A stretch of 64,000 bases of DNA, from positions 2,852,001 through 2,916,000 of the forward strand of contig AP028876.1 in assembly GCA_036323355.1 (NCBI GenBank). The letters run 5' to 3'. This stretch comes from Gottschalkiaceae bacterium SANA (lineage in GTDB: Bacteria > Bacillota > Clostridia > Tissierellales > GPF-1). Position numbers and translations under genes: made by a program. The notes under the pieces were generated by a model. It was not told the DNA's origin. It made no database searches and was given only the letters and a program-made list of their open reading frames with translations. This document shows positions 1 to 64,000 of this stretch, piece after piece. Positions within the stretch are counted from its first letter, which is position 1; the number at the start of each line of letters is the position of its first letter.

Positions 1-291
1 AAAGTACGTTGTATGCTTTCTAAATTAATGCTGTCAGGGTCCAACGTGCTGGTTCTAGACGAACCAACCAACCATTTAGACTTGGAGTCGATTCAAGCCT
101 TAAATAATGGTCTGGTGGCCTTCAAGGGCACCATGCTCTTCACCTCTCATGACCATAAGTTCAATCAGACAATTGCTAGCCGTGTAATCGCCTTAACGCC
201 TAATGGAATTGTGGATCAGGTCAGCACATTCGATGATTTCTTTGAAAATGAAACGATTCAAGCAAGAATCACTGAATTGAATCAAGCATAA
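1..291 (+). CDS. ABC-F family ATPase, C-terminal fragment
   Basis: C-terminal end of a soluble ABC-F ATPase (duplicated ATPase proteins such as YbiT and Uup that act on the ribosome and have no membrane domain). The frame is open to the window edge and reads KVRCMLSKLML before the Walker B segment VLVLDEPTNHLDL, followed by the switch histidine in FTSHDHKF. These are signature, Walker B and H-loop elements of the second nucleotide-binding domain. The rest of the gene lies to the left of the window. No long C-terminal coiled coil follows, which fits the YbiT type better than Uup. A strong hairpin terminator begins just after the stop. Confidence 0.9.
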   Translation, partial: KVRCMLSKLMLSGSNVLVLDEPTNHLDLESIQALNNGLVAFKGTMLFTSHDHKFNQTIASRVIALTPNGIVDQVSTFDDFFENETIQARITELNQA

Positions 292-332
292 AAAAAGTCC
301 TGAGAAAGTTTATTCTTTCTCAGGACTTTTTT
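291..332. terminator. Bidirectional terminator, ABC-F / FMN-barrel gene
   Basis: Perfect 12-bp stem (297-308 with 315-326) and a 6-nt loop, flanked by an A-tract on the left and a T-tract on the right. It can therefore terminate both the plus-strand ABC-F gene and the minus-strand gene ending at 335. Confidence 0.93.
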
Positions 333-334
333 GC

Positions 335-964
335 TTATCCCATAGGGAGAATTTTTACAACACGAACATAGATCGATCCAGGATATCCCTCATAGGTCTC
401 TTGAAGACGTTCAATTTCCGCAAGGTCGGAAATTCGCTCAACCACAAGGCGCGCCCCACGGTACTTCGTTGCTTCATACGGCGACTCGATTGTAGGATCG
501 TGAACCAAAACGGTAATAACAGCCCAATCCCTTTCCATTAAATTATCTGCAGTTTGATTGTCTGCCAAACCAAAGGATAAAATCCCTTCTTCCACAAATC
601 CAGGAATCACAAAGGACGAATTTGGCGAATGATCACGATTGATTGTGGATACCACTGTCGCTGCTTCAAAGTTTCCAATCGCAGACCACAGTTCCTCACC
701 AGTCAAGGACTGATGCTCATAATAATAAGCACCCGATGCATGAGAGATTGTATCGATTTCTGGTGGTCCAGGCTCTTTCGCACCTTGTGCTGCACGTCCG
801 TCAGCCTTTTGCTCAGTTTCTGGCGTTGAAAGCTCAGCCGGGGTTTTCCCGTAGCCAGCACCTGCACCGCCCTTATTGCTCTGAGCAAAGCCAACAACAC
901 CCACAAGGGTTACGATCATCACAATAAGTAAACACCATGTGAAAATTTGTTTCCTTTTTTCCAT
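335..964 (-). CDS. Membrane-anchored pyridoxamine-phosphate-oxidase-like (FMN split barrel) protein
   Basis: About 209 residues. The N-terminus has a basic stretch followed by a hydrophobic segment (WCLLIVMIVTLVGVVGF), so the protein is probably anchored with its bulk outside. A low-complexity Gly/Pro/Glu linker leads to a C-terminal domain of about 120 residues resembling the pyridoxamine 5-phosphate oxidase-related FMN-binding barrel (ELWSAIGNFEAATVVSTIN, then SFGLADNQTADNLM). The substrate is unknown. ATG at 964 was chosen because GTGAGG precedes it at normal spacing. A TTG at 1012 would add 16 residues but lies only 3 nt from a perfect GGAGGTGAT. The gene follows a c-di-GMP-I-type riboswitch with its own terminator, so expression probably responds to c-di-GMP. 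Family assignment is from sequence pattern only. Confidence 0.7.
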   Translation of the reverse strand: MEKRKQIFTWCLLIVMIVTLVGVVGFAQSNKGGAGAGYGKTPAELSTPETEQKADGRAAQGAKEPGPPEIDTISHASGAYYYEHQSLTGEELWSAIGNFEAATVVSTINRDHSPNSSFVIPGFVEEGILSFGLADNQTADNLMERDWAVITVLVHDPTIESPYEATKYRGARLVVERISDLAEIERLQETYEGYPGSIYVRVVKILPMG

Positions 965-1021
965 TTGTACCTCACTTTCTATTCTTGACCCCGATACGCT
1001 GCTTTGATCCAATCACCTCCA

Positions 1022-1125
1022 ATAAAAAAGACCGCACAAGTTCCCTGTGCAGCCAGCCCTTCTTTCCATAAAGATGCCTTGCTTTGCGTCCTATCCTCAC
1101 AAATAGTTTGCCAATTCCATTTGTT
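1022..1125 (-). ncRNA. c-di-GMP-I (GEMM) riboswitch with expression-platform terminator
   Basis: On the minus strand the leader carries GGCAAAC (1112-1106), a 6-bp stem closed by a GTGA GNRA tetraloop (1106-1091), then GACGCAAAGC (1090-1081). These are the hallmark conserved blocks of the GEMM c-di-GMP-I aptamer. A second helix (TCTTT/AAAGA) and a CTGGCTGC segment follow, which would form the other arm. The leader ends in a 9-bp terminator stem (1054-1046 with 1038-1030) and six Ts (1029-1024), immediately before a perfect GGAGGTGAT. This is the layout of a transcription-termination riboswitch. On or off sense was not determined. Confidence 0.82.
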
Positions 1126-1276
1126 AGTAACTTACCCAATCTTTTCACTATTCATGCAAAAAAAAGTAACAATTTCATAAAATATAACTTATATTTTCTA
1201 ATTATTCCTATATTTTACAACTCTTGATTAGCTTATTTTTTTGGAATGTATTTCTCATCCTTGGTATTCAAGATAT

Positions 1277-1311
1277 AAAAATACCAGGGATTCAACTCGC
1301 TGAATCCCTGG
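1277..1311 (-). terminator. Terminator of the BMC operon
   Basis: Perfect 11-bp inverted repeat (1284-1294 with 1301-1311) and a 6-nt loop. On the minus strand it is followed by TATTTTTAT, just past the last BMC gene stop at 1316. Confidence 0.9.
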
Positions 1312-1315
1312 TTGT

Positions 1316-1858
1316 CTACATTTGCTCAAGAAGCGCCTTGCTCGGTTTAGCGATCACATAGGCTGATACCCCAAAGTCTTGATACATCTCATGCTGCCGA
1401 ATCGAGTCAACCGCTTGATTTACCGATGCTGTTTCTCCCGTAAAAGTTAGAAGTACTTTCCCGGCATTACCAACACTTCTTCTTATATTCATCAGCTCTA
1501 CGCGGCCTCCCTTGGCAGCTAAATCTGCCAGTCGAATGCCCGCGACCAAGTTTTTGGTTTCAATGATCCCCAAACTTTTCACTTCGCCTTGATAAGGAGT
1601 AAGGGTCATCGACTCAATTACACAATCAGATAGCTTGTAAACTTCATCCTTTGCAATCATGCGTTCTCTCGCAATCTGTGCGCCCGTTTTCGCTGCGGCT
1701 GAAACCGCAGCGGATTCGCCAGTAAAGAGGATGAAAAACCATCCCGGACAAATCGGCTTTGCTTCTAACAAATCAACGGGTGCCGCCTTTGCAATGGCAT
1801 CTGCTACCACAAGACCCAGTCCCATATCCTTTAATTCCATAAATCCGATTGCCTTCAT
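1316..1858 (-). CDS. pduT: PduT-type tandem-BMC shell protein (second copy)
   Basis: 180-residue shell protein with two BMC domains in tandem (about 1-90 and 92-180), the BMC-T type that forms pseudohexameric trimers. Cys37 in the loop AKPICPGWF matches the pore cysteine that binds a [4Fe-4S] cluster in Salmonella PduT (Cys38 there). The second domain starts at VKSLGIIETKNLVAG. It is the last gene of the operon, 18 bp after another PduT-type gene with the same cysteine, and is followed by a strong terminator. The two copies are clearly diverged, so this is not a recent duplication. The expected role is electron transfer across the shell, probably with PduS. That role is inferred from the family. 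Confidence 0.88.
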   Translation of the reverse strand: MKAIGFMELKDMGLGLVVADAIAKAAPVDLLEAKPICPGWFFILFTGESAAVSAAAKTGAQIARERMIAKDEVYKLSDCVIESMTLTPYQGEVKSLGIIETKNLVAGIRLADLAAKGGRVELMNIRRSVGNAGKVLLTFTGETASVNQAVDSIRQHEMYQDFGVSAYVIAKPSKALLEQM

Positions 1859-1876
1859 CAGCTCTCCCTTCCGCTC

Positions 1877-2425
1877 CTATAACAAGGAGTCGATCAACGC
1901 CTTATTTGGTGAGGAGATTGTTGTCGCATAAAGAATCTCACCCGTCATTTTATACTCGTTCAAGCAGGCTTGCACCGCCGCCTTGACCGCAGAAATTTCG
2001 CCTGAGAAAAGGGCAAATCCTTTTCCACCAAGACCTCTTGCAATCCGAATTTCAATGAGATCAACCTTGGATGCTTTCGCCGCCGCATCCCCTACCATGA
2101 CTGCCGTGACTGCCGACATGGTTTCAACCACACCAAGAGCAGAAACAGAACCAATTTCACAGGTTGCCGTCAATGCACTCATCACACTTTCATGGACATT
2201 TGACAATACATAAGCGTCGATCAAAAAGAAATCGCCAATCCGTTCGCCCACCGCAATCGATGTTTTCACAGCAGAAAGTTCGCCAGTTATGATCGTGATA
2301 TATTTTCCAGGGCAGAGGGCTGTCGCCAGTACCAACTCAACATTGGCTGACTTCAAGATCTCATCGGTTGTCTCCATGCCTTTTGCGATACTCTTAAATT
2401 CCAATAATCCGATGGTTCGTTTCAT
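1877..2425 (-). CDS. pduT: PduT-type tandem-BMC shell protein
   Basis: 182-residue tandem-BMC (BMC-T) protein. The first domain begins RTIGLLEFKSIAKGM and the second SALGVVETMSAVTAV. Cys38 in ATALCPGKYITI sits exactly where Salmonella PduT carries its cluster-binding cysteine at the trimer three-fold pore. The start codon overlaps the pduS stop by 4 bp (ATGA), implying translational coupling. It probably binds PduS and forms an electron conduit. Having two Cys-bearing BMC-T proteins in one operon is unusual compared with the single pduT of the Salmonella locus. Confidence 0.9.
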   Translation of the reverse strand: MKRTIGLLEFKSIAKGMETTDEILKSANVELVLATALCPGKYITIITGELSAVKTSIAVGERIGDFFLIDAYVLSNVHESVMSALTATCEIGSVSALGVVETMSAVTAVMVGDAAAKASKVDLIEIRIARGLGGKGFALFSGEISAVKAAVQACLNEYKMTGEILYATTISSPNKALIDSLL

Positions 2426-3774
2426 TGATCCATCCCCCCTTGCCTTTCATTTCGAATCAAAACCGAATCCTTGTCAAGTTCAATAACCTTTCCGCTAATG
2501 CTAGCGTGAACATTGGATCCCAATTTTCCCTCTGGAATCTTTGCAATCAAGTCACCTTTTTTCACGAGGTCACCCGCAGCAATAATCGGAAGTGATGGAG
2601 CACCAATCCCTTGAGAAAAGGAAATTTGAACATCTTCCACGGCCTCCGGATTCTCCCGCAGTGGAGCCGGTACATCATAAATCCGAAGTCCAAGGTTTGC
2701 AATCAAACGATGGGTCGGATAATTGCGATAGTCGCGAAAGGCTCTCGCCGTTTCTGGCGCCTTGTGATGAGAGTTCTTAATACCCATTTCACGCAATTGA
2801 CCCTTCAAAGAAATATTGAGTTTCCATGGTTGCAAATTCATGATACAAGCAATCTCACAGAGTCCGCACTCACAGCAAAGATAAGCTTCATCCAAGCTAG
2901 CAGTCGCATCCCCTAGGGATTGATAGGATGCCATTCGCATCAATTTTGCTGGGTGCAGATCATGGCCCAATTGATAACGTGGGCAAACATCTGTACAAAG
3001 ATTACAATGACAACATGCTGTCTTCGCTTCCTTCAGCATCTGAGAAATTTTCTTTTCCTTTGCCTGAATACGCACGTGATCAGCCGGTAAGACGATATAG
3101 CCCTTTGAGGCTTTTTTCACCCTGACCAACTGCGGGTCTTCAATGAGTTTTCCCATCATAGGACCCCCGTCAATCACTGCGTACGGTTCCGTCGTTACAC
3201 CGCCAGCCCATTTGATCAAGGTTGCAAGGGATGTGCCTACGGGTACCGCATAGGTTCCAGGACTGTCTACTTCCCCGGTAATCGTCACATAAGTATCTGT
3301 CACCGGTTTTCCGTCAAAAGCGTTAGCAAGGTTCAAAAGGGTTTCCACATTGACAACAACCACACCCACCTGCAAGGGGATTCCGCCCTCGGGCACGACT
3401 TTGCCAACGGTCTCGTAAACCAAAAATTGCTCATCACCTGCCGGATAGACATTCGGCATGGCCTGAACACTTATCCGTGGAAATGCTTGAACTGCAGCGT
3501 TCAAGGCATCAATCGCTCCATGGTATTTCTCCTTTAAGCCAAAGATTCCTTTCTTTGCTCCGATGGCTTCCACCCATTGATCTAGGGTTTTCACCAAAAT
3601 AGTCGCATCACGCTCCATCAATTGCTGATCTACCCGCAAAAGGGGCTCACATTCCGCACCGTTTACCACCAGATATTCCGCTTCCGCGTTCAGTTTGACA
3701 TGTGTAGGAAAGCCGGCGCCTCCGGCGCCGACAATCCCCGCATCTTGAACTAGTTGAATCCAGTCATTCTTCAT
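2422..3774 (-). CDS. pduS: PduS-type cobalamin reductase / RnfC-like iron-sulfur flavoprotein
   Basis: 450 residues. The N-terminus (GIVGAGGAGFPTHVKL, then VVNGAECEPLL) is the RnfC/NuoF-like glycine-rich FMN/NADH-binding region. An SLBB-like segment follows (about 165-230), then two [4Fe-4S] motifs of CxxCxxCxxxC type: CCHCNLCTDVCP near 254-265 and CCECGLCEIAC near 298-310. The C-terminal 80 residues resemble the RnfC hybrid biotinyl-like motif region. In Salmonella PduS reduces cob(III)alamin for PduO and binds PduT. Here it lies between pduP and two pduT copies. ATG at 3774 has AGGAG at good spacing. Confidence 0.93.
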   Translation of the reverse strand: MKNDWIQLVQDAGIVGAGGAGFPTHVKLNAEAEYLVVNGAECEPLLRVDQQLMERDATILVKTLDQWVEAIGAKKGIFGLKEKYHGAIDALNAAVQAFPRISVQAMPNVYPAGDEQFLVYETVGKVVPEGGIPLQVGVVVVNVETLLNLANAFDGKPVTDTYVTITGEVDSPGTYAVPVGTSLATLIKWAGGVTTEPYAVIDGGPMMGKLIEDPQLVRVKKASKGYIVLPADHVRIQAKEKKISQMLKEAKTACCHCNLCTDVCPRYQLGHDLHPAKLMRMASYQSLGDATASLDEAYLCCECGLCEIACIMNLQPWKLNISLKGQLREMGIKNSHHKAPETARAFRDYRNYPTHRLIANLGLRIYDVPAPLRENPEAVEDVQISFSQGIGAPSLPIIAAGDLVKKGDLIAKIPEGKLGSNVHASISGKVIELDKDSVLIRNERQGGMDQ

Positions 3775-3783
3775 GATTGACTC

Positions 3784-5190
3784 CTATCGGATGGCAAAGC
3801 CATCAACCAAAACACATCGTCGTTTCCGCGTAAAGGCACTGGCACTCGTCAAGCCTTCACCCGTTGGACCCGCAATGGTAAATGTGGTGTAGCCTTCTCC
3901 GCCAACGCCAATTCCCGCATAGGAAGGTCCATTTTTCACGAAGATGGTCGTCTGGATCACCCGTGCAAATTCCGTTAAGGTATCAATGTTCTTTGAGTGA
4001 ATCATGGCAGTATGGCGAAGACCACGCTCCAATTTCACCCCAAGCTTCATCGCTTCCCCTACATCACCTACTCGAATAATCGGCAGAATCGGCATCATCA
4101 ATTCCTCTTCTGCAAAGACATGGTTGCCAGGCGTTTCGCAGATAATCGCTCGAATCTCTTCGCCCGCGTCAATTCCGATTGCCTTAAGAATAACATGCGC
4201 ATCTTTTCCGATAAAGGCCTTGTTTGGCGCTCCCGTTTCGGTCACCACTAGATCACGCAAGCGTGTGATCGTTTCACGATCTTCAAGTAAATACGCACCA
4301 TGTTTTTGCATTTGGAAAATCAGATAATCCGCAACTTGATCCACCACAATGCATTCCTTTTCAGCAATGCATGGCAGGTTGTTGTCAAAACTGCAGCCAT
4401 CAATAATGTCCTTGGCGGCTTTCTCAATATCCGCAGTTTCATCGACAATTACCGGTGGATTTCCAGCTCCTGCGCCAATTGCCTTTTTCCCTGAGGAAAG
4501 TACAGCTTTAACAACGCCAGGTCCACCCGTTGCACAAAGCATAGAAACAAGCGGATGTTTCATCATTCGACCGACAGCTTCCATACTCGGTTCTGCCACC
4601 GTAACAACCAGATTTTCGGGAGCCCCAATTTTAATCAAAGCTTCGTTGATCCAGACAACAGTATCGATACTGATGCTTTTTGCACCAGGATGCGGACTAA
4701 ATACAACAGCATTGCCAGCTGCCAACATACCAATGCTGTTACACATAATCGTTTCCGTTGGATTTGTCGATGGGGTAATTGCACCGATCACGCCAAAGGG
4801 AGCAAACTCCAAAAGGGTTAATCCGCGATCCCCAGTAAAAACGCCGGATTGCAGATCTTCCACCCCCGGTGTCTTGTCCAATACCAATTGATTTTTAATC
4901 ACTTTCTGCGCATAGTTGCCCATACCTGTTTCTTCTACAACCCTGCGAGCCATCTCTTCAACCTTGTCTTGCAGATACGCTTTAATCGCATCGATAAATT
5001 TCTGTCGGTCTGCCAAGGTATATTCAAAGTAGGCTTTTTGGGCCTTGTATGCCGCTTCCACAGCCTCGTCCATACTCTGGAAAATTCCTGGTCGATCAAT
5101 TGGATTGCTGATTTGATCGGGTGCCTGATCCAATTGTTGAATGACCATTTTTGTGATTTGTTCAATCTCTTTTAATGTTGGTTCCATCAT
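3784..5190 (-). CDS. pduP: CoA-acylating aldehyde dehydrogenase PduP
   Basis: About 468 residues. Converts the aldehyde from the dehydratase to acyl-CoA with NAD+. Family landmarks are the catalytic cysteine in NNLPCIAEKE, the GAGAGNPPVIVDE segment and a C-terminal CVLVDGFAIR. The first 20 residues (TLKEIEQITKMVIQQLDQ) form an amphipathic helix typical of BMC encapsulation peptides. The start is ATG 5190 or the adjacent ATG 5187, both served by AGGAG. A further upstream ATG at 5235 lies deep within pduO and has no good ribosome site. The coding sequence overlaps the end of pduO by about 29 bp. Confidence 0.95.
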   Translation of the reverse strand: MMEPTLKEIEQITKMVIQQLDQAPDQISNPIDRPGIFQSMDEAVEAAYKAQKAYFEYTLADRQKFIDAIKAYLQDKVEEMARRVVEETGMGNYAQKVIKNQLVLDKTPGVEDLQSGVFTGDRGLTLLEFAPFGVIGAITPSTNPTETIMCNSIGMLAAGNAVVFSPHPGAKSISIDTVVWINEALIKIGAPENLVVTVAEPSMEAVGRMMKHPLVSMLCATGGPGVVKAVLSSGKKAIGAGAGNPPVIVDETADIEKAAKDIIDGCSFDNNLPCIAEKECIVVDQVADYLIFQMQKHGAYLLEDRETITRLRDLVVTETGAPNKAFIGKDAHVILKAIGIDAGEEIRAIICETPGNHVFAEEELMMPILPIIRVGDVGEAMKLGVKLERGLRHTAMIHSKNIDTLTEFARVIQTTIFVKNGPSYAGIGVGGEGYTTFTIAGPTGEGLTSASAFTRKRRCVLVDGFAIR

Positions 5191-6172
5191 TTGTGCTCCT
5201 TTCCCCCACGATACGCGAAAGCGCTGTTTTTGCAATCGCTATGTCCTCTTCTACGGTTCCACCGCTGACACCCAAGGCGCCGATCACGCGCTCATTGTGA
5301 AAGATCGGAATACCGCCTCCGAAGAGAACCAATTTCCCTGGGTGAGTGTTTTCAATTCCGTATAACATTGCGCCAGGTTGTGCCAGTTCGCCTACCGTTT
5401 CAGTCGGTAGACGAAGGGCTGCAGCCGTAAACGCCTTACCACGTGCAATGGCAATGCTAGCCAAAAGGGCTTGATCCATGCGCGCCTCTGCAACTGGGTT
5501 TCCACCTTCATCGCAGACAGATAAAACAAATTCTACTGGTGTCTCTCCAGCCGCTTCAATTCCGGCGGCAATGATCTCTTGGGCAAATGCCAGGGTCATT
5601 TTTTCCGGTACCCAAAGTCCAGCAGCAAGAGCCTTTGCAGCAATCGATTCAATCTGATCCCATTGATCCACCATCCTAGCCAAGGTAAAACAATAATCCG
5701 AGACTCGGTTAAAGTATTGCAAAAGAATAGGACGAATCGTTTGCTGGTCCGACAGAGCAATCAACCGTCGCTCACATCTGCGTAAAATCGTTCGCGCCTG
5801 ATGAAGGTAGGCTGATGAAAGATTTTCACCAGGATGCACAAATGCCCGAAGGGGTGCCAAGTATCGATCATACTCGTCAATCCAACCTTCCAGCCGTTTC
5901 ACATCTTTATCTTCAACTTTTTGAATCAGCCGATTTCTCCCCTTTTCATCACTGGCAACTTCCGCGCCCGCTAAAAAAAGATCTTCTTGAATGGCATCCA
6001 ACTGCGCTTTCATCGATACTTGTGAAATCGATGCCTTTGCAATTCCTAAAACCGAACTGCCTTCATCGATTGTCCCATAGGTTTCAACCAATAAATCTGC
6101 CTTTCCGATCCGAGAACCGCCAAACAAACCCGTAGAACCAGCGTCTCCGGTTTTCGTATACACTTTTGACAT
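5162..6172 (-). CDS. pduO: PduO: ATP:cob(I)alamin adenosyltransferase fused to HbpS/GlcG-like domain
   Basis: 336 residues in two domains. Residues 1 to about 170 are a PduO-type adenosyltransferase (MSKVYTKTGDAGSTGLFGG with the ATP-binding N-terminus, and RTILRRCERRLI near 140), which makes adenosylcobalamin for the dehydratase. Residues about 190-330 are the C-terminal HbpS/GlcG-like domain (VSVCDEGGNPVAEARMD-like segment, LFGGGIPIFHNERVIGALG), which binds heme in other PduO proteins. The start at 6172 is preceded by AGGTGATGAT. A longer reading from 6328 adds 52 residues out of frame with the family and overlaps eutN. It lies 4 bp after eutN. Confidence 0.94.
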   Translation of the reverse strand: MSKVYTKTGDAGSTGLFGGSRIGKADLLVETYGTIDEGSSVLGIAKASISQVSMKAQLDAIQEDLFLAGAEVASDEKGRNRLIQKVEDKDVKRLEGWIDEYDRYLAPLRAFVHPGENLSSAYLHQARTILRRCERRLIALSDQQTIRPILLQYFNRVSDYCFTLARMVDQWDQIESIAAKALAAGLWVPEKMTLAFAQEIIAAGIEAAGETPVEFVLSVCDEGGNPVAEARMDQALLASIAIARGKAFTAAALRLPTETVGELAQPGAMLYGIENTHPGKLVLFGGGIPIFHNERVIGALGVSGGTVEEDIAIAKTALSRIVGERSTNDGTNIKRD

Positions 6173-6176
6173 ATCA

Positions 6177-6449
6177 TCACCTACCGTATACTTTGACTTC
6201 ATCCACGATGGCGACAACCGCATAATCAACGGGAGCCCCTTCTTGAATGGAAATTTTTCGTGCCGCAGAACCTCTGCAGGCCAAAACAACCTCACCATTG
6301 CCTGCCCCGATATTATCGATTGCGACAACCGTTTCTCCCTTTGGATCCCCTTCCGGGGTGAGCGGTGTCAGGATTAAAAACTTTTCTCCCACCAAGAGTT
6401 CATTCTTCGTTGTTGCAACAACATTTCCAATCACTTTTGCCAGGATCAT
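6177..6449 (-). CDS. pduN: EutN/CcmL-type BMC vertex protein (PduN)
   Basis: 90 residues. A small beta-barrel of the EutN/CcmL family that forms pentamers capping BMC vertices. It begins MILAKVIGNVVATTKN, continues with LVGEKFLILTPL and contains GAGNGEVVLACRGSAAR, all typical. ATG 6449 follows GGAGG and overlaps the preceding stop by 4 bp (ATGA). A reading from 6476 adds only nine untypical residues. It lies between the flavoprotein gene and pduO, the position of pduN in Salmonella. Confidence 0.94.
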   Translation of the reverse strand: MILAKVIGNVVATTKNELLVGEKFLILTPLTPEGDPKGETVVAIDNIGAGNGEVVLACRGSAARKISIQEGAPVDYAVVAIVDEVKVYGR

Positions 6450-7234
6450 TTCATCCCTCCATCCACCCAAATCCATGGGATTTGGTGTTTTTTTATTTCC
6501 TCTTCCGCCAAGGCGGTAAGGATCGATCCCTTGGGAATCTGTATTTGTTCTGTACCAGACAAATACGGAATGACATCTCCCCGGCTAATCACTCGCTTAT
6601 CAATCCGTGCAATTCGACACAACTCTGGCAAAGCTTCCACATGATCCGGTTGAGCCGTCACATAAGCTTGCTTGGGATTTGCCGATTTTGCAAAAATAAG
6701 ATCACGATAAAGCTCATCGCTTTTGCACCAACGAACCCCAAACGATTCCAGGGTATTGAATACACGTCGACTCATTTCCTTCATGGCTGCAGGCGCTTTT
6801 TCCCGCAAAGAAAAATCACAGGCATCCCGTGCAACCCAGACTTCCTTGCCTTGCGACAAGGCTGAACCGATCAAATAGCTTGCCGGAGTATCCCATATCA
6901 TTTTTGCGATCTTGCTTGCAGTCGTGACTGTCATCACAGGCACTAGAATTCGATTGTGTTCCATGGCAAAAGGCTTGACGGATTTAAAGTTGTTGTCCAT
7001 GGATTCAGCACCATCCGGCAGTAAATCCAAGGTTCCAATCTGTCGTGCAGCTTCCGTTACAACGATTTCCGTCTTCCACCCGCCGCGCTTCAAATTTTCA
7101 GCTGCGCGAATACCGGCAGCTCGTCCCATGGTACCACCTGTATAAAGCAAAAGTGCCTCTTTTTCCGACACGTCTTTCTGATCGATGCGCACCAGCACTT
7201 CTTCTACGATCCGATCGATCAACGTTTCTGTCAT
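6446..7234 (-). CDS. BMC-associated flavoprotein with N-terminal encapsulation-type helix
   Basis: 262 residues. After a short helix the protein has a Rossmann-like flavoprotein fold of the phosphopantothenoylcysteine-decarboxylase/dihydromethanopterin-reductase kind (ALLLYTGGTMGRAAGIRAAE near 28-47, LVPVMTVTTASKIA near 100, then SYLIGSALSQGKEVWVA). The reaction is unknown. The first 18 residues (TETLIDRIVEEVLVRI) are amphipathic and match the pattern of the pduB, pduD, pduE, pduL and pduP N-termini, so I infer it is lumen cargo. ATG 7234 follows GGAGG and overlaps the eutJ stop (ATGA). With eutJ it occupies the position of pduM. Confidence 0.72.
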   Translation of the reverse strand: MTETLIDRIVEEVLVRIDQKDVSEKEALLLYTGGTMGRAAGIRAAENLKRGGWKTEIVVTEAARQIGTLDLLPDGAESMDNNFKSVKPFAMEHNRILVPVMTVTTASKIAKMIWDTPASYLIGSALSQGKEVWVARDACDFSLREKAPAAMKEMSRRVFNTLESFGVRWCKSDELYRDLIFAKSANPKQAYVTAQPDHVEALPELCRIARIDKRVISRGDVIPYLSGTEQIQIPKGSILTALAEEEIKKHQIPWIWVDGGMK

Positions 7235-8064
7235 GGCGCCACCTCCTCCTTCATCCCCCAAGCAATTCCAATGGGTGTTACAAGCAAGGGGAATTTTGGT
7301 TTGATTACTGGAATTCCCAGTATCTTTTCAAAATCTTTTTCGAAATCTTCGAAAGTAGCAGCTCCGCCAACCACATAGACTTCCGACACACCCTGTCCTT
7401 CAATGGCTCTCTTAACAATGGTTGCCATCTTCTCAACAACAGGTCGTACCAAGGGATACAATTCCATCTCCTGTTGGCCGCTACGCTTTCGCACTTCCGC
7501 CTCTTCAAAAGAGATACCGTAATTACCGGCAATCACCAAACTCATGTGGGTGCCGCCAGTGGGTTCATCTTCCACCGCGACCACCTTCCCATCATGAAGA
7601 ATACTAATTCCAGTCGTCCCGCCGCCAACATCAACGACCGCACCTTCGGTGATTCCCAAAACAACAGCTGCCGCAGTTGGTTCATCCAATACCTGCGTCA
7701 CCTCAAATCCCGCAGATTCTACCACATTGGTGATTGCACGGGTGTCTCCTGGGGCAATTCCAGGCGGTATTGCTGTTGCAGCTTCCAACAATTCTCTTCC
7801 TAATTGACGCTCCACCTCTGCTTTTAATCGCTTCACAATGCCTACTGCGCCAATATAATCGACGACGATTCCATCTTTCACAACTGAAGCTGCTTCCGCT
7901 GCCCCTGCAATGGGAAGATTGTTTTCATCGACTACGGTAATTACAATATTTGCGGTTCCCAAGTCGACTCCAACCTTGATTTTTTTTGGCGCTTCTTTTT
8001 CATCCTCCGATTCAATTAATTCATGAAAGGAAGTCAAATATTCATTAATCCGCGTTAAATCCAT
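7231..8064 (-). CDS. eutJ: EutJ-like actin/Hsp70-fold chaperone
   Basis: 277 residues. An ASKHA-superfamily ATPase with phosphate-1 motif VGVDLGTANIVITVVD near 30-45, phosphate-2 AVVDVGGGTTGISI and adenosine motif VYVVGGAATF, matching EutJ of ethanolamine loci. EutJ proteins are thought to assist BMC enzymes or assembly; the exact job is unproven. ATG 8064 was chosen because AAGAGG lies 9 nt upstream. The ATG at 8073 has the ribosome site abutting it. It follows pduL closely and couples to the flavoprotein gene by an ATGA overlap. Confidence 0.85.
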   Translation of the reverse strand: MDLTRINEYLTSFHELIESEDEKEAPKKIKVGVDLGTANIVITVVDENNLPIAGAAEAASVVKDGIVVDYIGAVGIVKRLKAEVERQLGRELLEAATAIPPGIAPGDTRAITNVVESAGFEVTQVLDEPTAAAVVLGITEGAVVDVGGGTTGISILHDGKVVAVEDEPTGGTHMSLVIAGNYGISFEEAEVRKRSGQQEMELYPLVRPVVEKMATIVKRAIEGQGVSEVYVVGGAATFEDFEKDFEKILGIPVIKPKFPLLVTPIGIAWGMKEEVAP

Positions 8065-8069
8065 CGGTT

Positions 8070-8699
8070 TCATCCTCTTTTTATAATCTTCACGTACGAT
8101 CCAGTCGTTAGTGAGAATCCATTCGCTTCATCAACGTCTACATGCATCTCCATGGCAAAATTCGGCGATACGCGCAAAAGCACGTGATCCATTTGACCAC
8201 CGCGATCTCCAGGCACAGCCACAGAGACAATCTCACGATCAATAAAACCGTGACGATCTGCATATTCCTTCGGCATATGAACATGCCGAAGTGCCGCAAT
8301 AGCCCCCTGTGGAATCTGAACAGAACCAGCAGGACCCACCAAGGTCAATCCTGGTGATGCATCTAAAACTCCAGACTCCCGTACAGGCGGTTTCACGCCA
8401 ATGCGAAATCCATCCGTGACCGAAAGTTCCAATTGTGTCGCGCTTCTAAGGGGGCCAAGAATCCGAACCTTATCGAATCGTCCTTTAGGTCCCTCTACCG
8501 CGATACATTCTTTCGCCGCATATTGCCCAGGCTGCTTCAAGTCTTTCAGTTTTGTTAATGTCGCTCCACGCCCAAAAAGCTGAAAAAAGTCCGCTTGACT
8601 GAGATGGATGTGGTGGTTGGAAACTCCAACCTCCACATATCCCAGTTCATTCATGACTCGATCCACGCATTCTTTGACGAAAGCTTCTTCTCTCGTCAT
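8070..8699 (-). CDS. pduL: Phosphotransacylase PduL
   Basis: 209 residues. BMC-type phosphate acyltransferase that turns acyl-CoA into acyl-phosphate and recycles CoA. Metal-binding histidines are in VSNHHIHLS near 25-33 and RHVHMP near 138-143. The C-terminal DVDEANGF and a duplicated barrel are typical. The N-terminal TREEAFVKECVDRVMNEL is an encapsulation-type helix as in other BMC PduL enzymes. No acetate/propionate kinase gene (pduW) was found in the window, so the last ATP-yielding step must be encoded elsewhere. Confidence 0.95.
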   Translation of the reverse strand: MTREEAFVKECVDRVMNELGYVEVGVSNHHIHLSQADFFQLFGRGATLTKLKDLKQPGQYAAKECIAVEGPKGRFDKVRILGPLRSATQLELSVTDGFRIGVKPPVRESGVLDASPGLTLVGPAGSVQIPQGAIAALRHVHMPKEYADRHGFIDREIVSVAVPGDRGGQMDHVLLRVSPNFAMEMHVDVDEANGFSLTTGSYVKIIKRG

Positions 8700-8707
8700 C
8701 GTTTACC

Positions 8708-8983
8708 CTACTTTCCTTTTGGTAATATTTGTTCCGTATCCGCATGCGGACGAGGAATAACGTGTACAGATACCACTTTTCCTACACGCTCAGCTGCTGC
8801 ACTTCCTGCATCGACTGCGGCCTTTACAGCACCTACATCACCGCGAACCATCACAGTTACCAGTCCGGAACCTATTTTTTCGTATCCCATCAATTGGACA
8901 TTTGCCGCTTTTGTCATTGCATCGGCTGCTTCAATCGCTCCAACTAATCCTTGTGTTTCAACCATACCTAATGCTTCACCCAT
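8708..8983 (-). CDS. pduJ: Single-domain BMC shell protein (PduJ/PduA type)
   Basis: 91-residue BMC-H shell protein. It contains [20 protein letters not shown] and the pore loop KIGSG. It is very close to the pduA product at 15522-15800, differing by conservative changes plus two residues at the start. ATG 8983 follows GAGAGGAAG. A 10-residue upstream extension from 9013 would lie inside the preceding gene. It forms hexamers tiling the shell facets. It sits directly after the PduK-like gene. Confidence 0.93.
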
Positions 8984-8985
8984 GA

Positions 8986-9657
8986 TTACACTTCCTCTCC
9001 ATAATGTATGCAAATTTTACGTGGATCACCTTTTTTTCTCGAACAAGCAGGATCCTTGCAGAGGTTACAACTTGCTTCCGTTACCGGTCCCTTATTGTCC
9101 TGCAGATCTTCAGCTTCCGCCTTCATCGCGGCTGCTAAATCCAACTTCCCTTTTTTTGGCTTTTCCGGTTTTGATTTCTTCTTCGACTTTTCAACCACTT
9201 CTGCTTGAATCATCGCTTCCGGTTTTTCAGCCGGTTCCTGCTTCTCAGCAGGTTCCGCAATTGCCTCCGGTTTGCCTTCAGGTGTTTTTTCTACTTCAGA
9301 TTTCTTTTGGCCCTTTGACGCCTTTTTCCCTTTTTTCTTCGGGAAATCTTCGCCAACGGTATCTGGCGAAAATATCAACTGGTCAATCGCTTTTGATGGT
9401 CGTGCAATTACCTTTACACTAACCACTTGGTTGACCCGCTCCGCTGCTGCTTTTGCCGAATTAACCGCAGCCTTTACAGCCCCAACATCTCCAGCAATCT
9501 TCACGGTTACCATACCAAATCCTTTACTTAATTCGATCCCAATCAGTTTGACGTTGGCAGATTTCACTGCCGCATCCGCTGCCTCAACAGCGGCGGCCAT
9601 TCCTATGGTTTCGATGAGTCCTAGCGATTTTTTCAGAAGGATCCCCTCCTTTCTCAT
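8986..9657 (-). CDS. pduK: PduK-type BMC shell protein with long Lys/Glu/Pro linker and Cys tail
   Basis: Up to 223 residues. The N-terminal BMC-H domain ([20 protein letters not shown] to about residue 95) has the pore loop SKGFG instead of KIGSG. A charged, presumably disordered linker of about 85 residues, rich in Lys, Glu, Pro and Ala, follows. The C-terminal knuckle has [20 protein letters not shown], four cysteines likely to bind iron-sulfur or zinc, similar to the PduK tail. ATG 9657 overlaps the pduH stop (ATGA) but lacks a good ribosome site. GGAGG lies 8 nt before an in-frame CTG at 9636, which would give the canonical KKSLGLIE start. Confidence 0.88.
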
Positions 9658-9998
9658 TCATCACGCAAGGGCATGCGCTTCACTAGCCTTGCACTGTTGT
9701 TGCCAAAAACTCTAGCCCGCTCATCCGAACTTCGTTTTGCAAGTTGCATATAGGGACTAAGTCTTTCCAGTTTTTTGTGATGGAGGGCAAAATTCCCCTC
9801 CCTATCCATTCCAATTCCCACTTCCAATTTTGACCGTTCCGCCGCTTCGTAAGCCATGGCTTCAACCGATGTATTATCCGTTTCCGTTATCGATACCGGT
9901 ACCTGTTCTTCTTCAATACCATAAAGGACCTGCATCAGACTCGAATGATGCGCGTTGCCCCGCGCAACCAATACTTCAATTCTCGGTCGATTATCCAT
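9654..9998 (-). CDS. pduH: Diol dehydratase reactivase, small subunit PduH
   Basis: 114 residues. Small subunit of the B12-dependent diol/glycerol dehydratase-reactivating factor (PduH/DdrB). It opens RPRIEVLVARGNAHHSSLMQ and contains GIEEEQVPVSI, typical of the family, which resembles the dehydratase medium-subunit fold. It swaps into the dehydratase so that damaged cobalamin can leave. ATG 9998 follows AAGGAGG and overlaps the pduG end by 8 bp, consistent with a coupled heterodimer. Confidence 0.95.
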   Translation of the reverse strand: MDNRPRIEVLVARGNAHHSSLMQVLYGIEEEQVPVSITETDNTSVEAMAYEAAERSKLEVGIGMDREGNFALHHKKLERLSPYMQLAKRSSDERARVFGNNSARLVKRMPLRDE

Positions 9999-11814
9999 GA
10001 CGTTCTTCCTCCTTAGCGAGGATCAATCCTGTTGCTACCGCATTCCGTGGTCCTTCCGTACCTCGAATATTGCCGCGTCCCGCTACCACGCCGAATTTCG
10101 ACAAAGCATCCGTTACCAATTGCGGCACTTCAAAGTCAAGAGCCGATCCGCCTACAAGTACCACATATTCGATATCCCGTAGATTTCCCGTTAAACTCAC
10201 AGATTTTAAGGCGCGAAGCGCGTTTACAACAAATACCTTTCGTTTGGCGTCCCGTCGAACCTCCCGGATCCTTTCCATAGAAAGATCTCCAGGCAAAGGC
10301 AGCATCATGCCATCTTTCAAAATTGCCACTCGAGCATAAACTTTGGGATCGATAGGTTTGTCAAAGAATTGTACACTCCCTCCTTCATGTCGGATATGAA
10401 AGAGACTTTCCCCCTTTGCCAATGGATATTTTTTTATATCCTCGGCAAGTTCAGGGCCTTCAAGTCCCAATTCCGTTTGAATCAAGAGGGTTACCATATT
10501 CCCGGCACCCGCCAAGTGAATCGACTGAATCTCCCCGTCCCGATTGATAATCGAGGCGTCGGTGGAACCTGCCCCCATATCCAAAATCGCCAATGGCGCC
10601 TTGGTTCCAGGGGTTGTTAGAGCACCACGAATTGCCATGTCGGCTTCTACACCGCCTACGGCTACGGGAATATTCAAATCACCGCTTAATGCATCCGCAA
10701 TGGTCTGCATCTGCAAGCGGTCCGCTTTCACCATGGCCGCCACGCCTACAGCGTTCTCCATGGCAAATTCTCCAGCCAATCCACCTTTCACCGCTTGCGG
10801 CACAAAGGTATCAACAGCCAATAAATCTTGAATCTGAATTTTTGTAGCGACTTGACCCGTCAAATTTGCCATAACTTGGCGAACCCGTTCCAGCATGCCA
10901 CCGGCATTGGTGCCCGGCTCTCCCTTAATATCTGTAATCGGCATACAATTGCTCACGCAAGTCATCATCTCTTCTGCGCCCGCTTCCACATCTACTTCAG
11001 ATCGTTTCGTTTGTCCAATAATTCGAATTTTTCCAGCTGGAATATGCTTTGCCCGCACATCGCCTGCCGGCGTTTTAATGACCACAGCCGAACGATTGCC
11101 GATCAATGCCCGTGCGATGGGTACGATCGACTTGGTTTCTTCCGCAGTTAATCCGAATACCGTCGCAATCCCATAGGGATTGGAAAGGACTTCAATTACA
11201 TTCCCCGGTCCAGCCACCTCAACAGATGTCAACATCCGCTGTGGAATTTTCTCGAAAAGTGTAACCTCATCAATAATTGGCATCTTTACATCTAATCGAT
11301 TATGAATCAGCACTGCGTCATCATATTGTGCAATCACACCTTGAACCTGATAGCCATTGGCTGTCAATTTATTAATTTCTCTGGCTGCATCGTCAAAATC
11401 AATACCACGGTCCACCAAAGCAATAATTGGCTGGTCACGATCACTCGGTCCAATCTCCCGCAAGGGAATGGAAATGCCCACACCAACACCGATCCCACCT
11501 GGGGTCGATGGATTATGACCAATCATAGTTGATTCGGTTATAATCGTTTCCGTAATGGTTTCCATGGCAACATCACCAATAACAGGTGCTGCCTCATTAA
11601 TACGAATCTCAGAAATCGAAGTAACAGGAATGTTGGCTTGGTTTGCTGCCATCTTTAAAGAGGAGTAAACGCCCCGCAAATTATCCTTGGTCCCCTTGAT
11701 CCCCGTGGTTTTCACAATACCGGTCGCCTCAAATGTAAGAGCCTTGCCCTCGCTCTTTGCGAGGGCCGTTTCAGTTGTCGCATTTCCAATATCGATTCCA
11801 GCAATCCATGTCAT
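9991..11814 (-). CDS. pduG: Diol dehydratase reactivase, large ATPase subunit PduG
   Basis: 607 residues, the usual length for PduG/DdrA. It has an ASKHA ATPase core with GIDIGNATTETALAKSEG at the N-terminus, PSTPGGIGVGVGISIP near 125-140 and ILDMGAGSTDASIINRDGE near 405, plus a swiveling domain in the middle. It releases inactivated cobalamin from the dehydratase using ATP. The start has AAAGGAGG at standard spacing. It lies 17 bp after pduE. Confidence 0.96.
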   Translation of the reverse strand: MTWIAGIDIGNATTETALAKSEGKALTFEATGIVKTTGIKGTKDNLRGVYSSLKMAANQANIPVTSISEIRINEAAPVIGDVAMETITETIITESTMIGHNPSTPGGIGVGVGISIPLREIGPSDRDQPIIALVDRGIDFDDAAREINKLTANGYQVQGVIAQYDDAVLIHNRLDVKMPIIDEVTLFEKIPQRMLTSVEVAGPGNVIEVLSNPYGIATVFGLTAEETKSIVPIARALIGNRSAVVIKTPAGDVRAKHIPAGKIRIIGQTKRSEVDVEAGAEEMMTCVSNCMPITDIKGEPGTNAGGMLERVRQVMANLTGQVATKIQIQDLLAVDTFVPQAVKGGLAGEFAMENAVGVAAMVKADRLQMQTIADALSGDLNIPVAVGGVEADMAIRGALTTPGTKAPLAILDMGAGSTDASIINRDGEIQSIHLAGAGNMVTLLIQTELGLEGPELAEDIKKYPLAKGESLFHIRHEGGSVQFFDKPIDPKVYARVAILKDGMMLPLPGDLSMERIREVRRDAKRKVFVVNALRALKSVSLTGNLRDIEYVVLVGGSALDFEVPQLVTDALSKFGVVAGRGNIRGTEGPRNAVATGLILAKEEERHG

Positions 11815-11831
11815 GAGATTGCCTCCTTTGC

Positions 11832-12338
11832 TTAAACTCGCAGTCGTCCCCGTTGCTCATACAATTCTGCAGCTTCACGAATAAACGCTCCGTTGATTTT
11901 TGCACTATATTGATTTTCCAATTCATCTGCAATCGCAATCATTTCGCCCTTTGTTGATCGATACGGACGAAGTGCATTATAAATTTCCAACAAACGATCA
12001 TCGGGAACCGCAATCAGTTCTGCTGCTCGTCGAAGGTTGCGTGCAAAGGCGTCCCGACCAACAGATTCAGCAATCTGCGCTTGCATTTCAAGCGTTTCCG
12101 GTCTGATTTTACAATCATCCGCTGTAACCGATCCATTCATTACACCTTCCAGGGTAATCTCGTTTAAAGATTTTCCTGTTGGCGATTTAATTTGGTCTTG
12201 TCTGCGTTCACTCAATGGATAATCTCGATCAGCTGTCGCAACATTACCCTTAGCCACTGGGGCTGATGGTGCGTCGCCGCTCATCTGCTTCATCACTTCT
12301 TGAACGATGCTCTCTAACATATCTTTTTGATTCATCAT
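11832..12338 (-). CDS. pduE: Diol/glycerol dehydratase small subunit PduE
   Basis: 168 residues. Gamma subunit of adenosylcobalamin-dependent diol or glycerol dehydratase. It is recognised by DYPLSERRQDQIKSPTGKSL near 40-60 and NALRPYRSTKGEM near 123. The N-terminal 20 residues (NQKDMLESIVQEVMKQM) form an encapsulation-type helix. Two adjacent ATG codons (12338, 12335) follow GGGGGTG. It lies 8 bp after pduD. Confidence 0.95.
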   Translation of the reverse strand: MMNQKDMLESIVQEVMKQMSGDAPSAPVAKGNVATADRDYPLSERRQDQIKSPTGKSLNEITLEGVMNGSVTADDCKIRPETLEMQAQIAESVGRDAFARNLRRAAELIAVPDDRLLEIYNALRPYRSTKGEMIAIADELENQYSAKINGAFIREAAELYEQRGRLRV

Positions 12339-12346
12339 TACACCCC

Positions 12347-13009
12347 CTACGAAAACTTCACATCAAGTGTTACGGGCTTTGCGTGTGGTACCACATGCTC
12401 CGTTTCCTTGATATGCAACAAAGCTGCGATCGCCTGGTACTTTGGTCGTGCCATCTGATCGTTCATTGTTGGCACTGGTGCTGGAGATTCGCCTTTGGCG
12501 TATTTCGCAGCATTTTTGCCAATTGCACGGAACACCGTCGCAGTCAACAATGGCGCTTGAGGGAATAATTCCAGGTTGCTTAATTGCATCAAATCTTTTT
12601 GATGAATAACCGTGGTTCCCTTTGATTGGATACCAATACCAATACCTGAGCCGCTCAATTTCGCCGCGCGATGGGCGATCATAGCAACATCAGAGGTATG
12701 AGTAACACGAATCACTCTCGCCTTCAAACCCTCTTCTTCAATGCCCGCAATCACTTGACGAAGCACTTCACGATGTGGTATTTTAACGATCGTCGCATTT
12801 TGGAATTTGCCAAAAGCTGGTGCAACAGCGATTACTACTTCATCACTCTTTCGTCCTTCTTCAGCAATGGCGCCTTCTGTCAAAGTCAAACCGCCGGTTT
12901 CCGGAACAGGTGCTGACTTTTGAGTAACGGCATTTCCATTATTTTCGAATTGATAATTTTTCAAAACTTCTTCAATTACACTGCGTACTAGGTTCTCATT
13001 AATTGTCAT
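12347..13009 (-). CDS. pduD: Diol/glycerol dehydratase medium subunit PduD
   Basis: 220 residues. Beta subunit of the dehydratase, contacting the cobalamin. Typical segments are [20 protein letters not shown] near 55-75 and [21 protein letters not shown]-type sequence near 127-147. The N-terminal [19 protein letters not shown] is a long amphipathic helix, as in PduD of Salmonella where it targets the enzyme to the lumen. The ribosome site is AAGGGGGGAT. It lies 12 bp after pduC. Confidence 0.95.
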
Positions 13010-13021
13010 CTCGATCCCCCC

Positions 13022-14689
13022 TTACTCAAAATCCGTCGCATCAATCGCGTTCGGAATATTCTTAATCTGATCCCATCGATCTGAGCTCATCTGGTATCCA
13101 GTGCTTGGACCCGCATAATCATTGCAATTGTTGACTGCAGAGATTACGTGGAAGTTCTCATCGATAATTGCTGAAGTATGTAGATGATCACCAGAAACGC
13201 GCATCTTCATCATATTCAACAAATCGCCTGCTACACCTTCGTATCCGCCGTTATGAAGCGCTTTAATTACATCAACACCTGTGACTTTTCTTTCCATCAT
13301 CTCCTGTGCTGCTTTCAAGTCTTCAACTACATTTCTGTCCGGCATATCTTTTGAGCCGTGGGCATAAGTTGCTGCTTCCACTTCTTCATCGGTGATTTCA
13401 GTCAAGTCTAGGTTCTTAAAGACAGCCTGCAAAACTTTTGCCGCTTTATTCCGAACCTTAACGACTTCTTCTTCTGTAACGGGTTGAAGACCACCATCAA
13501 CTTTTAAGTCGCGCTGAAGAACATTGTAGTCATCATAGTCATCTGCATCAAAGTTTGAACCGGCAAACATATTGTCGTAGTTCGGTGTTGCAGAATATCC
13601 AGAGAAGATAAAGTCTGTTCCAGGAATCATCTGCATCAAGGTTCTTGCTGTCCGACGAATTGGTGAGTGAGAGAAGGTTTGGTCATTGCCTGATGCAACT
13701 TCCATATCCAACATGGTTGTAATGACGTTTTCTGCCAAGACCGCACGAATTCCTGAAGGAACCGCACCCGGTACACCAATACAGCTGATGGAACCGTTTT
13801 GCAAGCCTTGTACGCCGGCTGCTTTTGTAATGAAAACACAACGAGCTTCAAGATATAACATGGATTTGCCTTCCGCATAACCCATCTGAACTTCTGAACC
13901 TGTACCTGATGTAAATCGCATTTTCAATCCGCGTGATGCATATGCAGAAGCCAAGAATGCTTTTGACCACGGCGTATCATCGCCATCGACAAATACTTGC
14001 TCGGTTCCGTATACGGATACTGTTTCCGCATAGGCAGTTAAGCCCCGCATGCCGAGTTGCAATTCAGTTGCTTCTTCAACAGCACATTGAGTTAAGACAC
14101 CTGGACGTCCGACTTGAGAACCAACCAACAATGCCAAAGCATTGAAAGGTGCATATCGAACAACACCAACAGTTGTCTCATGCTCATCGAATCCACGAAG
14201 AGCCGCCTCTGCAGAGTCTGCAGCGATCTGTACGGGATGATCCTTCACATTGGTAACATGACATTGATTGGATGGCGTTTTTCTAGGTCGCATCTTTGTC
14301 AAGGCCATCATCATTTCAAGAACATTCATTTTTCCCATAACTTCCGCTGCTTTTGCAGGAGTCATGGCGATGGTGTATTTAACCATCTCACTTCGCGGTA
14401 CATTAACATCAACCAACATCTTTGCCAAGTCTACAGAAGGAATTGCCATAACTTCTTCTGCTCGAGATAATTCAATCCCATACTCTGCGATAAAACTATC
14501 AATTAAGTCAAAGTCTGCCCGTTTCTTTCCATCTAATTCCACAACCTTGCCGTTTTGAATCTTAATGCTTGGTGTGGGGTCATTGGGACCATCCATGGCG
14601 ATCAAGCCTACTTCTGGCCACTCTTTGATAAATCCATCCTTATTAACATCGCGTTCTGCTAGTACTTGAAAACGTTTTGATCTCTTCAT
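13022..14689 (-). CDS. pduC: Diol/glycerol dehydratase large (catalytic) subunit PduC
   Basis: 555 residues. A TIM-barrel adenosylcobalamin enzyme converting 1,2-propanediol to propanal or glycerol to 3-hydroxypropanal. Residues matching the Klebsiella oxytoca active site, offset by one, are present: His144 (NQCHVTN), Glu171 (DEHETTVG), Glu222 (YAETVS), Gln297 (QNGS), Ser302, Asp336-Gln337 (GNDQTF) and Ser363 (FIFSGYSA). It should therefore be active. Sequence alone does not separate propanediol from glycerol preference. The ribosome site is AAAGGAGG. Confidence 0.97.
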   Translation of the reverse strand: MKRSKRFQVLAERDVNKDGFIKEWPEVGLIAMDGPNDPTPSIKIQNGKVVELDGKKRADFDLIDSFIAEYGIELSRAEEVMAIPSVDLAKMLVDVNVPRSEMVKYTIAMTPAKAAEVMGKMNVLEMMMALTKMRPRKTPSNQCHVTNVKDHPVQIAADSAEAALRGFDEHETTVGVVRYAPFNALALLVGSQVGRPGVLTQCAVEEATELQLGMRGLTAYAETVSVYGTEQVFVDGDDTPWSKAFLASAYASRGLKMRFTSGTGSEVQMGYAEGKSMLYLEARCVFITKAAGVQGLQNGSISCIGVPGAVPSGIRAVLAENVITTMLDMEVASGNDQTFSHSPIRRTARTLMQMIPGTDFIFSGYSATPNYDNMFAGSNFDADDYDDYNVLQRDLKVDGGLQPVTEEEVVKVRNKAAKVLQAVFKNLDLTEITDEEVEAATYAHGSKDMPDRNVVEDLKAAQEMMERKVTGVDVIKALHNGGYEGVAGDLLNMMKMRVSGDHLHTSAIIDENFHVISAVNNCNDYAGPSTGYQMSSDRWDQIKNIPNAIDATDFE

Positions 14690-14708
14690 CTTCTTCCTCC
14701 TTTACTGC

Positions 14709-15500
14709 TTAAATATATGGAGTGGTAGCGGATTCACATTTTTCACCCATCGTTTCAAGAAGCTTGACGCCTACTTCTTTCGCTGTAAGAACCGCTTGTC
14801 GAACCGCCCCTGAATCGCCTGTGATAAAAAGAATCACTTCGTTCGTAAAGCTAGTCGTTGAAGGAGATGCATAAGACAAAACTTCTACATTGGCCGCTTT
14901 AATAGCCGCATCGGCAGTAACTACACCAATGGCCGCTGGTGCACCTACGATTAATCCAAACGATTTACCCAATGGAGCATTCCAAGCTTTATTACAAGCG
15001 TAACTTGCGCGCGCTGTGTATTGAAGTTCCATATATCCCACTTCATTGCCCCAAACATCGCCAAAGGTTCTTTCAATTTCTTTTAAGGTTACTTCAACAG
15101 CACGTCTTACGTCAGATACGTCTTCTGCACCAAAAATAATCAAGTTACCATGACCCGCTCCACCTTTGGTATCACGAGGCAATTCAATAGAAATGATCTC
15201 AGTATTGGTCGCTTTTACAGCTTCATCAGCTGCCATAATATGAGGACCAGCTCCAGAACGTGCGCCAATAATACCGATAGATCGATATTTTTTGTCAAGT
15301 TTCATTGACTCCGCTAATTGATCATCTACATTAGCAATGACCAAACCGATGGTATCACCAATTTTTGATGCGCCTACAAACTCAGTCAAGTTGCAACCAA
15401 TCTTCACGGGTGCAGTTTTAGGAGCTGCTTCAGGGGTTTCTGCGCCACCGAGTTTTTTCATTACTTCTTCTACCATTTTTTCCATTAATTGATCTGACAT
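14709..15500 (-). CDS. pduB: Tandem-BMC shell protein PduB
   Basis: 263 residues. BMC-T shell protein of the PduB type, with an N-terminal extension (SDQLMEKMVEEVMKKLGG) before the first domain (KIGCNLTEFVGASKIGDTIG) and a second domain from about 150 (YMELQYTARASYACNKAW, then SFGLIVGAPAAIGVVTAD). It forms gated trimers. In Salmonella the PduB extension links shell to core. It lies between pduA and pduC, the canonical order. The ribosome site is AGGAGG. Confidence 0.95.
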   Translation of the reverse strand: MSDQLMEKMVEEVMKKLGGAETPEAAPKTAPVKIGCNLTEFVGASKIGDTIGLVIANVDDQLAESMKLDKKYRSIGIIGARSGAGPHIMAADEAVKATNTEIISIELPRDTKGGAGHGNLIIFGAEDVSDVRRAVEVTLKEIERTFGDVWGNEVGYMELQYTARASYACNKAWNAPLGKSFGLIVGAPAAIGVVTADAAIKAANVEVLSYASPSTTSFTNEVILFITGDSGAVRQAVLTAKEVGVKLLETMGEKCESATTPYI

Positions 15501-15521
15501 ATTCTTCCTCCTATTCCCAAC

Positions 15522-15800
15522 CTATTCTGCTTTTGGCAGGATCATTTCCACATCTGTATGGGGACGTGGAATTACGTGAACAGAAACAACTTCGCCTACA
15601 CGATCAGCCGCTGCTGCACCGGCATCAGTGGCAGCCTTAACTGCACCAACATCGCCGCGAACCATCACCGTTACCAAGCCGGACCCTATCTTTTCATATC
15701 CGACCAATGTAACATTAGCTGCTTTAACCATGGCATCTGCTGCTTCCACTGCGCCGACTAGACCTTTTGTTTCTATCATGCCTAGTGCTTCTTTAACCAT
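15522..15800 (-). CDS. pduA: Major BMC-H shell protein PduA
   Basis: 92 residues. Single-domain hexameric shell protein with pore loop KIGSG ([20 protein letters not shown]). First gene of the operon. ATG 15800 was chosen because AAGGAGG lies 7 nt upstream and the product then starts [16 protein letters not shown] like PduA. Longer readings from 15806 or 15854 run through the ribosome site. It is nearly identical to the pduJ product within the same operon. Confidence 0.95.
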
Positions 15801-15950
15801 TACCATTCCTCCTTTTCGATTTGGCTTCTTCGCCATTCTTCTATATGCTACCAAAAAACGCTTTCCAGTCCGCCATAAGGAGAAGTTCTCTTCCTACACT
15901 TTTTGACAATTCGCCCCGACGATTTTACTCTTCTCTAGCACTTTTTTGCA
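15801..15950 (-). promoter_or_regulatory. pduA upstream region: paired repeats and cre-like box
   Basis: Reading the minus strand, two related boxes lie 42 bp apart: AAAAAGTGCTAGAGAAGAG (15946-15928) and AAAAAGTGTAGGAAGAG (15904-15888). A similar pair precedes pduU, so these are candidate binding sites for the AraC-type response regulator encoded just upstream. A cre-like sequence GGAAAGCGTTTTTT (15866-15853) lies closer to the gene and could mediate CcpA repression. No convincing -35/-10 pair could be assigned, which fits an activator-dependent promoter. Confidence 0.5.
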
Positions 15951-15974
15951 TATAAAAAAGACCCTCATTGAGGG
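15951..15974 (-). terminator. Terminator of the kinase/response-regulator operon
   Basis: 7-bp GC-rich stem GACCCTC/GAGGGTC with a 3-nt loop, followed on the minus strand by TTTTTT. The stop codon of the response-regulator gene lies inside the stem-loop. It separates regulator transcription from the pdu promoter. Confidence 0.85.
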
Positions 15975-16999
15975 TCCACCTTTTTCCGTACGCGATTGCG
16001 ATATTGCGAAGGGGTTATCCCTTCAATTTTCTTAAATACCCGTGAAAAATAATTAGGCTCATTAAATCCCAATTCATAAGCGATTGCAATCAAATTTTCA
16101 TCAGTATACTTGATTCGATCCTTGGCTTCTTCCATTCGACATCGTGTTAAATAGGTAGAAAAATTTTCACCAGTCTCCCGCTTAAACAATTTACTCATAT
16201 AATGAGCGCTTAGATTCATATAATCCGCAACCCGCTGCAAGGATGGATTTTCCTTATAATAGCGATTGATGTAATTGACTGCGAATTCGATCTCCGTATC
16301 AAAACAGGAGATTTTTTTCTCAATGATCCAATCGAAGATCGTTTGGAGTACCGCTTCCATATACTGAATACTCGCCATTTTGTCGCGTTGATAAAAGGAT
16401 GCTTCGAATCCTTCAAGACCAATCCCCTCTGTTTGAATCCCCAACTCATGCTCTTGCTGAACCAGGCTCATAAACAAACTGCGCAAATGACTTCTTTCAG
16501 ACTCCCGATCCTCGTGGGCAAGCCGGCAATATTGTAAAAAAGCTTCCCTCGCCTTTTGATAATCACCCAAAACAATTTGCTGGTTCAGGGTATGAAGGAC
16601 CTTTTTCAGGTTTGCCTCATAAGACAGATGATTTTCCTGCAAAGAACGTTGAATAACCTCTACCACCTCATCGGGTTTTGGCGGCTTCAAAATATAATCC
16701 TTCACGCCCAGCTTGACAGCGCGTTGCGCAAAAGCAAAATCTGCATAAGCTGTTAAAAAGACAACGGCAGGATCCCGCGTCCCGTCTAAAATCAAAGAAG
16801 CTGCTTCCAATCCATCCATAACGGGCATCTTGATATCAAGAATAATCAAATCCGGAAAATGCTCTTCATACATCTCCACGGCTTCTTTTCCATTTTTTGC
16901 TTCAAGTATTTCAACCAATCCAGGAAACTTTCTCAGAATAATCATCTTCATGGATTGGCGAACAAGGACTTCATCATCAACGATCAAAATCTTCCACAT
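15965..16999 (-). CDS. AraC/YesN-type response regulator
   Basis: 344 residues. The N-terminal receiver domain has the acidic pair in VDDE, phosphoacceptor Asp in LIILDIKMPVMDG, Thr in FLTAYADF and Lys in YILKPP. A helical linker region of about 110 residues follows, then a C-terminal AraC double helix-turn-helix (VADYMNLSAHYMSKLFKRET, then IAYELGFNEPNYFSRVFKK). It overlaps the kinase gene by 23 bp. GTG 17002 and ATG 16999 are adjacent; ATG has the better spacing from AAGGAG. It is the likely activator of the pdu operon and pduUV, inferred from position and shared upstream repeats. Confidence 0.9.
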   Translation of the reverse strand: MWKILIVDDEVLVRQSMKMIILRKFPGLVEILEAKNGKEAVEMYEEHFPDLIILDIKMPVMDGLEAASLILDGTRDPAVVFLTAYADFAFAQRAVKLGVKDYILKPPKPDEVVEVIQRSLQENHLSYEANLKKVLHTLNQQIVLGDYQKAREAFLQYCRLAHEDRESERSHLRSLFMSLVQQEHELGIQTEGIGLEGFEASFYQRDKMASIQYMEAVLQTIFDWIIEKKISCFDTEIEFAVNYINRYYKENPSLQRVADYMNLSAHYMSKLFKRETGENFSTYLTRCRMEEAKDRIKYTDENLIAIAYELGFNEPNYFSRVFKKIEGITPSQYRNRVRKKVDPQ

Positions 17000-18230
17000 C
17001 ACCTGGCTCCTTATTTTTTGGTATTTTCATGACTATGGTTGTACCCTTGTTCTCTGTGCTTTTAATCATCAAATCCGCTCCTGATCCAAATAAATGCTGC
17101 AAACGCTTATAGGTATTCCATATGCCAATTGAGTCTGTAGTCTGCCCTTTTTTCTTTTTCATCTGCTGAATTTCTTTCAATCGAGATTTCGTCATCCCAA
17201 TTCCGTCGTCTGTAACTGAGATCTCCACTCGATTTGCAAAATCGAGGGCACGAATTCGAATCACACCACCGTCTTCCTTTGGAAAGATCCCATGATTAAC
17301 CGCATTCCCTACCAGGGGCTGAACACTCATAAAAGGTACGTGCGTAGTCATCAAAGCATCGTCCACTTCCCACTTCACTTTAATTCCATCACTGAGGCGT
17401 ATATTTTGAATTTTTAAATACTTCTCTGTATAATCCAATTCATCCTTAAGCAGCACAGTCTGATCCATACTTCGTTTCAAAGTATAACGAAGCATCTCTG
17501 AAAGGGCGTAAACCATTTCTGAGGTTTTCGGTGCATCCTCAATTAAAGCAAGCGAGTTAATCGAACTTAATACATTAAAAAGAAAATGAGGATTAACCTG
17601 GTTTTCCAAGGCCTTTAGTTCAGCGTCCTGTAAGGCTTTTTCCAATTCCATTCGCGCTTCCATTTCCTCTATCAACTTTGTATTTTTTTCATTGAGTTTT
17701 TCCTGGCTCAAACTCAACACACTTTGCTCGACAATATAATTGGTAATGACAAACATCAATTCCGCCGCCGCTTTGATTTTGCGAACCGAAATTAACTTGC
17801 ACGCCGTTTGTAACTCAACCATTTCAGGATCAGATTTCCATTCTTCTGAACGCACACCCTGATTTTTTAACCAGGCCGGCGGATCTCCCTTGACCCGTAC
17901 CTGACCTGCCAATAAGGCACCCATAAACTGACCTTCAAACATAATGGGAGCCGCAAAATCGACCAAACCCGTATGGCAATAATAGATATAGGGTTTACCC
18001 GTCCGCGCTGCTTCCAATCCCCCGTGGGCATCGGAATGAAAACATCGAAAGCACTCTTCTCGCTCCCGCATGGCCTGGCAAAACGGAGAAAAATTGCTAT
18101 AAGTCGTGATCGGTGCACCTGTATAATCCACCGTCACAGCACCCAATCCTGTCACCTCAGTGAAACGATCTTGAATCTCTTGTAGTTTTAGTATATCGAC
18201 TATATCTTCAAGACGAAATCCCTTGTTCAT
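16977..18230 (-). CDS. PocR-domain sensor histidine kinase (LytS/YesM type)
   Basis: 417 residues. The N-terminal PocR sensory domain (about 5-165) has the conserved cysteine pattern FCQAMREREECFRCFHSD and YCHTGLVDFAAPI. PocR of Salmonella senses 1,2-propanediol through this domain. A coiled-coil linker follows, then a His_kinase domain (ALENQVNPHFLFNVLSSIN with the phospho-accepting His) and a HATPase (VGNAVNHG, DDGIGM). No membrane segment, so it is a cytoplasmic sensor. ATG 18230 has AAGGGAGA upstream. Together with the response regulator it replaces the one-component PocR activator. Confidence 0.9.
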   Translation of the reverse strand: MNKGFRLEDIVDILKLQEIQDRFTEVTGLGAVTVDYTGAPITTYSNFSPFCQAMREREECFRCFHSDAHGGLEAARTGKPYIYYCHTGLVDFAAPIMFEGQFMGALLAGQVRVKGDPPAWLKNQGVRSEEWKSDPEMVELQTACKLISVRKIKAAAELMFVITNYIVEQSVLSLSQEKLNEKNTKLIEEMEARMELEKALQDAELKALENQVNPHFLFNVLSSINSLALIEDAPKTSEMVYALSEMLRYTLKRSMDQTVLLKDELDYTEKYLKIQNIRLSDGIKVKWEVDDALMTTHVPFMSVQPLVGNAVNHGIFPKEDGGVIRIRALDFANRVEISVTDDGIGMTKSRLKEIQQMKKKKGQTTDSIGIWNTYKRLQHLFGSGADLMIKSTENKGTTIVMKIPKNKEPGDVEDFDR

Positions 18231-18313
18231 GGTTTCTCCCTTCAATTCTACTGATTCCCATATTGTTTTGGTCTGTAATGAAATTTTATCAGATTTATTT
18301 GTTAAATCATACT

Positions 18314-18327
18314 GGAAAGCGCTCCCA
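18314..18327 (+). promoter_or_regulatory. cre-like box upstream of the PocR kinase
   Basis: GGAAAGCGCTCCCA matches the CcpA consensus TGWAANCGNTNWCA at 12 of 14 positions. Its left part ACTGGAAAGCG is repeated exactly upstream of pduA on the other strand. It is a candidate catabolite-repression site for the regulator operon; not proven. Confidence 0.4.
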
Positions 18328-18422
18328 ATTTGACCAAATGACAAAATCTTGCTCGTTTCCAACAAGAACCTTTCCTTTTATTTTCCATTAATTTGCTATC
18401 ATTAAAAGCAGGAGGAACGATT

Positions 18423-19181
18423 ATGACCATCATTGCGATCTACAATCGAAAAGGAGGTGTCGCCAAAACCACAACAGCTATCAACTTAGCTGCAGCATTG
18501 GCGAACAATCAAAAACGTGTGCTCTTAATCGACAACGCACCCCAAGCAAATGCAACTGCCGGGGTCGGTGTAAATCCATCTGCGCAACCGGGTATCGCCG
18601 CTTGGTTGACAGACAGCATATCGGCAGAGAAGGTACTGATCCATGAAGTCTACCCAAATATGGATCTTATTCCAAGTGACTATTCCATTGATCGTCACTC
18701 ACCAATTATAGATCGCTTCAGTTTGTCAAAGCATTTATCGCCCCTTGCTACTCGCTATGATTTCATTATTATTGATAATGATCCCACTCTCAACCTTCTC
18801 ACCGAGAATGCGCTATATGCGGCAGACACCGTCTTGATCCCTTTGCGGATCGACAAGTTTGCCCTTGATGGCTATCGAGAACTTCGACGCCACTTAAAAG
18901 ACTTTGAAAAAGAAACTCATTCAAAACTTAAAATTCTTGGCATTCTTTTGACACAATACGAATCTCGAACCCGAGTCATGAAGGGGATGCGCAAAGAATT
19001 ACAAAGCTCTCTTGGTGACTTGGTCTTCCAAACTACCATCCGGAAAAATATTCAATTGGTTGAAGCGCCTTTCCTAGGCAGGCCAATTTTCGATTACGCT
19101 CCCCGGGCAAATGGAGCCATTGATTATGAATCCCTTGCCCAAGAAGTTCTTCATCGCACGAAAAAGCAGGCTGTTTCATAA
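18423..19181 (+). CDS. Orphan ParA/Soj-family ATPase
   Basis: 252 residues. Deviant Walker A RKGGVAKTTTAINLAAAL with the signature lysine. The A-prime region reads LLIDNAPQANATAGVG, with Ala where ParA proteins usually have Asp. Walker B is IIIDNDPTLNLL. C-terminal lysine/arginine residues may bind DNA. No ParB-like gene or parS-like repeats are seen. Start from AGGAGGAACGATT-ATG. It is transcribed divergently from the PocR kinase and convergent with pduUV, so it is physically embedded in the BMC regulon. A role in positioning microcompartments, like McdA for carboxysomes, is an inference from this context. Confidence 0.88.
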   Translation: MTIIAIYNRKGGVAKTTTAINLAAALANNQKRVLLIDNAPQANATAGVGVNPSAQPGIAAWLTDSISAEKVLIHEVYPNMDLIPSDYSIDRHSPIIDRFSLSKHLSPLATRYDFIIIDNDPTLNLLTENALYAADTVLIPLRIDKFALDGYRELRRHLKDFEKETHSKLKILGILLTQYESRTRVMKGMRKELQSSLGDLVFQTTIRKNIQLVEAPFLGRPIFDYAPRANGAIDYESLAQEVLHRTKKQAVS

Positions 19182-19199
19182 AGAAACGCCTGCTTTGCT
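19164..19199. terminator. Hairpin between parA and pduV
   Basis: Long stem (19164-19177 with 19183-19195, one bulge) and a 5-nt loop holding the parA stop codon. On the minus strand it is followed by TTTTT and should terminate pduUV. The plus-strand T-tract is weak. Confidence 0.8.
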
Positions 19200-19200
19200 G

Positions 19201-19650
19201 TTACCCTCTTTCCAAATGAATCATCTCTTCTAGCTCCACCAGCTCCTCTTGCAAAGCCGCTATGCCTTCACCTGTGATATTGCTGATGGGAAACCATCTC
19301 CAGATCCCCAATTCCTGCATTCGATTAGAAACCTTCAACAGATCTGCCTCTTCCGAATCAATCTTAGTTGCAATTCCAATAATTGTCGTTTCAATCAATC
19401 GTCTATACTCCAAGTGATTACCCAACATGGGCTTGGTTGCATCCACAACCCAAAGAACCAGATCAGCTTGGTTTGCCAATTGAAGCAACCGTCGAAAAAA
19501 ACCTTGGTTTTCAAACAGCTCTCCTGGCGTATCAATCCATTCACCATAAATGATACAACCCGTTTTGTCTTCCCAAATCCGATCCTCAGTTAACCGTTGT
19601 TTCAAGCTTGTTTTCCCTGCGTCTATAGGACCTATAAAGAGCGCCTTCAT
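19201..19650 (-). CDS. pduV: EutP/PduV-family small GTPase-like protein
   Basis: 149 residues. P-loop GPIDAGKTSL at the N-terminus, a switch-2-like WIDTPGEL, and ATKIDSEEAD in place of the guanine-specificity NKxD. PduV associates with the outside of Pdu compartments in Salmonella and has been linked to their movement; EutP is the ethanolamine homologue. ATG 19650 follows AGGTGAG and overlaps the pduU stop by 4 bp. It lies directly beside the orphan parA gene. Confidence 0.9.
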   Translation of the reverse strand: MKALFIGPIDAGKTSLKQRLTEDRIWEDKTGCIIYGEWIDTPGELFENQGFFRRLLQLANQADLVLWVVDATKPMLGNHLEYRRLIETTIIGIATKIDSEEADLLKVSNRMQELGIWRWFPISNITGEGIAALQEELVELEEMIHLERG

Positions 19651-19988
19651 GTGCGGCTCACCTGACATCCAGTAAACCCCAAACGATCAGACAAAACCGA
19701 AACCACCGCTTTCAAGGAAGATTCTACGGCTGCTACCTCTCCACGAATGACAACGGAACCACTAAATCGATCCACATAACATAAGGAAATTTTTCCAGCC
19801 TTGGTAGCCAAATCCCCAGCGAGAATCGCCCCCTCACCCGGGGTAATGGTTAATATTCCCAAAGATTCTCCATGGGCCTCAGGAAACCCCAGCTTATCGC
19901 ATAATTCTTTTTGTGGTTTTGAAATGACATGAGCCAGGGTAATCTGTTTCCCCGGTACATACTCTTGAATCACTCGTTGTTTTTCCAT
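19647..19988 (-). CDS. pduU: Circularly permuted BMC shell protein PduU/EutS
   Basis: 113 residues. BMC-H permuted type with the N-terminal beta-barrel segment RVIQEYVPGKQITLAHVI typical of PduU/EutS, then LGILTITPGEGAILAGDLAT and SVVIRGEVAAVESSL. ATG 19988 follows AAGGGGG; the 22-residue extension from 20054 is unsupported. It forms a two-gene operon with pduV, separate from the main pdu operon but probably co-regulated through the repeats at 20051-20106. Confidence 0.93.
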   Translation of the reverse strand: MEKQRVIQEYVPGKQITLAHVISKPQKELCDKLGFPEAHGESLGILTITPGEGAILAGDLATKAGKISLCYVDRFSGSVVIRGEVAAVESSLKAVVSVLSDRLGFTGCQVSRT

Positions 19989-20050
19989 GAGTTTCCCCCT
20001 TTTTTCTAAGTGTAGCAATAGCAAAGCAGAAAGAGAAGAAAGGTTTTCGC

Positions 20051-20106
20051 CCACTTCCTATACTTTTCGATCTTAAATTGGCTTATTTTTCCACTTCAGA
20101 CTTTTC
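20051..20106 (-). promoter_or_regulatory. pduU upstream repeats, candidate response-regulator sites
   Basis: On the minus strand, GAAAAGTCTGAAGTGG (20106-20091) and GAAAAGTATAGGAAGTGG (20068-20051) form a near-direct repeat. The core AAAAGTATAGGAAG differs by one base from AAAAGTGTAGGAAG upstream of pduA. This supports one shared activator. Confidence 0.5.
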
Positions 20107-20279
20107 TGACGGCTTCCAATTTGATACAATAAAGAAAAAGCTTATAATCTCTTATAAAGACTAACTATATGAAGTCAAGTAGAATTCGAGTAATTTATCA
20201 TAAGAATTGAAACAAGAAAATTTGCACACCAAATTAGAAGTAGCAAACTACTCCTGGATGAGATTGACGATGGGTATAA

Positions 20280-21446
20280 CTAAATTTGAGGTTGAAAAGT
20301 TAGATTATTGACTAAAATGTGGTAAAGAACACGGACAAGTTTTTTTGCGACATGAGACAGAGCAACATAATGATGCTTACCTTCAGCTTTCTTTTTCTGA
20401 TAATAGTCTTTAAAAGTTTGGTCTCTCATAGCAACGAGTCTAGCAGCTTCAAGAAGTGCCCATCGCAAATATGGTGACCCGCGTTTTACCATTCTCATGT
20501 TCGATCCCACAAATTTTCCTGATTCATGAGTGGAGGGCTCCAGACCAGCAAAGGCTAGCAGCTTAGCTGGAGAAGAGAATCTTCGAATATCGCCAACCTC
20601 AGCTAGGATGACAGATCCCAATCCATAAGAGATACCTGGGAAGCTCAGGATCGGGCTTTCCAATTCATCCATGATAGATTTGATCTCTTTATCAATCTGA
20701 GCAATTTCTTGCTTGTAGTATTCGATAAAGTGCACGATCTGGATGAGTTCAAAGCTGAGTGCACGGCTCTCAGAGCCAATGGATATTCTCGCAGCTTGTC
20801 GGATTTCAAGTGCCTTAATTTTGCCATATTTGCCATGAGACGCATGATGCAGTAGGGTTGTGAGTTTGGTAAGGTGAGCAGAAGCAATCGCTTGTGTAGA
20901 CGGGAAAGCTCTTAGAATCGCATAGGTCGACGTTTGATTGATCGAATAAACAACCGAAGCAAGTTCTGGAAACATAATATCTGTCATTCGTACCAGTGAA
21001 ATTTTATACTTGGAGAGATTTTCTTTAATTCTAGATTTATGTCGAGTGAGTGACTTTAATTCTGCCAGATGGTATGATAAATTTGTGTGGGATTCGAAGT
21101 TACCCGTTTGCAACATTAAAGCGATAAGTTTAGCATCGATCTTGTCCGTTTTGCTTTTTCTAAGCGTTTGAGCTTTTCTGAAAAGGTTGGTTTGAAGCGG
21201 ATTGAGAATTACTAGTGGTAGGTGATGATTGCTAATGAAATTCGTGAGATTAATGCTGTAATGACCAGTAGCTTCTAGTCCCACCTTTATTTTGTCCAAA
21301 GGAACATCGGGGATCGCAGAGAAAAACTGCGTGAAACCTTCCAAATTGTTCTTGAAAGTAAAAACATCTTTGATAACTTCACCATCCGAGTTTACGATAA
21401 AGCAATCGTGCTTGTCTTTGGCAACATCGATGCCAACATAAATCAT
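20280..21446 (-). CDS. IS110-family transposase (DEDD/Tnp20)
   Basis: 388 residues. The N-terminal RuvC-like DEDD domain shows Asp in YVGIDVAKDKHD, Glu in VGLEATGHY and Asp residues in KTDKIDAKLIA. The C-terminal Transposase_20 domain has SFPGISYGLGSVILAEVGDI and RGSPYLRWALLEAARLV, with the Ser used by this family. The gene looks intact and full length. ATG 21446 (MIYVGIDVAKD) is preferred over 21464. Confidence 0.93.
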   Translation of the reverse strand: MIYVGIDVAKDKHDCFIVNSDGEVIKDVFTFKNNLEGFTQFFSAIPDVPLDKIKVGLEATGHYSINLTNFISNHHLPLVILNPLQTNLFRKAQTLRKSKTDKIDAKLIALMLQTGNFESHTNLSYHLAELKSLTRHKSRIKENLSKYKISLVRMTDIMFPELASVVYSINQTSTYAILRAFPSTQAIASAHLTKLTTLLHHASHGKYGKIKALEIRQAARISIGSESRALSFELIQIVHFIEYYKQEIAQIDKEIKSIMDELESPILSFPGISYGLGSVILAEVGDIRRFSSPAKLLAFAGLEPSTHESGKFVGSNMRMVKRGSPYLRWALLEAARLVAMRDQTFKDYYQKKKAEGKHHYVALSHVAKKLVRVLYHILVNNLTFQPQI

Positions 21447-21480
21447 AAAAACACATCCTTTCATTATTTGAGTTGTGGTT

Positions 21481-21566
21481 CCACATGATTCTATGTTATG
21501 TATCCTTGCCCGAGATAAAACGTCTAGCGTTATCTAACTCATAAACAAAAGAACATAGATATGTGG
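21481..21566 (-). ncRNA. Candidate IS110 bridge-RNA structured region
   Basis: Upstream of the transposase, CCACATGATTCTATGTT (21481-21497) pairs with AACATAGATATGTGG (21552-21566), enclosing a smaller internal stem-loop (about 21511-21540). IS110 group elements encode a guide-like bridge RNA in the non-coding end on the transposase 5-prime side, the position seen here. The structure is from hand pairing only; guide loops could not be matched to flanks. Confidence 0.4.
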
Positions 21567-21647
21567 TTGGAGCCTTAAAAAAATAGTCAAAGCTATAGGA
21601 GAACACACCAATCCACAACACTATATTCAGTATATAAGAAAAAATCT

Positions 21648-21674
21648 TGAACTCGTAGTTTGACTACAAGTTCA
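21648..21674. promoter_or_regulatory. 27-bp palindrome before the AraC-type gene
   Basis: TGAACTCGTAGT and ACTACAAGTTCA form arms matching at 11 of 12 positions around a TTG centre, ending 6 bp before AAGGAG. There is no T-tract, so a regulator-binding site is likelier than a terminator. It could be autoregulatory, or it could be IS-derived. Confidence 0.45.
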
Positions 21675-21691
21675 CTATACAAGGAGAACTT

Positions 21692-22879
21692 ATGGAAACC
21701 CTAGAATCTTTGATTCGTTTATTCCGTTGCGCCACAAGAATACCAGTTCATTGGATTTACAAGAACAAAATCCTGTTAGCTGAAGAGCCCAATCAACACG
21801 ATCCCATGAAAGAAATTCATAGAAAAATCATTTTAAGCTTCCCTCAAAATTCGTCGGAATACGATAAGCCCATCCATCGTACAAGCGAATTAAATGAAGC
21901 GTATTTTTCCTTGCCTGCCAATGGGGGCTTGCTCGTTTTTGGTCCTATGCTTCTGCATCGACCAACCGAGGAAAAAATACGGCTCCGACTAAAGGGAAGT
22001 AATCTTCCATACGGGCAATTACCGACCCTCCGTCAATACGACTATGAACTAGCCGTAACAGGAGATATGCAGCGATATTATTACGGTTTTCTCGCCTGGA
22101 ACATTTTCAGAAAGGAATTGCTTTCTTTCCAAACCACCATTGAAACAAGACCACAGGATTTTCCACAACCCGTTCTTTCAGAATATCCCGCAAGTGATCA
22201 TGTGGAGCAGTATGTCCTAGAAGAAAAACTAATGAAAGCCATTCGTCACGGCCAGCCCGAAGTAGTGAAACAAGCCTTGTTTCACTACCAGCAACCCAAT
22301 TTTGACGGTGCTCACCCAACGATGAAGCTCTTGCGCGCTGAAAAAAACAGATTGATCGCAACGGCAACCCTAGCGGCTCGATCAGCTATCCAGGGTGGAC
22401 TCACCGAAGAGAAAGCTTTACATTTGAAAGACGTTTATATCCAGCAGTCAGAAAAAGAGCAATCTTTTGATCAAGTTCGAACCCTTCATCTTACTCTGGT
22501 GATCGACTTTGCCAATCAAGTCAATCAAAAACAAACCGGTACCTACTCATCCTTGATCCTTAGAGCAACCCACTTGATCGAAGAAAATAAAACCAGAAAC
22601 TACTTGCTGAGCGAACTAGCTTCTGAGCTGAATCTTCATCCCAGCTATCTGTCTCGCCTCCTAAAAGAAGAAACCGGCATGTCCTTCAAGCGATATCTCA
22701 CTCATGTTCGCATGGAAACAGCCAAGCAGATGCTTCAAAATCCGATTAACAGCATTTTGGAAATCTCTCTGTTCTTAGGCTACGGCGGTCAAAGTCACTT
22801 CACACAAGTCTTTCGAACCGAAACAGGACTGACTCCCCTGCAGTTTAGAAAACAATTGTTGCTTCATAGAAAAAAATGA
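21692..22879 (+). CDS. AraC-family transcriptional regulator
   Basis: 395 residues. The C-terminal 100 residues are a complete AraC double helix-turn-helix (LLSELASELNLHPSYLSRLL, then ILEISLFLGYGGQSHFTQVF and GLTPLQFRKQ). The N-terminal 280 residues are a soluble domain with no recognised effector fold; no receiver motif and no membrane segment. It resembles YesN-like regulators lacking the receiver domain. The target is unknown. ATG follows AAGGAG. It shares a hairpin terminator with the convergent glycosyltransferase gene. Confidence 0.85.
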   Translation: METLESLIRLFRCATRIPVHWIYKNKILLAEEPNQHDPMKEIHRKIILSFPQNSSEYDKPIHRTSELNEAYFSLPANGGLLVFGPMLLHRPTEEKIRLRLKGSNLPYGQLPTLRQYDYELAVTGDMQRYYYGFLAWNIFRKELLSFQTTIETRPQDFPQPVLSEYPASDHVEQYVLEEKLMKAIRHGQPEVVKQALFHYQQPNFDGAHPTMKLLRAEKNRLIATATLAARSAIQGGLTEEKALHLKDVYIQQSEKEQSFDQVRTLHLTLVIDFANQVNQKQTGTYSSLILRATHLIEENKTRNYLLSELASELNLHPSYLSRLLKEETGMSFKRYLTHVRMETAKQMLQNPINSILEISLFLGYGGQSHFTQVFRTETGLTPLQFRKQLLLHRKK

Positions 22880-22880
22880 A

Positions 22881-22926
22881 AAAGAGAAGCCGGGGATATT
22901 CATTTACGATTCCCTCGCTTCTCTTT
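22881..22926. terminator. Shared hairpin between AraC-type gene and GT51 gene
   Basis: Outer 10-bp stem (22881-22890 with 22917-22926) plus an inner GGGA/TCCC helix. A-rich and T-rich flanks allow both directions. Confidence 0.7.
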
Positions 22927-23569
22927 ACTTTCCCATTTTCAATAAGATTATTTGCTGTCGTTTCATAATCCCTTCCTGATCCGCAATCGGATTGCAAAGG
23001 CTCGGCGCTCTAGGAATTCCTGCCAGAAGTGCGCATTCTTCTCTCGTCAACTCGGAAACTGATTTTTGAAAATAAACCTCCGCCGCTTCTCCGATCCCAT
23101 ATGCACCCTCTCCAAAATAAACGAGATTCAAATACATGGCCAATATTTCTCGCTTGGAATACAGTGCTTCCAACTCGACAGCCAATACCATGTCCTTGAT
23201 TTTTCGTTTCATGGTACGCTCAGAAGATAAAAATAAATTTTTTGCCAATTGTTGTGTCAACGTGCTGCCACCTTCTACAATACTCTTCGCTCGAATATCT
23301 ACAATTGCTGCACGTGTCATCCCGATTGGGTCTATGCCAAAATGATAGTAGTATCGATGATCTTCCGCTTTTACAATCGCCTCAAATAAATCTTCAGGAA
23401 TCTCTTCGGTCTTCACATATTCACTTCTCTTCTGTTGAATCTGTTCTGGAATTTGACTATTCATCTGAAATTCCGCTTCCTTGATGCTGTTATTGACCCA
23501 CCCCACCAAAACGATCAACAATAAAAAAAAGGCTACCATAAGCTTTTGCATTTTATATCGTTTCTTCAT
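22925..23569 (-). CDS. Monofunctional GT51 peptidoglycan glycosyltransferase
   Basis: 214 residues. One N-terminal membrane anchor (MVAFFLLLIVLVGWV) then a GT51 transglycosylase domain: catalytic Glu region VKAEDHRYYYHFGID near 65-79, SIVEGGSTLTQQLAKNLFL near 96-114 and NLVYFGEGAYGIGEAA near 148. No penicillin-binding transpeptidase domain follows, so it is MtgA/SgtB-like. It polymerises glycan strands from lipid II. It is transcribed alone, with GAGGAGG before ATG. Confidence 0.9.
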   Translation of the reverse strand: MKKRYKMQKLMVAFFLLLIVLVGWVNNSIKEAEFQMNSQIPEQIQQKRSEYVKTEEIPEDLFEAIVKAEDHRYYYHFGIDPIGMTRAAIVDIRAKSIVEGGSTLTQQLAKNLFLSSERTMKRKIKDMVLAVELEALYSKREILAMYLNLVYFGEGAYGIGEAAEVYFQKSVSELTREECALLAGIPRAPSLCNPIADQEGIMKRQQIILLKMGK

Positions 23570-23646
23570 CGGAATTCCTCCTCAAAACAACCATATAAAA
23601 GAAAGCTTACCATAAAGCCTTTTCTTTCTTACGAGTTTCTTAATTG

Positions 23647-24189
23647 TTACATAAGTCGTTTAACACGCGGATATACCCGTACCGCCGTCCATGCAACAAT
23701 AACGAGAACAAGTAAATCCTTCAAAACAAATGGAAGTAGACCAGCCTTCAATGCGGCTGTCATGGTCATCACTTGTCCAAAATATATGTTTACAATGCCG
23801 TAGAGATATAGGACACCAATCACATACACCAATGCTAATCCCAAAACACTCCAAGCAAGTAACCCTGAAAAGGTTACTTGCTCCATGCGATCAACCCCAA
23901 AACCAATCACCGTTGCGCACAACATGAACCCAATCAAATAACCAAAGGTCGGTTGAAAAATATAGGTGATCCCACCGCCATGGGCAAAAATAGGAATTCC
24001 AATCAGTCCAATCATCAAATACAGCAATTGAGACATCATTGCCTTTCTTGCCCCCAAAAATATACCGGCATAAACGACAAATACCAGTTGCAGGGTAATG
24101 GGCACCGGCGGTATAGGAATCTTAATAAAAGCCCCGATGGCAGTCAAGGCCGTAAACATCGCGATTAAAATCATATCTTTGGTCTTCAT
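23647..24189 (-). CDS. bioY: Biotin ECF transporter substrate-binding subunit BioY
   Basis: 180 residues and six predicted membrane segments. The N-terminal MILIAMFTALTAIGAFIKIP and VPITLQLVFVVYAGIFLGAR are BioY signatures. It captures biotin; the EcfA/EcfT energising subunits are not in the window. It stands alone under a promoter overlapped by a BirA-like operator, so it is probably repressed when biotin is plentiful. Confidence 0.95.
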   Translation of the reverse strand: MKTKDMILIAMFTALTAIGAFIKIPIPPVPITLQLVFVVYAGIFLGARKAMMSQLLYLMIGLIGIPIFAHGGGITYIFQPTFGYLIGFMLCATVIGFGVDRMEQVTFSGLLAWSVLGLALVYVIGVLYLYGIVNIYFGQVMTMTAALKAGLLPFVLKDLLVLVIVAWTAVRVYPRVKRLM

Positions 24190-24219
24190 TGTAAACCTCC
24201 ATAATTCAGATTGTTTACA
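24190..24219 (-). promoter_or_regulatory. BirA-type biotin operator
   Basis: Inverted repeat TGTAAAC-N16-GTTTACA (24190-24196 and 24213-24219) matching the known BirA pattern TTGTWAACC-N14/15-GGTTWACAA. It covers the bioY ribosome site and abuts the -10 box. Confidence 0.8.
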
Positions 24220-24247
24220 TTAAATCAAATCCTTCCTCTTTTGTCAA
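24219..24247 (-). promoter_or_regulatory. bioY promoter
   Basis: Minus-strand TTGACA (24247-24242), 17-bp spacer, TTTAAT (24224-24219). The -10 box touches the BirA-like operator, giving a simple repression layout. Confidence 0.75.
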
Positions 24248-24338
24248 CTAATTATATTTTTCAGTTTACGTTCAACACCTTTTCCCTGCCTCTTCCTTTT
24301 GATATGATAGAAGAAAGAGTAAAAAGGAGGGAAACGCA

Positions 24339-26219
24339 ATGAAATTCTCACCATTATCCTTAGACGCAACCTTGGCACTTAATGATAGCCTTTATTCCAT
24401 TGAAAGGCTGCTTGAATCCAGTACACTTGGTTTTTTTATGATTCAATTTCCCAATACGGTTTCCCTCTCCATCCGAGAACGGTCCAAAGAAGATTTTCTT
24501 GACCTTCACGCCTCTAGTTATGATGAGCTCCTTTACCAAGTTCATCCAGACGATCGCGCCAAACTTGACAGTCGATTTCATGCTGCCGAGTACAACCAAG
24601 TAGTTTCAACCATCCTCTTCCGTCTTCTTCCTCACGGTTCAGACCAAATCATGTGGTTGCGGGCACATTTTCACGGCTTGCCGACTGGAGAAGTTCTTGG
24701 TTTGGTCGAAGATATCTCTCAATTGAAGTACCATGGTTTTGCCTATCAAAGCGTTCAAAAACGTCTGAATACCGCAATCGATTCCGCTCGTATGGGCGCC
24801 TGGGAATGGTTCGCTGATGGAAACCGTGTCTTTTTATATGGCTTTCTCTTCGATGAATTGGGACTCCATGCGCCAAAACGACCCTTTGATATCGATTTGG
24901 TCCACAAGTGGGTACATCCCCATGACTACGTACGAGTCTTAGAACTGACTAAAAAGTTTTGGGAATCACCCACCGGTTCTTATCGCTTGGAATTTCGAAT
25001 CAAGGGAAAGAACGAACAATGGATTTGGGTAAGACTGATTGGTCAAGTCTTCCTTTTCAAAGGCGATCGTCCATCACGAATGAATGGAATTCTTCAAGAT
25101 ATTACCGAGGAAAGAACAAGAGAACAATTGAAAACCCTTTTAAAAATCGGGAATGTCGGTTATTTTGAATACTACCCAGACCGTAAGGAACCCTTGTACT
25201 TTGATACCATCTCCAGACAAATGCTAGGAATAGATACAAGTCATCCAAAAGCAGAAACACTCATTAAGCAAATTCGTTCTCCTCGGGCAGCCTTGACTTT
25301 TAAAAATCTAACTGCAAGAATTCGGCATACAACTGACACCCTCTTTAGTTATCAATTCGACTTTCAATTGCCACGCGAAAATCGATGCATGCAACTAGAA
25401 TGTATTTCACGTCGAAATCCCCAGGGAGAAGCCTACCTGGAAGGATTCTTAATTGATCAAACCGAAAAAAGAAAAAATGAAAGCGTCATTAAAGAAAACC
25501 AAAAACTTTTTGATCGAATTACACAATACAGCCCGATTGGAATCCTTTTACTCAACGACAAAGGCTTTATCCAATATATCAACCACGATGCCGCTACCCG
25601 ATTTGAATATCCCCGAACAGGGATTGTCCATCACCATTTAACTGAATTCATTCATCCAGAATTACTTCCAAAGCTCTTCCACCTTCTGGATAAGGCACAT
25701 AAAACAAAACCATCGGCTTTAAAAGAGAGACTCTTATTTGTATCAAAAACAGGCACTCGCCTGTGGATGGATTTAACCCTCTCTTATATTGATCATAATG
25801 AAGAAAATCCAGAACTCTTGATTTTAATGGAAGATATTACCGAAAAAATCAAGAATCAGCAGTCTATGATTCAACTCGAACAAAAATACCTTTTTCTCTT
25901 TCAAGAAACACCCGTTGCCTTGGGAATCTTTAATTTCAATAGTGAAGCCCTGATCATCAATAATGCTTTTACCGAACTTCTAGGATACTCAAAGGCTGAA
26001 CTCGTCGGGAAACACTTCGAAGATCTCACCCTTCCGGGCGAGAAAGAAAACTTTCAAAAAATGTACCAAACCCTTTTTGAAGGAACCGCTCAACACTATT
26101 TGACACAAAAAAGTTATCTTCACAAAGATGGGACTTGGATTTCCGTTGATATCAATCTTAAACGCGCGGATGACGGCCTAAACGAGCCCCTTGTCATCGC
26201 CACGATCCGTCCACTGTAA
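24339..26219 (+). CDS. Five-PAS-domain protein without an output domain
   Basis: 626 residues, soluble. It appears to be five consecutive PAS folds, at about 20-128, 143-260, 267-378, 390-505 and 515-626. The last two are the clearest (SPIGILLLNDKGFIQYINHD; ALGIFNFNSEALIINNAFTE). PAC-type ends such as GILQDITEERT and ILMEDITEKIK separate them. The protein stops within the fifth PAS C-terminus, with no kinase, GGDEF, EAL or HTH domain. A terminator overlaps the stop, so it is a complete gene rather than a frameshifted kinase. Its partner is unknown. The ribosome site is AAAGGAGGG. Confidence 0.8.
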   Translation: MKFSPLSLDATLALNDSLYSIERLLESSTLGFFMIQFPNTVSLSIRERSKEDFLDLHASSYDELLYQVHPDDRAKLDSRFHAAEYNQVVSTILFRLLPHGSDQIMWLRAHFHGLPTGEVLGLVEDISQLKYHGFAYQSVQKRLNTAIDSARMGAWEWFADGNRVFLYGFLFDELGLHAPKRPFDIDLVHKWVHPHDYVRVLELTKKFWESPTGSYRLEFRIKGKNEQWIWVRLIGQVFLFKGDRPSRMNGILQDITEERTREQLKTLLKIGNVGYFEYYPDRKEPLYFDTISRQMLGIDTSHPKAETLIKQIRSPRAALTFKNLTARIRHTTDTLFSYQFDFQLPRENRCMQLECISRRNPQGEAYLEGFLIDQTEKRKNESVIKENQKLFDRITQYSPIGILLLNDKGFIQYINHDAATRFEYPRTGIVHHHLTEFIHPELLPKLFHLLDKAHKTKPSALKERLLFVSKTGTRLWMDLTLSYIDHNEENPELLILMEDITEKIKNQQSMIQLEQKYLFLFQETPVALGIFNFNSEALIINNAFTELLGYSKAELVGKHFEDLTLPGEKENFQKMYQTLFEGTAQHYLTQKSYLHKDGTWISVDINLKRADDGLNEPLVIATIRPL

Positions 26220-26246
26220 GCGCTGGAATCTCAGCGCTTTTTTTTA
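26218..26246 (+). terminator. Terminator of the PAS gene
   Basis: 8-bp stem AAGCGCTG/CAGCGCTT with a 6-nt loop then a run of T. The stop codon lies at the base of the stem. Confidence 0.88.
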
Positions 26247-26265
26247 TCCTTTTTTTTGTTTTTTA

Positions 26266-26294
26266 TTGACAAGAATTACAAGAGAGCGTATACT
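26266..26294 (+). promoter_or_regulatory. Promoter of the ArsR-permease operon
   Basis: TTGACA (26266-26271), 17-bp spacer, TATACT (26289-26294): near-consensus. Confidence 0.85.
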
Positions 26295-26320
26295 ACAAAT
26301 GATCATATTCCATTTTAGGC

Positions 26321-26340
26321 ATATGACGAATAATTCATAT
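26321..26340. promoter_or_regulatory. Candidate ArsR-family operator
   Basis: Inverted repeat ATATGA-N8-TCATAT just downstream of the promoter and ending at the ribosome site. Size and position fit an ArsR/SmtB autoregulatory operator. Confidence 0.55.
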
Positions 26341-26350
26341 GGAGGCCTCC

Positions 26351-26731
26351 ATGCATACTAAATTATTGAAAGCCATCGCTGATGATACCCGTTTGCGTAT
26401 TTTGCGACTCTTGATTCTAAAGCCCTTTTGTGTCACTGAAATTATGACATTATTAGATTTAACACAAACCAACACATCCAAGCAACTCAGCAAATTAAAG
26501 AGTGTTGGTATCATCGAAACGCGGAGAAAAGACGGCTATACCTATTATCAATGGTCGGGTGATTTTCAGAAAAATGAACCCGAATGGACCAAAGCCATTC
26601 AAAATATGCTTAATGATTCTCCTGATTACCCAGAGGATCAAGCACGGACAAGAACCTACTTAAAAGGAAATTATTGTTGCAAAGACCTTCAAGTCGACGA
26701 CACCTTGATTATGCAACTCAATAAAATTTAA
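26351..26731 (+). CDS. ArsR-family transcriptional regulator
   Basis: 126 residues. Winged helix of the ArsR type: KAIADDTRLRILRLLILKP, then TEIMTLLDLTQTNTSKQLSKL as the recognition helix region. CVTE resembles the ELCVCDL metal-site position but has only one Cys; further cysteines (NYCC) are near residue 113. ATG 26351 follows GGAGG at 5 nt. It is probably an autorepressor controlling the downstream permease and thioredoxin-like genes. Confidence 0.9.
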   Translation: MHTKLLKAIADDTRLRILRLLILKPFCVTEIMTLLDLTQTNTSKQLSKLKSVGIIETRRKDGYTYYQWSGDFQKNEPEWTKAIQNMLNDSPDYPEDQARTRTYLKGNYCCKDLQVDDTLIMQLNKI

Positions 26732-26751
26732 AAATAAGGCAGGGAAATATT

Positions 26752-27720
26752 ATGTTTAATTGGCTAGACAAATTAGTTACTCTCTTTATAGAGGGGGTTT
26801 TGGGGCTTTCACGAGCTACCGCTCTTGGAGATAGTGTTCATTTCTTCTTCTTTGACATCATTAAAATCATCATCTTACTAAGTTTTATGATCTTTACGAT
26901 CTCTTATGTGCGCAGTTATTTTCCACCAGAAAGAACCAAGCAGATTCTAGAAAAAGTAGGCGGATTGAAAGGCCATGTGATGGCTTCCCTTCTGGGAATC
27001 GTAACCCCCTTTTGTTCTTGCTCCTCTGTTCCAATCTTTATCGGGTTTGTTGAAGCCGGCGTTCCTTTGGGCGTCACCTTTTCATTCTTGATCACATCAC
27101 CGATTGTCAATGAAGCGGCATTCGCCATTCTTTTGGCTTCCTTCGGTTGGAAACTAGCCCTGCTTTACGTAGTCTGCGGTGTTGCCGTCGGTGTAATCGG
27201 TGGCATCCTAATCGGTGTCTTAAAATTGGAGTCGCAGGTGGAAGAGTACGTCTATCAAATGCAAATGGGTCATGCAGACATTCCAGAAATGACATCTTCA
27301 GACCGTGTGCATTTTGCAATTGATCAAGTCAAAGAAATCATTCAGCGAATTTGGCTTTTCTTATTGATCGGAATCGGTCTCGGTGCCGCCATACACGGTT
27401 GGGCACCGGAAGCATGGCTTTCTGCCAATGCGGGGCCAGACAATCCCTTAGCCGTCATCTTTGCTACAGTGGTTGCTATTCCTCTTTACTCCAACGCCCT
27501 AGGTACAATTCCCATTGCTGAAGCCTTGATTATGAAAGGGGTTGGCATCGGTACGGCCATTGCTTTTATGATGGCAACGACTGCCTTGTCTCTTCCAGAA
27601 ATGCTCTTGCTTCGCAAGGTCATCAAACCCAAATTGATTTCTGTCTTTGTTGGAATTGTAGGAATCGCCATCATTTTAGTTGGATATCTGTTCAACGCAA
27701 CCGCACACATTTTAATTTAA
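26752..27720 (+). CDS. YraQ/UPF0718-type permease
   Basis: 322 residues with about eight membrane segments. The hallmark is TPFCSCSSVPIFIGF near 85-99 and SFLITSPIVNEAAFAILLAS near 108-128, with the motif duplicated in weaker form near 250 (VVAIPLYSNALGTIPIAEAL). This permease family often accompanies ArsR regulators and small redox-active thioredoxin-like proteins; proposed substrates include arsenic or organic metal species, without firm proof. It is in an operon with the flanking genes. Confidence 0.85.
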   Translation: MFNWLDKLVTLFIEGVLGLSRATALGDSVHFFFFDIIKIIILLSFMIFTISYVRSYFPPERTKQILEKVGGLKGHVMASLLGIVTPFCSCSSVPIFIGFVEAGVPLGVTFSFLITSPIVNEAAFAILLASFGWKLALLYVVCGVAVGVIGGILIGVLKLESQVEEYVYQMQMGHADIPEMTSSDRVHFAIDQVKEIIQRIWLFLLIGIGLGAAIHGWAPEAWLSANAGPDNPLAVIFATVVAIPLYSNALGTIPIAEALIMKGVGIGTAIAFMMATTALSLPEMLLLRKVIKPKLISVFVGIVGIAIILVGYLFNATAHILI

Positions 27721-27753
27721 TTACTTTCTAAACCCACTCGAGAGGAGAAAACA

Positions 27754-27981
27754 ATGAATATTAAAATTCTAGGTACCGGATGTAAAAAATGCAAAAAACT
27801 TGAGGCCAATGCGCGTCAAGCGGTGAAAGAGCTTGAACTTGACGCAGTCATTGAAAAAATCGAAGATATTCCAGGAATCATGTCTTATAAAGTAATGTCC
27901 ACCCCCGCCTTGGTTGTCGATGAGAAAGTTTTGTCAGCGGGCAAACTCCTTTCTAGCAAAGAGATCAAAGCCCTTTTATAG
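27754..27981 (+). CDS. Small thioredoxin-fold redox protein (CKKC)
   Basis: 75 residues. MNIKILGTGCKKCKKLEANA carries a CxxC redox pair near residues 10-13; VMSTPALVVDEKV has the cis-proline. It matches the redox-active disulfide protein 2 / MTH895 family. It is the first of a tandem pair in this operon. Confidence 0.9.
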   Translation: MNIKILGTGCKKCKKLEANARQAVKELELDAVIEKIEDIPGIMSYKVMSTPALVVDEKVLSAGKLLSSKEIKALL

Positions 27982-28031
27982 CATGATCACGTATCTTTAT
28001 GTCATTTAACCAATAATAAGGAGAGAATAAG

Positions 28032-28259
28032 ATGAATATTAAAGTCTATGGTATGGGCTGTAAAAATTGCGAAATCGTCCATGAAAACGTGAAGAAGGTT
28101 GTTGAGGAAATGAATCTTGATGCAACCATTGATTACATTACAGAACTACAGGAAATCTTAGCAGCTGGCATTATGGCAACCCCTGCTTTAGAAGTCGATG
28201 GGAAAGTGGTTTCAAAAGGCAAGGTTTTGAAGCCGAATGAAATCAAAAAATATCTGTAA
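28032..28259 (+). CDS. Small thioredoxin-fold redox protein (CKNC)
   Basis: 75 residues, a paralogue of the preceding protein with MNIKVYGMGCKNCEIVHENV (CxxC near 10-13) and IMATPALEVDGKVV. The pair has identical length but diverged sequence, suggesting distinct partners or substrates. Last gene of the operon, followed by a strong terminator. Confidence 0.9.
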   Translation: MNIKVYGMGCKNCEIVHENVKKVVEEMNLDATIDYITELQEILAAGIMATPALEVDGKVVSKGKVLKPNEIKKYL

Positions 28260-28266
28260 ACACATT

Positions 28267-28303
28267 CAGCCCCCTTCACAAAAGTGAAGGGGGCTGATTA
28301 TTT
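28267..28303 (+). terminator. Terminator of the permease operon
   Basis: Perfect 13-bp stem (28267-28279 with 28284-28296), AAAA loop, then ATTATTTCTT. Confidence 0.9.
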
Positions 28304-28375
28304 CTTACTTTCTTAACAATCACCAATTATATATATGATAAAATAAATAAGAATTCAATGAAAAAGAGGTGTCAT

Positions 28376-29107
28376 ATGAAAAAACTCCTTGGCTGCATTC
28401 GTCGTGCCGATACAGACTTTGGCATGATCCGCGAAGGCGACCGTGTCGCAGTTGGTTTATCAGGCGGAAAAGACTCCATGGCGCTACTAAAGGCTATGAA
28501 ACTCTATCAAAACTTTTCCACAAACAAATTTGAATTGGAAGCCATCATGATCGGTAAAGGATTTACTGATTTCGATCCACAACCAGTTCAAGACTGGTGC
28601 GACTCCCTTGAGATCCCATTGACGATTGTTCAAACCAATATTTCAAAGATTGTTTTTGACGAAAGAAAAGAAAAAAATCCTTGTTCCCTCTGTTCGAAAA
28701 TGAGAAGAGGTGCACTGCACAATGAAATGAAAAAACGCAACTTGAACGTCCTCGCCTTGGGCCACCATTTAGACGATGCCATCAATACCCTGTTTATGAG
28801 TATGTTTTACGAAGGGCGCATGCATACCTTTTCGCCCCTTTCCTATCTATCGAGGAAAGATGTATGGATGATCCGTCCTATGATCTACGCAGAAGAACGA
28901 GATATTATCCATGTTGTAAAAACCCATAACGTTCCTGTTGTGAAGAGCCCCTGTCCCGCAGACAAAAATACCGTGCGCGAGGAAATGAATTCCCGTATGG
29001 CCTCCCTCTACAAGGAAATGCCTGCGGCGAAACAAAATATTTTAAATGCCATGAAAAATGGCGACCAAATGGAATTGTTTTTCCATACGGTAAAACGACA
29101 CAAGTAG
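28376..29107 (+). CDS. TtcA-like PP-loop tRNA thiolation protein
   Basis: 243 residues. The PP-loop AVGLSGGKDSMALL near 27-40 binds ATP. CSLC near 100 and a third cysteine in KSPCPAD match the iron-sulfur ligands of TtcA, which makes 2-thiocytidine in tRNA; ALGHHLDDAINTLFMSMF is the second family motif. It could be a related ATPase with another substrate, as Clostridia carry several paralogues. ATG 28376 follows AGAGGTG. Confidence 0.85.
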   Translation: MKKLLGCIRRADTDFGMIREGDRVAVGLSGGKDSMALLKAMKLYQNFSTNKFELEAIMIGKGFTDFDPQPVQDWCDSLEIPLTIVQTNISKIVFDERKEKNPCSLCSKMRRGALHNEMKKRNLNVLALGHHLDDAINTLFMSMFYEGRMHTFSPLSYLSRKDVWMIRPMIYAEERDIIHVVKTHNVPVVKSPCPADKNTVREEMNSRMASLYKEMPAAKQNILNAMKNGDQMELFFHTVKRHK

Positions 29108-29140
29108 ACGACGGCAATCGCCGCCGAAAGGAGAAAAGCC

Positions 29141-31984
29141 ATGAAAAAGCTTTTAACCGTGGGATGTTTATTGTGTAGCATGATTCTCGCGGTAGCCTCA
29201 GCTGCCGCGTTTTCTTTGACTGCCGATCCCTATGCGGAAACCCAATCAACCTCACCCCTGGCAAAAGGAATGCAACTAACTACCATAGAACGATTCAACC
29301 AAAACGGATGGCAAAGAATTCATGTTGTCACCGTTGATTTATCGTCATCAAATCTTTCACCCACCCTACTTACCCCTGATTCTGGTGTTGGGTCCCGTTC
29401 TCGTGTAACAACAATGATGGAGAATACCAATGCCTTAGTCGGTATTAATGGAGACTTTTTTTACAAAAACCTTAATTATTCACCCATTGGCGCCATGATC
29501 AGCAAGGGGACATTGCTGTCGAATAGCATCCCCTTCGACTACCGTACAGCCACTAACAATACAGAGCCGATGATCATCCTTGACACATTCAAAGGTCTTG
29601 CTATTGAAAGCTTGGTGCCCAGCGTTTCAGTAACCATAAACGGAAAAACCTGGCCGCTAGACGGATGGAACAAAGCCTCCAGTGGGTATTGGGGACTTTT
29701 TGCCTACGATCCAAATTGGGGAACCAAATCTATCGGGAATCAGGCTTCCAATCTTGTAGAGATTGTTGTTGTCAACAACAAAGTCAGTGAAATCCGTAGA
29801 GGAAAGCCTGCGACCGATATTCCAAGCAATGGATTTGTTTTGACGCAGCGCTCCGATGCAATTGCGCCTCTTCTAGAAAACCTAGCTGTTGGAAACACAG
29901 TAAGCGTCACCACAAGTCCCTCTCTTAGAAATATAGATATGGCCTTGGGGACCGGCGGTCTACTCGTTGAAAACGGTCAAATCCGCACAAGTTTCTCTGT
30001 TCCCATCAATGGACGTCACCCCAGAACCGCCATGGGACTTTCAAAGGATGGAAACACCCTGACACTTGTTGCCGTTGAAGGGCGCTATGGCGCTTATCGC
30101 GGTATAACGCAAACAGAACTCGCTTCCCTAATGAAAGAACTTGGAGCTTATACGGCAGTCAACCTAGACGGTGGTGGATCCACCACCCTTGCTTATCAAG
30201 CACCCGCCATGGAAATGCCACGCCTTGTCAACCGCCCATCAGACGGGAGCGAAAGAGCTGTCGTTAATGGATTCGGTATTAAAGATAAGAATCCAGCAGG
30301 CTCCTTAACCGCCATAACCATCGAACCAAGTCCGGGTCCTTATCTTCCTGGTGTTCCTATCTCGATAACCTTAAAGGGATTAGACAAGGCCAGTCATCCA
30401 ATGCCGGTGTCCACTTATAAATATGACACATCCGGCGTAACCGTACGGTGGAAAAATGGCGCTGTAATTCCAGACACAAGCGGTTTTTTAACGATTCATG
30501 TGGTAAGCGGTCAAATCGAAGACACCAAAACCATTTGGGTTGATGGACCCATTCAGACCCTAAGCAGTCAGCAAACCAAGATGATTCTAGCACCGAATCA
30601 GACCCTGAATCTGGCCGATTATCTCGCGCCCCTTATCGGGAAAAACAGCGAAGGAACAACGCGTACCCTAGCACCGGAAGATTGGAAACTGACAACGATT
30701 GGTGGAATTGGCAGCCTGAGCGGTACACGATTTACGGCTTCTGCCTTGCCAAGCGCTGGTGGAATTTCCATCGAATATGGAGACGCGCGCCTCACGATTC
30801 CAGTTATCGTTGGTGTTCGTGAGACCCTGGTTCACACGCTAGATGACCTTGCTGTATTCTCAGCGACCCAGCCTTTCTATGTCAAACAATTACCAACTCG
30901 CACCTCAATAACAGATCCAGATAACTATGTCGATGTAAGAGGCGAAATCGCAGAGGGCGTAGACATAAGCACCTCAAGCCTCGCTTTGCAATATGACTTC
31001 GCACATACATCAGAGAATCGCAGCGCAGACCTTCTGATGGGCGATCAAGGCATCAAACTTGGCTATCGTCCAGACGGCATCAGTTTTTGGTGCTATGGAG
31101 ATGGTCAGGGTGCACTTTTAAAAATCAAAGTCAGTGACGGTTACGGTAAAAATTACTATCTGCCGATTACTCGTGTTTCCTTTACAGGCTGGCAAAAAGT
31201 CAGTGTTACTCTACCCGACTTTATTCAGGGTCCCATCACAGTCAAACGGCTCTATCTCTATGAAGACCGACCTGAAATTCGATATTCTGGCATGGTGCGT
31301 TTTGACCAATTGATGAGTTTTCGAGCCTTGAACACAGAACTTCCAGCACTTCCAAAGTCGACACAACTACCCTTGAATATCCCAGCCTTAAGTGCAGATA
31401 TTCCACAGTCAAATCGATTCCTGGTCGCCTGTGGAATCGATGAAACCAATACCTTTCTCAGCCAATTACTCGCTCCAAAATTGGAGGATGCAATGTCAAA
31501 AGGAAAGGTAGGCATTTATTTGACTCCAATGACAAGGGATGTGCATACACCCAAAATTGGATTTTTAGATCCAAAGGACTCAGCTTATGCCTTCCAATAC
31601 GGCGGGGTCCAAATCATTCAACTGGATATTACAGACGGTGGTTTAAGAACCAGCGACAAAAATGGATGGCCCTTGCTGTTGAAGAAACTAGAAGAATCTA
31701 CAGAATCCAATCTGATTATTCTACTTTCCGATTCCCTGTCCGCCTTTACCGATGAAAAAGAGCGTGATGTCTTTTTGGCAGCCATTAATCAGGCCAATCA
31801 ATTCGAACGAAAAATGATTATTATGCCGGGAAAAGAAGCGGAAATCACAAAAGAGTTCGGCATCTATGCCATTACCATTGAGCGGCCAGATCGCCTTTCC
31901 ACAATGGATGCCGCCCAATATGAAATTCTAGAAATACAATTGGGCGATGAATTTGGTCTTGGCTTTACACCACTCTATCAATAA
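29141..31984 (+). CDS. Large secreted phosphodiester-glycosidase (NAGPA) domain protein
   Basis: 947 residues with a signal peptide (LLTVGCLLCSMILAVASAAA). Residues about 40-370 are a NAGPA-type phosphodiester glycosidase domain: VGINGDFFYKN near 106, MALGTGGLLVENGQI near 268 and AVNLDGGGSTTLAYQ near 343. The remaining 570 residues include Ig-like segments, a region resembling a carbohydrate-binding jelly roll near 560-730, and a C-terminal part with alternating strands and helices that resembles a phosphoesterase-like fold (VACGIDETNTFLSQLL onward), though I cannot name it. Probably acts on wall glycopolymers. No SLH or sortase anchor seen. It is followed by a hairpin with a T-tract. Confidence 0.82.
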   Translation: MKKLLTVGCLLCSMILAVASAAAFSLTADPYAETQSTSPLAKGMQLTTIERFNQNGWQRIHVVTVDLSSSNLSPTLLTPDSGVGSRSRVTTMMENTNALVGINGDFFYKNLNYSPIGAMISKGTLLSNSIPFDYRTATNNTEPMIILDTFKGLAIESLVPSVSVTINGKTWPLDGWNKASSGYWGLFAYDPNWGTKSIGNQASNLVEIVVVNNKVSEIRRGKPATDIPSNGFVLTQRSDAIAPLLENLAVGNTVSVTTSPSLRNIDMALGTGGLLVENGQIRTSFSVPINGRHPRTAMGLSKDGNTLTLVAVEGRYGAYRGITQTELASLMKELGAYTAVNLDGGGSTTLAYQAPAMEMPRLVNRPSDGSERAVVNGFGIKDKNPAGSLTAITIEPSPGPYLPGVPISITLKGLDKASHPMPVSTYKYDTSGVTVRWKNGAVIPDTSGFLTIHVVSGQIEDTKTIWVDGPIQTLSSQQTKMILAPNQTLNLADYLAPLIGKNSEGTTRTLAPEDWKLTTIGGIGSLSGTRFTASALPSAGGISIEYGDARLTIPVIVGVRETLVHTLDDLAVFSATQPFYVKQLPTRTSITDPDNYVDVRGEIAEGVDISTSSLALQYDFAHTSENRSADLLMGDQGIKLGYRPDGISFWCYGDGQGALLKIKVSDGYGKNYYLPITRVSFTGWQKVSVTLPDFIQGPITVKRLYLYEDRPEIRYSGMVRFDQLMSFRALNTELPALPKSTQLPLNIPALSADIPQSNRFLVACGIDETNTFLSQLLAPKLEDAMSKGKVGIYLTPMTRDVHTPKIGFLDPKDSAYAFQYGGVQIIQLDITDGGLRTSDKNGWPLLLKKLEESTESNLIILLSDSLSAFTDEKERDVFLAAINQANQFERKMIIMPGKEAEITKEFGIYAITIERPDRLSTMDAAQYEILEIQLGDEFGLGFTPLYQ

Positions 31985-32011
31985 AATGCACCCTTCCTTT
32001 CGAATAAGAAG

Positions 32012-32070
32012 CTCCCCTTGCGGTAGACCGTAGAAATAAGAAAACTGTCTGCTTCAAAGGGAGTTTTTTT
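32012..32070 (+). terminator. Likely terminator after the NAGPA gene
   Basis: CTCCCCTT (32012-32019) pairs with AAAGGGAG (32056-32063), one mismatch, with inner AGAC/GTCT, followed by seven T. Confidence 0.65.
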
Positions 32071-32250
32071 CGTTTTTCCTCCACAATACCTTTCTTTCAT
32101 TATTGAATGTTGTTCCAAAAATTTTCCCATTCTGAATAGAATCCGTTTTTGTATGGATACACATCGGATACAAGCTTACTTTATTATGTAAATAAAGCCG
32201 GTATCTATTTTATGTAAATTTAATCTTTAGTTAAACTAGGCTTAAAGAAC

Positions 32251-32279
32251 TTGACATAGAATGGTAGCAGCAAGATAAT
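32251..32279 (+). promoter_or_regulatory. Promoter of the glycolipid operon
   Basis: TTGACA (32251-32256), 17-bp spacer, GATAAT (32274-32279). Confidence 0.8.
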
Positions 32280-32291
32280 ATATTTATTGAT

Positions 32292-32315
32292 TTTATCGAC
32301 ATAAATGTCGATAAA
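32292..32315. promoter_or_regulatory. 24-bp perfect palindromic operator
   Basis: TTTATCGACAT and ATGTCGATAAA are perfect 11-bp arms around AA. It begins 12 bp after the -10 box, so it spans the start of transcription: an ideal repressor site. No matching regulator gene could be identified in the window. Confidence 0.7.
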
Positions 32316-32358
32316 GCCTATGTAAATGATCAAACAATCATTTAAGAAAGGATCTGTT

Positions 32359-34542
32359 ATGAAAACCATTCTAATTTTAACTGCCTCTACTGGTGGCGGA
32401 CACAATCAAGCAGCAAATGCGCTTAGAGAAATTTACATAAAAAACGGATATCAGGTTGAAACCTTGGACATTTTTAAAGATAGCAATGAAAAACTCGATA
32501 CAATTATGGTAGAAGGCTATACCTTCCTTGCTACAAAGATGCCAAAAACCTACGGGGATCTTTACTGGCTCTCCAATCAAAAGGTCGTCAACAAGCCCCT
32601 TTGCGACGCCATTGCACGCAGAACATGGCGTTCTCTTTCCCGGAACATTCAACAAATTCATCCCAGCCTAATTTTATCGACACATCCTTTTGCGGTTGAA
32701 ATTGTAGCCAAAATCAAGCGTCATACCCGCCTACAATGTCCTTATCTAGCGGTTGTCACCGATTTCATCGCCCATCAAACCTATTTGAGTCCTGCGGTTG
32801 ATGGATATATAGTCGGCAGCGAATGGACAAAAAAAGATCTTCTTCATAAAGGGATTCAAGCTGATCGAATTCATGCTTTAGGCATTCCAACACGAAGCGA
32901 ATTTTATGAACCCCTCCCTCAACACGACATTGCAGAACCCATCCAGATCCTGGCCATGGCCGGTTCATTGGGCCTTAAGGAAATGGCGGATTGTTTAGAT
33001 GCCATCATGGATAACAAAGCAACAAAGGTAACCGCAGTTTGCGGCAATAATAAGACTCTCTATAAAACCCTGTCCCTGCAATTTCAGGATGAAATACAAT
33101 CCGAACGCTTAACCCTTTATGGGTTTACAAAAAATATACGAAACCTGATGGACACCCATGACTGCATTATGACAAAACCAGGGGGACTAACAACAACGGA
33201 ATCCATCCTTCGACAGATTCCCATGATTATTCCCTTTATGATACCGGGACAAGAAACAGAAAATACAGAATTCCTTGTGGATGAAGGCATGGCAATTCGT
33301 GTAGATTCCGCCAAAGATCTGGCTGAACAAGTGGATCAATTGGCGCGTTATCCACACCGTTTACCACTGATGCGTGCACGTATGAAGGCTGTCGCCGACA
33401 CCTATTCACCCGCAAGTATTTATTCACTCTCTGAATCCTTGATTCAAAGAAAATCAGAGAAAGTCGTCATTTTCAGTGCCGGTTTTGGTGCCGGTCATCA
33501 AATGGTCACCAATGCCATCAGCGAAGAATTTCATTCTCGTTATCAAACTGCATCGATTAAAGAAATTGATTTGATGAATTGGTTGATGCCTCAATTATCA
33601 CAATCCATCTATGACGGTTATCGATATTTTGTGAAGAATTACGAATCCCTTTACAATCGATTCTACGCACAAAAAGAGGATGACGACTCGGCATCGGTCT
33701 TACTTGCCAAGCTTATGCAAAAAAAGACAAGTAAATTGGTGGCGAAGGAAACACCTACCCTCTTGATCTCAACCTTTCCCATCTGCACCCAGGTGCTGGG
33801 GGCATGGAAACAGAAGAGTGGCAGTGAAATTCCTTTGGTCACAGTGATAACGGATGTCACCTCAGCTTCAGAGTGGCTGCATCCCGCCGTCACCCATTAC
33901 ATGGTTGCCAGCGAAAGTGTAGAGCAGGAATTAATTGAAAAAGGCGTCAATAAAGCGAATATTTCTGTAACTGGAATTCCAGTACGCCGTGCATTTCAAC
34001 TACAGCACAAAAGAAAAGTACGTCCCGTTCACAGTCCCCTCCGACTCCTTGTCATGGGAGGGGGCTTCGGACTTCTTCCAGAAGACCAGACCCTGTATCG
34101 CTGGCTGCAAGATGATCCAAGTATCGATGCCACCATTATAACTGGACACAATCATGGGGCCTATCAAACCCTAAAAGACCACTATCCTCGCTTGCGAGTG
34201 AAAGGATTTGTCCACGAGATTGCAGAAGAAATGAAACAAGCCGATCTACTTCTGACAAAACCAGGTGGAATTACACTTTTTGAAGCAATCCATGTGGAGA
34301 TTCCGATTCTCGCATATCGCCCCAGTTTAGGCCAGGAACAAAAAAATGCCCATTTTATTGAAAAAACAGGCATTGGCCAAAGCGTATTTACAACGGGAGA
34401 AATCCTTCGGGCCATTGATTCCTATAAATCAAATCAAACCATCTACCAAGCACGCTCCCAGATGGCCTCGATCCATACAGAACTAAGTGATACGAGCAAA
34501 GAAATCTGGCAACAATTGCTTGAAGAACGTTTCAATGGTTAA
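32359..34542 (+). CDS. Tandem-duplicated MGDG-synthase-type glycosyltransferase
   Basis: 727 residues made of two complete GT28-like glycosyltransferase units (about 1-370 and 372-727). Each has the N-terminal Gly-rich motif (ILTASTGGGHNQAA; IFSAGFGAGHQMVT), a VTD segment (AVVTDFIAH; TVITDVTSA) and the donor-binding motif (MTKPGGLTTTES; LTKPGGITLFEA). Single-unit relatives such as UgtP/YkoN and MGDG synthase transfer sugar to diacylglycerol. Both active sites look intact, so the fusion may add two sugars in succession. First gene of a four-gene operon. ATG 32359 follows AAAGGAT. Confidence 0.88.
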   Translation: MKTILILTASTGGGHNQAANALREIYIKNGYQVETLDIFKDSNEKLDTIMVEGYTFLATKMPKTYGDLYWLSNQKVVNKPLCDAIARRTWRSLSRNIQQIHPSLILSTHPFAVEIVAKIKRHTRLQCPYLAVVTDFIAHQTYLSPAVDGYIVGSEWTKKDLLHKGIQADRIHALGIPTRSEFYEPLPQHDIAEPIQILAMAGSLGLKEMADCLDAIMDNKATKVTAVCGNNKTLYKTLSLQFQDEIQSERLTLYGFTKNIRNLMDTHDCIMTKPGGLTTTESILRQIPMIIPFMIPGQETENTEFLVDEGMAIRVDSAKDLAEQVDQLARYPHRLPLMRARMKAVADTYSPASIYSLSESLIQRKSEKVVIFSAGFGAGHQMVTNAISEEFHSRYQTASIKEIDLMNWLMPQLSQSIYDGYRYFVKNYESLYNRFYAQKEDDDSASVLLAKLMQKKTSKLVAKETPTLLISTFPICTQVLGAWKQKSGSEIPLVTVITDVTSASEWLHPAVTHYMVASESVEQELIEKGVNKANISVTGIPVRRAFQLQHKRKVRPVHSPLRLLVMGGGFGLLPEDQTLYRWLQDDPSIDATIITGHNHGAYQTLKDHYPRLRVKGFVHEIAEEMKQADLLLTKPGGITLFEAIHVEIPILAYRPSLGQEQKNAHFIEKTGIGQSVFTTGEILRAIDSYKSNQTIYQARSQMASIHTELSDTSKEIWQQLLEERFNG

Positions 34543-35275
34543 GAAAAAAAGGAAGATGATGATGCGTATCTTATTGATCTCAAGCATGGCAATCATTTTA
34601 AGTTACCAACTGATCCCAAACTTCATCGAACGACATTTTGATCAACAGGTTATTCGTCGTTTTTCAGCTCAAAAGAACGAGATTGCTCTGACATTTGACG
34701 ATGGGCCCAGCCCAGTTTACACACCCGAGCTCTTGGATCTTCTGAAAGAACAGGATGTTCATGCAACCTTTTTCCTTGTTGCAGAAAATGCGCAAGCATA
34801 CCCTGAAATCGTAAAGAGGATGGCTAGGGAAGGTCATTCAATCGGACTTCACTCTTTGAATCATCGTGGATTTTGGTTGGAAACACCAAAACAAACCCGT
34901 TTGGATTTTGAAGAATCACTTCAAATTTTTCAAGATATGAAGATTGAGCTTATCGGTTTTCGACCGCCTTGGGGAACTTTCAATGCCCTCACCCGTCATT
35001 ATGCAAACAAAGCTGACCTCCCCATATACCTGTGGAGTCGAAATGCAAATGACTGGGAGATAGAAACACAAGCTTCTGATATTGTTTCTCGAATTACAAA
35101 AAATCTGTCAGCAGGGGAAATTATCGTCCTGCATGATGCAGGCGGTGACCCACAAGCACCCAAACATACCATTGAAGCCTTGGGTTCAATTCTAGCTCAA
35201 ATGAAAAAAACATTCCGCTTTATCCCTCTAAAAGGAGGCAACCCCCATGAACTGGATACAAGGCCAGTTTCATAA
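34535..35275 (+). CDS. Polysaccharide deacetylase (NodB domain), membrane-anchored
   Basis: About 246 residues. N-terminal anchor (RILLISSMAIILSYQLIP), then a NodB fold with ALTFDDGPSPVYTPELL (catalytic Asp pair), GLHSLNHRGF (metal His pair), FRPPWGTF and IIVLHDAGG. It removes N- or O-acetyl groups from a surface glycan or glycolipid. Start 34535 overlaps the glycosyltransferase end by 8 bp; ATGs at 34556-34562 after AAGGAAG are alternatives. Confidence 0.9.
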   Translation: MVKKKRKMMMRILLISSMAIILSYQLIPNFIERHFDQQVIRRFSAQKNEIALTFDDGPSPVYTPELLDLLKEQDVHATFFLVAENAQAYPEIVKRMAREGHSIGLHSLNHRGFWLETPKQTRLDFEESLQIFQDMKIELIGFRPPWGTFNALTRHYANKADLPIYLWSRNANDWEIETQASDIVSRITKNLSAGEIIVLHDAGGDPQAPKHTIEALGSILAQMKKTFRFIPLKGGNPHELDTRPVS

Positions 35276-35735
35276 ACTGGATCAATACATTATCCATAAA
35301 AATCAATGGATTCATATAAAAGTTGCGCCATCCTTCTATGGGGTTCCACGTCTATACACTGGCAAAACGATTGAATTTGATTCGACAATTATTCGTAATG
35401 GTGATTTGATTGTCGAACTCCATTTGGACAATCAAAAATTATTGGAGGAAGGACTAACCATGCCCCAACTCTTTCGCAAGATAAAAAAGGAAATAGAAGC
35501 GCTTGAAGTCGCATTGCCCGATCTTTATCCCGAAGCCAAGGGTTGCTATGGCGTCAGTGTTTTTGGCTCCCTACTAGGGCGTCTCGGTTTTGAAACACGC
35601 CCTTTGCCCAATCGGCTATCGTTTTTTATGATCGGTCTTTGGGAAAATGGGATCCGCTGGGTTCATGGAAGCGCACTCAAATGGCATTCGCCATCCGTAC
35701 TCTTCCTAGAATCAAGGCCCCGAAAGGATATTTGA
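35247..35735 (+). CDS. YkoP-like protein of the glycolipid operon
   Basis: 162 residues, no signal or membrane segment. It begins NWIQGQFHKLDQYIIHKNQW and contains GDLIVELHLDNQKLLEEG and GCYGVSVFGSLLGRLGFE. I recall a similar domain in Bacillus YkoP, which also neighbours a YkoN-type glycosyltransferase, but function is unknown. AAAGGAGG precedes ATG, which overlaps the deacetylase end by 29 bp; its stop abuts the next ATG. The tight packing implies a shared pathway. Confidence 0.75.
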   Translation: MNWIQGQFHKLDQYIIHKNQWIHIKVAPSFYGVPRLYTGKTIEFDSTIIRNGDLIVELHLDNQKLLEEGLTMPQLFRKIKKEIEALEVALPDLYPEAKGCYGVSVFGSLLGRLGFETRPLPNRLSFFMIGLWENGIRWVHGSALKWHSPSVLFLESRPRKDI

Positions 35736-36770
35736 ATGAAGAATAAAATATTTTCGACACTTCCTGTGCTCTTGCTCATAATCACAGCTTTAATTGTTTC
35801 AAAAAATCAAGAACTCCCTCAAATCCTATTGGCTCTTCGTCAAGTGAAATTTTCCTATCTCGTTCTCGCCTGTCTTTTGATGGGTGTCAACTGGCTGATC
35901 AATGCAGGTATTTTAAAAAACCTATTCCGAACCAACCCTGTGCCCCTTACATGGAAGAATGCCATTCAATTAACCATGGTTGGACAATACTACAGCGCGA
36001 TTACACCCTTTGCTTCCGGAGGCCAGCCTGCGCAAGTTCTGTCCATGTCTGCCAAGCAGATCCCTATAGGGCGAGCAACCTCCCTATTAATGGTAAAATT
36101 TCTCCTCTACCAAATCACAATTGTCCTTTATGCCTTTGGATTCTATGCATGGCAGTACCGCTATCTTCAAACAACCCTATCAAACAGCTTGCCCTGGGTT
36201 TCCCTCGGAATGATCCTAAATGGCCTTTTGATTTTACTGATCTTGCTCTCCCTGCTTAAAGGCAAATGGCTAGAAGTAAAACTGATTCGTCTAATCGAAT
36301 TAATCGGATCAAAACGCAATAATTTCCAAACTGAAAAATGGAAAACGTCAATTCATAACACCTTGAAAGACTATGAAATCAGCGCTAAGGAAGTACAGAG
36401 AGAACCCTCTATAGCCATAAAAACCTTTATTTTGACAGTCCTACAATTGACCGCATACTTTGCTGTTTCTTGGGCAATTTACCGTTCTTTCGGACTTGCT
36501 CGTATTGGTATTGTCCGCATTCTTGCCCTGCAATCCTTGCTGTATATGGCCATTTCCTTTATTCCAACACCTGGCAATGCCGGTGCCTCGGAAGGGGGCT
36601 TTTTAATCATCTTTCACTTGCTTTACAGCGGTGCAACCCTAATGCCCGCCATGCTAATTTGGCGACTGATCACCTATTACTCCAACCTACTATTCGGCGG
36701 CCTAATCTCTCTATACGATCATTGGGAATGCGCCCAATGGGAAAAGAAAAAAGCATCATCCCTGGGATGA
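35736..36770 (+). CDS. LPG-synthase-type (UPF0104/AglD) integral membrane protein
   Basis: 344 residues, about eight membrane segments. Signature SAITPFASGGQPAQVLSMSA near 88-107 and FIPTPGNAGASEGGFLIIFH near 272-291 place it in the lysylphosphatidylglycerol synthase transmembrane (flippase-like) family, without the synthase domain. Probably moves or presents the glycolipid made by this operon. The final codons lie in a hairpin shared with the convergent HD-GYP gene. Confidence 0.85.
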   Translation: MKNKIFSTLPVLLLIITALIVSKNQELPQILLALRQVKFSYLVLACLLMGVNWLINAGILKNLFRTNPVPLTWKNAIQLTMVGQYYSAITPFASGGQPAQVLSMSAKQIPIGRATSLLMVKFLLYQITIVLYAFGFYAWQYRYLQTTLSNSLPWVSLGMILNGLLILLILLSLLKGKWLEVKLIRLIELIGSKRNNFQTEKWKTSIHNTLKDYEISAKEVQREPSIAIKTFILTVLQLTAYFAVSWAIYRSFGLARIGIVRILALQSLLYMAISFIPTPGNAGASEGGFLIIFHLLYSGATLMPAMLIWRLITYYSNLLFGGLISLYDHWECAQWEKKKASSLG

Positions 36771-36776
36771 TGCTTT
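36750..36776. terminator. Shared terminator overlapping two convergent coding ends
   Basis: 12-bp stem (36750-36761 with 36765-36776), 3-nt loop. The minus-strand side is followed by a T-rich tract; the plus side by TTTGATAT. It contains the last codons and stops of both flanking genes. Confidence 0.85.
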
Positions 36777-38261
36777 GATATATACTTCCAGTGCATCGAC
36801 AATTGCTTTTTCAAAACACCTGCCTTCAGCCTGATGCAAATAAATCATTGTTTCGTCAACAGATAAGGCTTTACGGTAGGAACGATCCGACGTCATGGCA
36901 TCAAATACATCCGCTATAGCAATAATCCTCGCTTCAAAAGGAATCTCCTTCCCCTTTAAGCCCTGTGGATATCCACTTCCATTGAGCCTTTCATGATGAT
37001 ACAAGACCCATGTACTGATCCGATGAAATTCTTTACACTCCATCAGCAAGTCATATCCCTTTTGCGCATGTCCCTTGACCATTTCATACTCTTCATCCGT
37101 ATAGCGGCCCGTCTTATTGAGCAGAGACTCCTCAATGGAAATCTTTCCAATATCGTGCAATAGCCCCGCCGCATGAATCTCTTCTGAATTCTCAAGTCCA
37201 AGGATTTCTGCAATCCCCTTTGCATATTCTGCCACTCGCTCCGAATGACCTCGCGTGTAGGGGTCCTTCTGTTCTAGTACCTGCACCAATAATCCATATA
37301 GTTCCCTGACATGATCCGATAGTTCCTGATTTCGTTCTTCAATTGTATCTGTCAGATGATTGACGACTCTACCTAGTTTATCAAATTCCAGATACCCCGT
37401 TTCATCCGTTTTTCTGCTGTAGTCACCCCCTGCAATCTCTTTAATCTCCCTTTCAAATGATCCCATTTGTCGATTTGCTTCAACAATCAACCGCTTAAGT
37501 CGAAAATGCATAATCCATATGAAAAAGAGTAAAATCGCTAGGGTGGTTACGCCATAGGCGTAATAAAAGTATTCTGCTAGAGAAGTCATATCAAACGTAT
37601 AAGTTAAATACGCCTGTATTGTTGGGTCTATAGGAACTGAAAAACTCAACCGTTGCCAATGGAAAATATCACGTTTCTCAAGAATATTTTCATGAGTAAT
37701 GGAGATGTCTTTCAAAAGATTCCCTTCTAGATATAAGGCCAATTCCTCTAAATTATGATGATCAATTGGTACCGCAAGCATCACAAGATAACCTTCGATC
37801 TGATCGCTCGTCGTAAACCATAATTCACTACCTACCCAATGAAAGCAATTATCATGTAACTGCTCTTTCCCATTTGCTTCAATCAGTTCTAAAGGAATCT
37901 CTTTTCTCTCGTACAAGTAATCAGCCTTCCCTTGTTCTCTTACAAGGATTCGAACATCAGAAAAACCAATGGTTTTAATCCGACGGAAGAAGAGTTGATC
38001 CAACAATTCCCTATCGCCCTGGGTAAAAGCAGCTTTTGTAGTCGGGCAGTTTGACCACCTAGAAACACGAATTGAAAAATCTTCCTTAAAAATACCAAAA
38101 TAAGACTGAGTCATTTGTGTATTATGTTCAACAAATCGCTCCAAATAGCGGCTACTGGATGCCGTAATGGAAACACTAAAAAAGACAATCAACCCAATGA
38201 TAAACAGTCCTAACTCAAATGCAATTTTTCTATACTTCTGATAAAGAAATGATTTTTTCAT
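36756..38261 (-). CDS. HD-GYP c-di-GMP phosphodiesterase with extracytoplasmic sensor
   Basis: 501 residues. Two membrane segments (about 15-38 and 237-260) flank an extracellular sensor region of about 200 residues. A HAMP-like linker follows, then an HD-GYP domain: RGHSERVAEYAKGIAEILG near 336, LLHDIGKISIEESLL near 364 and YHHERLNGSGYPQGL near 420. All metal ligands and the GYP motif are intact, so it should degrade c-di-GMP. ATG 38261 follows GGTGGTG. Confidence 0.92.
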   Translation of the reverse strand: MKKSFLYQKYRKIAFELGLFIIGLIVFFSVSITASSSRYLERFVEHNTQMTQSYFGIFKEDFSIRVSRWSNCPTTKAAFTQGDRELLDQLFFRRIKTIGFSDVRILVREQGKADYLYERKEIPLELIEANGKEQLHDNCFHWVGSELWFTTSDQIEGYLVMLAVPIDHHNLEELALYLEGNLLKDISITHENILEKRDIFHWQRLSFSVPIDPTIQAYLTYTFDMTSLAEYFYYAYGVTTLAILLFFIWIMHFRLKRLIVEANRQMGSFEREIKEIAGGDYSRKTDETGYLEFDKLGRVVNHLTDTIEERNQELSDHVRELYGLLVQVLEQKDPYTRGHSERVAEYAKGIAEILGLENSEEIHAAGLLHDIGKISIEESLLNKTGRYTDEEYEMVKGHAQKGYDLLMECKEFHRISTWVLYHHERLNGSGYPQGLKGKEIPFEARIIAIADVFDAMTSDRSYRKALSVDETMIYLHQAEGRCFEKAIVDALEVYIKASSQG

Positions 38262-38353
38262 TTCACACCACCCGTTAAACAATTAACATATCATCTATTT
38301 ACCCAATTTTAGTTAAAATATAGAAAAAAACACATTATTATCCATACTGTTTT

Positions 38354-39001
38354 TTAAGGTTTCAACTTTTTGTAGGTTTCTATAATCCAGGCCAAATCTT
38401 CACCTTCAAATGAAGTCTGTAGAATTGCTTTCACTTCAGCTTGTTCTTCAACCGTAAATCCTTCTTTTCGTAATTCAACAAATCGATCAACCGTTTCTAT
38501 GGGCAGTTGTGCTAGTAAGCTTAAACCCTTGGCATAGTCTCCGGCTGAAAGAGAATCTTCAATCGTATCGACTTCTTCCGCTCCAAGCTCTTGTATCTCT
38601 TGCTCCCCTTGGCTTTGCTCAACTAAGGACGATTCCGCATTTATTTCCACATCGGCTTCACTCTCTGGTAAAATCACAGTTTCGGACTCCACCGGCGCTT
38701 CTACATTCTCCTCTATTGGCTGACTTTGGAAGCTAGCTGAATTGCTTTCCTCCTGATCTTCCACCCACGGTTTGCTATTCTCTAAAGTCGCATCCACATC
38801 TTCTACAATTTGAATGGCAGCATGTGCCTGCTCATTGGAATCAGGCTCATCGTTAGCGGCATTCTCGCTAACAAGCGGTGTAAATTCATCCACAGTTTGC
38901 ATGGGGACTAAAGCCACCTCTTTAGTCTCTAAAATTTGTGCAAGCCCAAAGACCAAGACAATCAATGCTGCCACTCCCATCCATATTCTATATGTCTTCA
39001 T
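38354..39001 (-). CDS. Anchored acidic protein between c-di-GMP enzymes
   Basis: 215 residues. One N-terminal membrane segment (IWMGVAALIVLVFGLAQIL), then about 120 strongly acidic, probably disordered residues rich in Glu, Ser and Val. The C-terminus is a helical domain of about 65 residues (LSAGDYAKGLSLLAQLPIET onward). Family not recognised. The ribosome site GGAGGG lies 4 nt from ATG. It lies 23 bp after the GGDEF gene, same strand, so it is probably co-transcribed. Confidence 0.75.
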   Translation of the reverse strand: MKTYRIWMGVAALIVLVFGLAQILETKEVALVPMQTVDEFTPLVSENAANDEPDSNEQAHAAIQIVEDVDATLENSKPWVEDQEESNSASFQSQPIEENVEAPVESETVILPESEADVEINAESSLVEQSQGEQEIQELGAEEVDTIEDSLSAGDYAKGLSLLAQLPIETVDRFVELRKEGFTVEEQAEVKAILQTSFEGEDLAWIIETYKKLKP

Positions 39002-39024
39002 TTTTCCCTCCAAAAAACGGGGGC

Positions 39025-40437
39025 TTATCTCCCCCGTCTATATTTCCTTTTATACTTGTACATACGACTGTCTACCTCGCGAATCAAATCTTTTTCGTTT
39101 TTTCCATCTTGAGGGTATTGAACAAGCCCATAACTAAATGAACAACTCACCTGATCTCCTTGAATCTCCATCCCTTTGTTTTGCGAATGCGCCTCGAATT
39201 TTTCAAGCTCCTTTAAGATGTCATCACGCTCAGATCGATAACAAATTGCGATAAACTCATCTCCACCGAACCTGGCGATTGTATCATTTTCTCTTTTAAT
39301 ATCTTGCATTTGATCAGCCATACATTTTAAAAATCGATCACCAGCTTGATGTCCATACTTATCATTAATCCATTTCAATCCATCTAAATCAAACATAATC
39401 AAGTAAAAAGTCTTCTTTTCTTTAATGGCTTGATCCAAAGCTTTTTCAAAAGCCCTCCGATTATGAATCTGTGTGAGCAAGTCAAAATGCGATAAGCGTT
39501 CCGACTGCTCATATAAGCGCTTACGGTTAATAACGCCTTCAATTTGACCACGAATAAATTCCATAACCTCTCGGTCATCTTCCCTGAAAACGCCCGCTTG
39601 ATCACTGTCGACATTGATTAGCCCATACAGGTCACCCTCAATAAACACAGGGGCGCTGATACTGCTTCGAATCAAAAATGAGCTCGTCTCTTTTTCCAAA
39701 GGAGGTGTGATTTCGTTATCCTCAGGATTTCGTTCAATAATTTCAGTCCGAGTAACTTGACCATGTGCATATTTCCATAAAAACGAGTCTTCTGGCAGCA
39801 ATTTAAAATCGTCTAGAAGTGATTCATTGTAGCCACGACTGGCGCGAATGGTCAGGTGACCTGTATCATCGCGAAATAAAAAAGTACCAATTTCTGCCGC
39901 TTCCACAACATCCAGCATTTTATCTAATATAATTTCTAACAATTGATCCAATGGCTCTACATACAAGCTGGCATTATTTATCTCTAATATTGCATCACGA
40001 ACCCGCAACAATTTATCATAATCTTTGTTTTGCTGCTCTTGTTGCGTGAGATCCTTAAACATGCCCACATGACTGGATGCTTGTCCACTTACATCATGGG
40101 AAATCATGCTGGATATTTGCACCCGATGAAAAGTCCCATCAAGATAGCGTAAGTCAAGCTCCCTCTCCTGCAGACCTTCATTTTTCACCGTTGACATTGT
40201 AAAATCACTTTTTCTTTCTTTCATTCGATTTAAAAAGAACTCATTCGCTTGACAAGTAAGCACATCTTCTTGATTCACTCCAAAGAAATCCAAAAAAGCC
40301 TGGTTGCACAAAACAAAGAATCCCTCTTGATTAATCTCGTACATAGGCTCCGACATCAAATTTGCCAATATCTGAATCATTTCTCGATTTTGGTTGAAAT
40401 CTTTCCACTCTTCCGACGGTCTATTATCTGTAAACAT
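39025..40437 (-). CDS. PAS-GAF-GGDEF diguanylate cyclase
   Basis: 470 residues, soluble. A PAS domain (about 20-140, ANLMSEPMYEINQEGFFVLC), a GAF domain (about 150-305, with SSISAPVFIEGDLYGLINVD) and a C-terminal GGDEF domain (LTQIHNRRAFEKALDQAIKE, FDLDGLKWINDKYGH, IARFGGDEFIAICY). The GGDEF signature is intact, so it should make c-di-GMP. No RxxD inhibitory site is obvious. ATG follows AAAGGAGGG. Confidence 0.93.
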   Translation of the reverse strand: MFTDNRPSEEWKDFNQNREMIQILANLMSEPMYEINQEGFFVLCNQAFLDFFGVNQEDVLTCQANEFFLNRMKERKSDFTMSTVKNEGLQERELDLRYLDGTFHRVQISSMISHDVSGQASSHVGMFKDLTQQEQQNKDYDKLLRVRDAILEINNASLYVEPLDQLLEIILDKMLDVVEAAEIGTFLFRDDTGHLTIRASRGYNESLLDDFKLLPEDSFLWKYAHGQVTRTEIIERNPEDNEITPPLEKETSSFLIRSSISAPVFIEGDLYGLINVDSDQAGVFREDDREVMEFIRGQIEGVINRKRLYEQSERLSHFDLLTQIHNRRAFEKALDQAIKEKKTFYLIMFDLDGLKWINDKYGHQAGDRFLKCMADQMQDIKRENDTIARFGGDEFIAICYRSERDDILKELEKFEAHSQNKGMEIQGDQVSCSFSYGLVQYPQDGKNEKDLIREVDSRMYKYKRKYRRGR

Positions 40438-40584
40438 CGTAGCCCTCCTTTTTTTCCATTATAGCACAAATTAAAAAAAGTCCTGCTTCAATGCTTGACA
40501 ATTTTTTCTTTTATAGAAAACATATTGATCAGCCAGATGAAGAAAATCATTAAGTATTCTCGTGGATTTGTAAAAAACACTACA

Positions 40585-40620
40585 ATCGAAAAAAAAGGTG
40601 CAGAATTAAATTCTGCACCT
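40585..40620 (-). terminator. Terminator of the SLH transglycosylase gene
   Basis: Perfect stem AGGTGCAGAA/TTCTGCACCT around an AT-rich loop, followed on the minus strand by eight T. Confidence 0.9.
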
Positions 40621-40627
40621 TCTCGAT

Positions 40628-42097
40628 TTACTTGGATAAAACAGGCATCTTTGTAATCATATAAGCTGCTTCCGCCTTTGTTAAACTGGCCAAAGGTCGA
40701 ATTCCAATGGCACTTTCCTGCAACATTTTCAATTGAAATGCTGCTGCTACAGAGTCTAATGCCCATTCGTCTATGCGATCATGATCTACAAATCCCACTA
40801 AAATCAAATCTCGATTCTTTACGGCCAATGACATGCCACGATATTCCGTGTAATACTTCATCGCAACAGAAGACGCTTCCTGGCGCGTAATGGTTCGTGT
40901 CGGCATAAAGGTGTGGTCTGGGTAGCCATTGATCATTCCAGCCTCCACAACCGCATTCAAATATGCGTAAAAGCTTGGATTAATCATCGATCGATCAAGA
41001 TACGGTTCCGACAATTCCTCAACCGGATCAAGTTTCAACCATTTCGCAATCATCACGGCGAACTCTTCTCTAGTAATTTTCTCATCGGGATCAAATCCAT
41101 CCAAGGATTCAATCGCTCCCACTTTTACCAGCTGCAGTATCGATTCTTGATACACTTCATCCGTTACGATTACGTCACCAATATTCCCATTCTTCACAAG
41201 AAAACGTACATACTCACCAGCCAGCCAACCTTCTCGAAGCCCCGACAAGTCGCGAACACGATACCAGGTATATTCACCTTGCTTCACAGGTGCACTGTTA
41301 ACAATCATGCGCTCCCCATAGCTTGCCTGAGAAACGACTCTTCCATTCGGTGTCTGACGAATATTCAGTGGCTTGCCTGCAACAACCATGACTAAGTCCC
41401 CTACCACATAGGGATCCTTTTGCACCAACTCAAAGGCAATCTGATCGTCCTTGTGAGATGGCGTTGGCGTTTCAAAATATGCATCCTTTTCAGGGACCCC
41501 ATAGAAAGGACCAATCTTCACCTTTTCTTGAGGAAGAAGATTCGAGGGAATAGGTGTAATCGTTTGACCAAATTCCTTCTGTGCATAATAGTAAACCAAA
41601 TCCTGATATGCTTTCCACTTCAAACCAGAGTTCGGGTTATTTTGCCATGACCAGCCATTATAGGCCCAAATCGCAAAATACCAGTTTTCAAGAACTGTCA
41701 TATCGCCATTTCCGATTTGCGGTGTATAATCAGTATGCCATTTCCGAATGATCATCTCAACACCGGCATGAATATTATAATCAATATCCGTTTTTAATCG
41801 TTCGTTATCATATCCACTGTTGCTGTTGATCATCATCAAACCTATATCATGAGTACCATTGCTATTATAATTGATATTGGGTGATCCGTCTTCTTTATAA
41901 TGCTGATAATTGGATTCTACCCGTACAATACTCTTGAGTATCACGGAAGGAATTCCATACTCCTTAGCGACAATATCAATTCTCTTTTCCAATTCAATTC
42001 GATCCGGATTTTCGACAGCCGCAAATCCAGGAATTGCTAAAATCACCCAAAGTAAAATTGTCATTGTTAACCCTATAAGTTTTTTTCGTTTTGCCAT
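40628..42097 (-). CDS. SLH-anchored lytic transglycosylase with SH3 domain
   Basis: 489 residues. Signal peptide (IGLTMTILLWVILAIPGFAA); SLT lysozyme-like domain about 30-180 (IVRVESNYQHYKEDG with catalytic Glu, DIGLMMINSNSGYD, FAIWAYNGW); an SH3b domain near 235-300 (LNIRQTPNGRVVSQASYGE); and three C-terminal SLH repeats (QLVKVGAIESLDGFDPDEK; AVVEAGMINGYPDHTFMPT; a weaker third). It cleaves peptidoglycan while held to secondary wall polymer. GGGGGG precedes ATG 42097. Confidence 0.9.
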   Translation of the reverse strand: MAKRKKLIGLTMTILLWVILAIPGFAAVENPDRIELEKRIDIVAKEYGIPSVILKSIVRVESNYQHYKEDGSPNINYNSNGTHDIGLMMINSNSGYDNERLKTDIDYNIHAGVEMIIRKWHTDYTPQIGNGDMTVLENWYFAIWAYNGWSWQNNPNSGLKWKAYQDLVYYYAQKEFGQTITPIPSNLLPQEKVKIGPFYGVPEKDAYFETPTPSHKDDQIAFELVQKDPYVVGDLVMVVAGKPLNIRQTPNGRVVSQASYGERMIVNSAPVKQGEYTWYRVRDLSGLREGWLAGEYVRFLVKNGNIGDVIVTDEVYQESILQLVKVGAIESLDGFDPDEKITREEFAVMIAKWLKLDPVEELSEPYLDRSMINPSFYAYLNAVVEAGMINGYPDHTFMPTRTITRQEASSVAMKYYTEYRGMSLAVKNRDLILVGFVDHDRIDEWALDSVAAAFQLKMLQESAIGIRPLASLTKAEAAYMITKMPVLSK

Positions 42098-42187
42098 ATT
42101 CCCCCCCAAGCCATTCTTCACTGATTTAATTGTATCGGAGGGGGAAATGAATTTCCATTACAGGTTCATGACAATTAATTTCTTTGT

Positions 42188-43672
42188 TTATTTCAGTCTT
42201 TCTCGCCGAACCAATTTAGAAATTTCATTCAACCATTCAACGACACAGACATCGATAGCGATCTTTTCCTGACTAATCCGTATTTCTATATATTCTTCAG
42301 CAATTCCAACATGTTCCTCTTCCAAGGTCTCTTCTTCAACCCCCTCATCCTCAAAAAAGTTATCAAAATCCATATCCTCTCCATCACCATCTACAAACTC
42401 ATCATCGAAATCCAAAGGAGGCTCTTCAGGCTCTGTAACCAATTCCAAAGTCCACTCAACAATTGGGAATCGATACTGTACATTTTTCCAAAGTATCTCC
42501 ATCCATTCAATCCCACACTCCTTTGCAACAAGTAAATCCGCTGTTGGAATCTTCAATTCCATACTATCCGCTTTTCGCAGAGGCATAGGAATTCGAATCA
42601 CTGATTTTTTCGATTGATAGTAGTAAACAAGCTTACCCAATCCTATTTGCGCCTTTGTCACCCCTCTGTACGTACGCATAGTCATATGCATATGACTCGG
42701 ACCTAAATCTTCTTCGACTACAGGCACCCATTGATCCCATAATGCGAGAAATTCATCTATACTCATATTTGACCAATCATAGTCGTTCCAACTGATTTCG
42801 ACTAACTCAGCCTTCAATTCTTTTGCCTCTGGCCAAGTCACCTCGAAGACACCTGACATACGATCAACCAAATAAACCTTTTTGCTAACCGGATGATATG
42901 CAACATCGCTAAACTCCCTTTCCATATCAAGTTCCGGATAAACCGTGCTTTGATAGACGCCGTCCGCATCATATTTCGCAATTCCCGAATCTCGATACAC
43001 CACGTAAAAATATCCATCTGGCAACAATCTAATCTGCTTAACTGTATCCACATAAGTCATCGTATCCGGATCATCCGACATTAGCCATTCTGCTTCCTTT
43101 TCATTTTCAAGCGTCTTAACCAAAACCCCCGATCCTGCTGATTGAAGTTTTCCAGCTACATAAATAAAATAGCCATCGTATGTAACCGCCTGATACGCTC
43201 TTGCGCCAGACAGCCATCCCAACAAGGTGAATTCCTCATCGACTTGACGAATGCACCCCGTATCATCCATAACGAAGACACATTCATCCATTTCAAAGAT
43301 CCCACTCAATTCATAGGGGTATTTGCTTTCAAAAGAATCCATGATTTTTAAAGAACTCGGATCCAATTGCAGGACAATTCCCTGTCTTTCATCCAAGGTC
43401 CAAATAAACTTGCCGGCAGCAATCAGATCACCTGCCGAAAACTCTTCCGGTAAGTTTACGACGATAAGCTCATTCCACTCATTATCATACCGAACCATTC
43501 TTCCTGGCTCTTGGAAAAGGACAATAAATCCTTCCTGATCCGCGAGAATGGCAACAGGTGCTTGCTCACCGCGTCCAGTGACCTCCTTGCTTTCCTCCAC
43601 AGATCCATATCCTGGTTGCACCATAAGGGCCAATAACAGTAAGACAACAAGCCAGCGATAACTTTTTTTCAT
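42188..43672 (-). CDS. Large secreted protein, beta-propeller-like, unknown function
   Basis: 494 residues with signal peptide (WLVVLLLLALMVQPGYG). The first 260 residues have repeating strand-turn units (VAILADQEGFIVLFQEPGRM; IRLLPDGYFYVVYRDSG; VAYHPVSKKVYLVDRMSG) suggesting a beta propeller. A very acidic stretch lies near 415-445, then a C-terminal strand region EIRISQEKIAIDVCVVEWLN. The C-terminus resembles that of the next gene upstream, so the two may be paralogues. Function unknown. GAGAGGTG precedes ATG 43672. Confidence 0.75.
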   Translation of the reverse strand: MKKSYRWLVVLLLLALMVQPGYGSVEESKEVTGRGEQAPVAILADQEGFIVLFQEPGRMVRYDNEWNELIVVNLPEEFSAGDLIAAGKFIWTLDERQGIVLQLDPSSLKIMDSFESKYPYELSGIFEMDECVFVMDDTGCIRQVDEEFTLLGWLSGARAYQAVTYDGYFIYVAGKLQSAGSGVLVKTLENEKEAEWLMSDDPDTMTYVDTVKQIRLLPDGYFYVVYRDSGIAKYDADGVYQSTVYPELDMEREFSDVAYHPVSKKVYLVDRMSGVFEVTWPEAKELKAELVEISWNDYDWSNMSIDEFLALWDQWVPVVEEDLGPSHMHMTMRTYRGVTKAQIGLGKLVYYYQSKKSVIRIPMPLRKADSMELKIPTADLLVAKECGIEWMEILWKNVQYRFPIVEWTLELVTEPEEPPLDFDDEFVDGDGEDMDFDNFFEDEGVEEETLEEEHVGIAEEYIEIRISQEKIAIDVCVVEWLNEISKLVRRERLK

Positions 43673-43801
43673 TTCTTCACCTCTCAATGCTTCTTCATTT
43701 ACTCTCTCTACCGCCCAATAACAGCAACAAACCAGCAAACGAGACAAACAATTATTCACATTAATTAAACAGCCTTACTTTCTTGTAAAATACTTGAAAG
43801 C

Positions 43802-43849
43802 ACAAAAAAGACGTAAGCAGAAACCCCGATAAGCTCCTGTTCACGTCTT
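43802..43849 (-). terminator. Leader hairpin with T-tract, possible attenuator
   Basis: Minus-strand AAGACGTGAACAG pairs with CTGCTTACGTCTT (12 of 13 including a wobble), followed by TTTTTT. It lies within the leader of the gene at 42188-43672, after another complete terminator, so it cannot simply be the upstream gene's terminator. Confidence 0.55.
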
Positions 43850-43950
43850 ACTGTATATTTGCCCAAAAAAAATTCTTTTACACGACGCCCCCATAAAAAG
43901 ATAGGTCGCTTTCACCAGATTATTGATTGATTGACAAGGTCTTCTTAAAT

Positions 43951-43984
43951 AAAAAAGATAAGACTCACTCAAGCGAGTCTTATC
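43951..43984 (-). terminator. Terminator of the secreted-protein gene at 43991
   Basis: Perfect 10-bp stem GATAAGACTC/GAGTCTTATC, 8-nt loop, followed on the minus strand by TTTTTT. Confidence 0.92.
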
Positions 43985-43990
43985 CATTCA

Positions 43991-45502
43991 TTAATACTGA
44001 ATCGTTTTTCGATGGACCACTTTCATCATGCTATTCACTTGCTCAACAACAAACAATTCAACCGTAACCTTTACATTCCCAGCTTCATCTATAAGCAAAT
44101 GAATCTCAATCGTCGCATCTTCCTGGCACGGCATACTCGCCATCAAATCCCCACAATCGAATGCAGTCATTGGAATAGCAATCTCTTGACCCATATAATT
44201 GATTAAAAGATGATTGGCACCCGCGGTTAATTTTGCTTGCATATCCACAAAAGGGATTCTCAGTCGCACATCATTTTCATCCGACTTCAATGGTGCTTTG
44301 TAATCCATTTTACCCGTCTCAGGGTCAACAATCTTCAACAGTCCAAATCCGGTATCTTTAAATTCAGCGATTGTTTTTCCACCAACGGTTTTCTCAGAAA
44401 TAACAGGTTTTGGGCGGTTATTTACCCCAGATAATCCCGTGATCTCATCCCAATTAATCTGAACAATTTCGTAAATACCTTTGCAAGAATCTTTGTCTTC
44501 CTCTTTCTTTTGCGCATATATCGTTGACCCATTCGGTCCTTCTGTCATATGTGAAACATGAAAGTTGGTTTCGACTTCGTCAATCAACTTCCCCTCATAA
44601 GTAAATCGTTGAATACGGCCCTTGCCTAAGGCTTCAATGCGCGACAAAACCACAATACAATCATTCGTCGCATACAACGATAGTGCAGTGGTTCTTTTTC
44701 CTCGGCTACTCTCATATCCGGTATCATCAATTAGGAACGTATCAATCGGATCAGATGTTACAGCATCAATTGTATGAATTGAAATCCCGTAATCCACACT
44801 TGCGTCAGAACAAATAAACGTTCCATAAATCAACTCTGTTCCGCTCCTGTTAAAGTCAAAAGCTCCCGTTCGCCCCGTTTCACTATAAATAAATGCTGTA
44901 GAAGCATCACTTGCCGTATATGGGTTCAAGCTACCAATAAAGAAGTTCGCTTCCTTCTCCTCTTCTTTATCATTCTCAAGCTTATCCTTTTTACTATGAT
45001 AAGCGATTTTATCTCCGTTCACCCTAATACCGTCACTATTATATCCCATGATTCTTTCTTCAAGAGAACCTAAGTCTCTCTCTTTATTTAAATCATAAAT
45101 TCGAATTTTGCTAGGGCAGGAATAATTTTCATCCTTTTCAACACTATAAGCATTTCCAGCATCAAACTCAATATACTTCCTGCGCAAGCCTTCCAACTCT
45201 GGATATTCTGGATTAGATTTCAACTCTCCAGACAAATTGAACACAAACTGAGAAGAACCATCAGATGTAATCTCAGGACATGTAATAACATAAAGAAGAT
45301 CTTCACCCGCTTCTTCATGAGATTCAATATCTTTTATCTGATATGAATAAAGATCCCCGAATGGAAGCTCGAACAATTGAACTTGATTATTTCCCATCGG
45401 TACAGTTTCAAAAGATAAGTCTTCATCTCTCAAATCATCTGCAAATCCTAGGTTTCCCAGCATCAAACACACCATAAGTAAATAAATTACAATTTTTTTC
45501 AT
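43991..45502 (-). CDS. Large secreted protein, unknown function
   Basis: 503 residues with signal peptide (IVIYLLMVCLMLGNLGFA). It has many short beta-rich segments with charged loops (FVFNLSGELKSNPEYPELEG; RTGAFDFNRSGTELIYGTFI), suggesting a propeller-like fold. The last 130 residues share a layout with the downstream secreted protein (VTVELFVVEQVNSMMKVVHR against IAIDVCVVEWLNEISKLVRR). No anchor domain. GAGGAGGG precedes ATG 45502. Function not recognised. Confidence 0.75.
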   Translation of the reverse strand: MKKIVIYLLMVCLMLGNLGFADDLRDEDLSFETVPMGNNQVQLFELPFGDLYSYQIKDIESHEEAGEDLLYVITCPEITSDGSSQFVFNLSGELKSNPEYPELEGLRRKYIEFDAGNAYSVEKDENYSCPSKIRIYDLNKERDLGSLEERIMGYNSDGIRVNGDKIAYHSKKDKLENDKEEEKEANFFIGSLNPYTASDASTAFIYSETGRTGAFDFNRSGTELIYGTFICSDASVDYGISIHTIDAVTSDPIDTFLIDDTGYESSRGKRTTALSLYATNDCIVVLSRIEALGKGRIQRFTYEGKLIDEVETNFHVSHMTEGPNGSTIYAQKKEEDKDSCKGIYEIVQINWDEITGLSGVNNRPKPVISEKTVGGKTIAEFKDTGFGLLKIVDPETGKMDYKAPLKSDENDVRLRIPFVDMQAKLTAGANHLLINYMGQEIAIPMTAFDCGDLMASMPCQEDATIEIHLLIDEAGNVKVTVELFVVEQVNSMMKVVHRKTIQY

Positions 45503-45806
45503 ATTATTCCCTCCTCCTCTGTATTTTATCTGATTTTTATAGATTTCCACCTTACGTTTTCTTACAATTTTAATGAAAAATAAATTTGCATAAGTCATTC
45601 ATTTAAACAGTAGCAAACCATCTAAAAAAATGTTAGCTTAAAATAAATAAAAGTATTCTAAGATACAACTAAAACATTTAAATTAACGATCGTTTATCAA
45701 GCTATAGGCTTAACGAAGTATTGTAATTTTCCTCATATCTGACTATAAATTCACAAAAAAATCTCTGCGTGTTATAATAGTAACAAGTAAAAGTGAGGGT
45801 TGGCCA
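45503..45806 (+). promoter_or_regulatory. AT-rich intergenic region with response-regulator promoter
   Basis: Divergent region of 304 bp. The only clear element is TTCACA (45750-45755), 17-bp spacer, TATAAT (45773-45778), driving the plus-strand response regulator. The leftward promoter was not resolved and no gene is seen. Confidence 0.65.
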
Positions 45807-46496
45807 ATGAGCGAAAAAATACTAATTGTAGAAGATGATCTAGATATTGCGAAGTTAATGAGAATGTTTTTAAAAAAGGAAGGTTATCAGGTGTACCATG
45901 CCCCCGATGGGCAAACTGCCATCGGCTTGTTCCGGGAAGTGAATCCAGACTTGATTATTCTGGATATTATGTTGCCCGACTCTAACGGCAAGGTGCTCTG
46001 CGAAAACTTTCGTCGGCTTACTTTATCCCCGATCCTCTTTGTCACCGCTTTACAGGATGAAGATGATCGCATAGAGGGGTTAAATTTAGGTGCCGATGAT
46101 TATATTTCAAAACCCTTTAGCATGAAAGAGTTAGCAGCACGCGTGCGCGCACAACTACGTCGAGCTAATTTCTATGCTCATGACCAACAGCATACAGTTC
46201 TACGATTCAAGGGAATGGTCGTCAATTTAGAGAACTTAACTGTCACCGTTAAAGGAGACAGCGTGAGCTTAACAGAGAGCGAGTTTACCCTGTTATCCTC
46301 CATGGCCAAGGAACCGGGGAGAATTTTTCATTATGAACGACTTTATCAGGAAATCACTGGTCAAGCCTCCCATGGCGACTACGGCGCCCTCTTAACTACC
46401 ATGAGTCGCCTGAGAAAAAAAATCGAATTACATCCCAACTTCAAATACATCCACACAGTTCGTGGAAACGGTTATAAATTTAGTGAGTTCGTATAG
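45807..46496 (+). CDS. OmpR/PhoB-family response regulator
   Basis: 229 residues. Receiver domain with VEDDLD, phosphoacceptor Asp in LIILDIMLPDSNG, FVTALQDED and ISKPFSMKEL. C-terminal winged helix (TESEFTLLSSMAKEPGRIFH, IHTVRGNGYKF). GTGAGGG precedes ATG. It is convergent with a BvgS-like kinase across a shared terminator and is its most likely partner, although not co-transcribed. Confidence 0.93.
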   Translation: MSEKILIVEDDLDIAKLMRMFLKKEGYQVYHAPDGQTAIGLFREVNPDLIILDIMLPDSNGKVLCENFRRLTLSPILFVTALQDEDDRIEGLNLGADDYISKPFSMKELAARVRAQLRRANFYAHDQQHTVLRFKGMVVNLENLTVTVKGDSVSLTESEFTLLSSMAKEPGRIFHYERLYQEITGQASHGDYGALLTTMSRLRKKIELHPNFKYIHTVRGNGYKFSEFV

Positions 46497-46503
46497 ACGA
46501 AAA

Positions 46504-46538
46504 GCACCTCAAAGGACTTTTTCAATCCTTTGAGGTGC
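46504..46538. terminator. Shared terminator, response regulator / hybrid-sensor kinase
   Basis: Perfect 13-bp stem (46504-46516 with 46526-46538) with T- and A-rich flanks; functions in both directions. Confidence 0.9.
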
Positions 46539-46546
46539 TCTTTCAT

Positions 46547-49027
46547 TTATGAACTCACCTTTTCCAACTCGATCGTAAATACCGTACCTTGCCCAACCTG
46601 ACTTCTGACTTTTACCTTGCCCTTGTGCAAATCAACGATCTCTTTTACAATTGCAAGACCCAATCCAGATCCACCCTCGTTAGAACTTCTTGAACGGGAA
46701 GCCTTATAAAATTCATCAAAAACCATAGATAAATCTTCCTTTGGAATACCGATTCCCTTATCCTCAACATCGACCGCAATACCTTCCTCTAAAATTCGTA
46801 AGCGCAAGGTAATCCGACTTCCTTTTTCAGAAAACTTAATCGCATTTTGAACCAGATTCGTAATCGCTTTTTCCATTAAAAACCCATCGATTTGTACAAA
46901 TGCATCACCTTCAGGCAAGTCCAATTGATAATCCATTCCTGCACGTTTCACGATAATCGTTGTGCCAAAGTGGACTGTTTTCAAGAATTGTTTAATCGAG
47001 TAAAAATCAGTGTTTAACTCCACCTGCTTGGCTTGCAGTTTCGACAAATTCAAGATATCACCAACCATACGATCGAGTGTATCAACTTTGCGCGTAATCA
47101 AGTCATAAAATTCCGGCTTTTCATCCTCTTCCACAAGCTCTTCTTGAAGCGCCTCGGTTGAACCGCGAATCGTGGTTAACGGCGTTCGTAAATCATGGGA
47201 AATATGCATCAGCATCCGATCTTTTTCCCGGTTTGCCTTCACTGCTTTTTCTCGTTCTTTGTCCGCTTCTGTCCTTGCAACCTCAGCCTCTTCCTTTGCA
47301 ACCACAACCCCATTGAAGGATCGATATGTCAAAATTAAACTGCCTGCCAAAGCCAATGACATGGCTACTATGATACCATAGAAAAAAACAACGTTTCGAT
47401 TCGACTGCGGGACAACCATCGCTCGCTCTGCTAAACGATCTTGATCAATAATTTCGATGCATTTATTCAAAATCGATGCCAAGACTGTCTGATTAGGTTG
47501 TACGGCCATTTGCATTAAAGCATTTTTTTCAAGCTCTCCAACAATCTTTAACCGATCATAACCGTAATAAGCCTGTTGATAACTAAATACTGGAATTTCA
47601 ACAATCATATAATCTGCTCGTTGCGTTTCTACAGCACGGAAGGCTTCCCTCTGATCACTTACCGATAAGATTTGTATCTCCTCTGAAACATTTCTTAAGT
47701 AGTCATTCATCCAGTAACCTTCAGTAACAGCGACAAAGGAACCTTCTAAATCACTTGCCCGTGACATCACCTTTGGATCATTCACTTCTCCAACAATTGC
47801 AATGGTATGGCTGGAATAAGGCCTTGTGAAAAGCATCCATTCCTTTCGGTCCTCTGTCACCGTTACGCACGTCAGCAGATCAAGATCTTTGGATTGAAAA
47901 TCTTCAAGCACCTGCTTCCATGACTGATTTTTAACCTTCGGGTCATAGACAAACTGAATACCTGTCAACTCTGTGATTTCCTTTAGATACTCAATCCCCA
48001 ATCCTTGCGGATTTCCCCCTTCATCAACAAACTCAATGGGCATATATTCGCTAATAAAACCTACTCGAATCTTTGGTCGTCCAGCCAAGTAGTTTTCTTC
48101 TGCTTCTGTCAGTTTCAACACATGCGTGTTATACTCCCGATACTGTTGGCGAATCATCGCACCCAGTTCGTGGTCTAACTGATATTCGATCTCTTTTTTA
48201 AAAATGGCTGCCAGCATCTTTTCTTCTTTTCTGACGGCAAGGGCATATCCGTAAGTAAGATTGCGAAAGGTAAATGCAACATTAATCGGTGTGTTGGTAA
48301 TATCGATCGTCGTATAATTCCCTGTATCCAACACATAGGCATCAATTTCATGATCGAGTAAGGCTTTCGGCAACTTTGTTTTTTCATTATAAAATACAGG
48401 TTGAATTCGTAATTCTGGATATTGCTCAAGTACCTCTTCATAATCGGATTGAAAGCGAAATCCAACCCGTAAGTCATATAAATCATAGATTTCCTTAATC
48501 TCTTCCTCTTCTAAGGCGTAACAAGCAAAAGGGAATTCAAAAAAGGGGGGAAGGAAGGTTAAATATTCTTTTCGTTCCTTGGAATCAACTAAGCCTAAAA
48601 CAAAATCAATGGATCCTTCCATCAAATTGCGTTCAAGCGAATCAATATTCATAGCTGGCTTAATGGCAATGTCGATTCCCAAATCACGTTCAAATATTTG
48701 CAATTCTGCAGGTGTAAAATCTAAAAAATTTCCCAATTTTTCCTCACCCATTTTTTCATCCACAATTATTTGTTGCTTCTCGCTTAAGGTTTCATCTTGT
48801 ACGATTGTCTCTTCTTTTGAGCCGCCAATCTCGTCAATAAAAATATCAAAAATATCTTGAAACGTGACCCCCAACGCAAAAGTTCGTCCCTGAACAGACT
48901 CCAAGTATTCAATTTCATCTTCACTTAAGTATTCCGGATATCCCTCCACGTCTGCAAAAGCCGTAGCATAAGATATACTCGTGAAAACTAAAACTATAGC
49001 CCATAAAACCATCAGGATCCGTTTCAT
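46547..49027 (-). CDS. BvgS/EvgS-like sensor kinase with two solute-binding sensor domains
   Basis: 826 residues. Signal/anchor (MVLWAIVLVFTSISYA), then two extracellular SBP_bac_3-type domains (about 40-310 and 315-545; the second starts KIRVGFISEYMPIEFVDEGG). A membrane segment lies near 555-575 (VVFFYGIIVAMSLALAGSLI), then a coiled coil, HisKA (MHISHDLRTPLTTIRGS) and HATPase (LVQNAIKF, DKGIGIPKED, GSGLGLAIVKEI). There is no receiver or HPt, unlike BvgS. The first SBP domain carries a 55-residue acidic insertion near 65-105. Ligand unknown. Confidence 0.92.
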   Translation of the reverse strand: MKRILMVLWAIVLVFTSISYATAFADVEGYPEYLSEDEIEYLESVQGRTFALGVTFQDIFDIFIDEIGGSKEETIVQDETLSEKQQIIVDEKMGEEKLGNFLDFTPAELQIFERDLGIDIAIKPAMNIDSLERNLMEGSIDFVLGLVDSKERKEYLTFLPPFFEFPFACYALEEEEIKEIYDLYDLRVGFRFQSDYEEVLEQYPELRIQPVFYNEKTKLPKALLDHEIDAYVLDTGNYTTIDITNTPINVAFTFRNLTYGYALAVRKEEKMLAAIFKKEIEYQLDHELGAMIRQQYREYNTHVLKLTEAEENYLAGRPKIRVGFISEYMPIEFVDEGGNPQGLGIEYLKEITELTGIQFVYDPKVKNQSWKQVLEDFQSKDLDLLTCVTVTEDRKEWMLFTRPYSSHTIAIVGEVNDPKVMSRASDLEGSFVAVTEGYWMNDYLRNVSEEIQILSVSDQREAFRAVETQRADYMIVEIPVFSYQQAYYGYDRLKIVGELEKNALMQMAVQPNQTVLASILNKCIEIIDQDRLAERAMVVPQSNRNVVFFYGIIVAMSLALAGSLILTYRSFNGVVVAKEEAEVARTEADKEREKAVKANREKDRMLMHISHDLRTPLTTIRGSTEALQEELVEEDEKPEFYDLITRKVDTLDRMVGDILNLSKLQAKQVELNTDFYSIKQFLKTVHFGTTIIVKRAGMDYQLDLPEGDAFVQIDGFLMEKAITNLVQNAIKFSEKGSRITLRLRILEEGIAVDVEDKGIGIPKEDLSMVFDEFYKASRSRSSNEGGSGLGLAIVKEIVDLHKGKVKVRSQVGQGTVFTIELEKVSS

Positions 49028-49268
49028 CGATTCACTCCAATTTAACTCATAATAGTCATATTATAACACAAAGAGAGATCCCCCGGCATATGCCGAGGGA
49101 TCGGGGAATAGATGTATTGTAGGGAAATGTCGTACCGGGAAAATACGACATCTATAGTATACATCACTTCATAATAAGTTGCAATATCATTCAGTATATT
49201 TCCATTTTCATCAAGTATTAACCTTTTATAAACTAATAAATGTTTATTCCATTTGTTTTTTTGTAAAC
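49028..49268 (-). promoter_or_regulatory. Kinase upstream region with 26-bp palindrome
   Basis: A minus-strand TATAAT (49065-49060) precedes the kinase gene, but the -35 position is covered by a 26-bp palindrome (49077-49102, one mismatched pair) with core CGGCATATGCCG. It has no T-tract on the kinase side, so a regulator site is plausible. The rest is AT-rich without genes. Confidence 0.45.
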
Positions 49269-49297
49269 AAAAAGCGATCCAAAATGGATCGCTTTTT
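49269..49297 (-). terminator. Terminator of the two-gene SLH operon
   Basis: Perfect 12-bp stem AAAAAGCGATCC/GGATCGCTTTTT with a 5-nt loop, T-rich on the minus strand. Confidence 0.92.
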
Positions 49298-49299
49298 CC

Positions 49300-51315
49300 C
49301 TATCGCTTAAATAATCGATACATAACCGTCGCCGCTTCCGAACGTTTTAATCCCTCATTCAATGAAAGCACGCCATTATATCCCTCAATTAATCCAGCCT
49401 TAATCACCTTGGCAAGATCAGCTCGATGCAAGACCGGAATTTGATCTGCATCTGTATATACCGATAAAATTGCTTCAACCTCATCTTCTTCAATCTCTTC
49501 ATCAATCGCATAACTTAGCATGATCATCATCTCTAAACGGCTTGCCGCTTGATTAGGCAAGAAGGTTAGCGACGTACCCCCATAGATCAGACCACTAGCA
49601 TAGGCTGAATCAACATAGGGCTTAAACCAGTCATCCTCCCTCACATCCTCAAAAAATGAAGGTGCGCCATTCAATGGCAAATTTTCTACATTGACTAGCA
49701 TCTTTACAAACTCGGCCCGTGTTACAAAATCCTCTGGAACAAAACGGCCGGTTCCGTCTCCATTGATCACATGTTTTGCAGCCATGGATTTAACATATCG
49801 ATTTGCCCAATGACTAGTCATGTCTGTAAAACTTGTTACAACATTCAGAATCGCATATTCACTCAAATGAGTTAATTCAGCTACCAATTTACCCTCTTTA
49901 ATTTGACCACTGACAAATTCATAAAGACCCGTAGTCGGATTATAATAGTATAACCCCAAGGTATCGAAGTATGCCGGCAAAATATTATTCAATGGATACT
50001 CGAAATGCAATGGGTTTTTACCATGGTCCGTCAATCGCGTTTGCCCAGCATGCTCAACAACAATCGCATTGATATCAAAACTTGGAGCAAGACCTCGTGT
50101 AGCTGTTAAAGTCCCTGCACTAGCGTCCTCAAGTGATGCTTCTAGGCTACTCGGTGGTGAGGTAATAATTAGTTGAAGATTTAATTCCCCCTCTGTCGTT
50201 CCAAACAATCCTCCAGGAATCACCAACTCAATTCCGCCAAAATCTAGAACAACATCAATGCCCGCTTCTGCCAGATCCTCCATTGCTGCTTCAGGAATAG
50301 CTACAACAATTTGCTCTGAAACCTGTGATGGTATGGCTGCTTGTGGTATTGTAATCGTTACAACACTGCCATCCGCTGCGTCCCGTATTTGATCAACAGC
50401 TGTCTCGATTGCCGCTGGATCAACGGCTACAGTTGTGGCGGTTTCTCCAACTGTTATAACAACAGCGTCGTCTGGCAATTCACCCGGATTTTCAGGTGCT
50501 GGTTCAGGAGGCAAAATCGGAACACCACCACCGCCAGTACTCGGTTTTGTAGAATACTCATTTAAGAAGCCAAACGCCCTAAGCGCATTCACCATCTTAT
50601 CAAGATTTCCCGCTTCCGCAGCAATATACATGGTGAGTTTACTATTTAAATAGCCTTCAAGTTCCGCCATAATATCATCATAATCATTTGCATCAAAATT
50701 TGTAAAGATTGCTCCTGCAACATCTGCTAGCTGATAAGCGCCTGCACCACTATAAGACATAGTCCGACTATCCACAGTCACTTCGCTAGTGCCAGGCATG
50801 CGCCCTAAATCAAAAACCAATTTATTGGTATAGGTATCATAAGTCGCTAGTTTCTTCTCTTGCGCTAACTTGCAGATATAATAGCCGACCGTACCTACCT
50901 TGGATCCTTTGTCTATATCTAAATCCATCGCTTGAATGGCTTCAACCAAGGCTGGCGCCTGACCACTGACCACATTTGCCAAATCCTCATAGATTGCGGT
51001 TTTGCTTCCCTGAGAATGCCCCTCAAGTGCCGCCACAGTACCATCATAAAGTGCATTAAAAGTACCTACTGGCAATTCAGTTACAATGGCATCTTTAAAG
51101 TTTTGCGGTGATTGCGTATAAAAAGTTGATGCTGGATTGCCGATAAATATCAATGCCGTATCATAGGCCTCAAATACGGTATCTTTATCAGCAGCAATAA
51201 AGAGTGCTGTCAGCGCAGAGATCCCCGTATAGCCCTCGGTTACATCCGCAAACCCTGTTGGAATCATTGTGAACATCATAAGTAAAACAATAAGTAAAAT
51301 ACTGATTTTTTTCAT
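49300..51315 (-). CDS. SLH-domain surface protein
   Basis: 671 residues. Signal peptide (ISILLIVLLMMFTMIPTGFA), an N-terminal alpha-rich region (about 25-270), a Gly/Pro hinge (STGGGGVPILPPEPAPENPG), a beta-rich middle region (about 285-495), and three C-terminal SLH repeats (FTDMTSHWANRYVKSMAAK; FFEDVREDDWFKPYVDSAY; a third ending RSEAATVMYRLFKR). The hinge and middle domain recall repeats found in large clostridial surface proteins. Second gene of an operon, with 1 bp after the previous stop. Function probably structural or adhesive; not assigned. Confidence 0.88.
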   Translation of the reverse strand: MKKISILLIVLLMMFTMIPTGFADVTEGYTGISALTALFIAADKDTVFEAYDTALIFIGNPASTFYTQSPQNFKDAIVTELPVGTFNALYDGTVAALEGHSQGSKTAIYEDLANVVSGQAPALVEAIQAMDLDIDKGSKVGTVGYYICKLAQEKKLATYDTYTNKLVFDLGRMPGTSEVTVDSRTMSYSGAGAYQLADVAGAIFTNFDANDYDDIMAELEGYLNSKLTMYIAAEAGNLDKMVNALRAFGFLNEYSTKPSTGGGGVPILPPEPAPENPGELPDDAVVITVGETATTVAVDPAAIETAVDQIRDAADGSVVTITIPQAAIPSQVSEQIVVAIPEAAMEDLAEAGIDVVLDFGGIELVIPGGLFGTTEGELNLQLIITSPPSSLEASLEDASAGTLTATRGLAPSFDINAIVVEHAGQTRLTDHGKNPLHFEYPLNNILPAYFDTLGLYYYNPTTGLYEFVSGQIKEGKLVAELTHLSEYAILNVVTSFTDMTSHWANRYVKSMAAKHVINGDGTGRFVPEDFVTRAEFVKMLVNVENLPLNGAPSFFEDVREDDWFKPYVDSAYASGLIYGGTSLTFLPNQAASRLEMMIMLSYAIDEEIEEDEVEAILSVYTDADQIPVLHRADLAKVIKAGLIEGYNGVLSLNEGLKRSEAATVMYRLFKR

Positions 51316-51316
51316 T

Positions 51317-52381
51317 TTATTCTCCTATTCCTTGCATGGCTATTATTTTTTTATAAAAACGGTTTGCCATCACAGCAGCTTCCGCTCTAGTAATTGGATC
51401 TGTTGGTTTCAACTCTCCATGCCAACCTTGTACAAATCCCAGTGCTACAGCTTGTCTAAATGCCTCTCGGTTTTTTGGCTTAATCTGGTTTTCATCCTTA
51501 AATGTCTGCAAATGCAACGGTTCACTTGATTCAAATTCAAATGCTGCATAAGCTTTCATCATATCTGCAACAACCTCTTCCCGCGTGGCTAAAACCATTA
51601 AATGATCTTCCAAATCCGAATCAATCATTCCCAATCGAGTCGCCCTTTTCAATGGCTTGTAATACCATAAGGACTCATCACACTGAATTTCACCTTCTGC
51701 AAGCTTTGAATCATCATACACGGATATCCGCGTTAAGATAGCTAGAATCTCAATTCGCGAGATATAATCGTCTGGATAAAAAGCACCTTTCCGTTTGCCG
51801 TTTATAATCCCAATTGATGCTAATTCTATTACTTCATTTTTCGACCAATGGTCATCCAAGTCATCGAACTCAGGAATTTCTGCCAAGGTCTGTATCGCCA
51901 AATACCGAAGTCCATGTTGGAAGGCAATGGTTTGGGCCTCTGTAAAAACAATCATCGACTCTTCAATAAGACCACTTGATGCCTGTAGTGATCCCTTGGC
52001 ATTGACCCGGTTTAAATCATTCAATTTCTCTCGATTTTTTGATCGAAAAGCGTCAACCAATGTCATACGATCATCCCGACTCCAGGTTTTCAGCTTGCGA
52101 ATATTTGAACGAACCTCAGAAATAGAATATCCTTTCTTTTCTAATTTTTCCATCTGACTCTCCGACAAAAGAAAGGAAAGGTTCTTTGCCAATCCCTCTA
52201 AACTCTCATCCGAATCCATGGCACCTTCTATCATTTCATAGTACTTTGATTTTTCCGTAGATGAAAACTCATCGAATTCCTTAAAAATTGCATCCATTTG
52301 AGACATGTCGATAGAATCTGCAAAGCTAACTCCACCTGTCATCACGATTATTATAAGAACAACAAGGATTCCCTTCTTCAT
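51317..52381 (-). CDS. SLH-domain protein with helical N-terminus
   Basis: 354 residues. Signal peptide (ILVVLIIIVMTGGVSFA), a helical region to about 165 with no known family, then three SLH repeats (DDHWSKNEVIELASIGIING; YKPLKRATRLGMIDSD; FVQGWHGELKPTDPITRAEA). First gene of the SLH operon; AGGGGTG precedes ATG. The short SLH protein directly before a large SLH protein may form a partner pair. Confidence 0.87.
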   Translation of the reverse strand: MKKGILVVLIIIVMTGGVSFADSIDMSQMDAIFKEFDEFSSTEKSKYYEMIEGAMDSDESLEGLAKNLSFLLSESQMEKLEKKGYSISEVRSNIRKLKTWSRDDRMTLVDAFRSKNREKLNDLNRVNAKGSLQASSGLIEESMIVFTEAQTIAFQHGLRYLAIQTLAEIPEFDDLDDHWSKNEVIELASIGIINGKRKGAFYPDDYISRIEILAILTRISVYDDSKLAEGEIQCDESLWYYKPLKRATRLGMIDSDLEDHLMVLATREEVVADMMKAYAAFEFESSEPLHLQTFKDENQIKPKNREAFRQAVALGFVQGWHGELKPTDPITRAEAAVMANRFYKKIIAMQGIGE

Positions 52382-52508
52382 CCGATCACCCCTTAATCAT
52401 ATTATCATTACTATTTCGCCTATTTATTAAAAAAAAGATCGAAAACAATACATTTATTTAAAAAACAAGTTGAGTTAATTGGGAATTTTTACCACTCTTG
52501 TATCTGAA

Positions 52509-52537
52509 TTGCACATTTTCTTAACGCATGATATAAT
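52509..52537 (+). promoter_or_regulatory. Promoter of the 57-residue membrane protein gene
   Basis: TTGCAC (52509-52514), 17-bp spacer, TATAAT (52532-52537). Confidence 0.8.
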
Positions 52538-52573
52538 ATGTAAGAATTCGTAAGGAAAAGGAAAATATTAATC

Positions 52574-52747
52574 ATGTCAATTTTTAAAAGTGCTCTAAGA
52601 AAGAAAGTTCTGGCTAAGAAAGATAAAAGCGACTATCAAAATTCCAACTATCGCCTAACCCAGAAGGAACAAGAATCAATGATCATTATGAAAATCTTAA
52701 TTGTTTTACCAATCCTATTGATTCTTACCGTATACGCCGTTAATTAA
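52574..52747 (+). CDS. 57-residue single-pass membrane protein
   Basis: Small gene reading MSIFKSALRKKVLAKKDKSD at the N-terminus, a basic cytoplasmic part, then one membrane segment (MKILIVLPILLILTVYAV). It has a strong promoter and its own hairpin terminator overlapping the stop, which argues it is expressed. The ribosome site (AAGGAAAAGG) is somewhat far from ATG. It is convergent with the exopolysaccharide phosphatase gene with a 4-bp coding overlap. Family not recognised; could be a small regulator of the neighbouring membrane machinery. Confidence 0.7.
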   Translation: MSIFKSALRKKVLAKKDKSDYQNSNYRLTQKEQESMIIMKILIVLPILLILTVYAVN

Positions 52748-52753
52748 CGGCGT
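52734..52753. terminator. Shared hairpin at convergent stops
   Basis: ACGCCGTT-AATT-AACGGCGT, an 8-bp stem followed by TTTTATTATTT on the plus strand. Both convergent stop codons lie in its centre. Confidence 0.8.
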
Positions 52754-53472
52754 TTTATTATTTCTTGATCCAAAAGAACTTTTTTCGGGTTGATTAATGT
52801 AACTTCATCTACAAATTCTTTGCCGGTATAATCCTCAATCCGTTTGATCACGGATGCAAGATTTTTACAATTTCGTATCAATCCATGCATATCTGTAGCA
52901 AGAAAATCAATCTGCTTCTCCTTTAACAAAGACATCGCTGACTTATGAAACATTCCAGAATCCCTTGGATCGCACGCTTCTATGGTAACCTGTGCATATC
53001 CGCCGGCTTTTCTAAAAGCGCGAACAATCGAAGTATCCTTTTTCACCATGCTCATTCGCTCAGGATGTGCAAGAATAGGAAAATATCCTCTCAGTTTCAT
53101 TTCATACACAAACTCTTCTGCCTCATCCACACTCTTCAATCGCATCGCTTCCACAAGAACATATCGGCTATTCGCCAATGTTAAGAGCCCTTCCTTGTCA
53201 ATTTTTCTCACAAACCGCCGGTAATCATCAACAGCATGTTCCATGCCTAAATACAATTGAATGGGAATCGTTTGAGCCTCTTTCTGAAAGTTGTCAAACC
53301 GTTCTTGCAACCATTTTATATTCTTCTCGCCTGCAAAAGCCCAGCTATGGGGTGTCGCAATGATATCCGTCACCCCATTTTCATACGCTTGTTGCATCAA
53401 AACAAGAGATTCCGGCAGAGAAAGAGGGCCATCATCCACTTGATTCAGCAAATGACTATGAATATCAATCAT
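52744..53472 (-). CDS. CpsB/YwqE-type PHP tyrosine phosphatase
   Basis: 242 residues. PHP fold with metal ligands in MIDIHSHLLNQVDDGP, IATPHSW, YLGMEHAV, PILAHPERMS and FLATDMHG. It dephosphorylates the CpsD-type tyrosine kinase and so tunes exopolysaccharide synthesis. ATG 53472 follows GAAGGAAG; it overlaps the kinase gene by 8 bp. Last gene of the operon. Confidence 0.93.
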   Translation of the reverse strand: MIDIHSHLLNQVDDGPLSLPESLVLMQQAYENGVTDIIATPHSWAFAGEKNIKWLQERFDNFQKEAQTIPIQLYLGMEHAVDDYRRFVRKIDKEGLLTLANSRYVLVEAMRLKSVDEAEEFVYEMKLRGYFPILAHPERMSMVKKDTSIVRAFRKAGGYAQVTIEACDPRDSGMFHKSAMSLLKEKQIDFLATDMHGLIRNCKNLASVIKRIEDYTGKEFVDEVTLINPKKVLLDQEIIKRR

Positions 53473-54175
53473 TTCGTTTCTTCCTTCGAGACTTCGTTCT
53501 TTCTCCATAGTAGTAATGATTATACACATAGCTATAGTAGCCACCTTCATCCATGGGCACCTTATTGAGAATCACCCCAAGTATTTGAATGCCAATGTCC
53601 TCCAGTTGCATCTGAGCACGTTCCAATCCGCGTACATCCTCCTGCCCAACCGCTACAACCAAGATCACCCCATCTGTCATTCGAGACAGAACCGCTGCAT
53701 CTGTAACCATGCCAACTGGAGGCGTGTCAAACAAGATAAAGTCATAATCGGCTTCGATCTCGTTAATCATTTCGACAAATCGTTTTGACCCCAATATTTC
53801 TGAGGGGTTTGGCGGTTTTTGTCCGGTCGTTAATAGATCTAAATTCTCTTCCGCAGTTCTTTGAATCACATCCTGCACAAGTTCTTCACCCAACAAGACT
53901 TCCATTGCTCCTACTATATTGGAGACACCGAAAAAGCGATGCTGCTTAGGCTTACGGAAATCACAATCCACAATCAATACCTTATGTCCCGCCTCTGACA
54001 AAGCCAGTCCAAGGTTTCCCGTGACTGAAGATTTTCCTTCCGATGGACCCACACTTGTCAAAAGGACCTTTTTCAAATTGTTATCTAAGTTCATAAATTG
54101 CAAATTCGTACGTACTTTCCGATAGGCCTCCGCCATCGGTGAGCTATCATTTTTTTGTATTTTATGTTCTGCCAT
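53465..54175 (-). CDS. CpsD/YwqD-type tyrosine kinase
   Basis: 236 residues. BY-kinase with Walker A VGPSEGKSSVTGNLGLALSE, Walker A-prime VLIVDCDFRKP and Walker B YDFILFDTPPVG. The C-terminal tyrosine cluster YYSYVYNHYYYGE is the autophosphorylation tail. It acts with the membrane adaptor encoded directly upstream, whose stop abuts this ATG. GGAGGG precedes the start. Confidence 0.94.
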   Translation of the reverse strand: MAEHKIQKNDSSPMAEAYRKVRTNLQFMNLDNNLKKVLLTSVGPSEGKSSVTGNLGLALSEAGHKVLIVDCDFRKPKQHRFFGVSNIVGAMEVLLGEELVQDVIQRTAEENLDLLTTGQKPPNPSEILGSKRFVEMINEIEADYDFILFDTPPVGMVTDAAVLSRMTDGVILVVAVGQEDVRGLERAQMQLEDIGIQILGVILNKVPMDEGGYYSYVYNHYYYGERTKSRRKKRND

Positions 54176-54862
54176 CTACTTGCCCTCCGCATGTTTATCA
54201 ATTGGAATCATACCGATCACTTTCAGCCCCAGTTTTTCAACATCCGCAGGAGTCTTAACCGAATTATCAATCGCTTCCAATACAAAGGCTAAAAAAACAC
54301 CGACCATTAGACCAAGCACCAAAGAAATCGCAAGGTTCATTTTCACATTGGGCTTAATTGGATTTGCAGGTACTTGCGCTTCATCTACGACCTGCACATT
54401 GTCAATTTGCATAAGTTCAGTGACTGTCGTCATAAACACATCCGCTGTTTCATTGGCCAAGGTAGCGGCTATCACCGGATTCGTATGTACCACTGAAACC
54501 TTAATAATTTCCGTATCACGCAGCATTGATACATTTACATATGAACTTAATTGTCCATAGGAATCTTCCATATTTAGATTCTCTTTCACCTGATCCAATA
54601 CTTTATGACTCTTAGCGATCTCCGCATAGGTAGATATCAATTTTTGATTTAATTGAATATCTGAATACTCGATTCCCTGTGTTCCTGTCTGATACTCCTG
54701 GGGTTTCCCTAAAAGCAGGGTGGTTGTCGATCCATATTCAGGCTCTATAAGAAAAAATGTCACTGCCGCAACACTAGATACTGTAATCACTGTTATTAAA
54801 ACAATCAGTCCCAACCTCTTTCGCAAAATGAAAAATAGTTCTTGTAACGTAATTTCTTCCAT
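54176..54862 (-). CDS. CpsC/Wzz-type chain-length determinant adaptor
   Basis: 228 residues. Two membrane segments (LGLIVLITVITVSSVAAVTF near 15-35; LAISLVLGLMVGVFLAFVLE near 178-198) flank an extracellular Wzz domain. The proline-rich NPIKPN before the second segment is typical. It activates the tyrosine kinase and sets polymer length. AAGGAG precedes ATG. Confidence 0.93.
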   Translation of the reverse strand: MEEITLQELFFILRKRLGLIVLITVITVSSVAAVTFFLIEPEYGSTTTLLLGKPQEYQTGTQGIEYSDIQLNQKLISTYAEIAKSHKVLDQVKENLNMEDSYGQLSSYVNVSMLRDTEIIKVSVVHTNPVIAATLANETADVFMTTVTELMQIDNVQVVDEAQVPANPIKPNVKMNLAISLVLGLMVGVFLAFVLEAIDNSVKTPADVEKLGLKVIGMIPIDKHAEGK

Positions 54863-54866
54863 ATCT

Positions 54867-56741
54867 CTACTCCTTTATAACCGCTTTTTCAACCAATCCT
54901 TCCGGATTGGGATAATAGGTTGGAACAAAATTTTGTAACCATTGAAGTAACTGTTTTTTATCCATTGCAGAAATACCGATCTCCAAATCAGTCAAACTCT
55001 CTTCAATTTTATCGATATCAAACACAGCTGGTTTTTCAATAAATATTTTCTTATGACGTGTTGAGCCCATATCATCTTTATTGATTAATATTTCCTCATA
55101 CAATTTTTCTCCAGGTCGTAGCCCCGTGATATCAATTGGAATTTCCTCTCCTGGCTCGAACCCTGACAAGCGAATCAATTCCCTTGCCAAATCAATAATT
55201 TTAATCTGCTCCCCCATATCCAACACGAAGATTTCTCCCCCCTTAGCCATAGCACCTGACTGTAAAACCAATTGCGCCGCCTCAGGGATCGTCATAAAAT
55301 AGCGTTTCATTTCAGGATGAGTAACCGTTACCGGTCCACCTTCTTCAATTTGTTTCTTGAACAAGGGAATCACAGATCCATTAGAACCCAATACGTTTCC
55401 AAACCGCACTGCAACAAATTCGGTACGACTGATCCGATTCATACCTTGAATCATCATCTCGCAAATTCGCTTCGTCGTTCCCATCACGTTGGTTGGATTC
55501 ACTGCCTTGTCCGTCGAGATTTGTACAAAACGTTCTACATTGAATTTGTCTGCCATTTTCATTACATTAAAGGAACCAAATACATTATTCTTTACCGCTT
55601 CTTTGGGAGAACCTTCCATCAAGGGCACATGTTTATGTGCAGCCGCATGGAAAACAACCTGCGGCCGATAGGTCCAAAAGATCTCCTTCATCCGATCACG
55701 ATCACGAATGGAGGCAATCTCAACACGAAACTCCAAATCTGGATATTTACGCCTTAACTCCTGCTGCAAATCATAAGCATTATTCTCATAGATGTCTAGA
55801 ATATACAAAACTTCCGGTTGAAAACGCGCTAACTGACGGCAAATTTCAGAACCAATAGATCCGCCGCCTCCAGTTACCAGTACACGCTTTCCGGTAATAA
55901 AGTCTCGAATTGAGGCAGTATCCAAACGCACAACGTCTCGACCCAATAAATCTTCAATTTCCACGTCTCGAAGTTGCCCAACCGTCGCCTTTCCATCTAT
56001 CAATTCATATACACCCGGCAATATTTTTACAGGAAGGCGTAAAGGCTCTATCGCCTTTAAAACTTCCGTTCTTTCCTTCTTGCCAACGGATGGAATCGCT
56101 ACAATAATTTCATCCACATGAAATTTTTCAACCGCTTCTTGAACCTTCTCTTTTCCTCCGAATACTAACACATTATGAATACGATCTCCCCATTTCAAAG
56201 GATTATCATCCATCACAACCGTCACTCGCGCATTCATATCCGGTTTGTTCATATACTCTTTCATGACCATCTCACCGGCATCACCACCGCCATAAATCAT
56301 CACTCGTTTATCTTCCTGAAATACATGAACCCCGCGATGATAAACTCTTCTAGAAAATCGATAGGATAAACGGAGCCCGCCAATTCCCAAAATTTGTATC
56401 ATCATGGCAATCAACAAAACACTTCGTGAGATTTCCACCTGCATCAAAAAATAATACATCACGACTAAACCATTGGCGATCACAACGCCAATAACAACAT
56501 TTAGCAACTCCCGCACCGATGCATATTTCCACACGCTGGTATATAACCTTGCAAAATAGAATACACCTAAGGAAATCATAATCATGACACTTGCGTGTCC
56601 ATGTACCAACGATTGAAATTCGTCAGGTACCTTACCGCCAAATCGTAAGGATAAAGATAAGTAGAAGCTTAAGTATAGAATAATCAAATCGCAAATCATC
56701 AATGCGATCATTCGCGATAATCGCCTTGCTTTATTAACCAT
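54867..56741 (-). CDS. CapD/PglF-type nucleoside-diphosphate-sugar 4,6-dehydratase/epimerase
   Basis: 624 residues. Four N-terminal membrane segments (about 10-120), a CoA-binding-like Rossmann region (about 140-250, VMIYGGGDAGEMVMKEY), then an SDR catalytic domain (VLVTGGGGSIGSEICRQLAR near 289; STDKAVNPTNVMGTTKRICE, with Met replacing the usual Tyr as in this family). Probably converts UDP-GlcNAc to a 4-keto or epimerised sugar for exopolysaccharide. First gene of a four-gene operon with no glycosyltransferases in the window. GAGGTG precedes ATG. Confidence 0.93.
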   Translation of the reverse strand: MVNKARRLSRMIALMICDLIILYLSFYLSLSLRFGGKVPDEFQSLVHGHASVMIMISLGVFYFARLYTSVWKYASVRELLNVVIGVVIANGLVVMYYFLMQVEISRSVLLIAMMIQILGIGGLRLSYRFSRRVYHRGVHVFQEDKRVMIYGGGDAGEMVMKEYMNKPDMNARVTVVMDDNPLKWGDRIHNVLVFGGKEKVQEAVEKFHVDEIIVAIPSVGKKERTEVLKAIEPLRLPVKILPGVYELIDGKATVGQLRDVEIEDLLGRDVVRLDTASIRDFITGKRVLVTGGGGSIGSEICRQLARFQPEVLYILDIYENNAYDLQQELRRKYPDLEFRVEIASIRDRDRMKEIFWTYRPQVVFHAAAHKHVPLMEGSPKEAVKNNVFGSFNVMKMADKFNVERFVQISTDKAVNPTNVMGTTKRICEMMIQGMNRISRTEFVAVRFGNVLGSNGSVIPLFKKQIEEGGPVTVTHPEMKRYFMTIPEAAQLVLQSGAMAKGGEIFVLDMGEQIKIIDLARELIRLSGFEPGEEIPIDITGLRPGEKLYEEILINKDDMGSTRHKKIFIEKPAVFDIDKIEESLTDLEIGISAMDKKQLLQWLQNFVPTYYPNPEGLVEKAVIKE

Positions 56742-57091
56742 TATTCACCTCAATTACAAATTTTATACAAGTCACTATTCCTATTTTATGACATTTTCCT
56801 ATCCATATCAATTGAATTATATCGCTTTTAAAAAAAAACGTACAAAAATAAACCTATCTCACTATATTTATCTAGATGTTTAAATAATCTTTTAACGTAA
56901 TCTCCTATCGACTTAATTTGTTGAAATTTTCCATCTTCAATATAGATACAGGCAGATAACAAACCCAAACTATTTTTAGGCGTAATTTTCACTCTTCGAT
57001 ATAGGATCAAGCAATAAATGTTACGCTAGCACCCTTTCTCAGCCAGAATTATTCCGATATAATAAAGGTGAGAAAAAAAAAGGAGGATATG
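56742..57091. promoter_or_regulatory. Divergent intergenic region, 350 bp
   Basis: The exopolysaccharide operon has a minus-strand TTGATA (56811-56806), 17-bp spacer, TAAAAT (56788-56783). The lipoprotein gene has TATAAT at 57058-57063 with a poor -35. A 60-codon TTG-initiated reading frame at 56828-57010 (minus) has no ribosome site and was not called. Confidence 0.65.
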
Positions 57092-58318
57092 ATGAAAAAA
57101 TTGTTCCTGATCATTCTATTGACTGCATGTGCCCTTTCAGGATGCAACACATCTTCACAGAAAATCAACGAGCAAACAATCAATCCAACACCATCGGAAA
57201 AAACAGAAATGACTAGCCCAATCAGTGAAGACCCTAGCTCAAAAAGTATACGTGAATCAACTGCGACCGCTTCGATTCAATCCATACTGGACAAAAAAAT
57301 TGAAGCTGTACAAACTAAAAATCTTGATCTCTACCTTTCAACCATCACAACTGCAGATTCTTATTACTGGAATGAACAAAAGCGATGGTTCACCGAAATG
57401 ACAAAGGATGGGGTTCGTGATCTTAAGTACATTTTACGAGAAGTAACTTTGGAAGAAGGGGAAATCGCAATTGCACGCGTTGAGCAAACCCATCATTACC
57501 ATCAAAACTTTTCTATTAGCTATCCCTTGCGATTTATCCAAGAAGAAGACGAGTGGAAAGACGCAGGATACAATTTTGAAGAACAAAAAACAGAACGCTA
57601 TACCATTAAGTATATGTCCGGTGAAAGCAAGGTGACCGATTTTCAAAAAATCATCGATACTGCCTATACCAATCTAGCCTCTATCTTTAGCGAGCAACCC
57701 GATCCCAACTTTGAAATTAAGCTCTTTCACAGCCGAGAACTATTGCGACAGCGAACCATTCCCACCATCGGTTGGCTCTTTACCGGTTGGGGCGAAGCCA
57801 ATGAATCCCTGAAACTCTATACGGGTCATCCGGTTCTTGAACCCTACTACGGTACCGTTCAACATGAACTGGTTCATCATATCACCATGAGAATCTGCAA
57901 CAACAATCTCCCCGGCTGGATTGCCGATGGCATCGCCCTGCAATATGGAAACTACGCCCTAGAGGGCGGCAACGCCATTACTCTTGGTTATGCGACCAAG
58001 GACCAAGTTCGTGTCACTGTTGATTTTCTTGAAAACGTCGACCTATGGGATGCCGAAAAGCAAGAGGAAACATGGGATTGGTACAACGCCTCTCAGATGC
58101 TCACTGAATACATCATCGAAAGCTATGGCCACGATCAACTGATGGCTCTATTTTACGAAGCGGGCAAAAAACCATACAATGAAAATGTTATGAATCCCAA
58201 ATTCAACGAACAGAACAATAAAACCATGGGTCAAGTCCTTCAAACCGTACTGGGCATTACCAAAGAAGAATTGACCGAAGCCTATTGGACATGGCTGGAT
58301 CAGACTTATCCCGATTAG
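57092..58318 (+). CDS. Lipoprotein metalloprotease-like (peptidase MA type)
   Basis: 408 residues. Lipobox LTACALSGCNTSS gives a lipidated Cys near residue 18. A Ser/Thr/Glu linker follows, an NTF2-like region near 65-170, then a gluzincin-type domain with VQHELVHHITMR near 257-268 (zinc HExxH) and IADGIALQYGNYALEGG (third ligand Glu region). Probably a cell-surface zinc peptidase; target unknown. ATG 57092 sits 5 nt from AGGAGG; the adjacent ATG 57089 is too close. Confidence 0.82.
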   Translation: MKKLFLIILLTACALSGCNTSSQKINEQTINPTPSEKTEMTSPISEDPSSKSIRESTATASIQSILDKKIEAVQTKNLDLYLSTITTADSYYWNEQKRWFTEMTKDGVRDLKYILREVTLEEGEIAIARVEQTHHYHQNFSISYPLRFIQEEDEWKDAGYNFEEQKTERYTIKYMSGESKVTDFQKIIDTAYTNLASIFSEQPDPNFEIKLFHSRELLRQRTIPTIGWLFTGWGEANESLKLYTGHPVLEPYYGTVQHELVHHITMRICNNNLPGWIADGIALQYGNYALEGGNAITLGYATKDQVRVTVDFLENVDLWDAEKQEETWDWYNASQMLTEYIIESYGHDQLMALFYEAGKKPYNENVMNPKFNEQNNKTMGQVLQTVLGITKEELTEAYWTWLDQTYPD

Positions 58319-58326
58319 GAGCTGCT

Positions 58327-59139
58327 ATGAAAAAAATGACCATTGGCGAATACGCAAAATTAAGGAATGTAACCACAGAAACCTTGCGCCACTATGACCG
58401 AATCGACCTCTTTCATCCCATTGAACGCGATGGTAATTCTAAATACCGATATTATTCCATTGAGCAGGATGAAAAACTTGGCACCATCCGTGAACTGCAA
58501 CAACTCGGTATGAGCACGGATGAAATCAAAAACTACTTTAACAATCGAAACCTAGCACAATCTTTCGACTTGCTCCTAAAAGTGCAAATGCAATTACAGG
58601 AGCGCATTCAAACTCTACAAAAACTTGAAGATAACCTCGCTTCACGTATTGACCATTTGGATCAAATTATTCATCATACCGATTTTGAATCTATCGAAAT
58701 TAAGAACTATGATCAGCGTCTTCTCTTAAGAAAGAATACCTATTGCACAACAGACGATGAGTACCATTATACCTCTCTAGAATTGGAAAAAGCCCTGAAT
58801 GAACCGACTCCCTTATTGGCCAACAACCGCTTGGGCTTTATGAGAAACCCGAATGAAACCAATGTGGAACACAGTTTTCCATTTATCTTTATCAATCATG
58901 AAAATTCAGCTGATCCAAAATATATTCATTCTGTCCCGGCCGGTCAATATGCATGCAAGTTCTATAAAGGAGACTACCGAAACTTTGTAAAAGAAGTCAC
59001 TGGCATGACAAAAATCTTAATCAAACAAGGCTATGCCGTCATTGGACATACACTTGAAATCGTCCAGGTTGATATAAGCGTAACGGATATACTGGAAGAA
59101 TCTATTTTCCAAATCCAAATCCCAATTAAAAAAGCTTGA
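58327..59139 (+). CDS. MerR-family regulator (multidrug-sensing type)
   Basis: 270 residues. N-terminal winged helix (TIGEYAKLRNVTTETLRHYD, YRYYSIEQDEKLGTIRELQQ), a dimer coiled coil near 75-120, and a C-terminal GyrI/BmrR-like effector domain. AGGAG precedes ATG. The next gene is a MATE exporter whose promoter has the 19-bp spacer and dyad expected for MerR activation, overlapping this gene's stop. Confidence 0.9.
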   Translation: MKKMTIGEYAKLRNVTTETLRHYDRIDLFHPIERDGNSKYRYYSIEQDEKLGTIRELQQLGMSTDEIKNYFNNRNLAQSFDLLLKVQMQLQERIQTLQKLEDNLASRIDHLDQIIHHTDFESIEIKNYDQRLLLRKNTYCTTDDEYHYTSLELEKALNEPTPLLANNRLGFMRNPNETNVEHSFPFIFINHENSADPKYIHSVPAGQYACKFYKGDYRNFVKEVTGMTKILIKQGYAVIGHTLEIVQVDISVTDILEESIFQIQIPIKKA

Positions 59140-59166
59140 CCTTTGTGCTACAAAAAGGTTTATACT
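59136..59166 (+). promoter_or_regulatory. MerR-type promoter of the MATE gene
   Basis: TTGACC (59136-59141), 19-bp spacer, TATACT (59161-59166). Within the spacer ACCTTT (59139-59144) and AAAGGT (59154-59159) form an inverted repeat. An overlong spacer with internal dyad is the hallmark of MerR-activated promoters. Confidence 0.85.
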
Positions 59167-59215
59167 ACCTCTAGGACTCAGCATCTTGCCTTTCGCTGTG
59201 TCATGGAGGTTTTTT

Positions 59216-60583
59216 ATGCAAGAAAAAATACTAGGTACAGAAAAAATCAGCAAGTTATTTATTAAGTTTGCCATTCCAGCGATCATAGGCATGGTCATAT
59301 CCAGTATGCAAACCATTATTGATGGAATTTTCGTCGGTCGGTTTGTAGGAGAAAATGCCTTAGCCAGTGTGAATGTCGCCCGCCCCTTTATGGATCTAAT
59401 ATTTGGCCCCACCTTTATCATCTCCATCGGTGCCATGAGTTATATGGGCCGTGCCTTGGGAGCAAAGCAAGTTGAAAAAGGGCAATCCATCTTTCGCACA
59501 GCGACCCTATTGGGTGTTAGCCTTGGTTTATTTATTGCCTTGATTGGAACCACCTTTCATCGCCAGCTAGCAGAACTCTTGGGTGCAAGCCCTCTATTAC
59601 TGAATTTCGTCTCTACTTATATCAAGAATATTGCACTCTTTGCGCCATTTATCATCACCATGTATCTATTTGGATTTACCAACCGTTTGCTGGGTAAACC
59701 TAGAGTTTATCTGATCAGTTCCATTTGTAGTATTATTGTAAATATCAGCTTGGACTATTTATTTGTAAAAGAACTACAAATGGGTATTCAAGGCGCAGCT
59801 CTAGCAACAGGAATCGCCTTTGTGGTTGCCTTTGTGATTTGCGCCATACCCTTGCTTGATAAAAGGAGCACCGTCAACTTTTATAAAGGCCATTGGACCC
59901 CGTCCTTGATCGGGCAGATGTTATATAACGGTTCTTCCGAAGGAATTGTATCTCTTTCTTCAGCCCTTACCGTCTACTTATTCAATCGAACATTTATGGC
60001 ATTTGCTGGAGAAAGTGGCGTCGCCGCCTATACCACAATCAGTTATATCGCCTACTTTGGTCTTATGATGGTCTTTGGCATTTCTGATGGGATCGCATCC
60101 ATCATCAGCTATAACTATGGGAAAAGACAGTTTGATCGAATCAAAGAGATTATGAAGCTGGCGCTTCGGACCAGCGCAATCATTGGCCTCGTCCTTGTCG
60201 CAGTGATGAATTTCTCTGCAGAACCCTTGATTCAATTGTTTATCAAGGACAATTCGAGCATCGTTGCCATGGCAGCTAAAGGAGCCGCCCTCTATTCCGT
60301 CGGCTTTTTAATCACAGGATACAATATTATTTCTTCTAGTTACTTCACAGCGATCGGCAATGCACGCGCTTCGATTTTCATCGCTTTGTCTCGCGGGCTT
60401 GTGGGAATCACTCTAGGAATTCTGATTCTGCCAAACTTCTTGGGAATCAACGGGGTCTGGCTTACCGTTCCTCTGGCTGAATTGCTCGCCTTTATCTTGA
60501 TTCAATTCTTAAAAAAACGAGAGCCAACCGCAACGCTTACCCTCAAGCAAATTGATCAATATTCGGCGAAGAAAACCGCATAA
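59216..60583 (+). CDS. MATE-family multidrug/cation exporter
   Basis: 455 residues and twelve predicted membrane segments in two MatE halves (FAIPAIIGMVISSMQTIIDG at the start; IYNGSSEGIVSLSSALTVY-like segment opening the second half). Belongs to the MepA-like group by general pattern. Exports drugs or metabolites by cation antiport. ATG 59216 follows TGGAGG. Controlled by the adjacent MerR gene. Confidence 0.92.
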   Translation: MQEKILGTEKISKLFIKFAIPAIIGMVISSMQTIIDGIFVGRFVGENALASVNVARPFMDLIFGPTFIISIGAMSYMGRALGAKQVEKGQSIFRTATLLGVSLGLFIALIGTTFHRQLAELLGASPLLLNFVSTYIKNIALFAPFIITMYLFGFTNRLLGKPRVYLISSICSIIVNISLDYLFVKELQMGIQGAALATGIAFVVAFVICAIPLLDKRSTVNFYKGHWTPSLIGQMLYNGSSEGIVSLSSALTVYLFNRTFMAFAGESGVAAYTTISYIAYFGLMMVFGISDGIASIISYNYGKRQFDRIKEIMKLALRTSAIIGLVLVAVMNFSAEPLIQLFIKDNSSIVAMAAKGAALYSVGFLITGYNIISSSYFTAIGNARASIFIALSRGLVGITLGILILPNFLGINGVWLTVPLAELLAFILIQFLKKREPTATLTLKQIDQYSAKKTA

Positions 60584-60604
60584 TCAATCGTCTCATATCT
60601 TTTT

Positions 60605-60632
60605 CAGACAGTCCTCGGGCTGTCTGATTTTT
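60605..60632 (+). terminator. Terminator of the MATE gene
   Basis: 7-bp stem CAGACAG/CTGTCTG with an 8-nt loop, then ATTTTTT. Confidence 0.88.
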
Positions 60633-60746
60633 TCATTTCACTTTCGTGCACCATTCTCCATTACTCCTTATTGTTACCTATAATTCCTTTTAGTCTTGAT
60701 TTATTCCCTCTGGTGGTGTATCATGTTCTTGAAAGGAGTGAAAATA

Positions 60747-61205
60747 ATGAACAATTCATACTATACGGTAGATCAGGTTGCAGCGTTTTTACACATGCAT
60801 GTCAAAACCGTCCGACGCTATATACGAGAAGGAAAACTTCCCGCTGCCAAGGTGGGGAAACAATGGCGCATTAACGGTCATGACCTCAGCACTTTTATGG
60901 AGGGGGAACAGCCTACAGTAAAAATCCCAGACACCCCGCTTCTATCTGTTGATCAAGGTCAAGCTTCCACACCACGGGTTCAGGTTTCAACAGTCGTTGA
61001 AGTGATCTACGAAACGCAGGCAGAAGTTGATCGAATTACCAATACCCTAACAGCTGTCATGCAGAATAAGGATCCCATTTACGGGTATTCCACTATGAAT
61101 ATTCAAGTCTTGCCTAGTCAGCAAAAAATACGGGTATTATTATGGGGAACAATCCTCTTTATCGAATCCATGCTTGGATGCATTCGATCCATGGTTGAAG
61201 AATAG
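60747..61205 (+). CDS. Excisionase-type HTH DNA-binding protein
   Basis: 152 residues. N-terminal HTH_17/MerR-like domain (YYTVDQVAAFLHMHVKTVRR, GKLPAAKVGKQWRINGHDL). A linker follows, then a C-terminal alpha-beta region (VSTVVEVIYETQAEVDRITN; KIRVLLWGTILFIESMLGCI) of unknown role, possibly ligand-binding or dimerising. No phage or integrase genes nearby, so it is probably a chromosomal regulator. It lies 9 bp before the hydrolase gene. AAGGAG precedes ATG 60747. Confidence 0.82.
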   Translation: MNNSYYTVDQVAAFLHMHVKTVRRYIREGKLPAAKVGKQWRINGHDLSTFMEGEQPTVKIPDTPLLSVDQGQASTPRVQVSTVVEVIYETQAEVDRITNTLTAVMQNKDPIYGYSTMNIQVLPSQQKIRVLLWGTILFIESMLGCIRSMVEE

Positions 61206-61214
61206 GAGTCAACA

Positions 61215-62084
61215 ATGAAAAAGAATTCCATTTATGATTCCCCCCACGGGAAACACATAATCCTATCTGCTTATGAAGAAATTCTCAAACAATGGCCCCT
61301 TCCCTATGAACAAATTAAAGTCCCAACCACCTACGGCCAAACCGCCGTACTTGTTTCAGGTGCAAATGACTTGCCTGCCCTGATCTTGCTTCACGGGGCC
61401 ACCACCAATTCCGCCATGTGGATTGGCGATGTAAAAGCCCTAAGCCATCGCTATCAAGTATTCGCCATCGACATCATTGGTGAACCAGGATTCTCTTCTG
61501 AATCCCGTCCCAATCACGAAGGTAATCATTACGGAATTTGGTTGGAAGAAATCATGCTGCACTTCAATTTGATGCGTGCGACTTTAATGGGTAATTCTTT
61601 GGGAGCATGGATGGCTTTGCAATTGGCAAAATATCGAACAAATCGTGTTGAAGCACTTGTTTTACTTGCTCCTAGCGGATTGAGGCCAGCACGGCTATCT
61701 TTTGTGTTGAAAGCCATCCCTCTTAGCTTGCTTGGAGAATGGGGAACCGACAAGCTTAATCAGATCGTCTACGGACAAGAAAACATTCCAAGAGAAGCCA
61801 AAGCCTTCGGGAAACTGATCCTAGATCATTTCACCCCTAGAATTGGATCCCTTCCGTCTTTGACCGATGAAGAACTTCAAAAATTCACCATGCCAATTCT
61901 CTTTATTGGCGGAGAAAAAGATGCCCTCCTCCACACCCGTGATTCCGCAGAACGACTTCAAACATTCATACCTCACGCTGAAGTTCATATTATTTCCAAT
62001 GCCGGACATGTCTTAATCCACCAACAAGAAATCATCTTGAATTTTCTGGACAAGTGCAAAGCGAATAAAAAAACCGGAGTCTGA
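61215..62084 (+). CDS. Alpha/beta hydrolase
   Basis: 289 residues. Oxyanion motif LILLHGATTNSAMW near 56-70, nucleophile elbow LMGNSLGAWMA near 118 (Ser), acid in GGEKDALLHTRD and His in SNAGHVLIHQ near 270: a complete triad. No signal peptide. Substrate unknown. Operon partner of the HTH protein, which may regulate it. The stop codon lies in the loop of its terminator. Confidence 0.9.
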   Translation: MKKNSIYDSPHGKHIILSAYEEILKQWPLPYEQIKVPTTYGQTAVLVSGANDLPALILLHGATTNSAMWIGDVKALSHRYQVFAIDIIGEPGFSSESRPNHEGNHYGIWLEEIMLHFNLMRATLMGNSLGAWMALQLAKYRTNRVEALVLLAPSGLRPARLSFVLKAIPLSLLGEWGTDKLNQIVYGQENIPREAKAFGKLILDHFTPRIGSLPSLTDEELQKFTMPILFIGGEKDALLHTRDSAERLQTFIPHAEVHIISNAGHVLIHQQEIILNFLDKCKANKKTGV

Positions 62085-62097
62085 TGACTTCGGTTTT
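62070..62097 (+). terminator. Terminator of the hydrolase gene
   Basis: 12-bp stem AAAACCGGAGTC/GACTTCGGTTTT (one wobble) with loop TGAT, in which the stop codon lies. Confidence 0.8.
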
Positions 62098-62272
62098 CAA
62101 CGCAATCCCCTAATATGTTCTTCTTTCTGCTTCTGATCTGCACGGCTAAACTGCAGTAATTTTCTATAATACAGTTCATCTACTTCCTTTGTTGATAAAT
62201 TCTTCTCGCAAATCTTACATTCATCTCTATGATCTAAGCTTGATAAATCGTTACTTCTTCATCTTTTACCCA

Positions 62273-62530
62273 TTACAACACATACATCAATTCAACATGG
62301 CCTTGAAGAAAATGACTCTCCAAACGCTCTCCATTTACCCGAATCATAGAAAGCAAATCCGAGGCATAATCAAAGGGACCAACCTTAGCTTCATTTTCTT
62401 CCCAAAACTGCCACCCTTCAGAAAAATGCGTAATCGTGTGGGCTTTCCCTAAAATCCGAAATTCAATCTCACGGCCTTGCTCCAAATCTCGTATCAAATC
62501 CTGAAATTGATATTGCTCACTTTCTTTCAT
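62273..62530 (-). CDS. Small hypothetical protein
   Basis: 85 residues, soluble (MKESEQYQFQDLIRDLEQGR at the start, with EIEFRILGKAHTITHFSEGW). The pattern of a short beta-rich domain resembles small uncharacterised proteins that bind or modulate nucleases, but I do not recognise a family. GAGGAGAAAAGG precedes ATG. It follows the PD-(D/E)XK-like gene by 10 bp and is probably co-transcribed with it. Confidence 0.7.
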   Translation of the reverse strand: MKESEQYQFQDLIRDLEQGREIEFRILGKAHTITHFSEGWQFWEENEAKVGPFDYASDLLSMIRVNGERLESHFLQGHVELMYVL

Positions 62531-62540
62531 CCTTTTCTCC

Positions 62541-63536
62541 TCATTCAATCCAACTACGATCATTGTATACCTTGTCAAAGGAAAATGCTTTGCATAATTG
62601 TTTCAACTGTTTTCCCTTGGCTAAAAACAAATATTTTTTATATTCCGTAATCGCTTCATTCCGTATATTTTTCAATAAGATATAACCGCTCAACTTTGCC
62701 TGAAACTCTTCTTCATCCATCAAGCCATTAGTTTCACGTACAATCTCCCTCTCCATGCCAATAGCCCTTGAATTGTCTTCATCTCCATAAAACACATTAC
62801 CAATATCAATAGGATCGACATCGTGGTTGGCTTCAACAGCAATCAAATTCACATTCTCCTCATCGGCTCTCCAATTGATGGAACGAATTGCTGTATAAGC
62901 CGAATTCGTCAATTGTTCCCTCCGCTCATCGCTAGTCATCCGTACGCCACCCATGGTATAAACCGGTGTCAAATGTTTTAAAATTTCTTGGTCAGTTTTA
63001 TAAAAAACAAAGGTCATATGCCGATTCGTCGGCAGGTCTACACGAATCGTCTGCCCCTCAGTAATTTCAACAATACGACTAAAGACTTCGTCAATACTTG
63101 CTACATCTTCAAAATCTAAATATGCACTATGATGCAGATCGTAATTCAGTCCAATGGGTACTAGCGCCAATACTTCATGAATCTCGCTAATAATTCTTCG
63201 ATTGATCTGCTCCATATTCATTTCGTTTAAATGCTTGATTTGTATCCAGTACTGCACCCCGTCAACAATAATTTTCAAATCTGGTGCTCCCATTCGATTG
63301 GGCTCTTCATACACCATCTCAAACTCAGCTACGCTATCGCCTAGTTCACGATACAATTGCCCAACCAAGTTCAATTCCGTCATATAGTCCCGGCGGTTCC
63401 GTTGATCCTTCTCAATTTTTTCAAGAATTCGTTCAAACCCAAGCCTCTTTATAATATCGCAATTCAACTGAAGCAGCCGAGTCTGAACGTCATCAAGCTG
63501 ATATTCACTTTTCAAAATTTTGAGTATTTTTTCCAT
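62541..63536 (-). CDS. Hypothetical protein with PD-(D/E)XK-like core
   Basis: 331 residues, soluble. Residues 54-101 hold Glu54 in a helix, Asp86 in GAPDLKIIVDG and Gln99-x-Lys101 in YWIQIKHLN, the order and spacing of a PD-(D/E)XK nuclease core with Gln replacing the second acidic residue. The rest is mixed alpha/beta with no known domain. It could be a degenerate or specialised nuclease. AAAGGAG precedes ATG. Pairs with the small gene downstream. No methyltransferase or other defence genes nearby. Confidence 0.6.
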   Translation of the reverse strand: MEKILKILKSEYQLDDVQTRLLQLNCDIIKRLGFERILEKIEKDQRNRRDYMTELNLVGQLYRELGDSVAEFEMVYEEPNRMGAPDLKIIVDGVQYWIQIKHLNEMNMEQINRRIISEIHEVLALVPIGLNYDLHHSAYLDFEDVASIDEVFSRIVEITEGQTIRVDLPTNRHMTFVFYKTDQEILKHLTPVYTMGGVRMTSDERREQLTNSAYTAIRSINWRADEENVNLIAVEANHDVDPIDIGNVFYGDEDNSRAIGMEREIVRETNGLMDEEEFQAKLSGYILLKNIRNEAITEYKKYLFLAKGKQLKQLCKAFSFDKVYNDRSWIE

Positions 63537-63747
63537 TCTCGGCTCCTTTCTAATTATCTATTTATAACTATTATATCCCATAAAAATTCTCTCTCTCACT
63601 AGATTCCCTCTCCCAATCAAATTTTCCTCGCCATATAAGGAGTTAACTCTCTTTCATACCATCATTTAGCATTTCAATTGTCTAGATGATTCCAGTGGGC
63701 GGACAACTAACAAAACAATCAAAGCCGACGCAAATGCGCCAGCTTTT

Positions 63748-64000
63748 CTATACAAAGATTCCACTTATTTTCCAAATAATAAAACACCATAATAAAACAA
63801 TCGGAAGTGCATAAACCCATCTTTTTCGTAAAGGCTCTCCTTCTCGATTCTCCACTGCAACTCGAGACTCTTCCATCACATTTTCTGGGATTAAACGAAT
63901 ACAACCTGCAATCATCAAAGGCAAAAGAATCAAATCGTCAAGGTAACCCAATACCGGTATAAAATCGGGAATCAAATCGATGGGTGAAAGAGCATAAGCA
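63748..64000 (-). CDS. DUF1232/YkvA-type membrane protein, truncated at window edge
   Basis: C-terminal part only; the open frame continues past the right edge, reading AYALSPIDLIPDFIPVLGYL, the DUF1232 signature, followed by DDLILLPLMIAG. A charged loop and a final membrane segment (VYALPIVLLWCFIIWKISG) end the protein. Function of the family unknown. The N-terminus lies outside the window. Confidence 0.85.
   Translation of the reverse strand, partial: AYALSPIDLIPDFIPVLGYLDDLILLPLMIAGCIRLIPENVMEESRVAVENREGEPLRKRWVYALPIVLLWCFIIWKISGIFV

Follow-up and report, generated by a model that had tools for sequence, protein, structure and literature searches.

A complete Pdu microcompartment operon is located on the minus strand of the window (the whole stretch of DNA analysed here, 64,000 nucleotides of Gottschalkiaceae bacterium SANA). 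The question raised by this locus is the role of one gene in it (to be referred to as X), which lies between a eutJ-family gene and the vertex-protein gene pduN. A reading of the sequence only had taken its product for a flavoprotein with an encapsulation-type N-terminal helix, and had proposed a flavin enzyme of the lumen that is absent from the textbook Pdu pathway. Our analysis points instead, with a probability of roughly two in three, to a core-to-shell linker of the Pdu microcompartment in the slot of PduM. The features discussed below are as follows.

1316..15806, minus strand: whole Pdu microcompartment operon, with genes A B C D E G H K J L eutJ X N O P S T T2 (T2 is a second PduT-like gene)
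6177..6449, minus strand: pduN, BMC-P vertex protein (PF03319, E = 2.6e-29), with an ATGA overlap with X
6446..7234, minus strand: gene X, a putative flavoprotein-like linker in the PduM slot (TIGR02536-related), 262 residues, ATG start
6461..6598, minus strand: residues 213-258 of X, putative C-terminal docking module (about 45 residues), common to the C terminus of PduM and the N termini of EutQ and EutT
6650..7162, minus strand: residues 25-195 (approximately) of X, flavoprotein-like (PF02441) body with the TGGTMG loop, TEAA and PVMTVTTASKIAKMIWD
7178..7231, minus strand: residues 2-19 of X, encapsulation-peptide-like amphipathic helix (TETLIDRIVEEVLVRIDQ), from the encapsulation-peptide profile
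7231..8073, minus strand: eutJ-family actin/Hsp70-like protein (TIGR02529), with an ATGA overlap with X
8070..8699, minus strand: pduL phosphotransacylase with an encapsulation peptide

Gene X and the pduM slot

The open reading frame named by the sequence-only reading is real. A strong Shine-Dalgarno sequence, AAGGAGGAGG, is located 7 nt ahead of its ATG at position 7234, and an alternative TTG start is present upstream, at 7261. The ATG of X overlaps the stop codon of eutJ, and the start codon of pduN overlaps the stop codon of X, as ATGA in both cases. With these overlaps and the strong Shine-Dalgarno sequence, X is probably translationally coupled to pduN.

The gene order in the window, pduL-eutJ-X-pduN-O-P, corresponds to pduL-eutJ-pduM-pduN-O-P in the pdu locus of Listeria and to pduL-pduM-pduN in enterobacteria. 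X occupies the pduM slot. In the host genome, which contains a single vertex gene, nothing but X matches the TIGR02536 model, and the C-terminal module is found in none of the other open reading frames of the window. The cluster genes (1316-15806) include no evident alcohol dehydrogenase of the pduQ type.

The PduK-like shell protein at 8986-9639 carries a Cys-rich C-terminal tail, a possible metal or Fe-S site. A PocR-type sensor kinase/response regulator pair (15965-18365) adjoins a group at 18393-20054 that encodes a ParA-like ATPase, a PduV/EutP-like GTPase and an extra BMC protein. The genes at 15965-20054 may have roles in the positioning and control of the organelle.

The distribution of X relatives was examined in 299 genomes of the host phylum, not chosen for microcompartments. 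Bacilli and Enterobacterales were sampled through a few named loci only, and genomic frequencies given here are those of the host phylum. The body is included in 35 of the matches to the TIGR02536 model, and 32 of these are followed, after 12-62 bp and on the same strand, by a BMC-P gene; the other three are about 1.95 kb upstream of one. Most of the module-only matches (40/43) are within 12 kb of a BMC-P gene, and such a gene is present in 60 of the 62 genomes with a match (hypergeometric P about 4e-41). Only two near relatives came out of a scan of genome contigs. The PduM model finds no true PduM in the 299 genomes. It gives ten sub-threshold matches, nearly all on the module; eight of them are the C-terminal 40-60 residues (approximately) of X-family reading frames, and the remainder are in G071 and G200. 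Within the X family itself, 23 of 36 members match this model. A PduM search of viral sequences gave no match.

The N-terminal helix and the flavoprotein-like body

A profile was trained on ten encapsulation peptides, those of PduB, D, E, L and P from the window and from Salmonella. Out of 342 possible starts across the window, that of X ranks directly behind the five training genes and is the first from a gene outside the training set (E = 0.009, 11.1 bits), which bears out the likeness to pduB, D, E, L and P that had been proposed. Its score equals that of E. coli and Salmonella PduM, and a signal helix as in PduM is thus present in X at the level of sequence. With the same small profile, 27 of 51 X-family members are above the 1% shuffle threshold, a count affected by uncertain start predictions in several of them. 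The chain of EpiD, the closest relative of known structure, starts directly with the first strand of the fold, and the roughly 25 residues that precede this strand in X are therefore an extension. The AlphaFold model of X, a poor one (pLDDT 39, 3 sequences), has a helix at residues 2-18. Encapsulation peptides consist of a terminal amphipathic helix of 15-20 residues and a linker, and X has both, with a short linker at residues 19-24. The helix signal is real and beyond chance, though its score alone is modest, and X is likely targeted to the lumen or core.

The body of X taken alone is below the gathering cut-off of PF02441 (17.4 bits against 22.7, E = 0.0035), and a phmmer search of the PDB with X alone gave nothing of note. 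On the other hand, 34 of the 36 family members match PF02441 at E ≤ 0.01, and the 36-member family profile finds EpiD (1.4e-9) and dipicolinate synthase B (DpaB, 7.4e-6) in the PDB, as well as UbiX, CoaBC and AfpA. The first entry of this list, 7mcd, is an AI-designed TIM barrel and was discarded as a repeat artefact. The claimed flavoprotein superfamily relationship is thus correct at the level of the family but marginal in X itself.

The family alignment has three motifs, TGGxxG, [S/T]xxA and PxLTxNTxxKxAxGIxD, the last of which aligns with the PASANT region of EpiD. The flavin-site-like residues are frequent across the family (N104 76%, T105 76%, K108 94% and D115 92%), but in X and its genus the PASANT Asn is replaced by Thr104 and a Gly by Met112. 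HFCD decarboxylases have a catalytic His and the motif PxMNxxMW. Neither this motif nor the catalytic His of the decarboxylases is conserved in the alignment, which makes EpiD-type catalysis by X unlikely. Flavin binding seems possible at the level of the family and doubtful for X. The TIGR02536 arm is clearly related to the X family over both body and module (hhalign probability 99.9%, E = 2e-31, 204 columns), and it has no flavin motif and no PF02441 match.

These data bear on the strongest alternative, that X is an FMN-binding redox protein or electron shuttle of the lumen, imported by its helix and acting with PduS, PduO or PduT. The FMN enzymes EpiD, UbiX and AfpA are matched by the family profile, the family keeps its three motifs, and an electron-shuttle role has been suggested by Axen et al. 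(PMC4207490). We nevertheless regard this explanation as unlikely. The family has no conserved catalytic His or PxMNxxMW, X and its genus carry the substitutions at positions 104 and 112, and the other occupants of the slot have no such motif, neither PduM nor the TIGR02536 proteins, which have lost it. Moreover, this explanation leaves the C-terminal module without a role. A flavin enzyme as the main function of X is thus not borne out, and an extra enzyme of this kind in the lumen seems less likely than a linker. Nor is the family entirely new to microcompartment loci: it takes the place of PduM, and PF02441 proteins were already reported in microcompartment loci, under the name 'flavoprotein', by Axen et al. 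(PMC4207490). No paper that links PduM or EutQ to the flavoprotein family was found among the open-licence literature.

The C-terminal module and a proposed core-to-shell linker

The module, like the pduM slot, had no part in the sequence-only reading. It is the most conserved part of the X family, with the consensus ...VIT..D.......I.V....IITPLA.D.A.E..I.I., and just three positions (T240, L242 and A243), all inside it, are invariant across the 36 aligned members. In profile-profile comparisons, the C terminus of X matches that of PduM with 97.9% probability, a set of EutQ N termini with 99.2% (E = 2e-19) and EutT N termini with 98.3%, and 60 column-shuffled decoys reach at most 4.7%. For EutQ, EutT and each of five PduMs, the real module score was beyond all of 3000 shuffles. 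By these profile scores, the module of X is homologous to the C terminus of PduM and the N termini of EutT and EutQ. The direct comparison of EutQ with PduM is weaker (50-77%), which counts against a linker role. The AlphaFold model of residues 200-262 has a pLDDT of 38 and is unusable.

The module is fused to EutQ cupins, EutT and, at either end, phosphotransacylases. In PduL/EutD-type phosphotransacylases it is C-terminal in L113:1909-2835 and N-terminal in L094:2273-3106 and L102:2282-3091. An unusual fusion near a vertex gene, a 639-residue reading frame on the minus strand (L106:618-2534), combines the module with an encapsulation-peptide-like helix and an aldehyde dehydrogenase domain. 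A fusion to an ACT domain (L107:2277-2756, minus strand), in a genome where no BMC-P gene was detected, is the only clear use of the module outside microcompartments among the reading frames examined. The module bears a likeness to the pyruvate dehydrogenase E2 peripheral subunit-binding domain, the two halves of which would be exchanged in position, but the match to 1w4i is not significant (E = 0.12). PF02817 is touched in L101 and L103, and a circular permutation of the E2 binding domain is possible, though unproven.

The helix-like sequence, the fold family, the module homology, the gene position and the erosion of the motif were computed here; binding of the shell by the module, binding of the core by the helix and the structural role are proposed from published experiments on PduM and EutQ. 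In the linker proposed, the N-terminal amphipathic helix of X would insert into the enzyme core alongside the encapsulation peptides that PduD, E, L, P and B carry, and the C-terminal module would attach to the shell from inside, in the manner of EutQ residues 1-41. Between them, the flavoprotein-like body would be mainly a folded spacer or oligomerisation domain, with a flavin site that may be optional or decaying, and loss of X would separate the core from the shell. X would thereby be the linker that Gram-positive organelles reportedly lack.

The comparison of the proteins in this slot argues for such a role. X has a flavoprotein body and TIGR02536 proteins have a decayed one, and the middle part of PduM is unrelated or unrecognisable. 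In the TIGR02536 arm the flavin motif is gone, and the helix, the module and the slot at the vertex gene are kept. The helix, module and slot, which are the parts with known functions in assembly, are common to all three and the bodies differ; the most economical reading is that this slot is selected for the linking of core and shell. Three further observations count against the linker. The middle of PduM shows no homology to the body of X (hhalign probability 0.4-0.6%), nor to that of TIGR02536 proteins. Most family members keep flavin-site-like residues that a pure spacer would not need. In a mutant whose PduB has no N terminus, PduM is retained at the core without associating with the shell (PMC9132943), and therefore the module need not bind the shell strongly in Pdu systems.

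The module might instead dock on BMC-P rather than on the facets, with X as a vertex assembly factor that binds or loads the PduN pentamer. The near-universal adjacency to BMC-P and the ATGA overlap with pduN are consistent with this, as are the elongated or oversized shells of PduM mutants (PMC9132943, PMC12108088). However, the module-bearing EutQ is not adjacent to eutN and is reported to bind the EutM/EutL interface (PMC12487888), and the adjacency may only reflect an ancestral operon order. We consider a vertex factor slightly less probable still than the redox protein. A cobalamin-handling flavoprotein that serves the adenosyltransferase PduO is very improbable: pduO and pduS are nearby, X has a weak MMACHC-like match (E = 0.038) and EutT, itself an adenosyltransferase, carries the module too, but that match is below the cut-off and many relatives have no PduO match within about 1.5 kb on each side (for example L010, L026, L039-L043 and L045-L052).

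Comparison with known systems

The module connects PduM with EutQ-type proteins and makes X a testable candidate linker for the organelles of Bacillota. It is conceivable, though we put it forward tentatively, that the module of about 45 residues, as yet without a name, is a metabolosome shell anchor shared across phyla and carried by PduM, EutQ, EutT, some phosphotransacylases and the flavoprotein-like X/TIGR02536 family, that X is the linker thought to be missing in Gram-positive organelles, and that in X-type members a retained flavin site might make assembly responsive to flavin or redox state. The module would also be a second, shell-directed engineering tag beside encapsulation peptides.

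The HFCD/PF02441 flavoproteins (EpiD, CoaC, DpaB and UbiX) share with X a PASANT-like region and, going by the family profile, the fold of the body. In comparison, X has the additional N-terminal helix and C-terminal module and is without the decarboxylase catalytic motifs.

The TIGR02536 ethanolamine utilisation proteins (Listeria lmo1183-type) are homologous to X over their full length and share the slot before eutN, the helix and the module. They are shorter, however, and have lost the flavin motif together with the initial part of the flavoprotein body. Listeria carries the module both in its TIGR02536 protein, encoded immediately ahead of eutN, and in EutT. CD1921 of C. difficile, described as of 'unknown function', is in the same slot (PMC3483176).

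The N terminus of EutQ from Salmonella and E. coli, a published core-shell linker, also has the module (residues 1-45) and an encapsulation-peptide-like helix. The order is reversed relative to X, with the module first, and a cupin domain is present instead of the flavoprotein. Residues 1-41 of the Salmonella protein are associated with EutL/EutM of the shell, the stretch 62-99 binds to encapsulation peptides, and a protein without residues 9-99 leaves the shell separated from the core (PMC12487888). EutQ of Enterococcus and Listeria is without the first three helices, from which a different mechanism in Gram-positive Eut organelles was inferred (PMC12487888).

PduM (TIGR04493, PF15953) shares with X the slot between pduL/eutJ and pduN, the N-terminal signal helix and the homologous C-terminal module, but it has only about 160 residues and no detectable flavoprotein body. 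The N terminus of PduM functions as a signal sequence (PMC12108088), and mutants without PduM show a partial separation of core and shell (PMC9132943). Homologues of PduM outside Pdu organelles are said to be absent (PMC12108088), and pduM is reported absent from A. woodii (PMC7593272). X reaches 14 bits with TIGR04493 (cut-off 50) and 18 with NF011957 (cut-off 179), over its C-terminal part only, and 47.3 bits with the TIGR02536 model (curated cut-off 152.6). Being below the curated cut-offs of both families, X is placed in neither, and by analogy it would work in the manner of PduM and EutQ.

Follow-up and report, generated by a model that had tools for sequence, protein, structure and literature searches.

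A two-unit MGDG-synthase-type protein of a Gottschalkiaceae bacterium as a probable natural UgtA-HexS fusion heading a HexSDF-type operon

Two glycosyltransferase units in one reading frame

The 64,000-nucleotide (nt) stretch of the genome of Gottschalkiaceae bacterium SANA analyzed here (termed the window) contains a gene whose product was predicted to be a head-to-tail fusion of two MGDG-synthase-type glycosyltransferases, which raises the question of what each half does and what lipid the two might build together. The open reading frame (ORF) is open from 32326 to 34542 on the plus strand, and translation from the ATG at 32359 yields a protein of 727 amino acids. This ATG, already chosen in the initial annotation, is a better start than 32326, because a ribosome-binding-site-like AAAGGA (32347 to 32352, plus strand) stands 6 nt upstream of it. 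The protein contains two stretches of MGDG_synth (PF06925; 7.7e-63 for the whole protein, 212 bits versus a Pfam cutoff of 25) and two of Glyco_tran_28_C (PF04101; 40.4 bits versus a cutoff of 22), and with both domains above the Pfam cutoffs it belongs to the MGDG synthase/GT28 family. Half 1 (residues 1 to 363; 32359 to 33447, plus strand) is a UgtA-like unit, judged from Pfam and the tree, with an MGDG_synth and a GT28_C domain and the plus-strand motifs GGGH (residues 12 to 15; 32392 to 32403), KPGG (residues 273 to 276; 33175 to 33186), and PGQETEN (residues 296 to 302; 33244 to 33264). Half 2 (residues 364 to 727 plus the stop codon; 33448 to 34542, plus strand), a HexS-like glycosyltransferase unit according to the tree and the models, contains, likewise on the plus strand, GAGH (residues 377 to 380; 33487 to 33498), KPGG (residues 634 to 637; 34258 to 34269), and LGQEQKN (residues 657 to 663; 34327 to 34347). 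The claim of two complete units in one chain is thus confirmed, with the Pfam domains doubled and the GxGH, KPGG, and GQE..N motifs intact in both halves. The source genome (3.49 Mb, one contig) encodes no second PF06925 protein beyond the fused gene.

Both halves are predicted to adopt GT-B folds that match MGD1 separately (model residues 1 to 365 versus 4wyi, Z of 32.3 and rmsd of 2.6 over 311 residues; model residues 367 to 727 versus 4x1t, Z of 30.3 and rmsd of 2.8 over 296 residues). They join with almost no linker: in both models, only a few residues separate the last helix of half 1 (ending at residue 363) from the opening strand of half 2 (starting at residue 368). The two models (pLDDT of 80.1 and 82.8, pTM of 0.56 and 0.55) do not fix the placement of the domains relative to each other.

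The same fused frame is found in two sister genomes (G001 and G002), with 77 to 78% identity to the source protein, so that the fusion is present in all three genomes of the genus, which here consists of three genomes. Comparison of the three fused genes (NG86) gave dN/dS ratios of 0.04 to 0.11 wherever dS was unsaturated, with 0.04 (dS of 4.5, near saturation) and 0.10 for half 1, for which the third pair was saturated, and 0.09, 0.09, and 0.11 for half 2. Both halves are under purifying selection. The same frame in three genomes and the low dN/dS rule out a pseudogene or an assembly or sequencing error. The initial annotation had named a catalytically dead half as one finding that would speak against it; checked by motifs and dN/dS, neither half shows any sign of this in the genus, the motifs being intact and the ratios low.

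Relationships of the halves and the operon around them

The careful tree comprised 77 of 87 rows; six near-duplicates were left out, as were the four second halves of another fused family (f104, see below), because they form a long branch. Half 1 falls within the UgtA clade, a clade of 29 rows with the Clostridioides difficile protein at locus L155 (98/92, 77-row tree). The gene for this protein adjoins recR, ybaB, and dnaX, which are typically found close to the replication origin, and on account of these neighbors we took it as cdr20291_0008, which is UgtA. The C. difficile gene at L154, located near a galT-like gene, was taken as UgtB since it encodes the remaining PF06925 protein; both names rest on gene position. 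At L156, hexS, hexD, and hexF stand in a row. In the best tree, half 2 groups with C. difficile HexS in a clade of 16 rows (97/88), and the HexS- and UgtB-type rows together form one clade of 36 rows (100/100). BLAST scores agree with the placement of both halves: half 1 scored 195 bits with UgtA, 156 with the UgtP ortholog, 119 with HexS, and 117 with the UgtB-like protein, and half 2 scored 219 bits with HexS, 178 with the UgtB-like protein, 156 with the UgtP ortholog, and 124 with UgtA. The UgtP model NF010135 reached 413.7 bits over both halves, below its cutoff of 500 (in the genome scan, 216.3 and 201.9 bits for the separate halves). A recent, within-genus doubling of a single unit was rejected (p-AU of 6.5e-5), and the halves, which are 26% identical, are by their sequences old paralogs. 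An independent tandem duplication was seen elsewhere, in genome G628 (L157:7206-9511), where two adjacent UgtA-type genes are mutual nearest relatives (100/100).

Half 2 and HexS have the loop motif GGGxGxxP in common. Among 87 HexS-type ORFs, counted after leaving out those with less than 900 bases of downstream flank and listed duplicate or off-group loci, the motif occurred in 51 of 54 with an adjoining deacetylase gene and also in 20 of 33 without one, which makes it a poor predictor of HexNAc transfer; as a signature of the donor it is too weak.

The fused gene is followed on the plus strand by genes for a HexD-like polysaccharide deacetylase (PF01522; 34535 to 35275), a YkoP-domain protein (PF22790; 35247 to 35735), and a HexF-like, flippase-type membrane protein (LPG_synthase_TM, PF03706; 35736 to 36770). 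The locus thus has the deacetylase and flippase genes of a HexSDF-type operon downstream, with the YkoP gene between them. The ATG at 34535, an uncertain choice of deacetylase start, lies within the 3' end of the fused gene, so that the two genes overlap. The predicted deacetylase has kept the TFDDGP, RPPWG, and LHD stretches and the columns conserved among its relatives, and since it also has a hydrophobic N-terminal stretch, it may act outside the cell after flipping. For YkoP and YkoN, the literature searched yielded a paper on Bacillus subtilis sporulation. At three loci (L142:1542-2792, L143 from 6474, and L170:118-1392), a deacetylase and YkoP are joined in one protein of 414 to 424 amino acids, encoded near an MGDG-synthase-type gene; these sequences suggest that YkoP partners the deacetylase. 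The gene just before the fused one, on the same strand (29141 to 31984), encodes 947 amino acids that include a phosphodiester glycosidase (NAGPA) domain; a NAGPA-domain gene also stands directly upstream in one sister genome (L044), but the sequence read from the other (L043) shows none. Farther away, among minus-strand genes, lies a gene for a diol dehydratase reactivase-type protein (PF08841; 9991 to 11814), whose sequence suggests a diol or glycerol dehydratase cluster.

Origin of the fusion and a second fused family

To see the unfused state in relatives, we surveyed the best 80 of 209 loci using one profile per half together with profiles for the deacetylase, YkoP, and flippase. The HexS-type gene was followed by deacetylase and flippase genes at 34 of the 80 loci, by the flippase gene at 13, and by the deacetylase gene at 2; it stood alone at 12. 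A UgtA-type gene preceded the HexS-type gene with deacetylase, YkoP, and flippase genes following at 8 loci, with deacetylase and flippase but without YkoP at 2, with the flippase gene at 1, and with none of these at 1. The UgtA-type and HexS-type units were fused at 2 loci. One locus had a split HexS-type match, then deacetylase and flippase genes, another had a deacetylase gene followed by flippase and HexS-type units in one frame, and no such ORF was called at 3. Separate yet adjacent UgtA-type and HexS-type genes were thus present at 12 of the 80 loci, with the deacetylase gene next in 10 of these, and their spacing ranged from −44 to +34 nt. Since the separate genes overlap or abut in this way, fusion within an operon is the likely origin: the sequences indicate that neighboring operon genes were likely joined, rather than a single unit doubled. 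A further fusion in the same pathway joins a flippase and a HexS-type glycosyltransferase in a 707-amino-acid frame beside a deacetylase gene (L085:4927-7050).

At the order level, the half 2 profile matched 200 of 249 genomes, and among the matches listed, frames of 737 to 739 amino acids occurred only in G000, G001, and G002; one other genome (G009) had a long frame, of 824 amino acids, with only a weak partial match. In the class sample, 227 of 391 genomes had a half 1 match at an E value of ≤1e-40, and no other frame above 600 amino acids was present among the matches listed. In the phylum sample, 180 of 398 genomes had PF06925, and the matches listed included frames of 763 amino acids in G384 and 673 amino acids in G306, of which the latter contains a single unit in a long frame and the former is a second two-unit protein. 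The survey of distribution that the initial annotation had proposed thus places the fusion in all three genomes of the genus and adds the second fused family, f104.

In f104 (L140 and L159 to L162; genomes G384, G439, G463, and G536), a two-unit protein is encoded in all four genomes searched, with matches over 722 to 733 of the 733 query residues. Its first half is an intact UgtA-type unit, arranged head to tail with a second half that is HexS-like (114 to 126 bits with the HexS profile versus 43 to 74 with that of UgtA). In all four genomes, this second half is without the GxGH histidine, KPGG, and GQE, and it lies on a long branch in the tree. HexF-type proteins were absent from three of the four genomes, with two weaker matches in G536, and no match at the HexD level was found in any of the four (best E values per genome of 7e-25 to 2e-33, the level of paralogs, versus 5e-106 or better in five operon-bearing genomes). 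Neither a HexD- nor a HexF-type gene lies in the 11 kb of G384 that were read (L140). The fused lineage that retains HexD and HexF also retains its second active site, a correlation over only two fused lineages, and f104, with its second site decayed, provides a natural control for the role of that site.

Proposed pathway, alternatives, and comparison with known systems

We consider it probable that the protein is a natural UgtA-HexS fusion heading a HexSDF-type operon that makes an HNHDRG-like lipid. The donors, acceptors, order of action, product, and membrane sidedness are what we infer from sequence. Half 1 would use a UDP-sugar to attach a hexose, probably glucose, to diradylglycerol (DRG), giving monohexosyl-DRG, to which half 2 would add an N-acetylhexosamine; both transfers are ascribed to the fused protein because of its orthology with UgtA and HexS. 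The HexF-like flippase would move the glycosylated lipid outward, and the HexD-like deacetylase would strip the acetyl group, so that the pathway probably ends in an amino-sugar lipid, aminohexosyl-hexosyl-DRG (HNHDRG-like). That the intermediate is handed over between the two sites is a guess. According to the C. difficile studies, UgtA alone gives monohexosyl-DRG (PMC10128005 and PMC11898633), HexS is needed for HNHDRG, and the acetylated intermediate accumulates without HexD (PMC10128005); given only ugtA and hexSDF, a B. subtilis ugtP mutant makes HNHDRG (PMC11898633). HexSD without HexF still yielded HNHDRG in C. difficile (PMC10128005), so the flippase step is uncertain even there. The earlier idea that two diverged, intact sites build a defined disaccharide lipid is the best supported of the readings, through the clades of the two halves, those of enzymes reported to act in series, and the HexD- and HexF-like genes beside them; its product and donors are read from orthology and neighbors, and the HexS placement of half 2 is not statistically exclusive.

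This last point bears on a rather unlikely alternative, in which a UgtA-like half 1 and a UgtB-like half 2 adding a plain hexose would make a dihexosyl lipid, e.g., a lipoteichoic acid anchor, and the deacetylase would have another substrate. Moving half 2, whose branch is long, to the UgtB/tandem clade cost 4.5 log units, and this tree was not rejected (p-AU of 0.128), and its TD....EW stretch is as in the UgtB-like protein, without the H of C. difficile HexS. Nevertheless, both the best tree and the BLAST scores given above favor HexS, the HexD-like gene overlaps the end of half 2, and even the UgtB-like clade has a HexD-like neighbor in 12 of 20 rows.

Since UgtP works processively, a single half could, in principle, catalyze both transfers, and half 1 might carry out all of them while half 2 aids membrane binding, stability, or regulation, perhaps as in f104, whose motif-less second half demonstrates that a noncatalytic second unit can persist. 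The intact half 2 motifs in all three genomes of the genus and the low half 2 dN/dS (0.09 to 0.11) make this very unlikely. It would be even more surprising if the product were a soluble or cell wall glycan instead of a glycolipid; the fold is common to MurG and other GT-B enzymes and a phosphodiester glycosidase domain is encoded upstream, but in sequence and structure the protein best matches MGD1, which is a lipid glycosyltransferase, and a processive diacylglycerol glucosyltransferase, and a lipid-flippase-type gene ends the operon.

With the UgtA-HexS reading preferred, HNHDRG-type lipids, known to date from reports on C. difficile, may have other producers too. If this is true, the two-step amino-sugar lipid model gains support from outside C. 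difficile, the amino-sugar lipid, which matters there for daptomycin and bacitracin resistance (PMC10128005), is predicted in many other Clostridia, a compact operon becomes available for rebuilding the pathway, and YkoP is flagged as an unstudied pathway member. More speculatively, and with considerable doubt, the intermediate might go directly to the second site without ever leaving the protein, in which case nearly all cell glycolipid would be HexNAc-hexosyl or amino-sugar lipid; the lipid might be widespread in Clostridia instead of peculiar to C. difficile; and the fusion might have arisen twice, with one lineage later losing its second site, HexF, and HexD. In the literature searched, with preprints and most subscription journals outside its scope, no report of a UgtA-HexS fusion or of hexSDF outside C. 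difficile was found; no mention of fusions, orthologs, or YkoP was found in PMC10128005, none of fusion or ortholog in PMC11898633, and none of fusion in PMC12713373.

The fused protein is of the same family and fold as the processive diacylglycerol glucosyltransferases UgtP/YpfP; however, those are single units that repeat one transfer, whereas its halves are old paralogs that even together miss the UgtP cutoff. The gpgSDF system of Pseudomonas aeruginosa (PMC12713373) follows an analogous logic of GlcNAc transfer to a lipid, deacetylation, and a predicted flippase, but its lipid is phosphatidylglycerol and its glycosyltransferase is described as family 4. Family f104 has the same succession of a UgtA-clade half and a HexS-like half and differs in the loss of the second-half catalytic motifs in all four genomes. 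With UgtA and HexSDF of C. difficile (PMC10128005 and PMC11898633), the locus has in common a UgtA-clade unit, a HexS-clade unit, a deacetylase, and an MprF-like flippase, with the same supposed order of action; in C. difficile, however, the UgtA-clade gene and hexS are separate and on different contigs (L155 and L156), whereas here the two units are a single polypeptide and the operon also has a YkoP gene.
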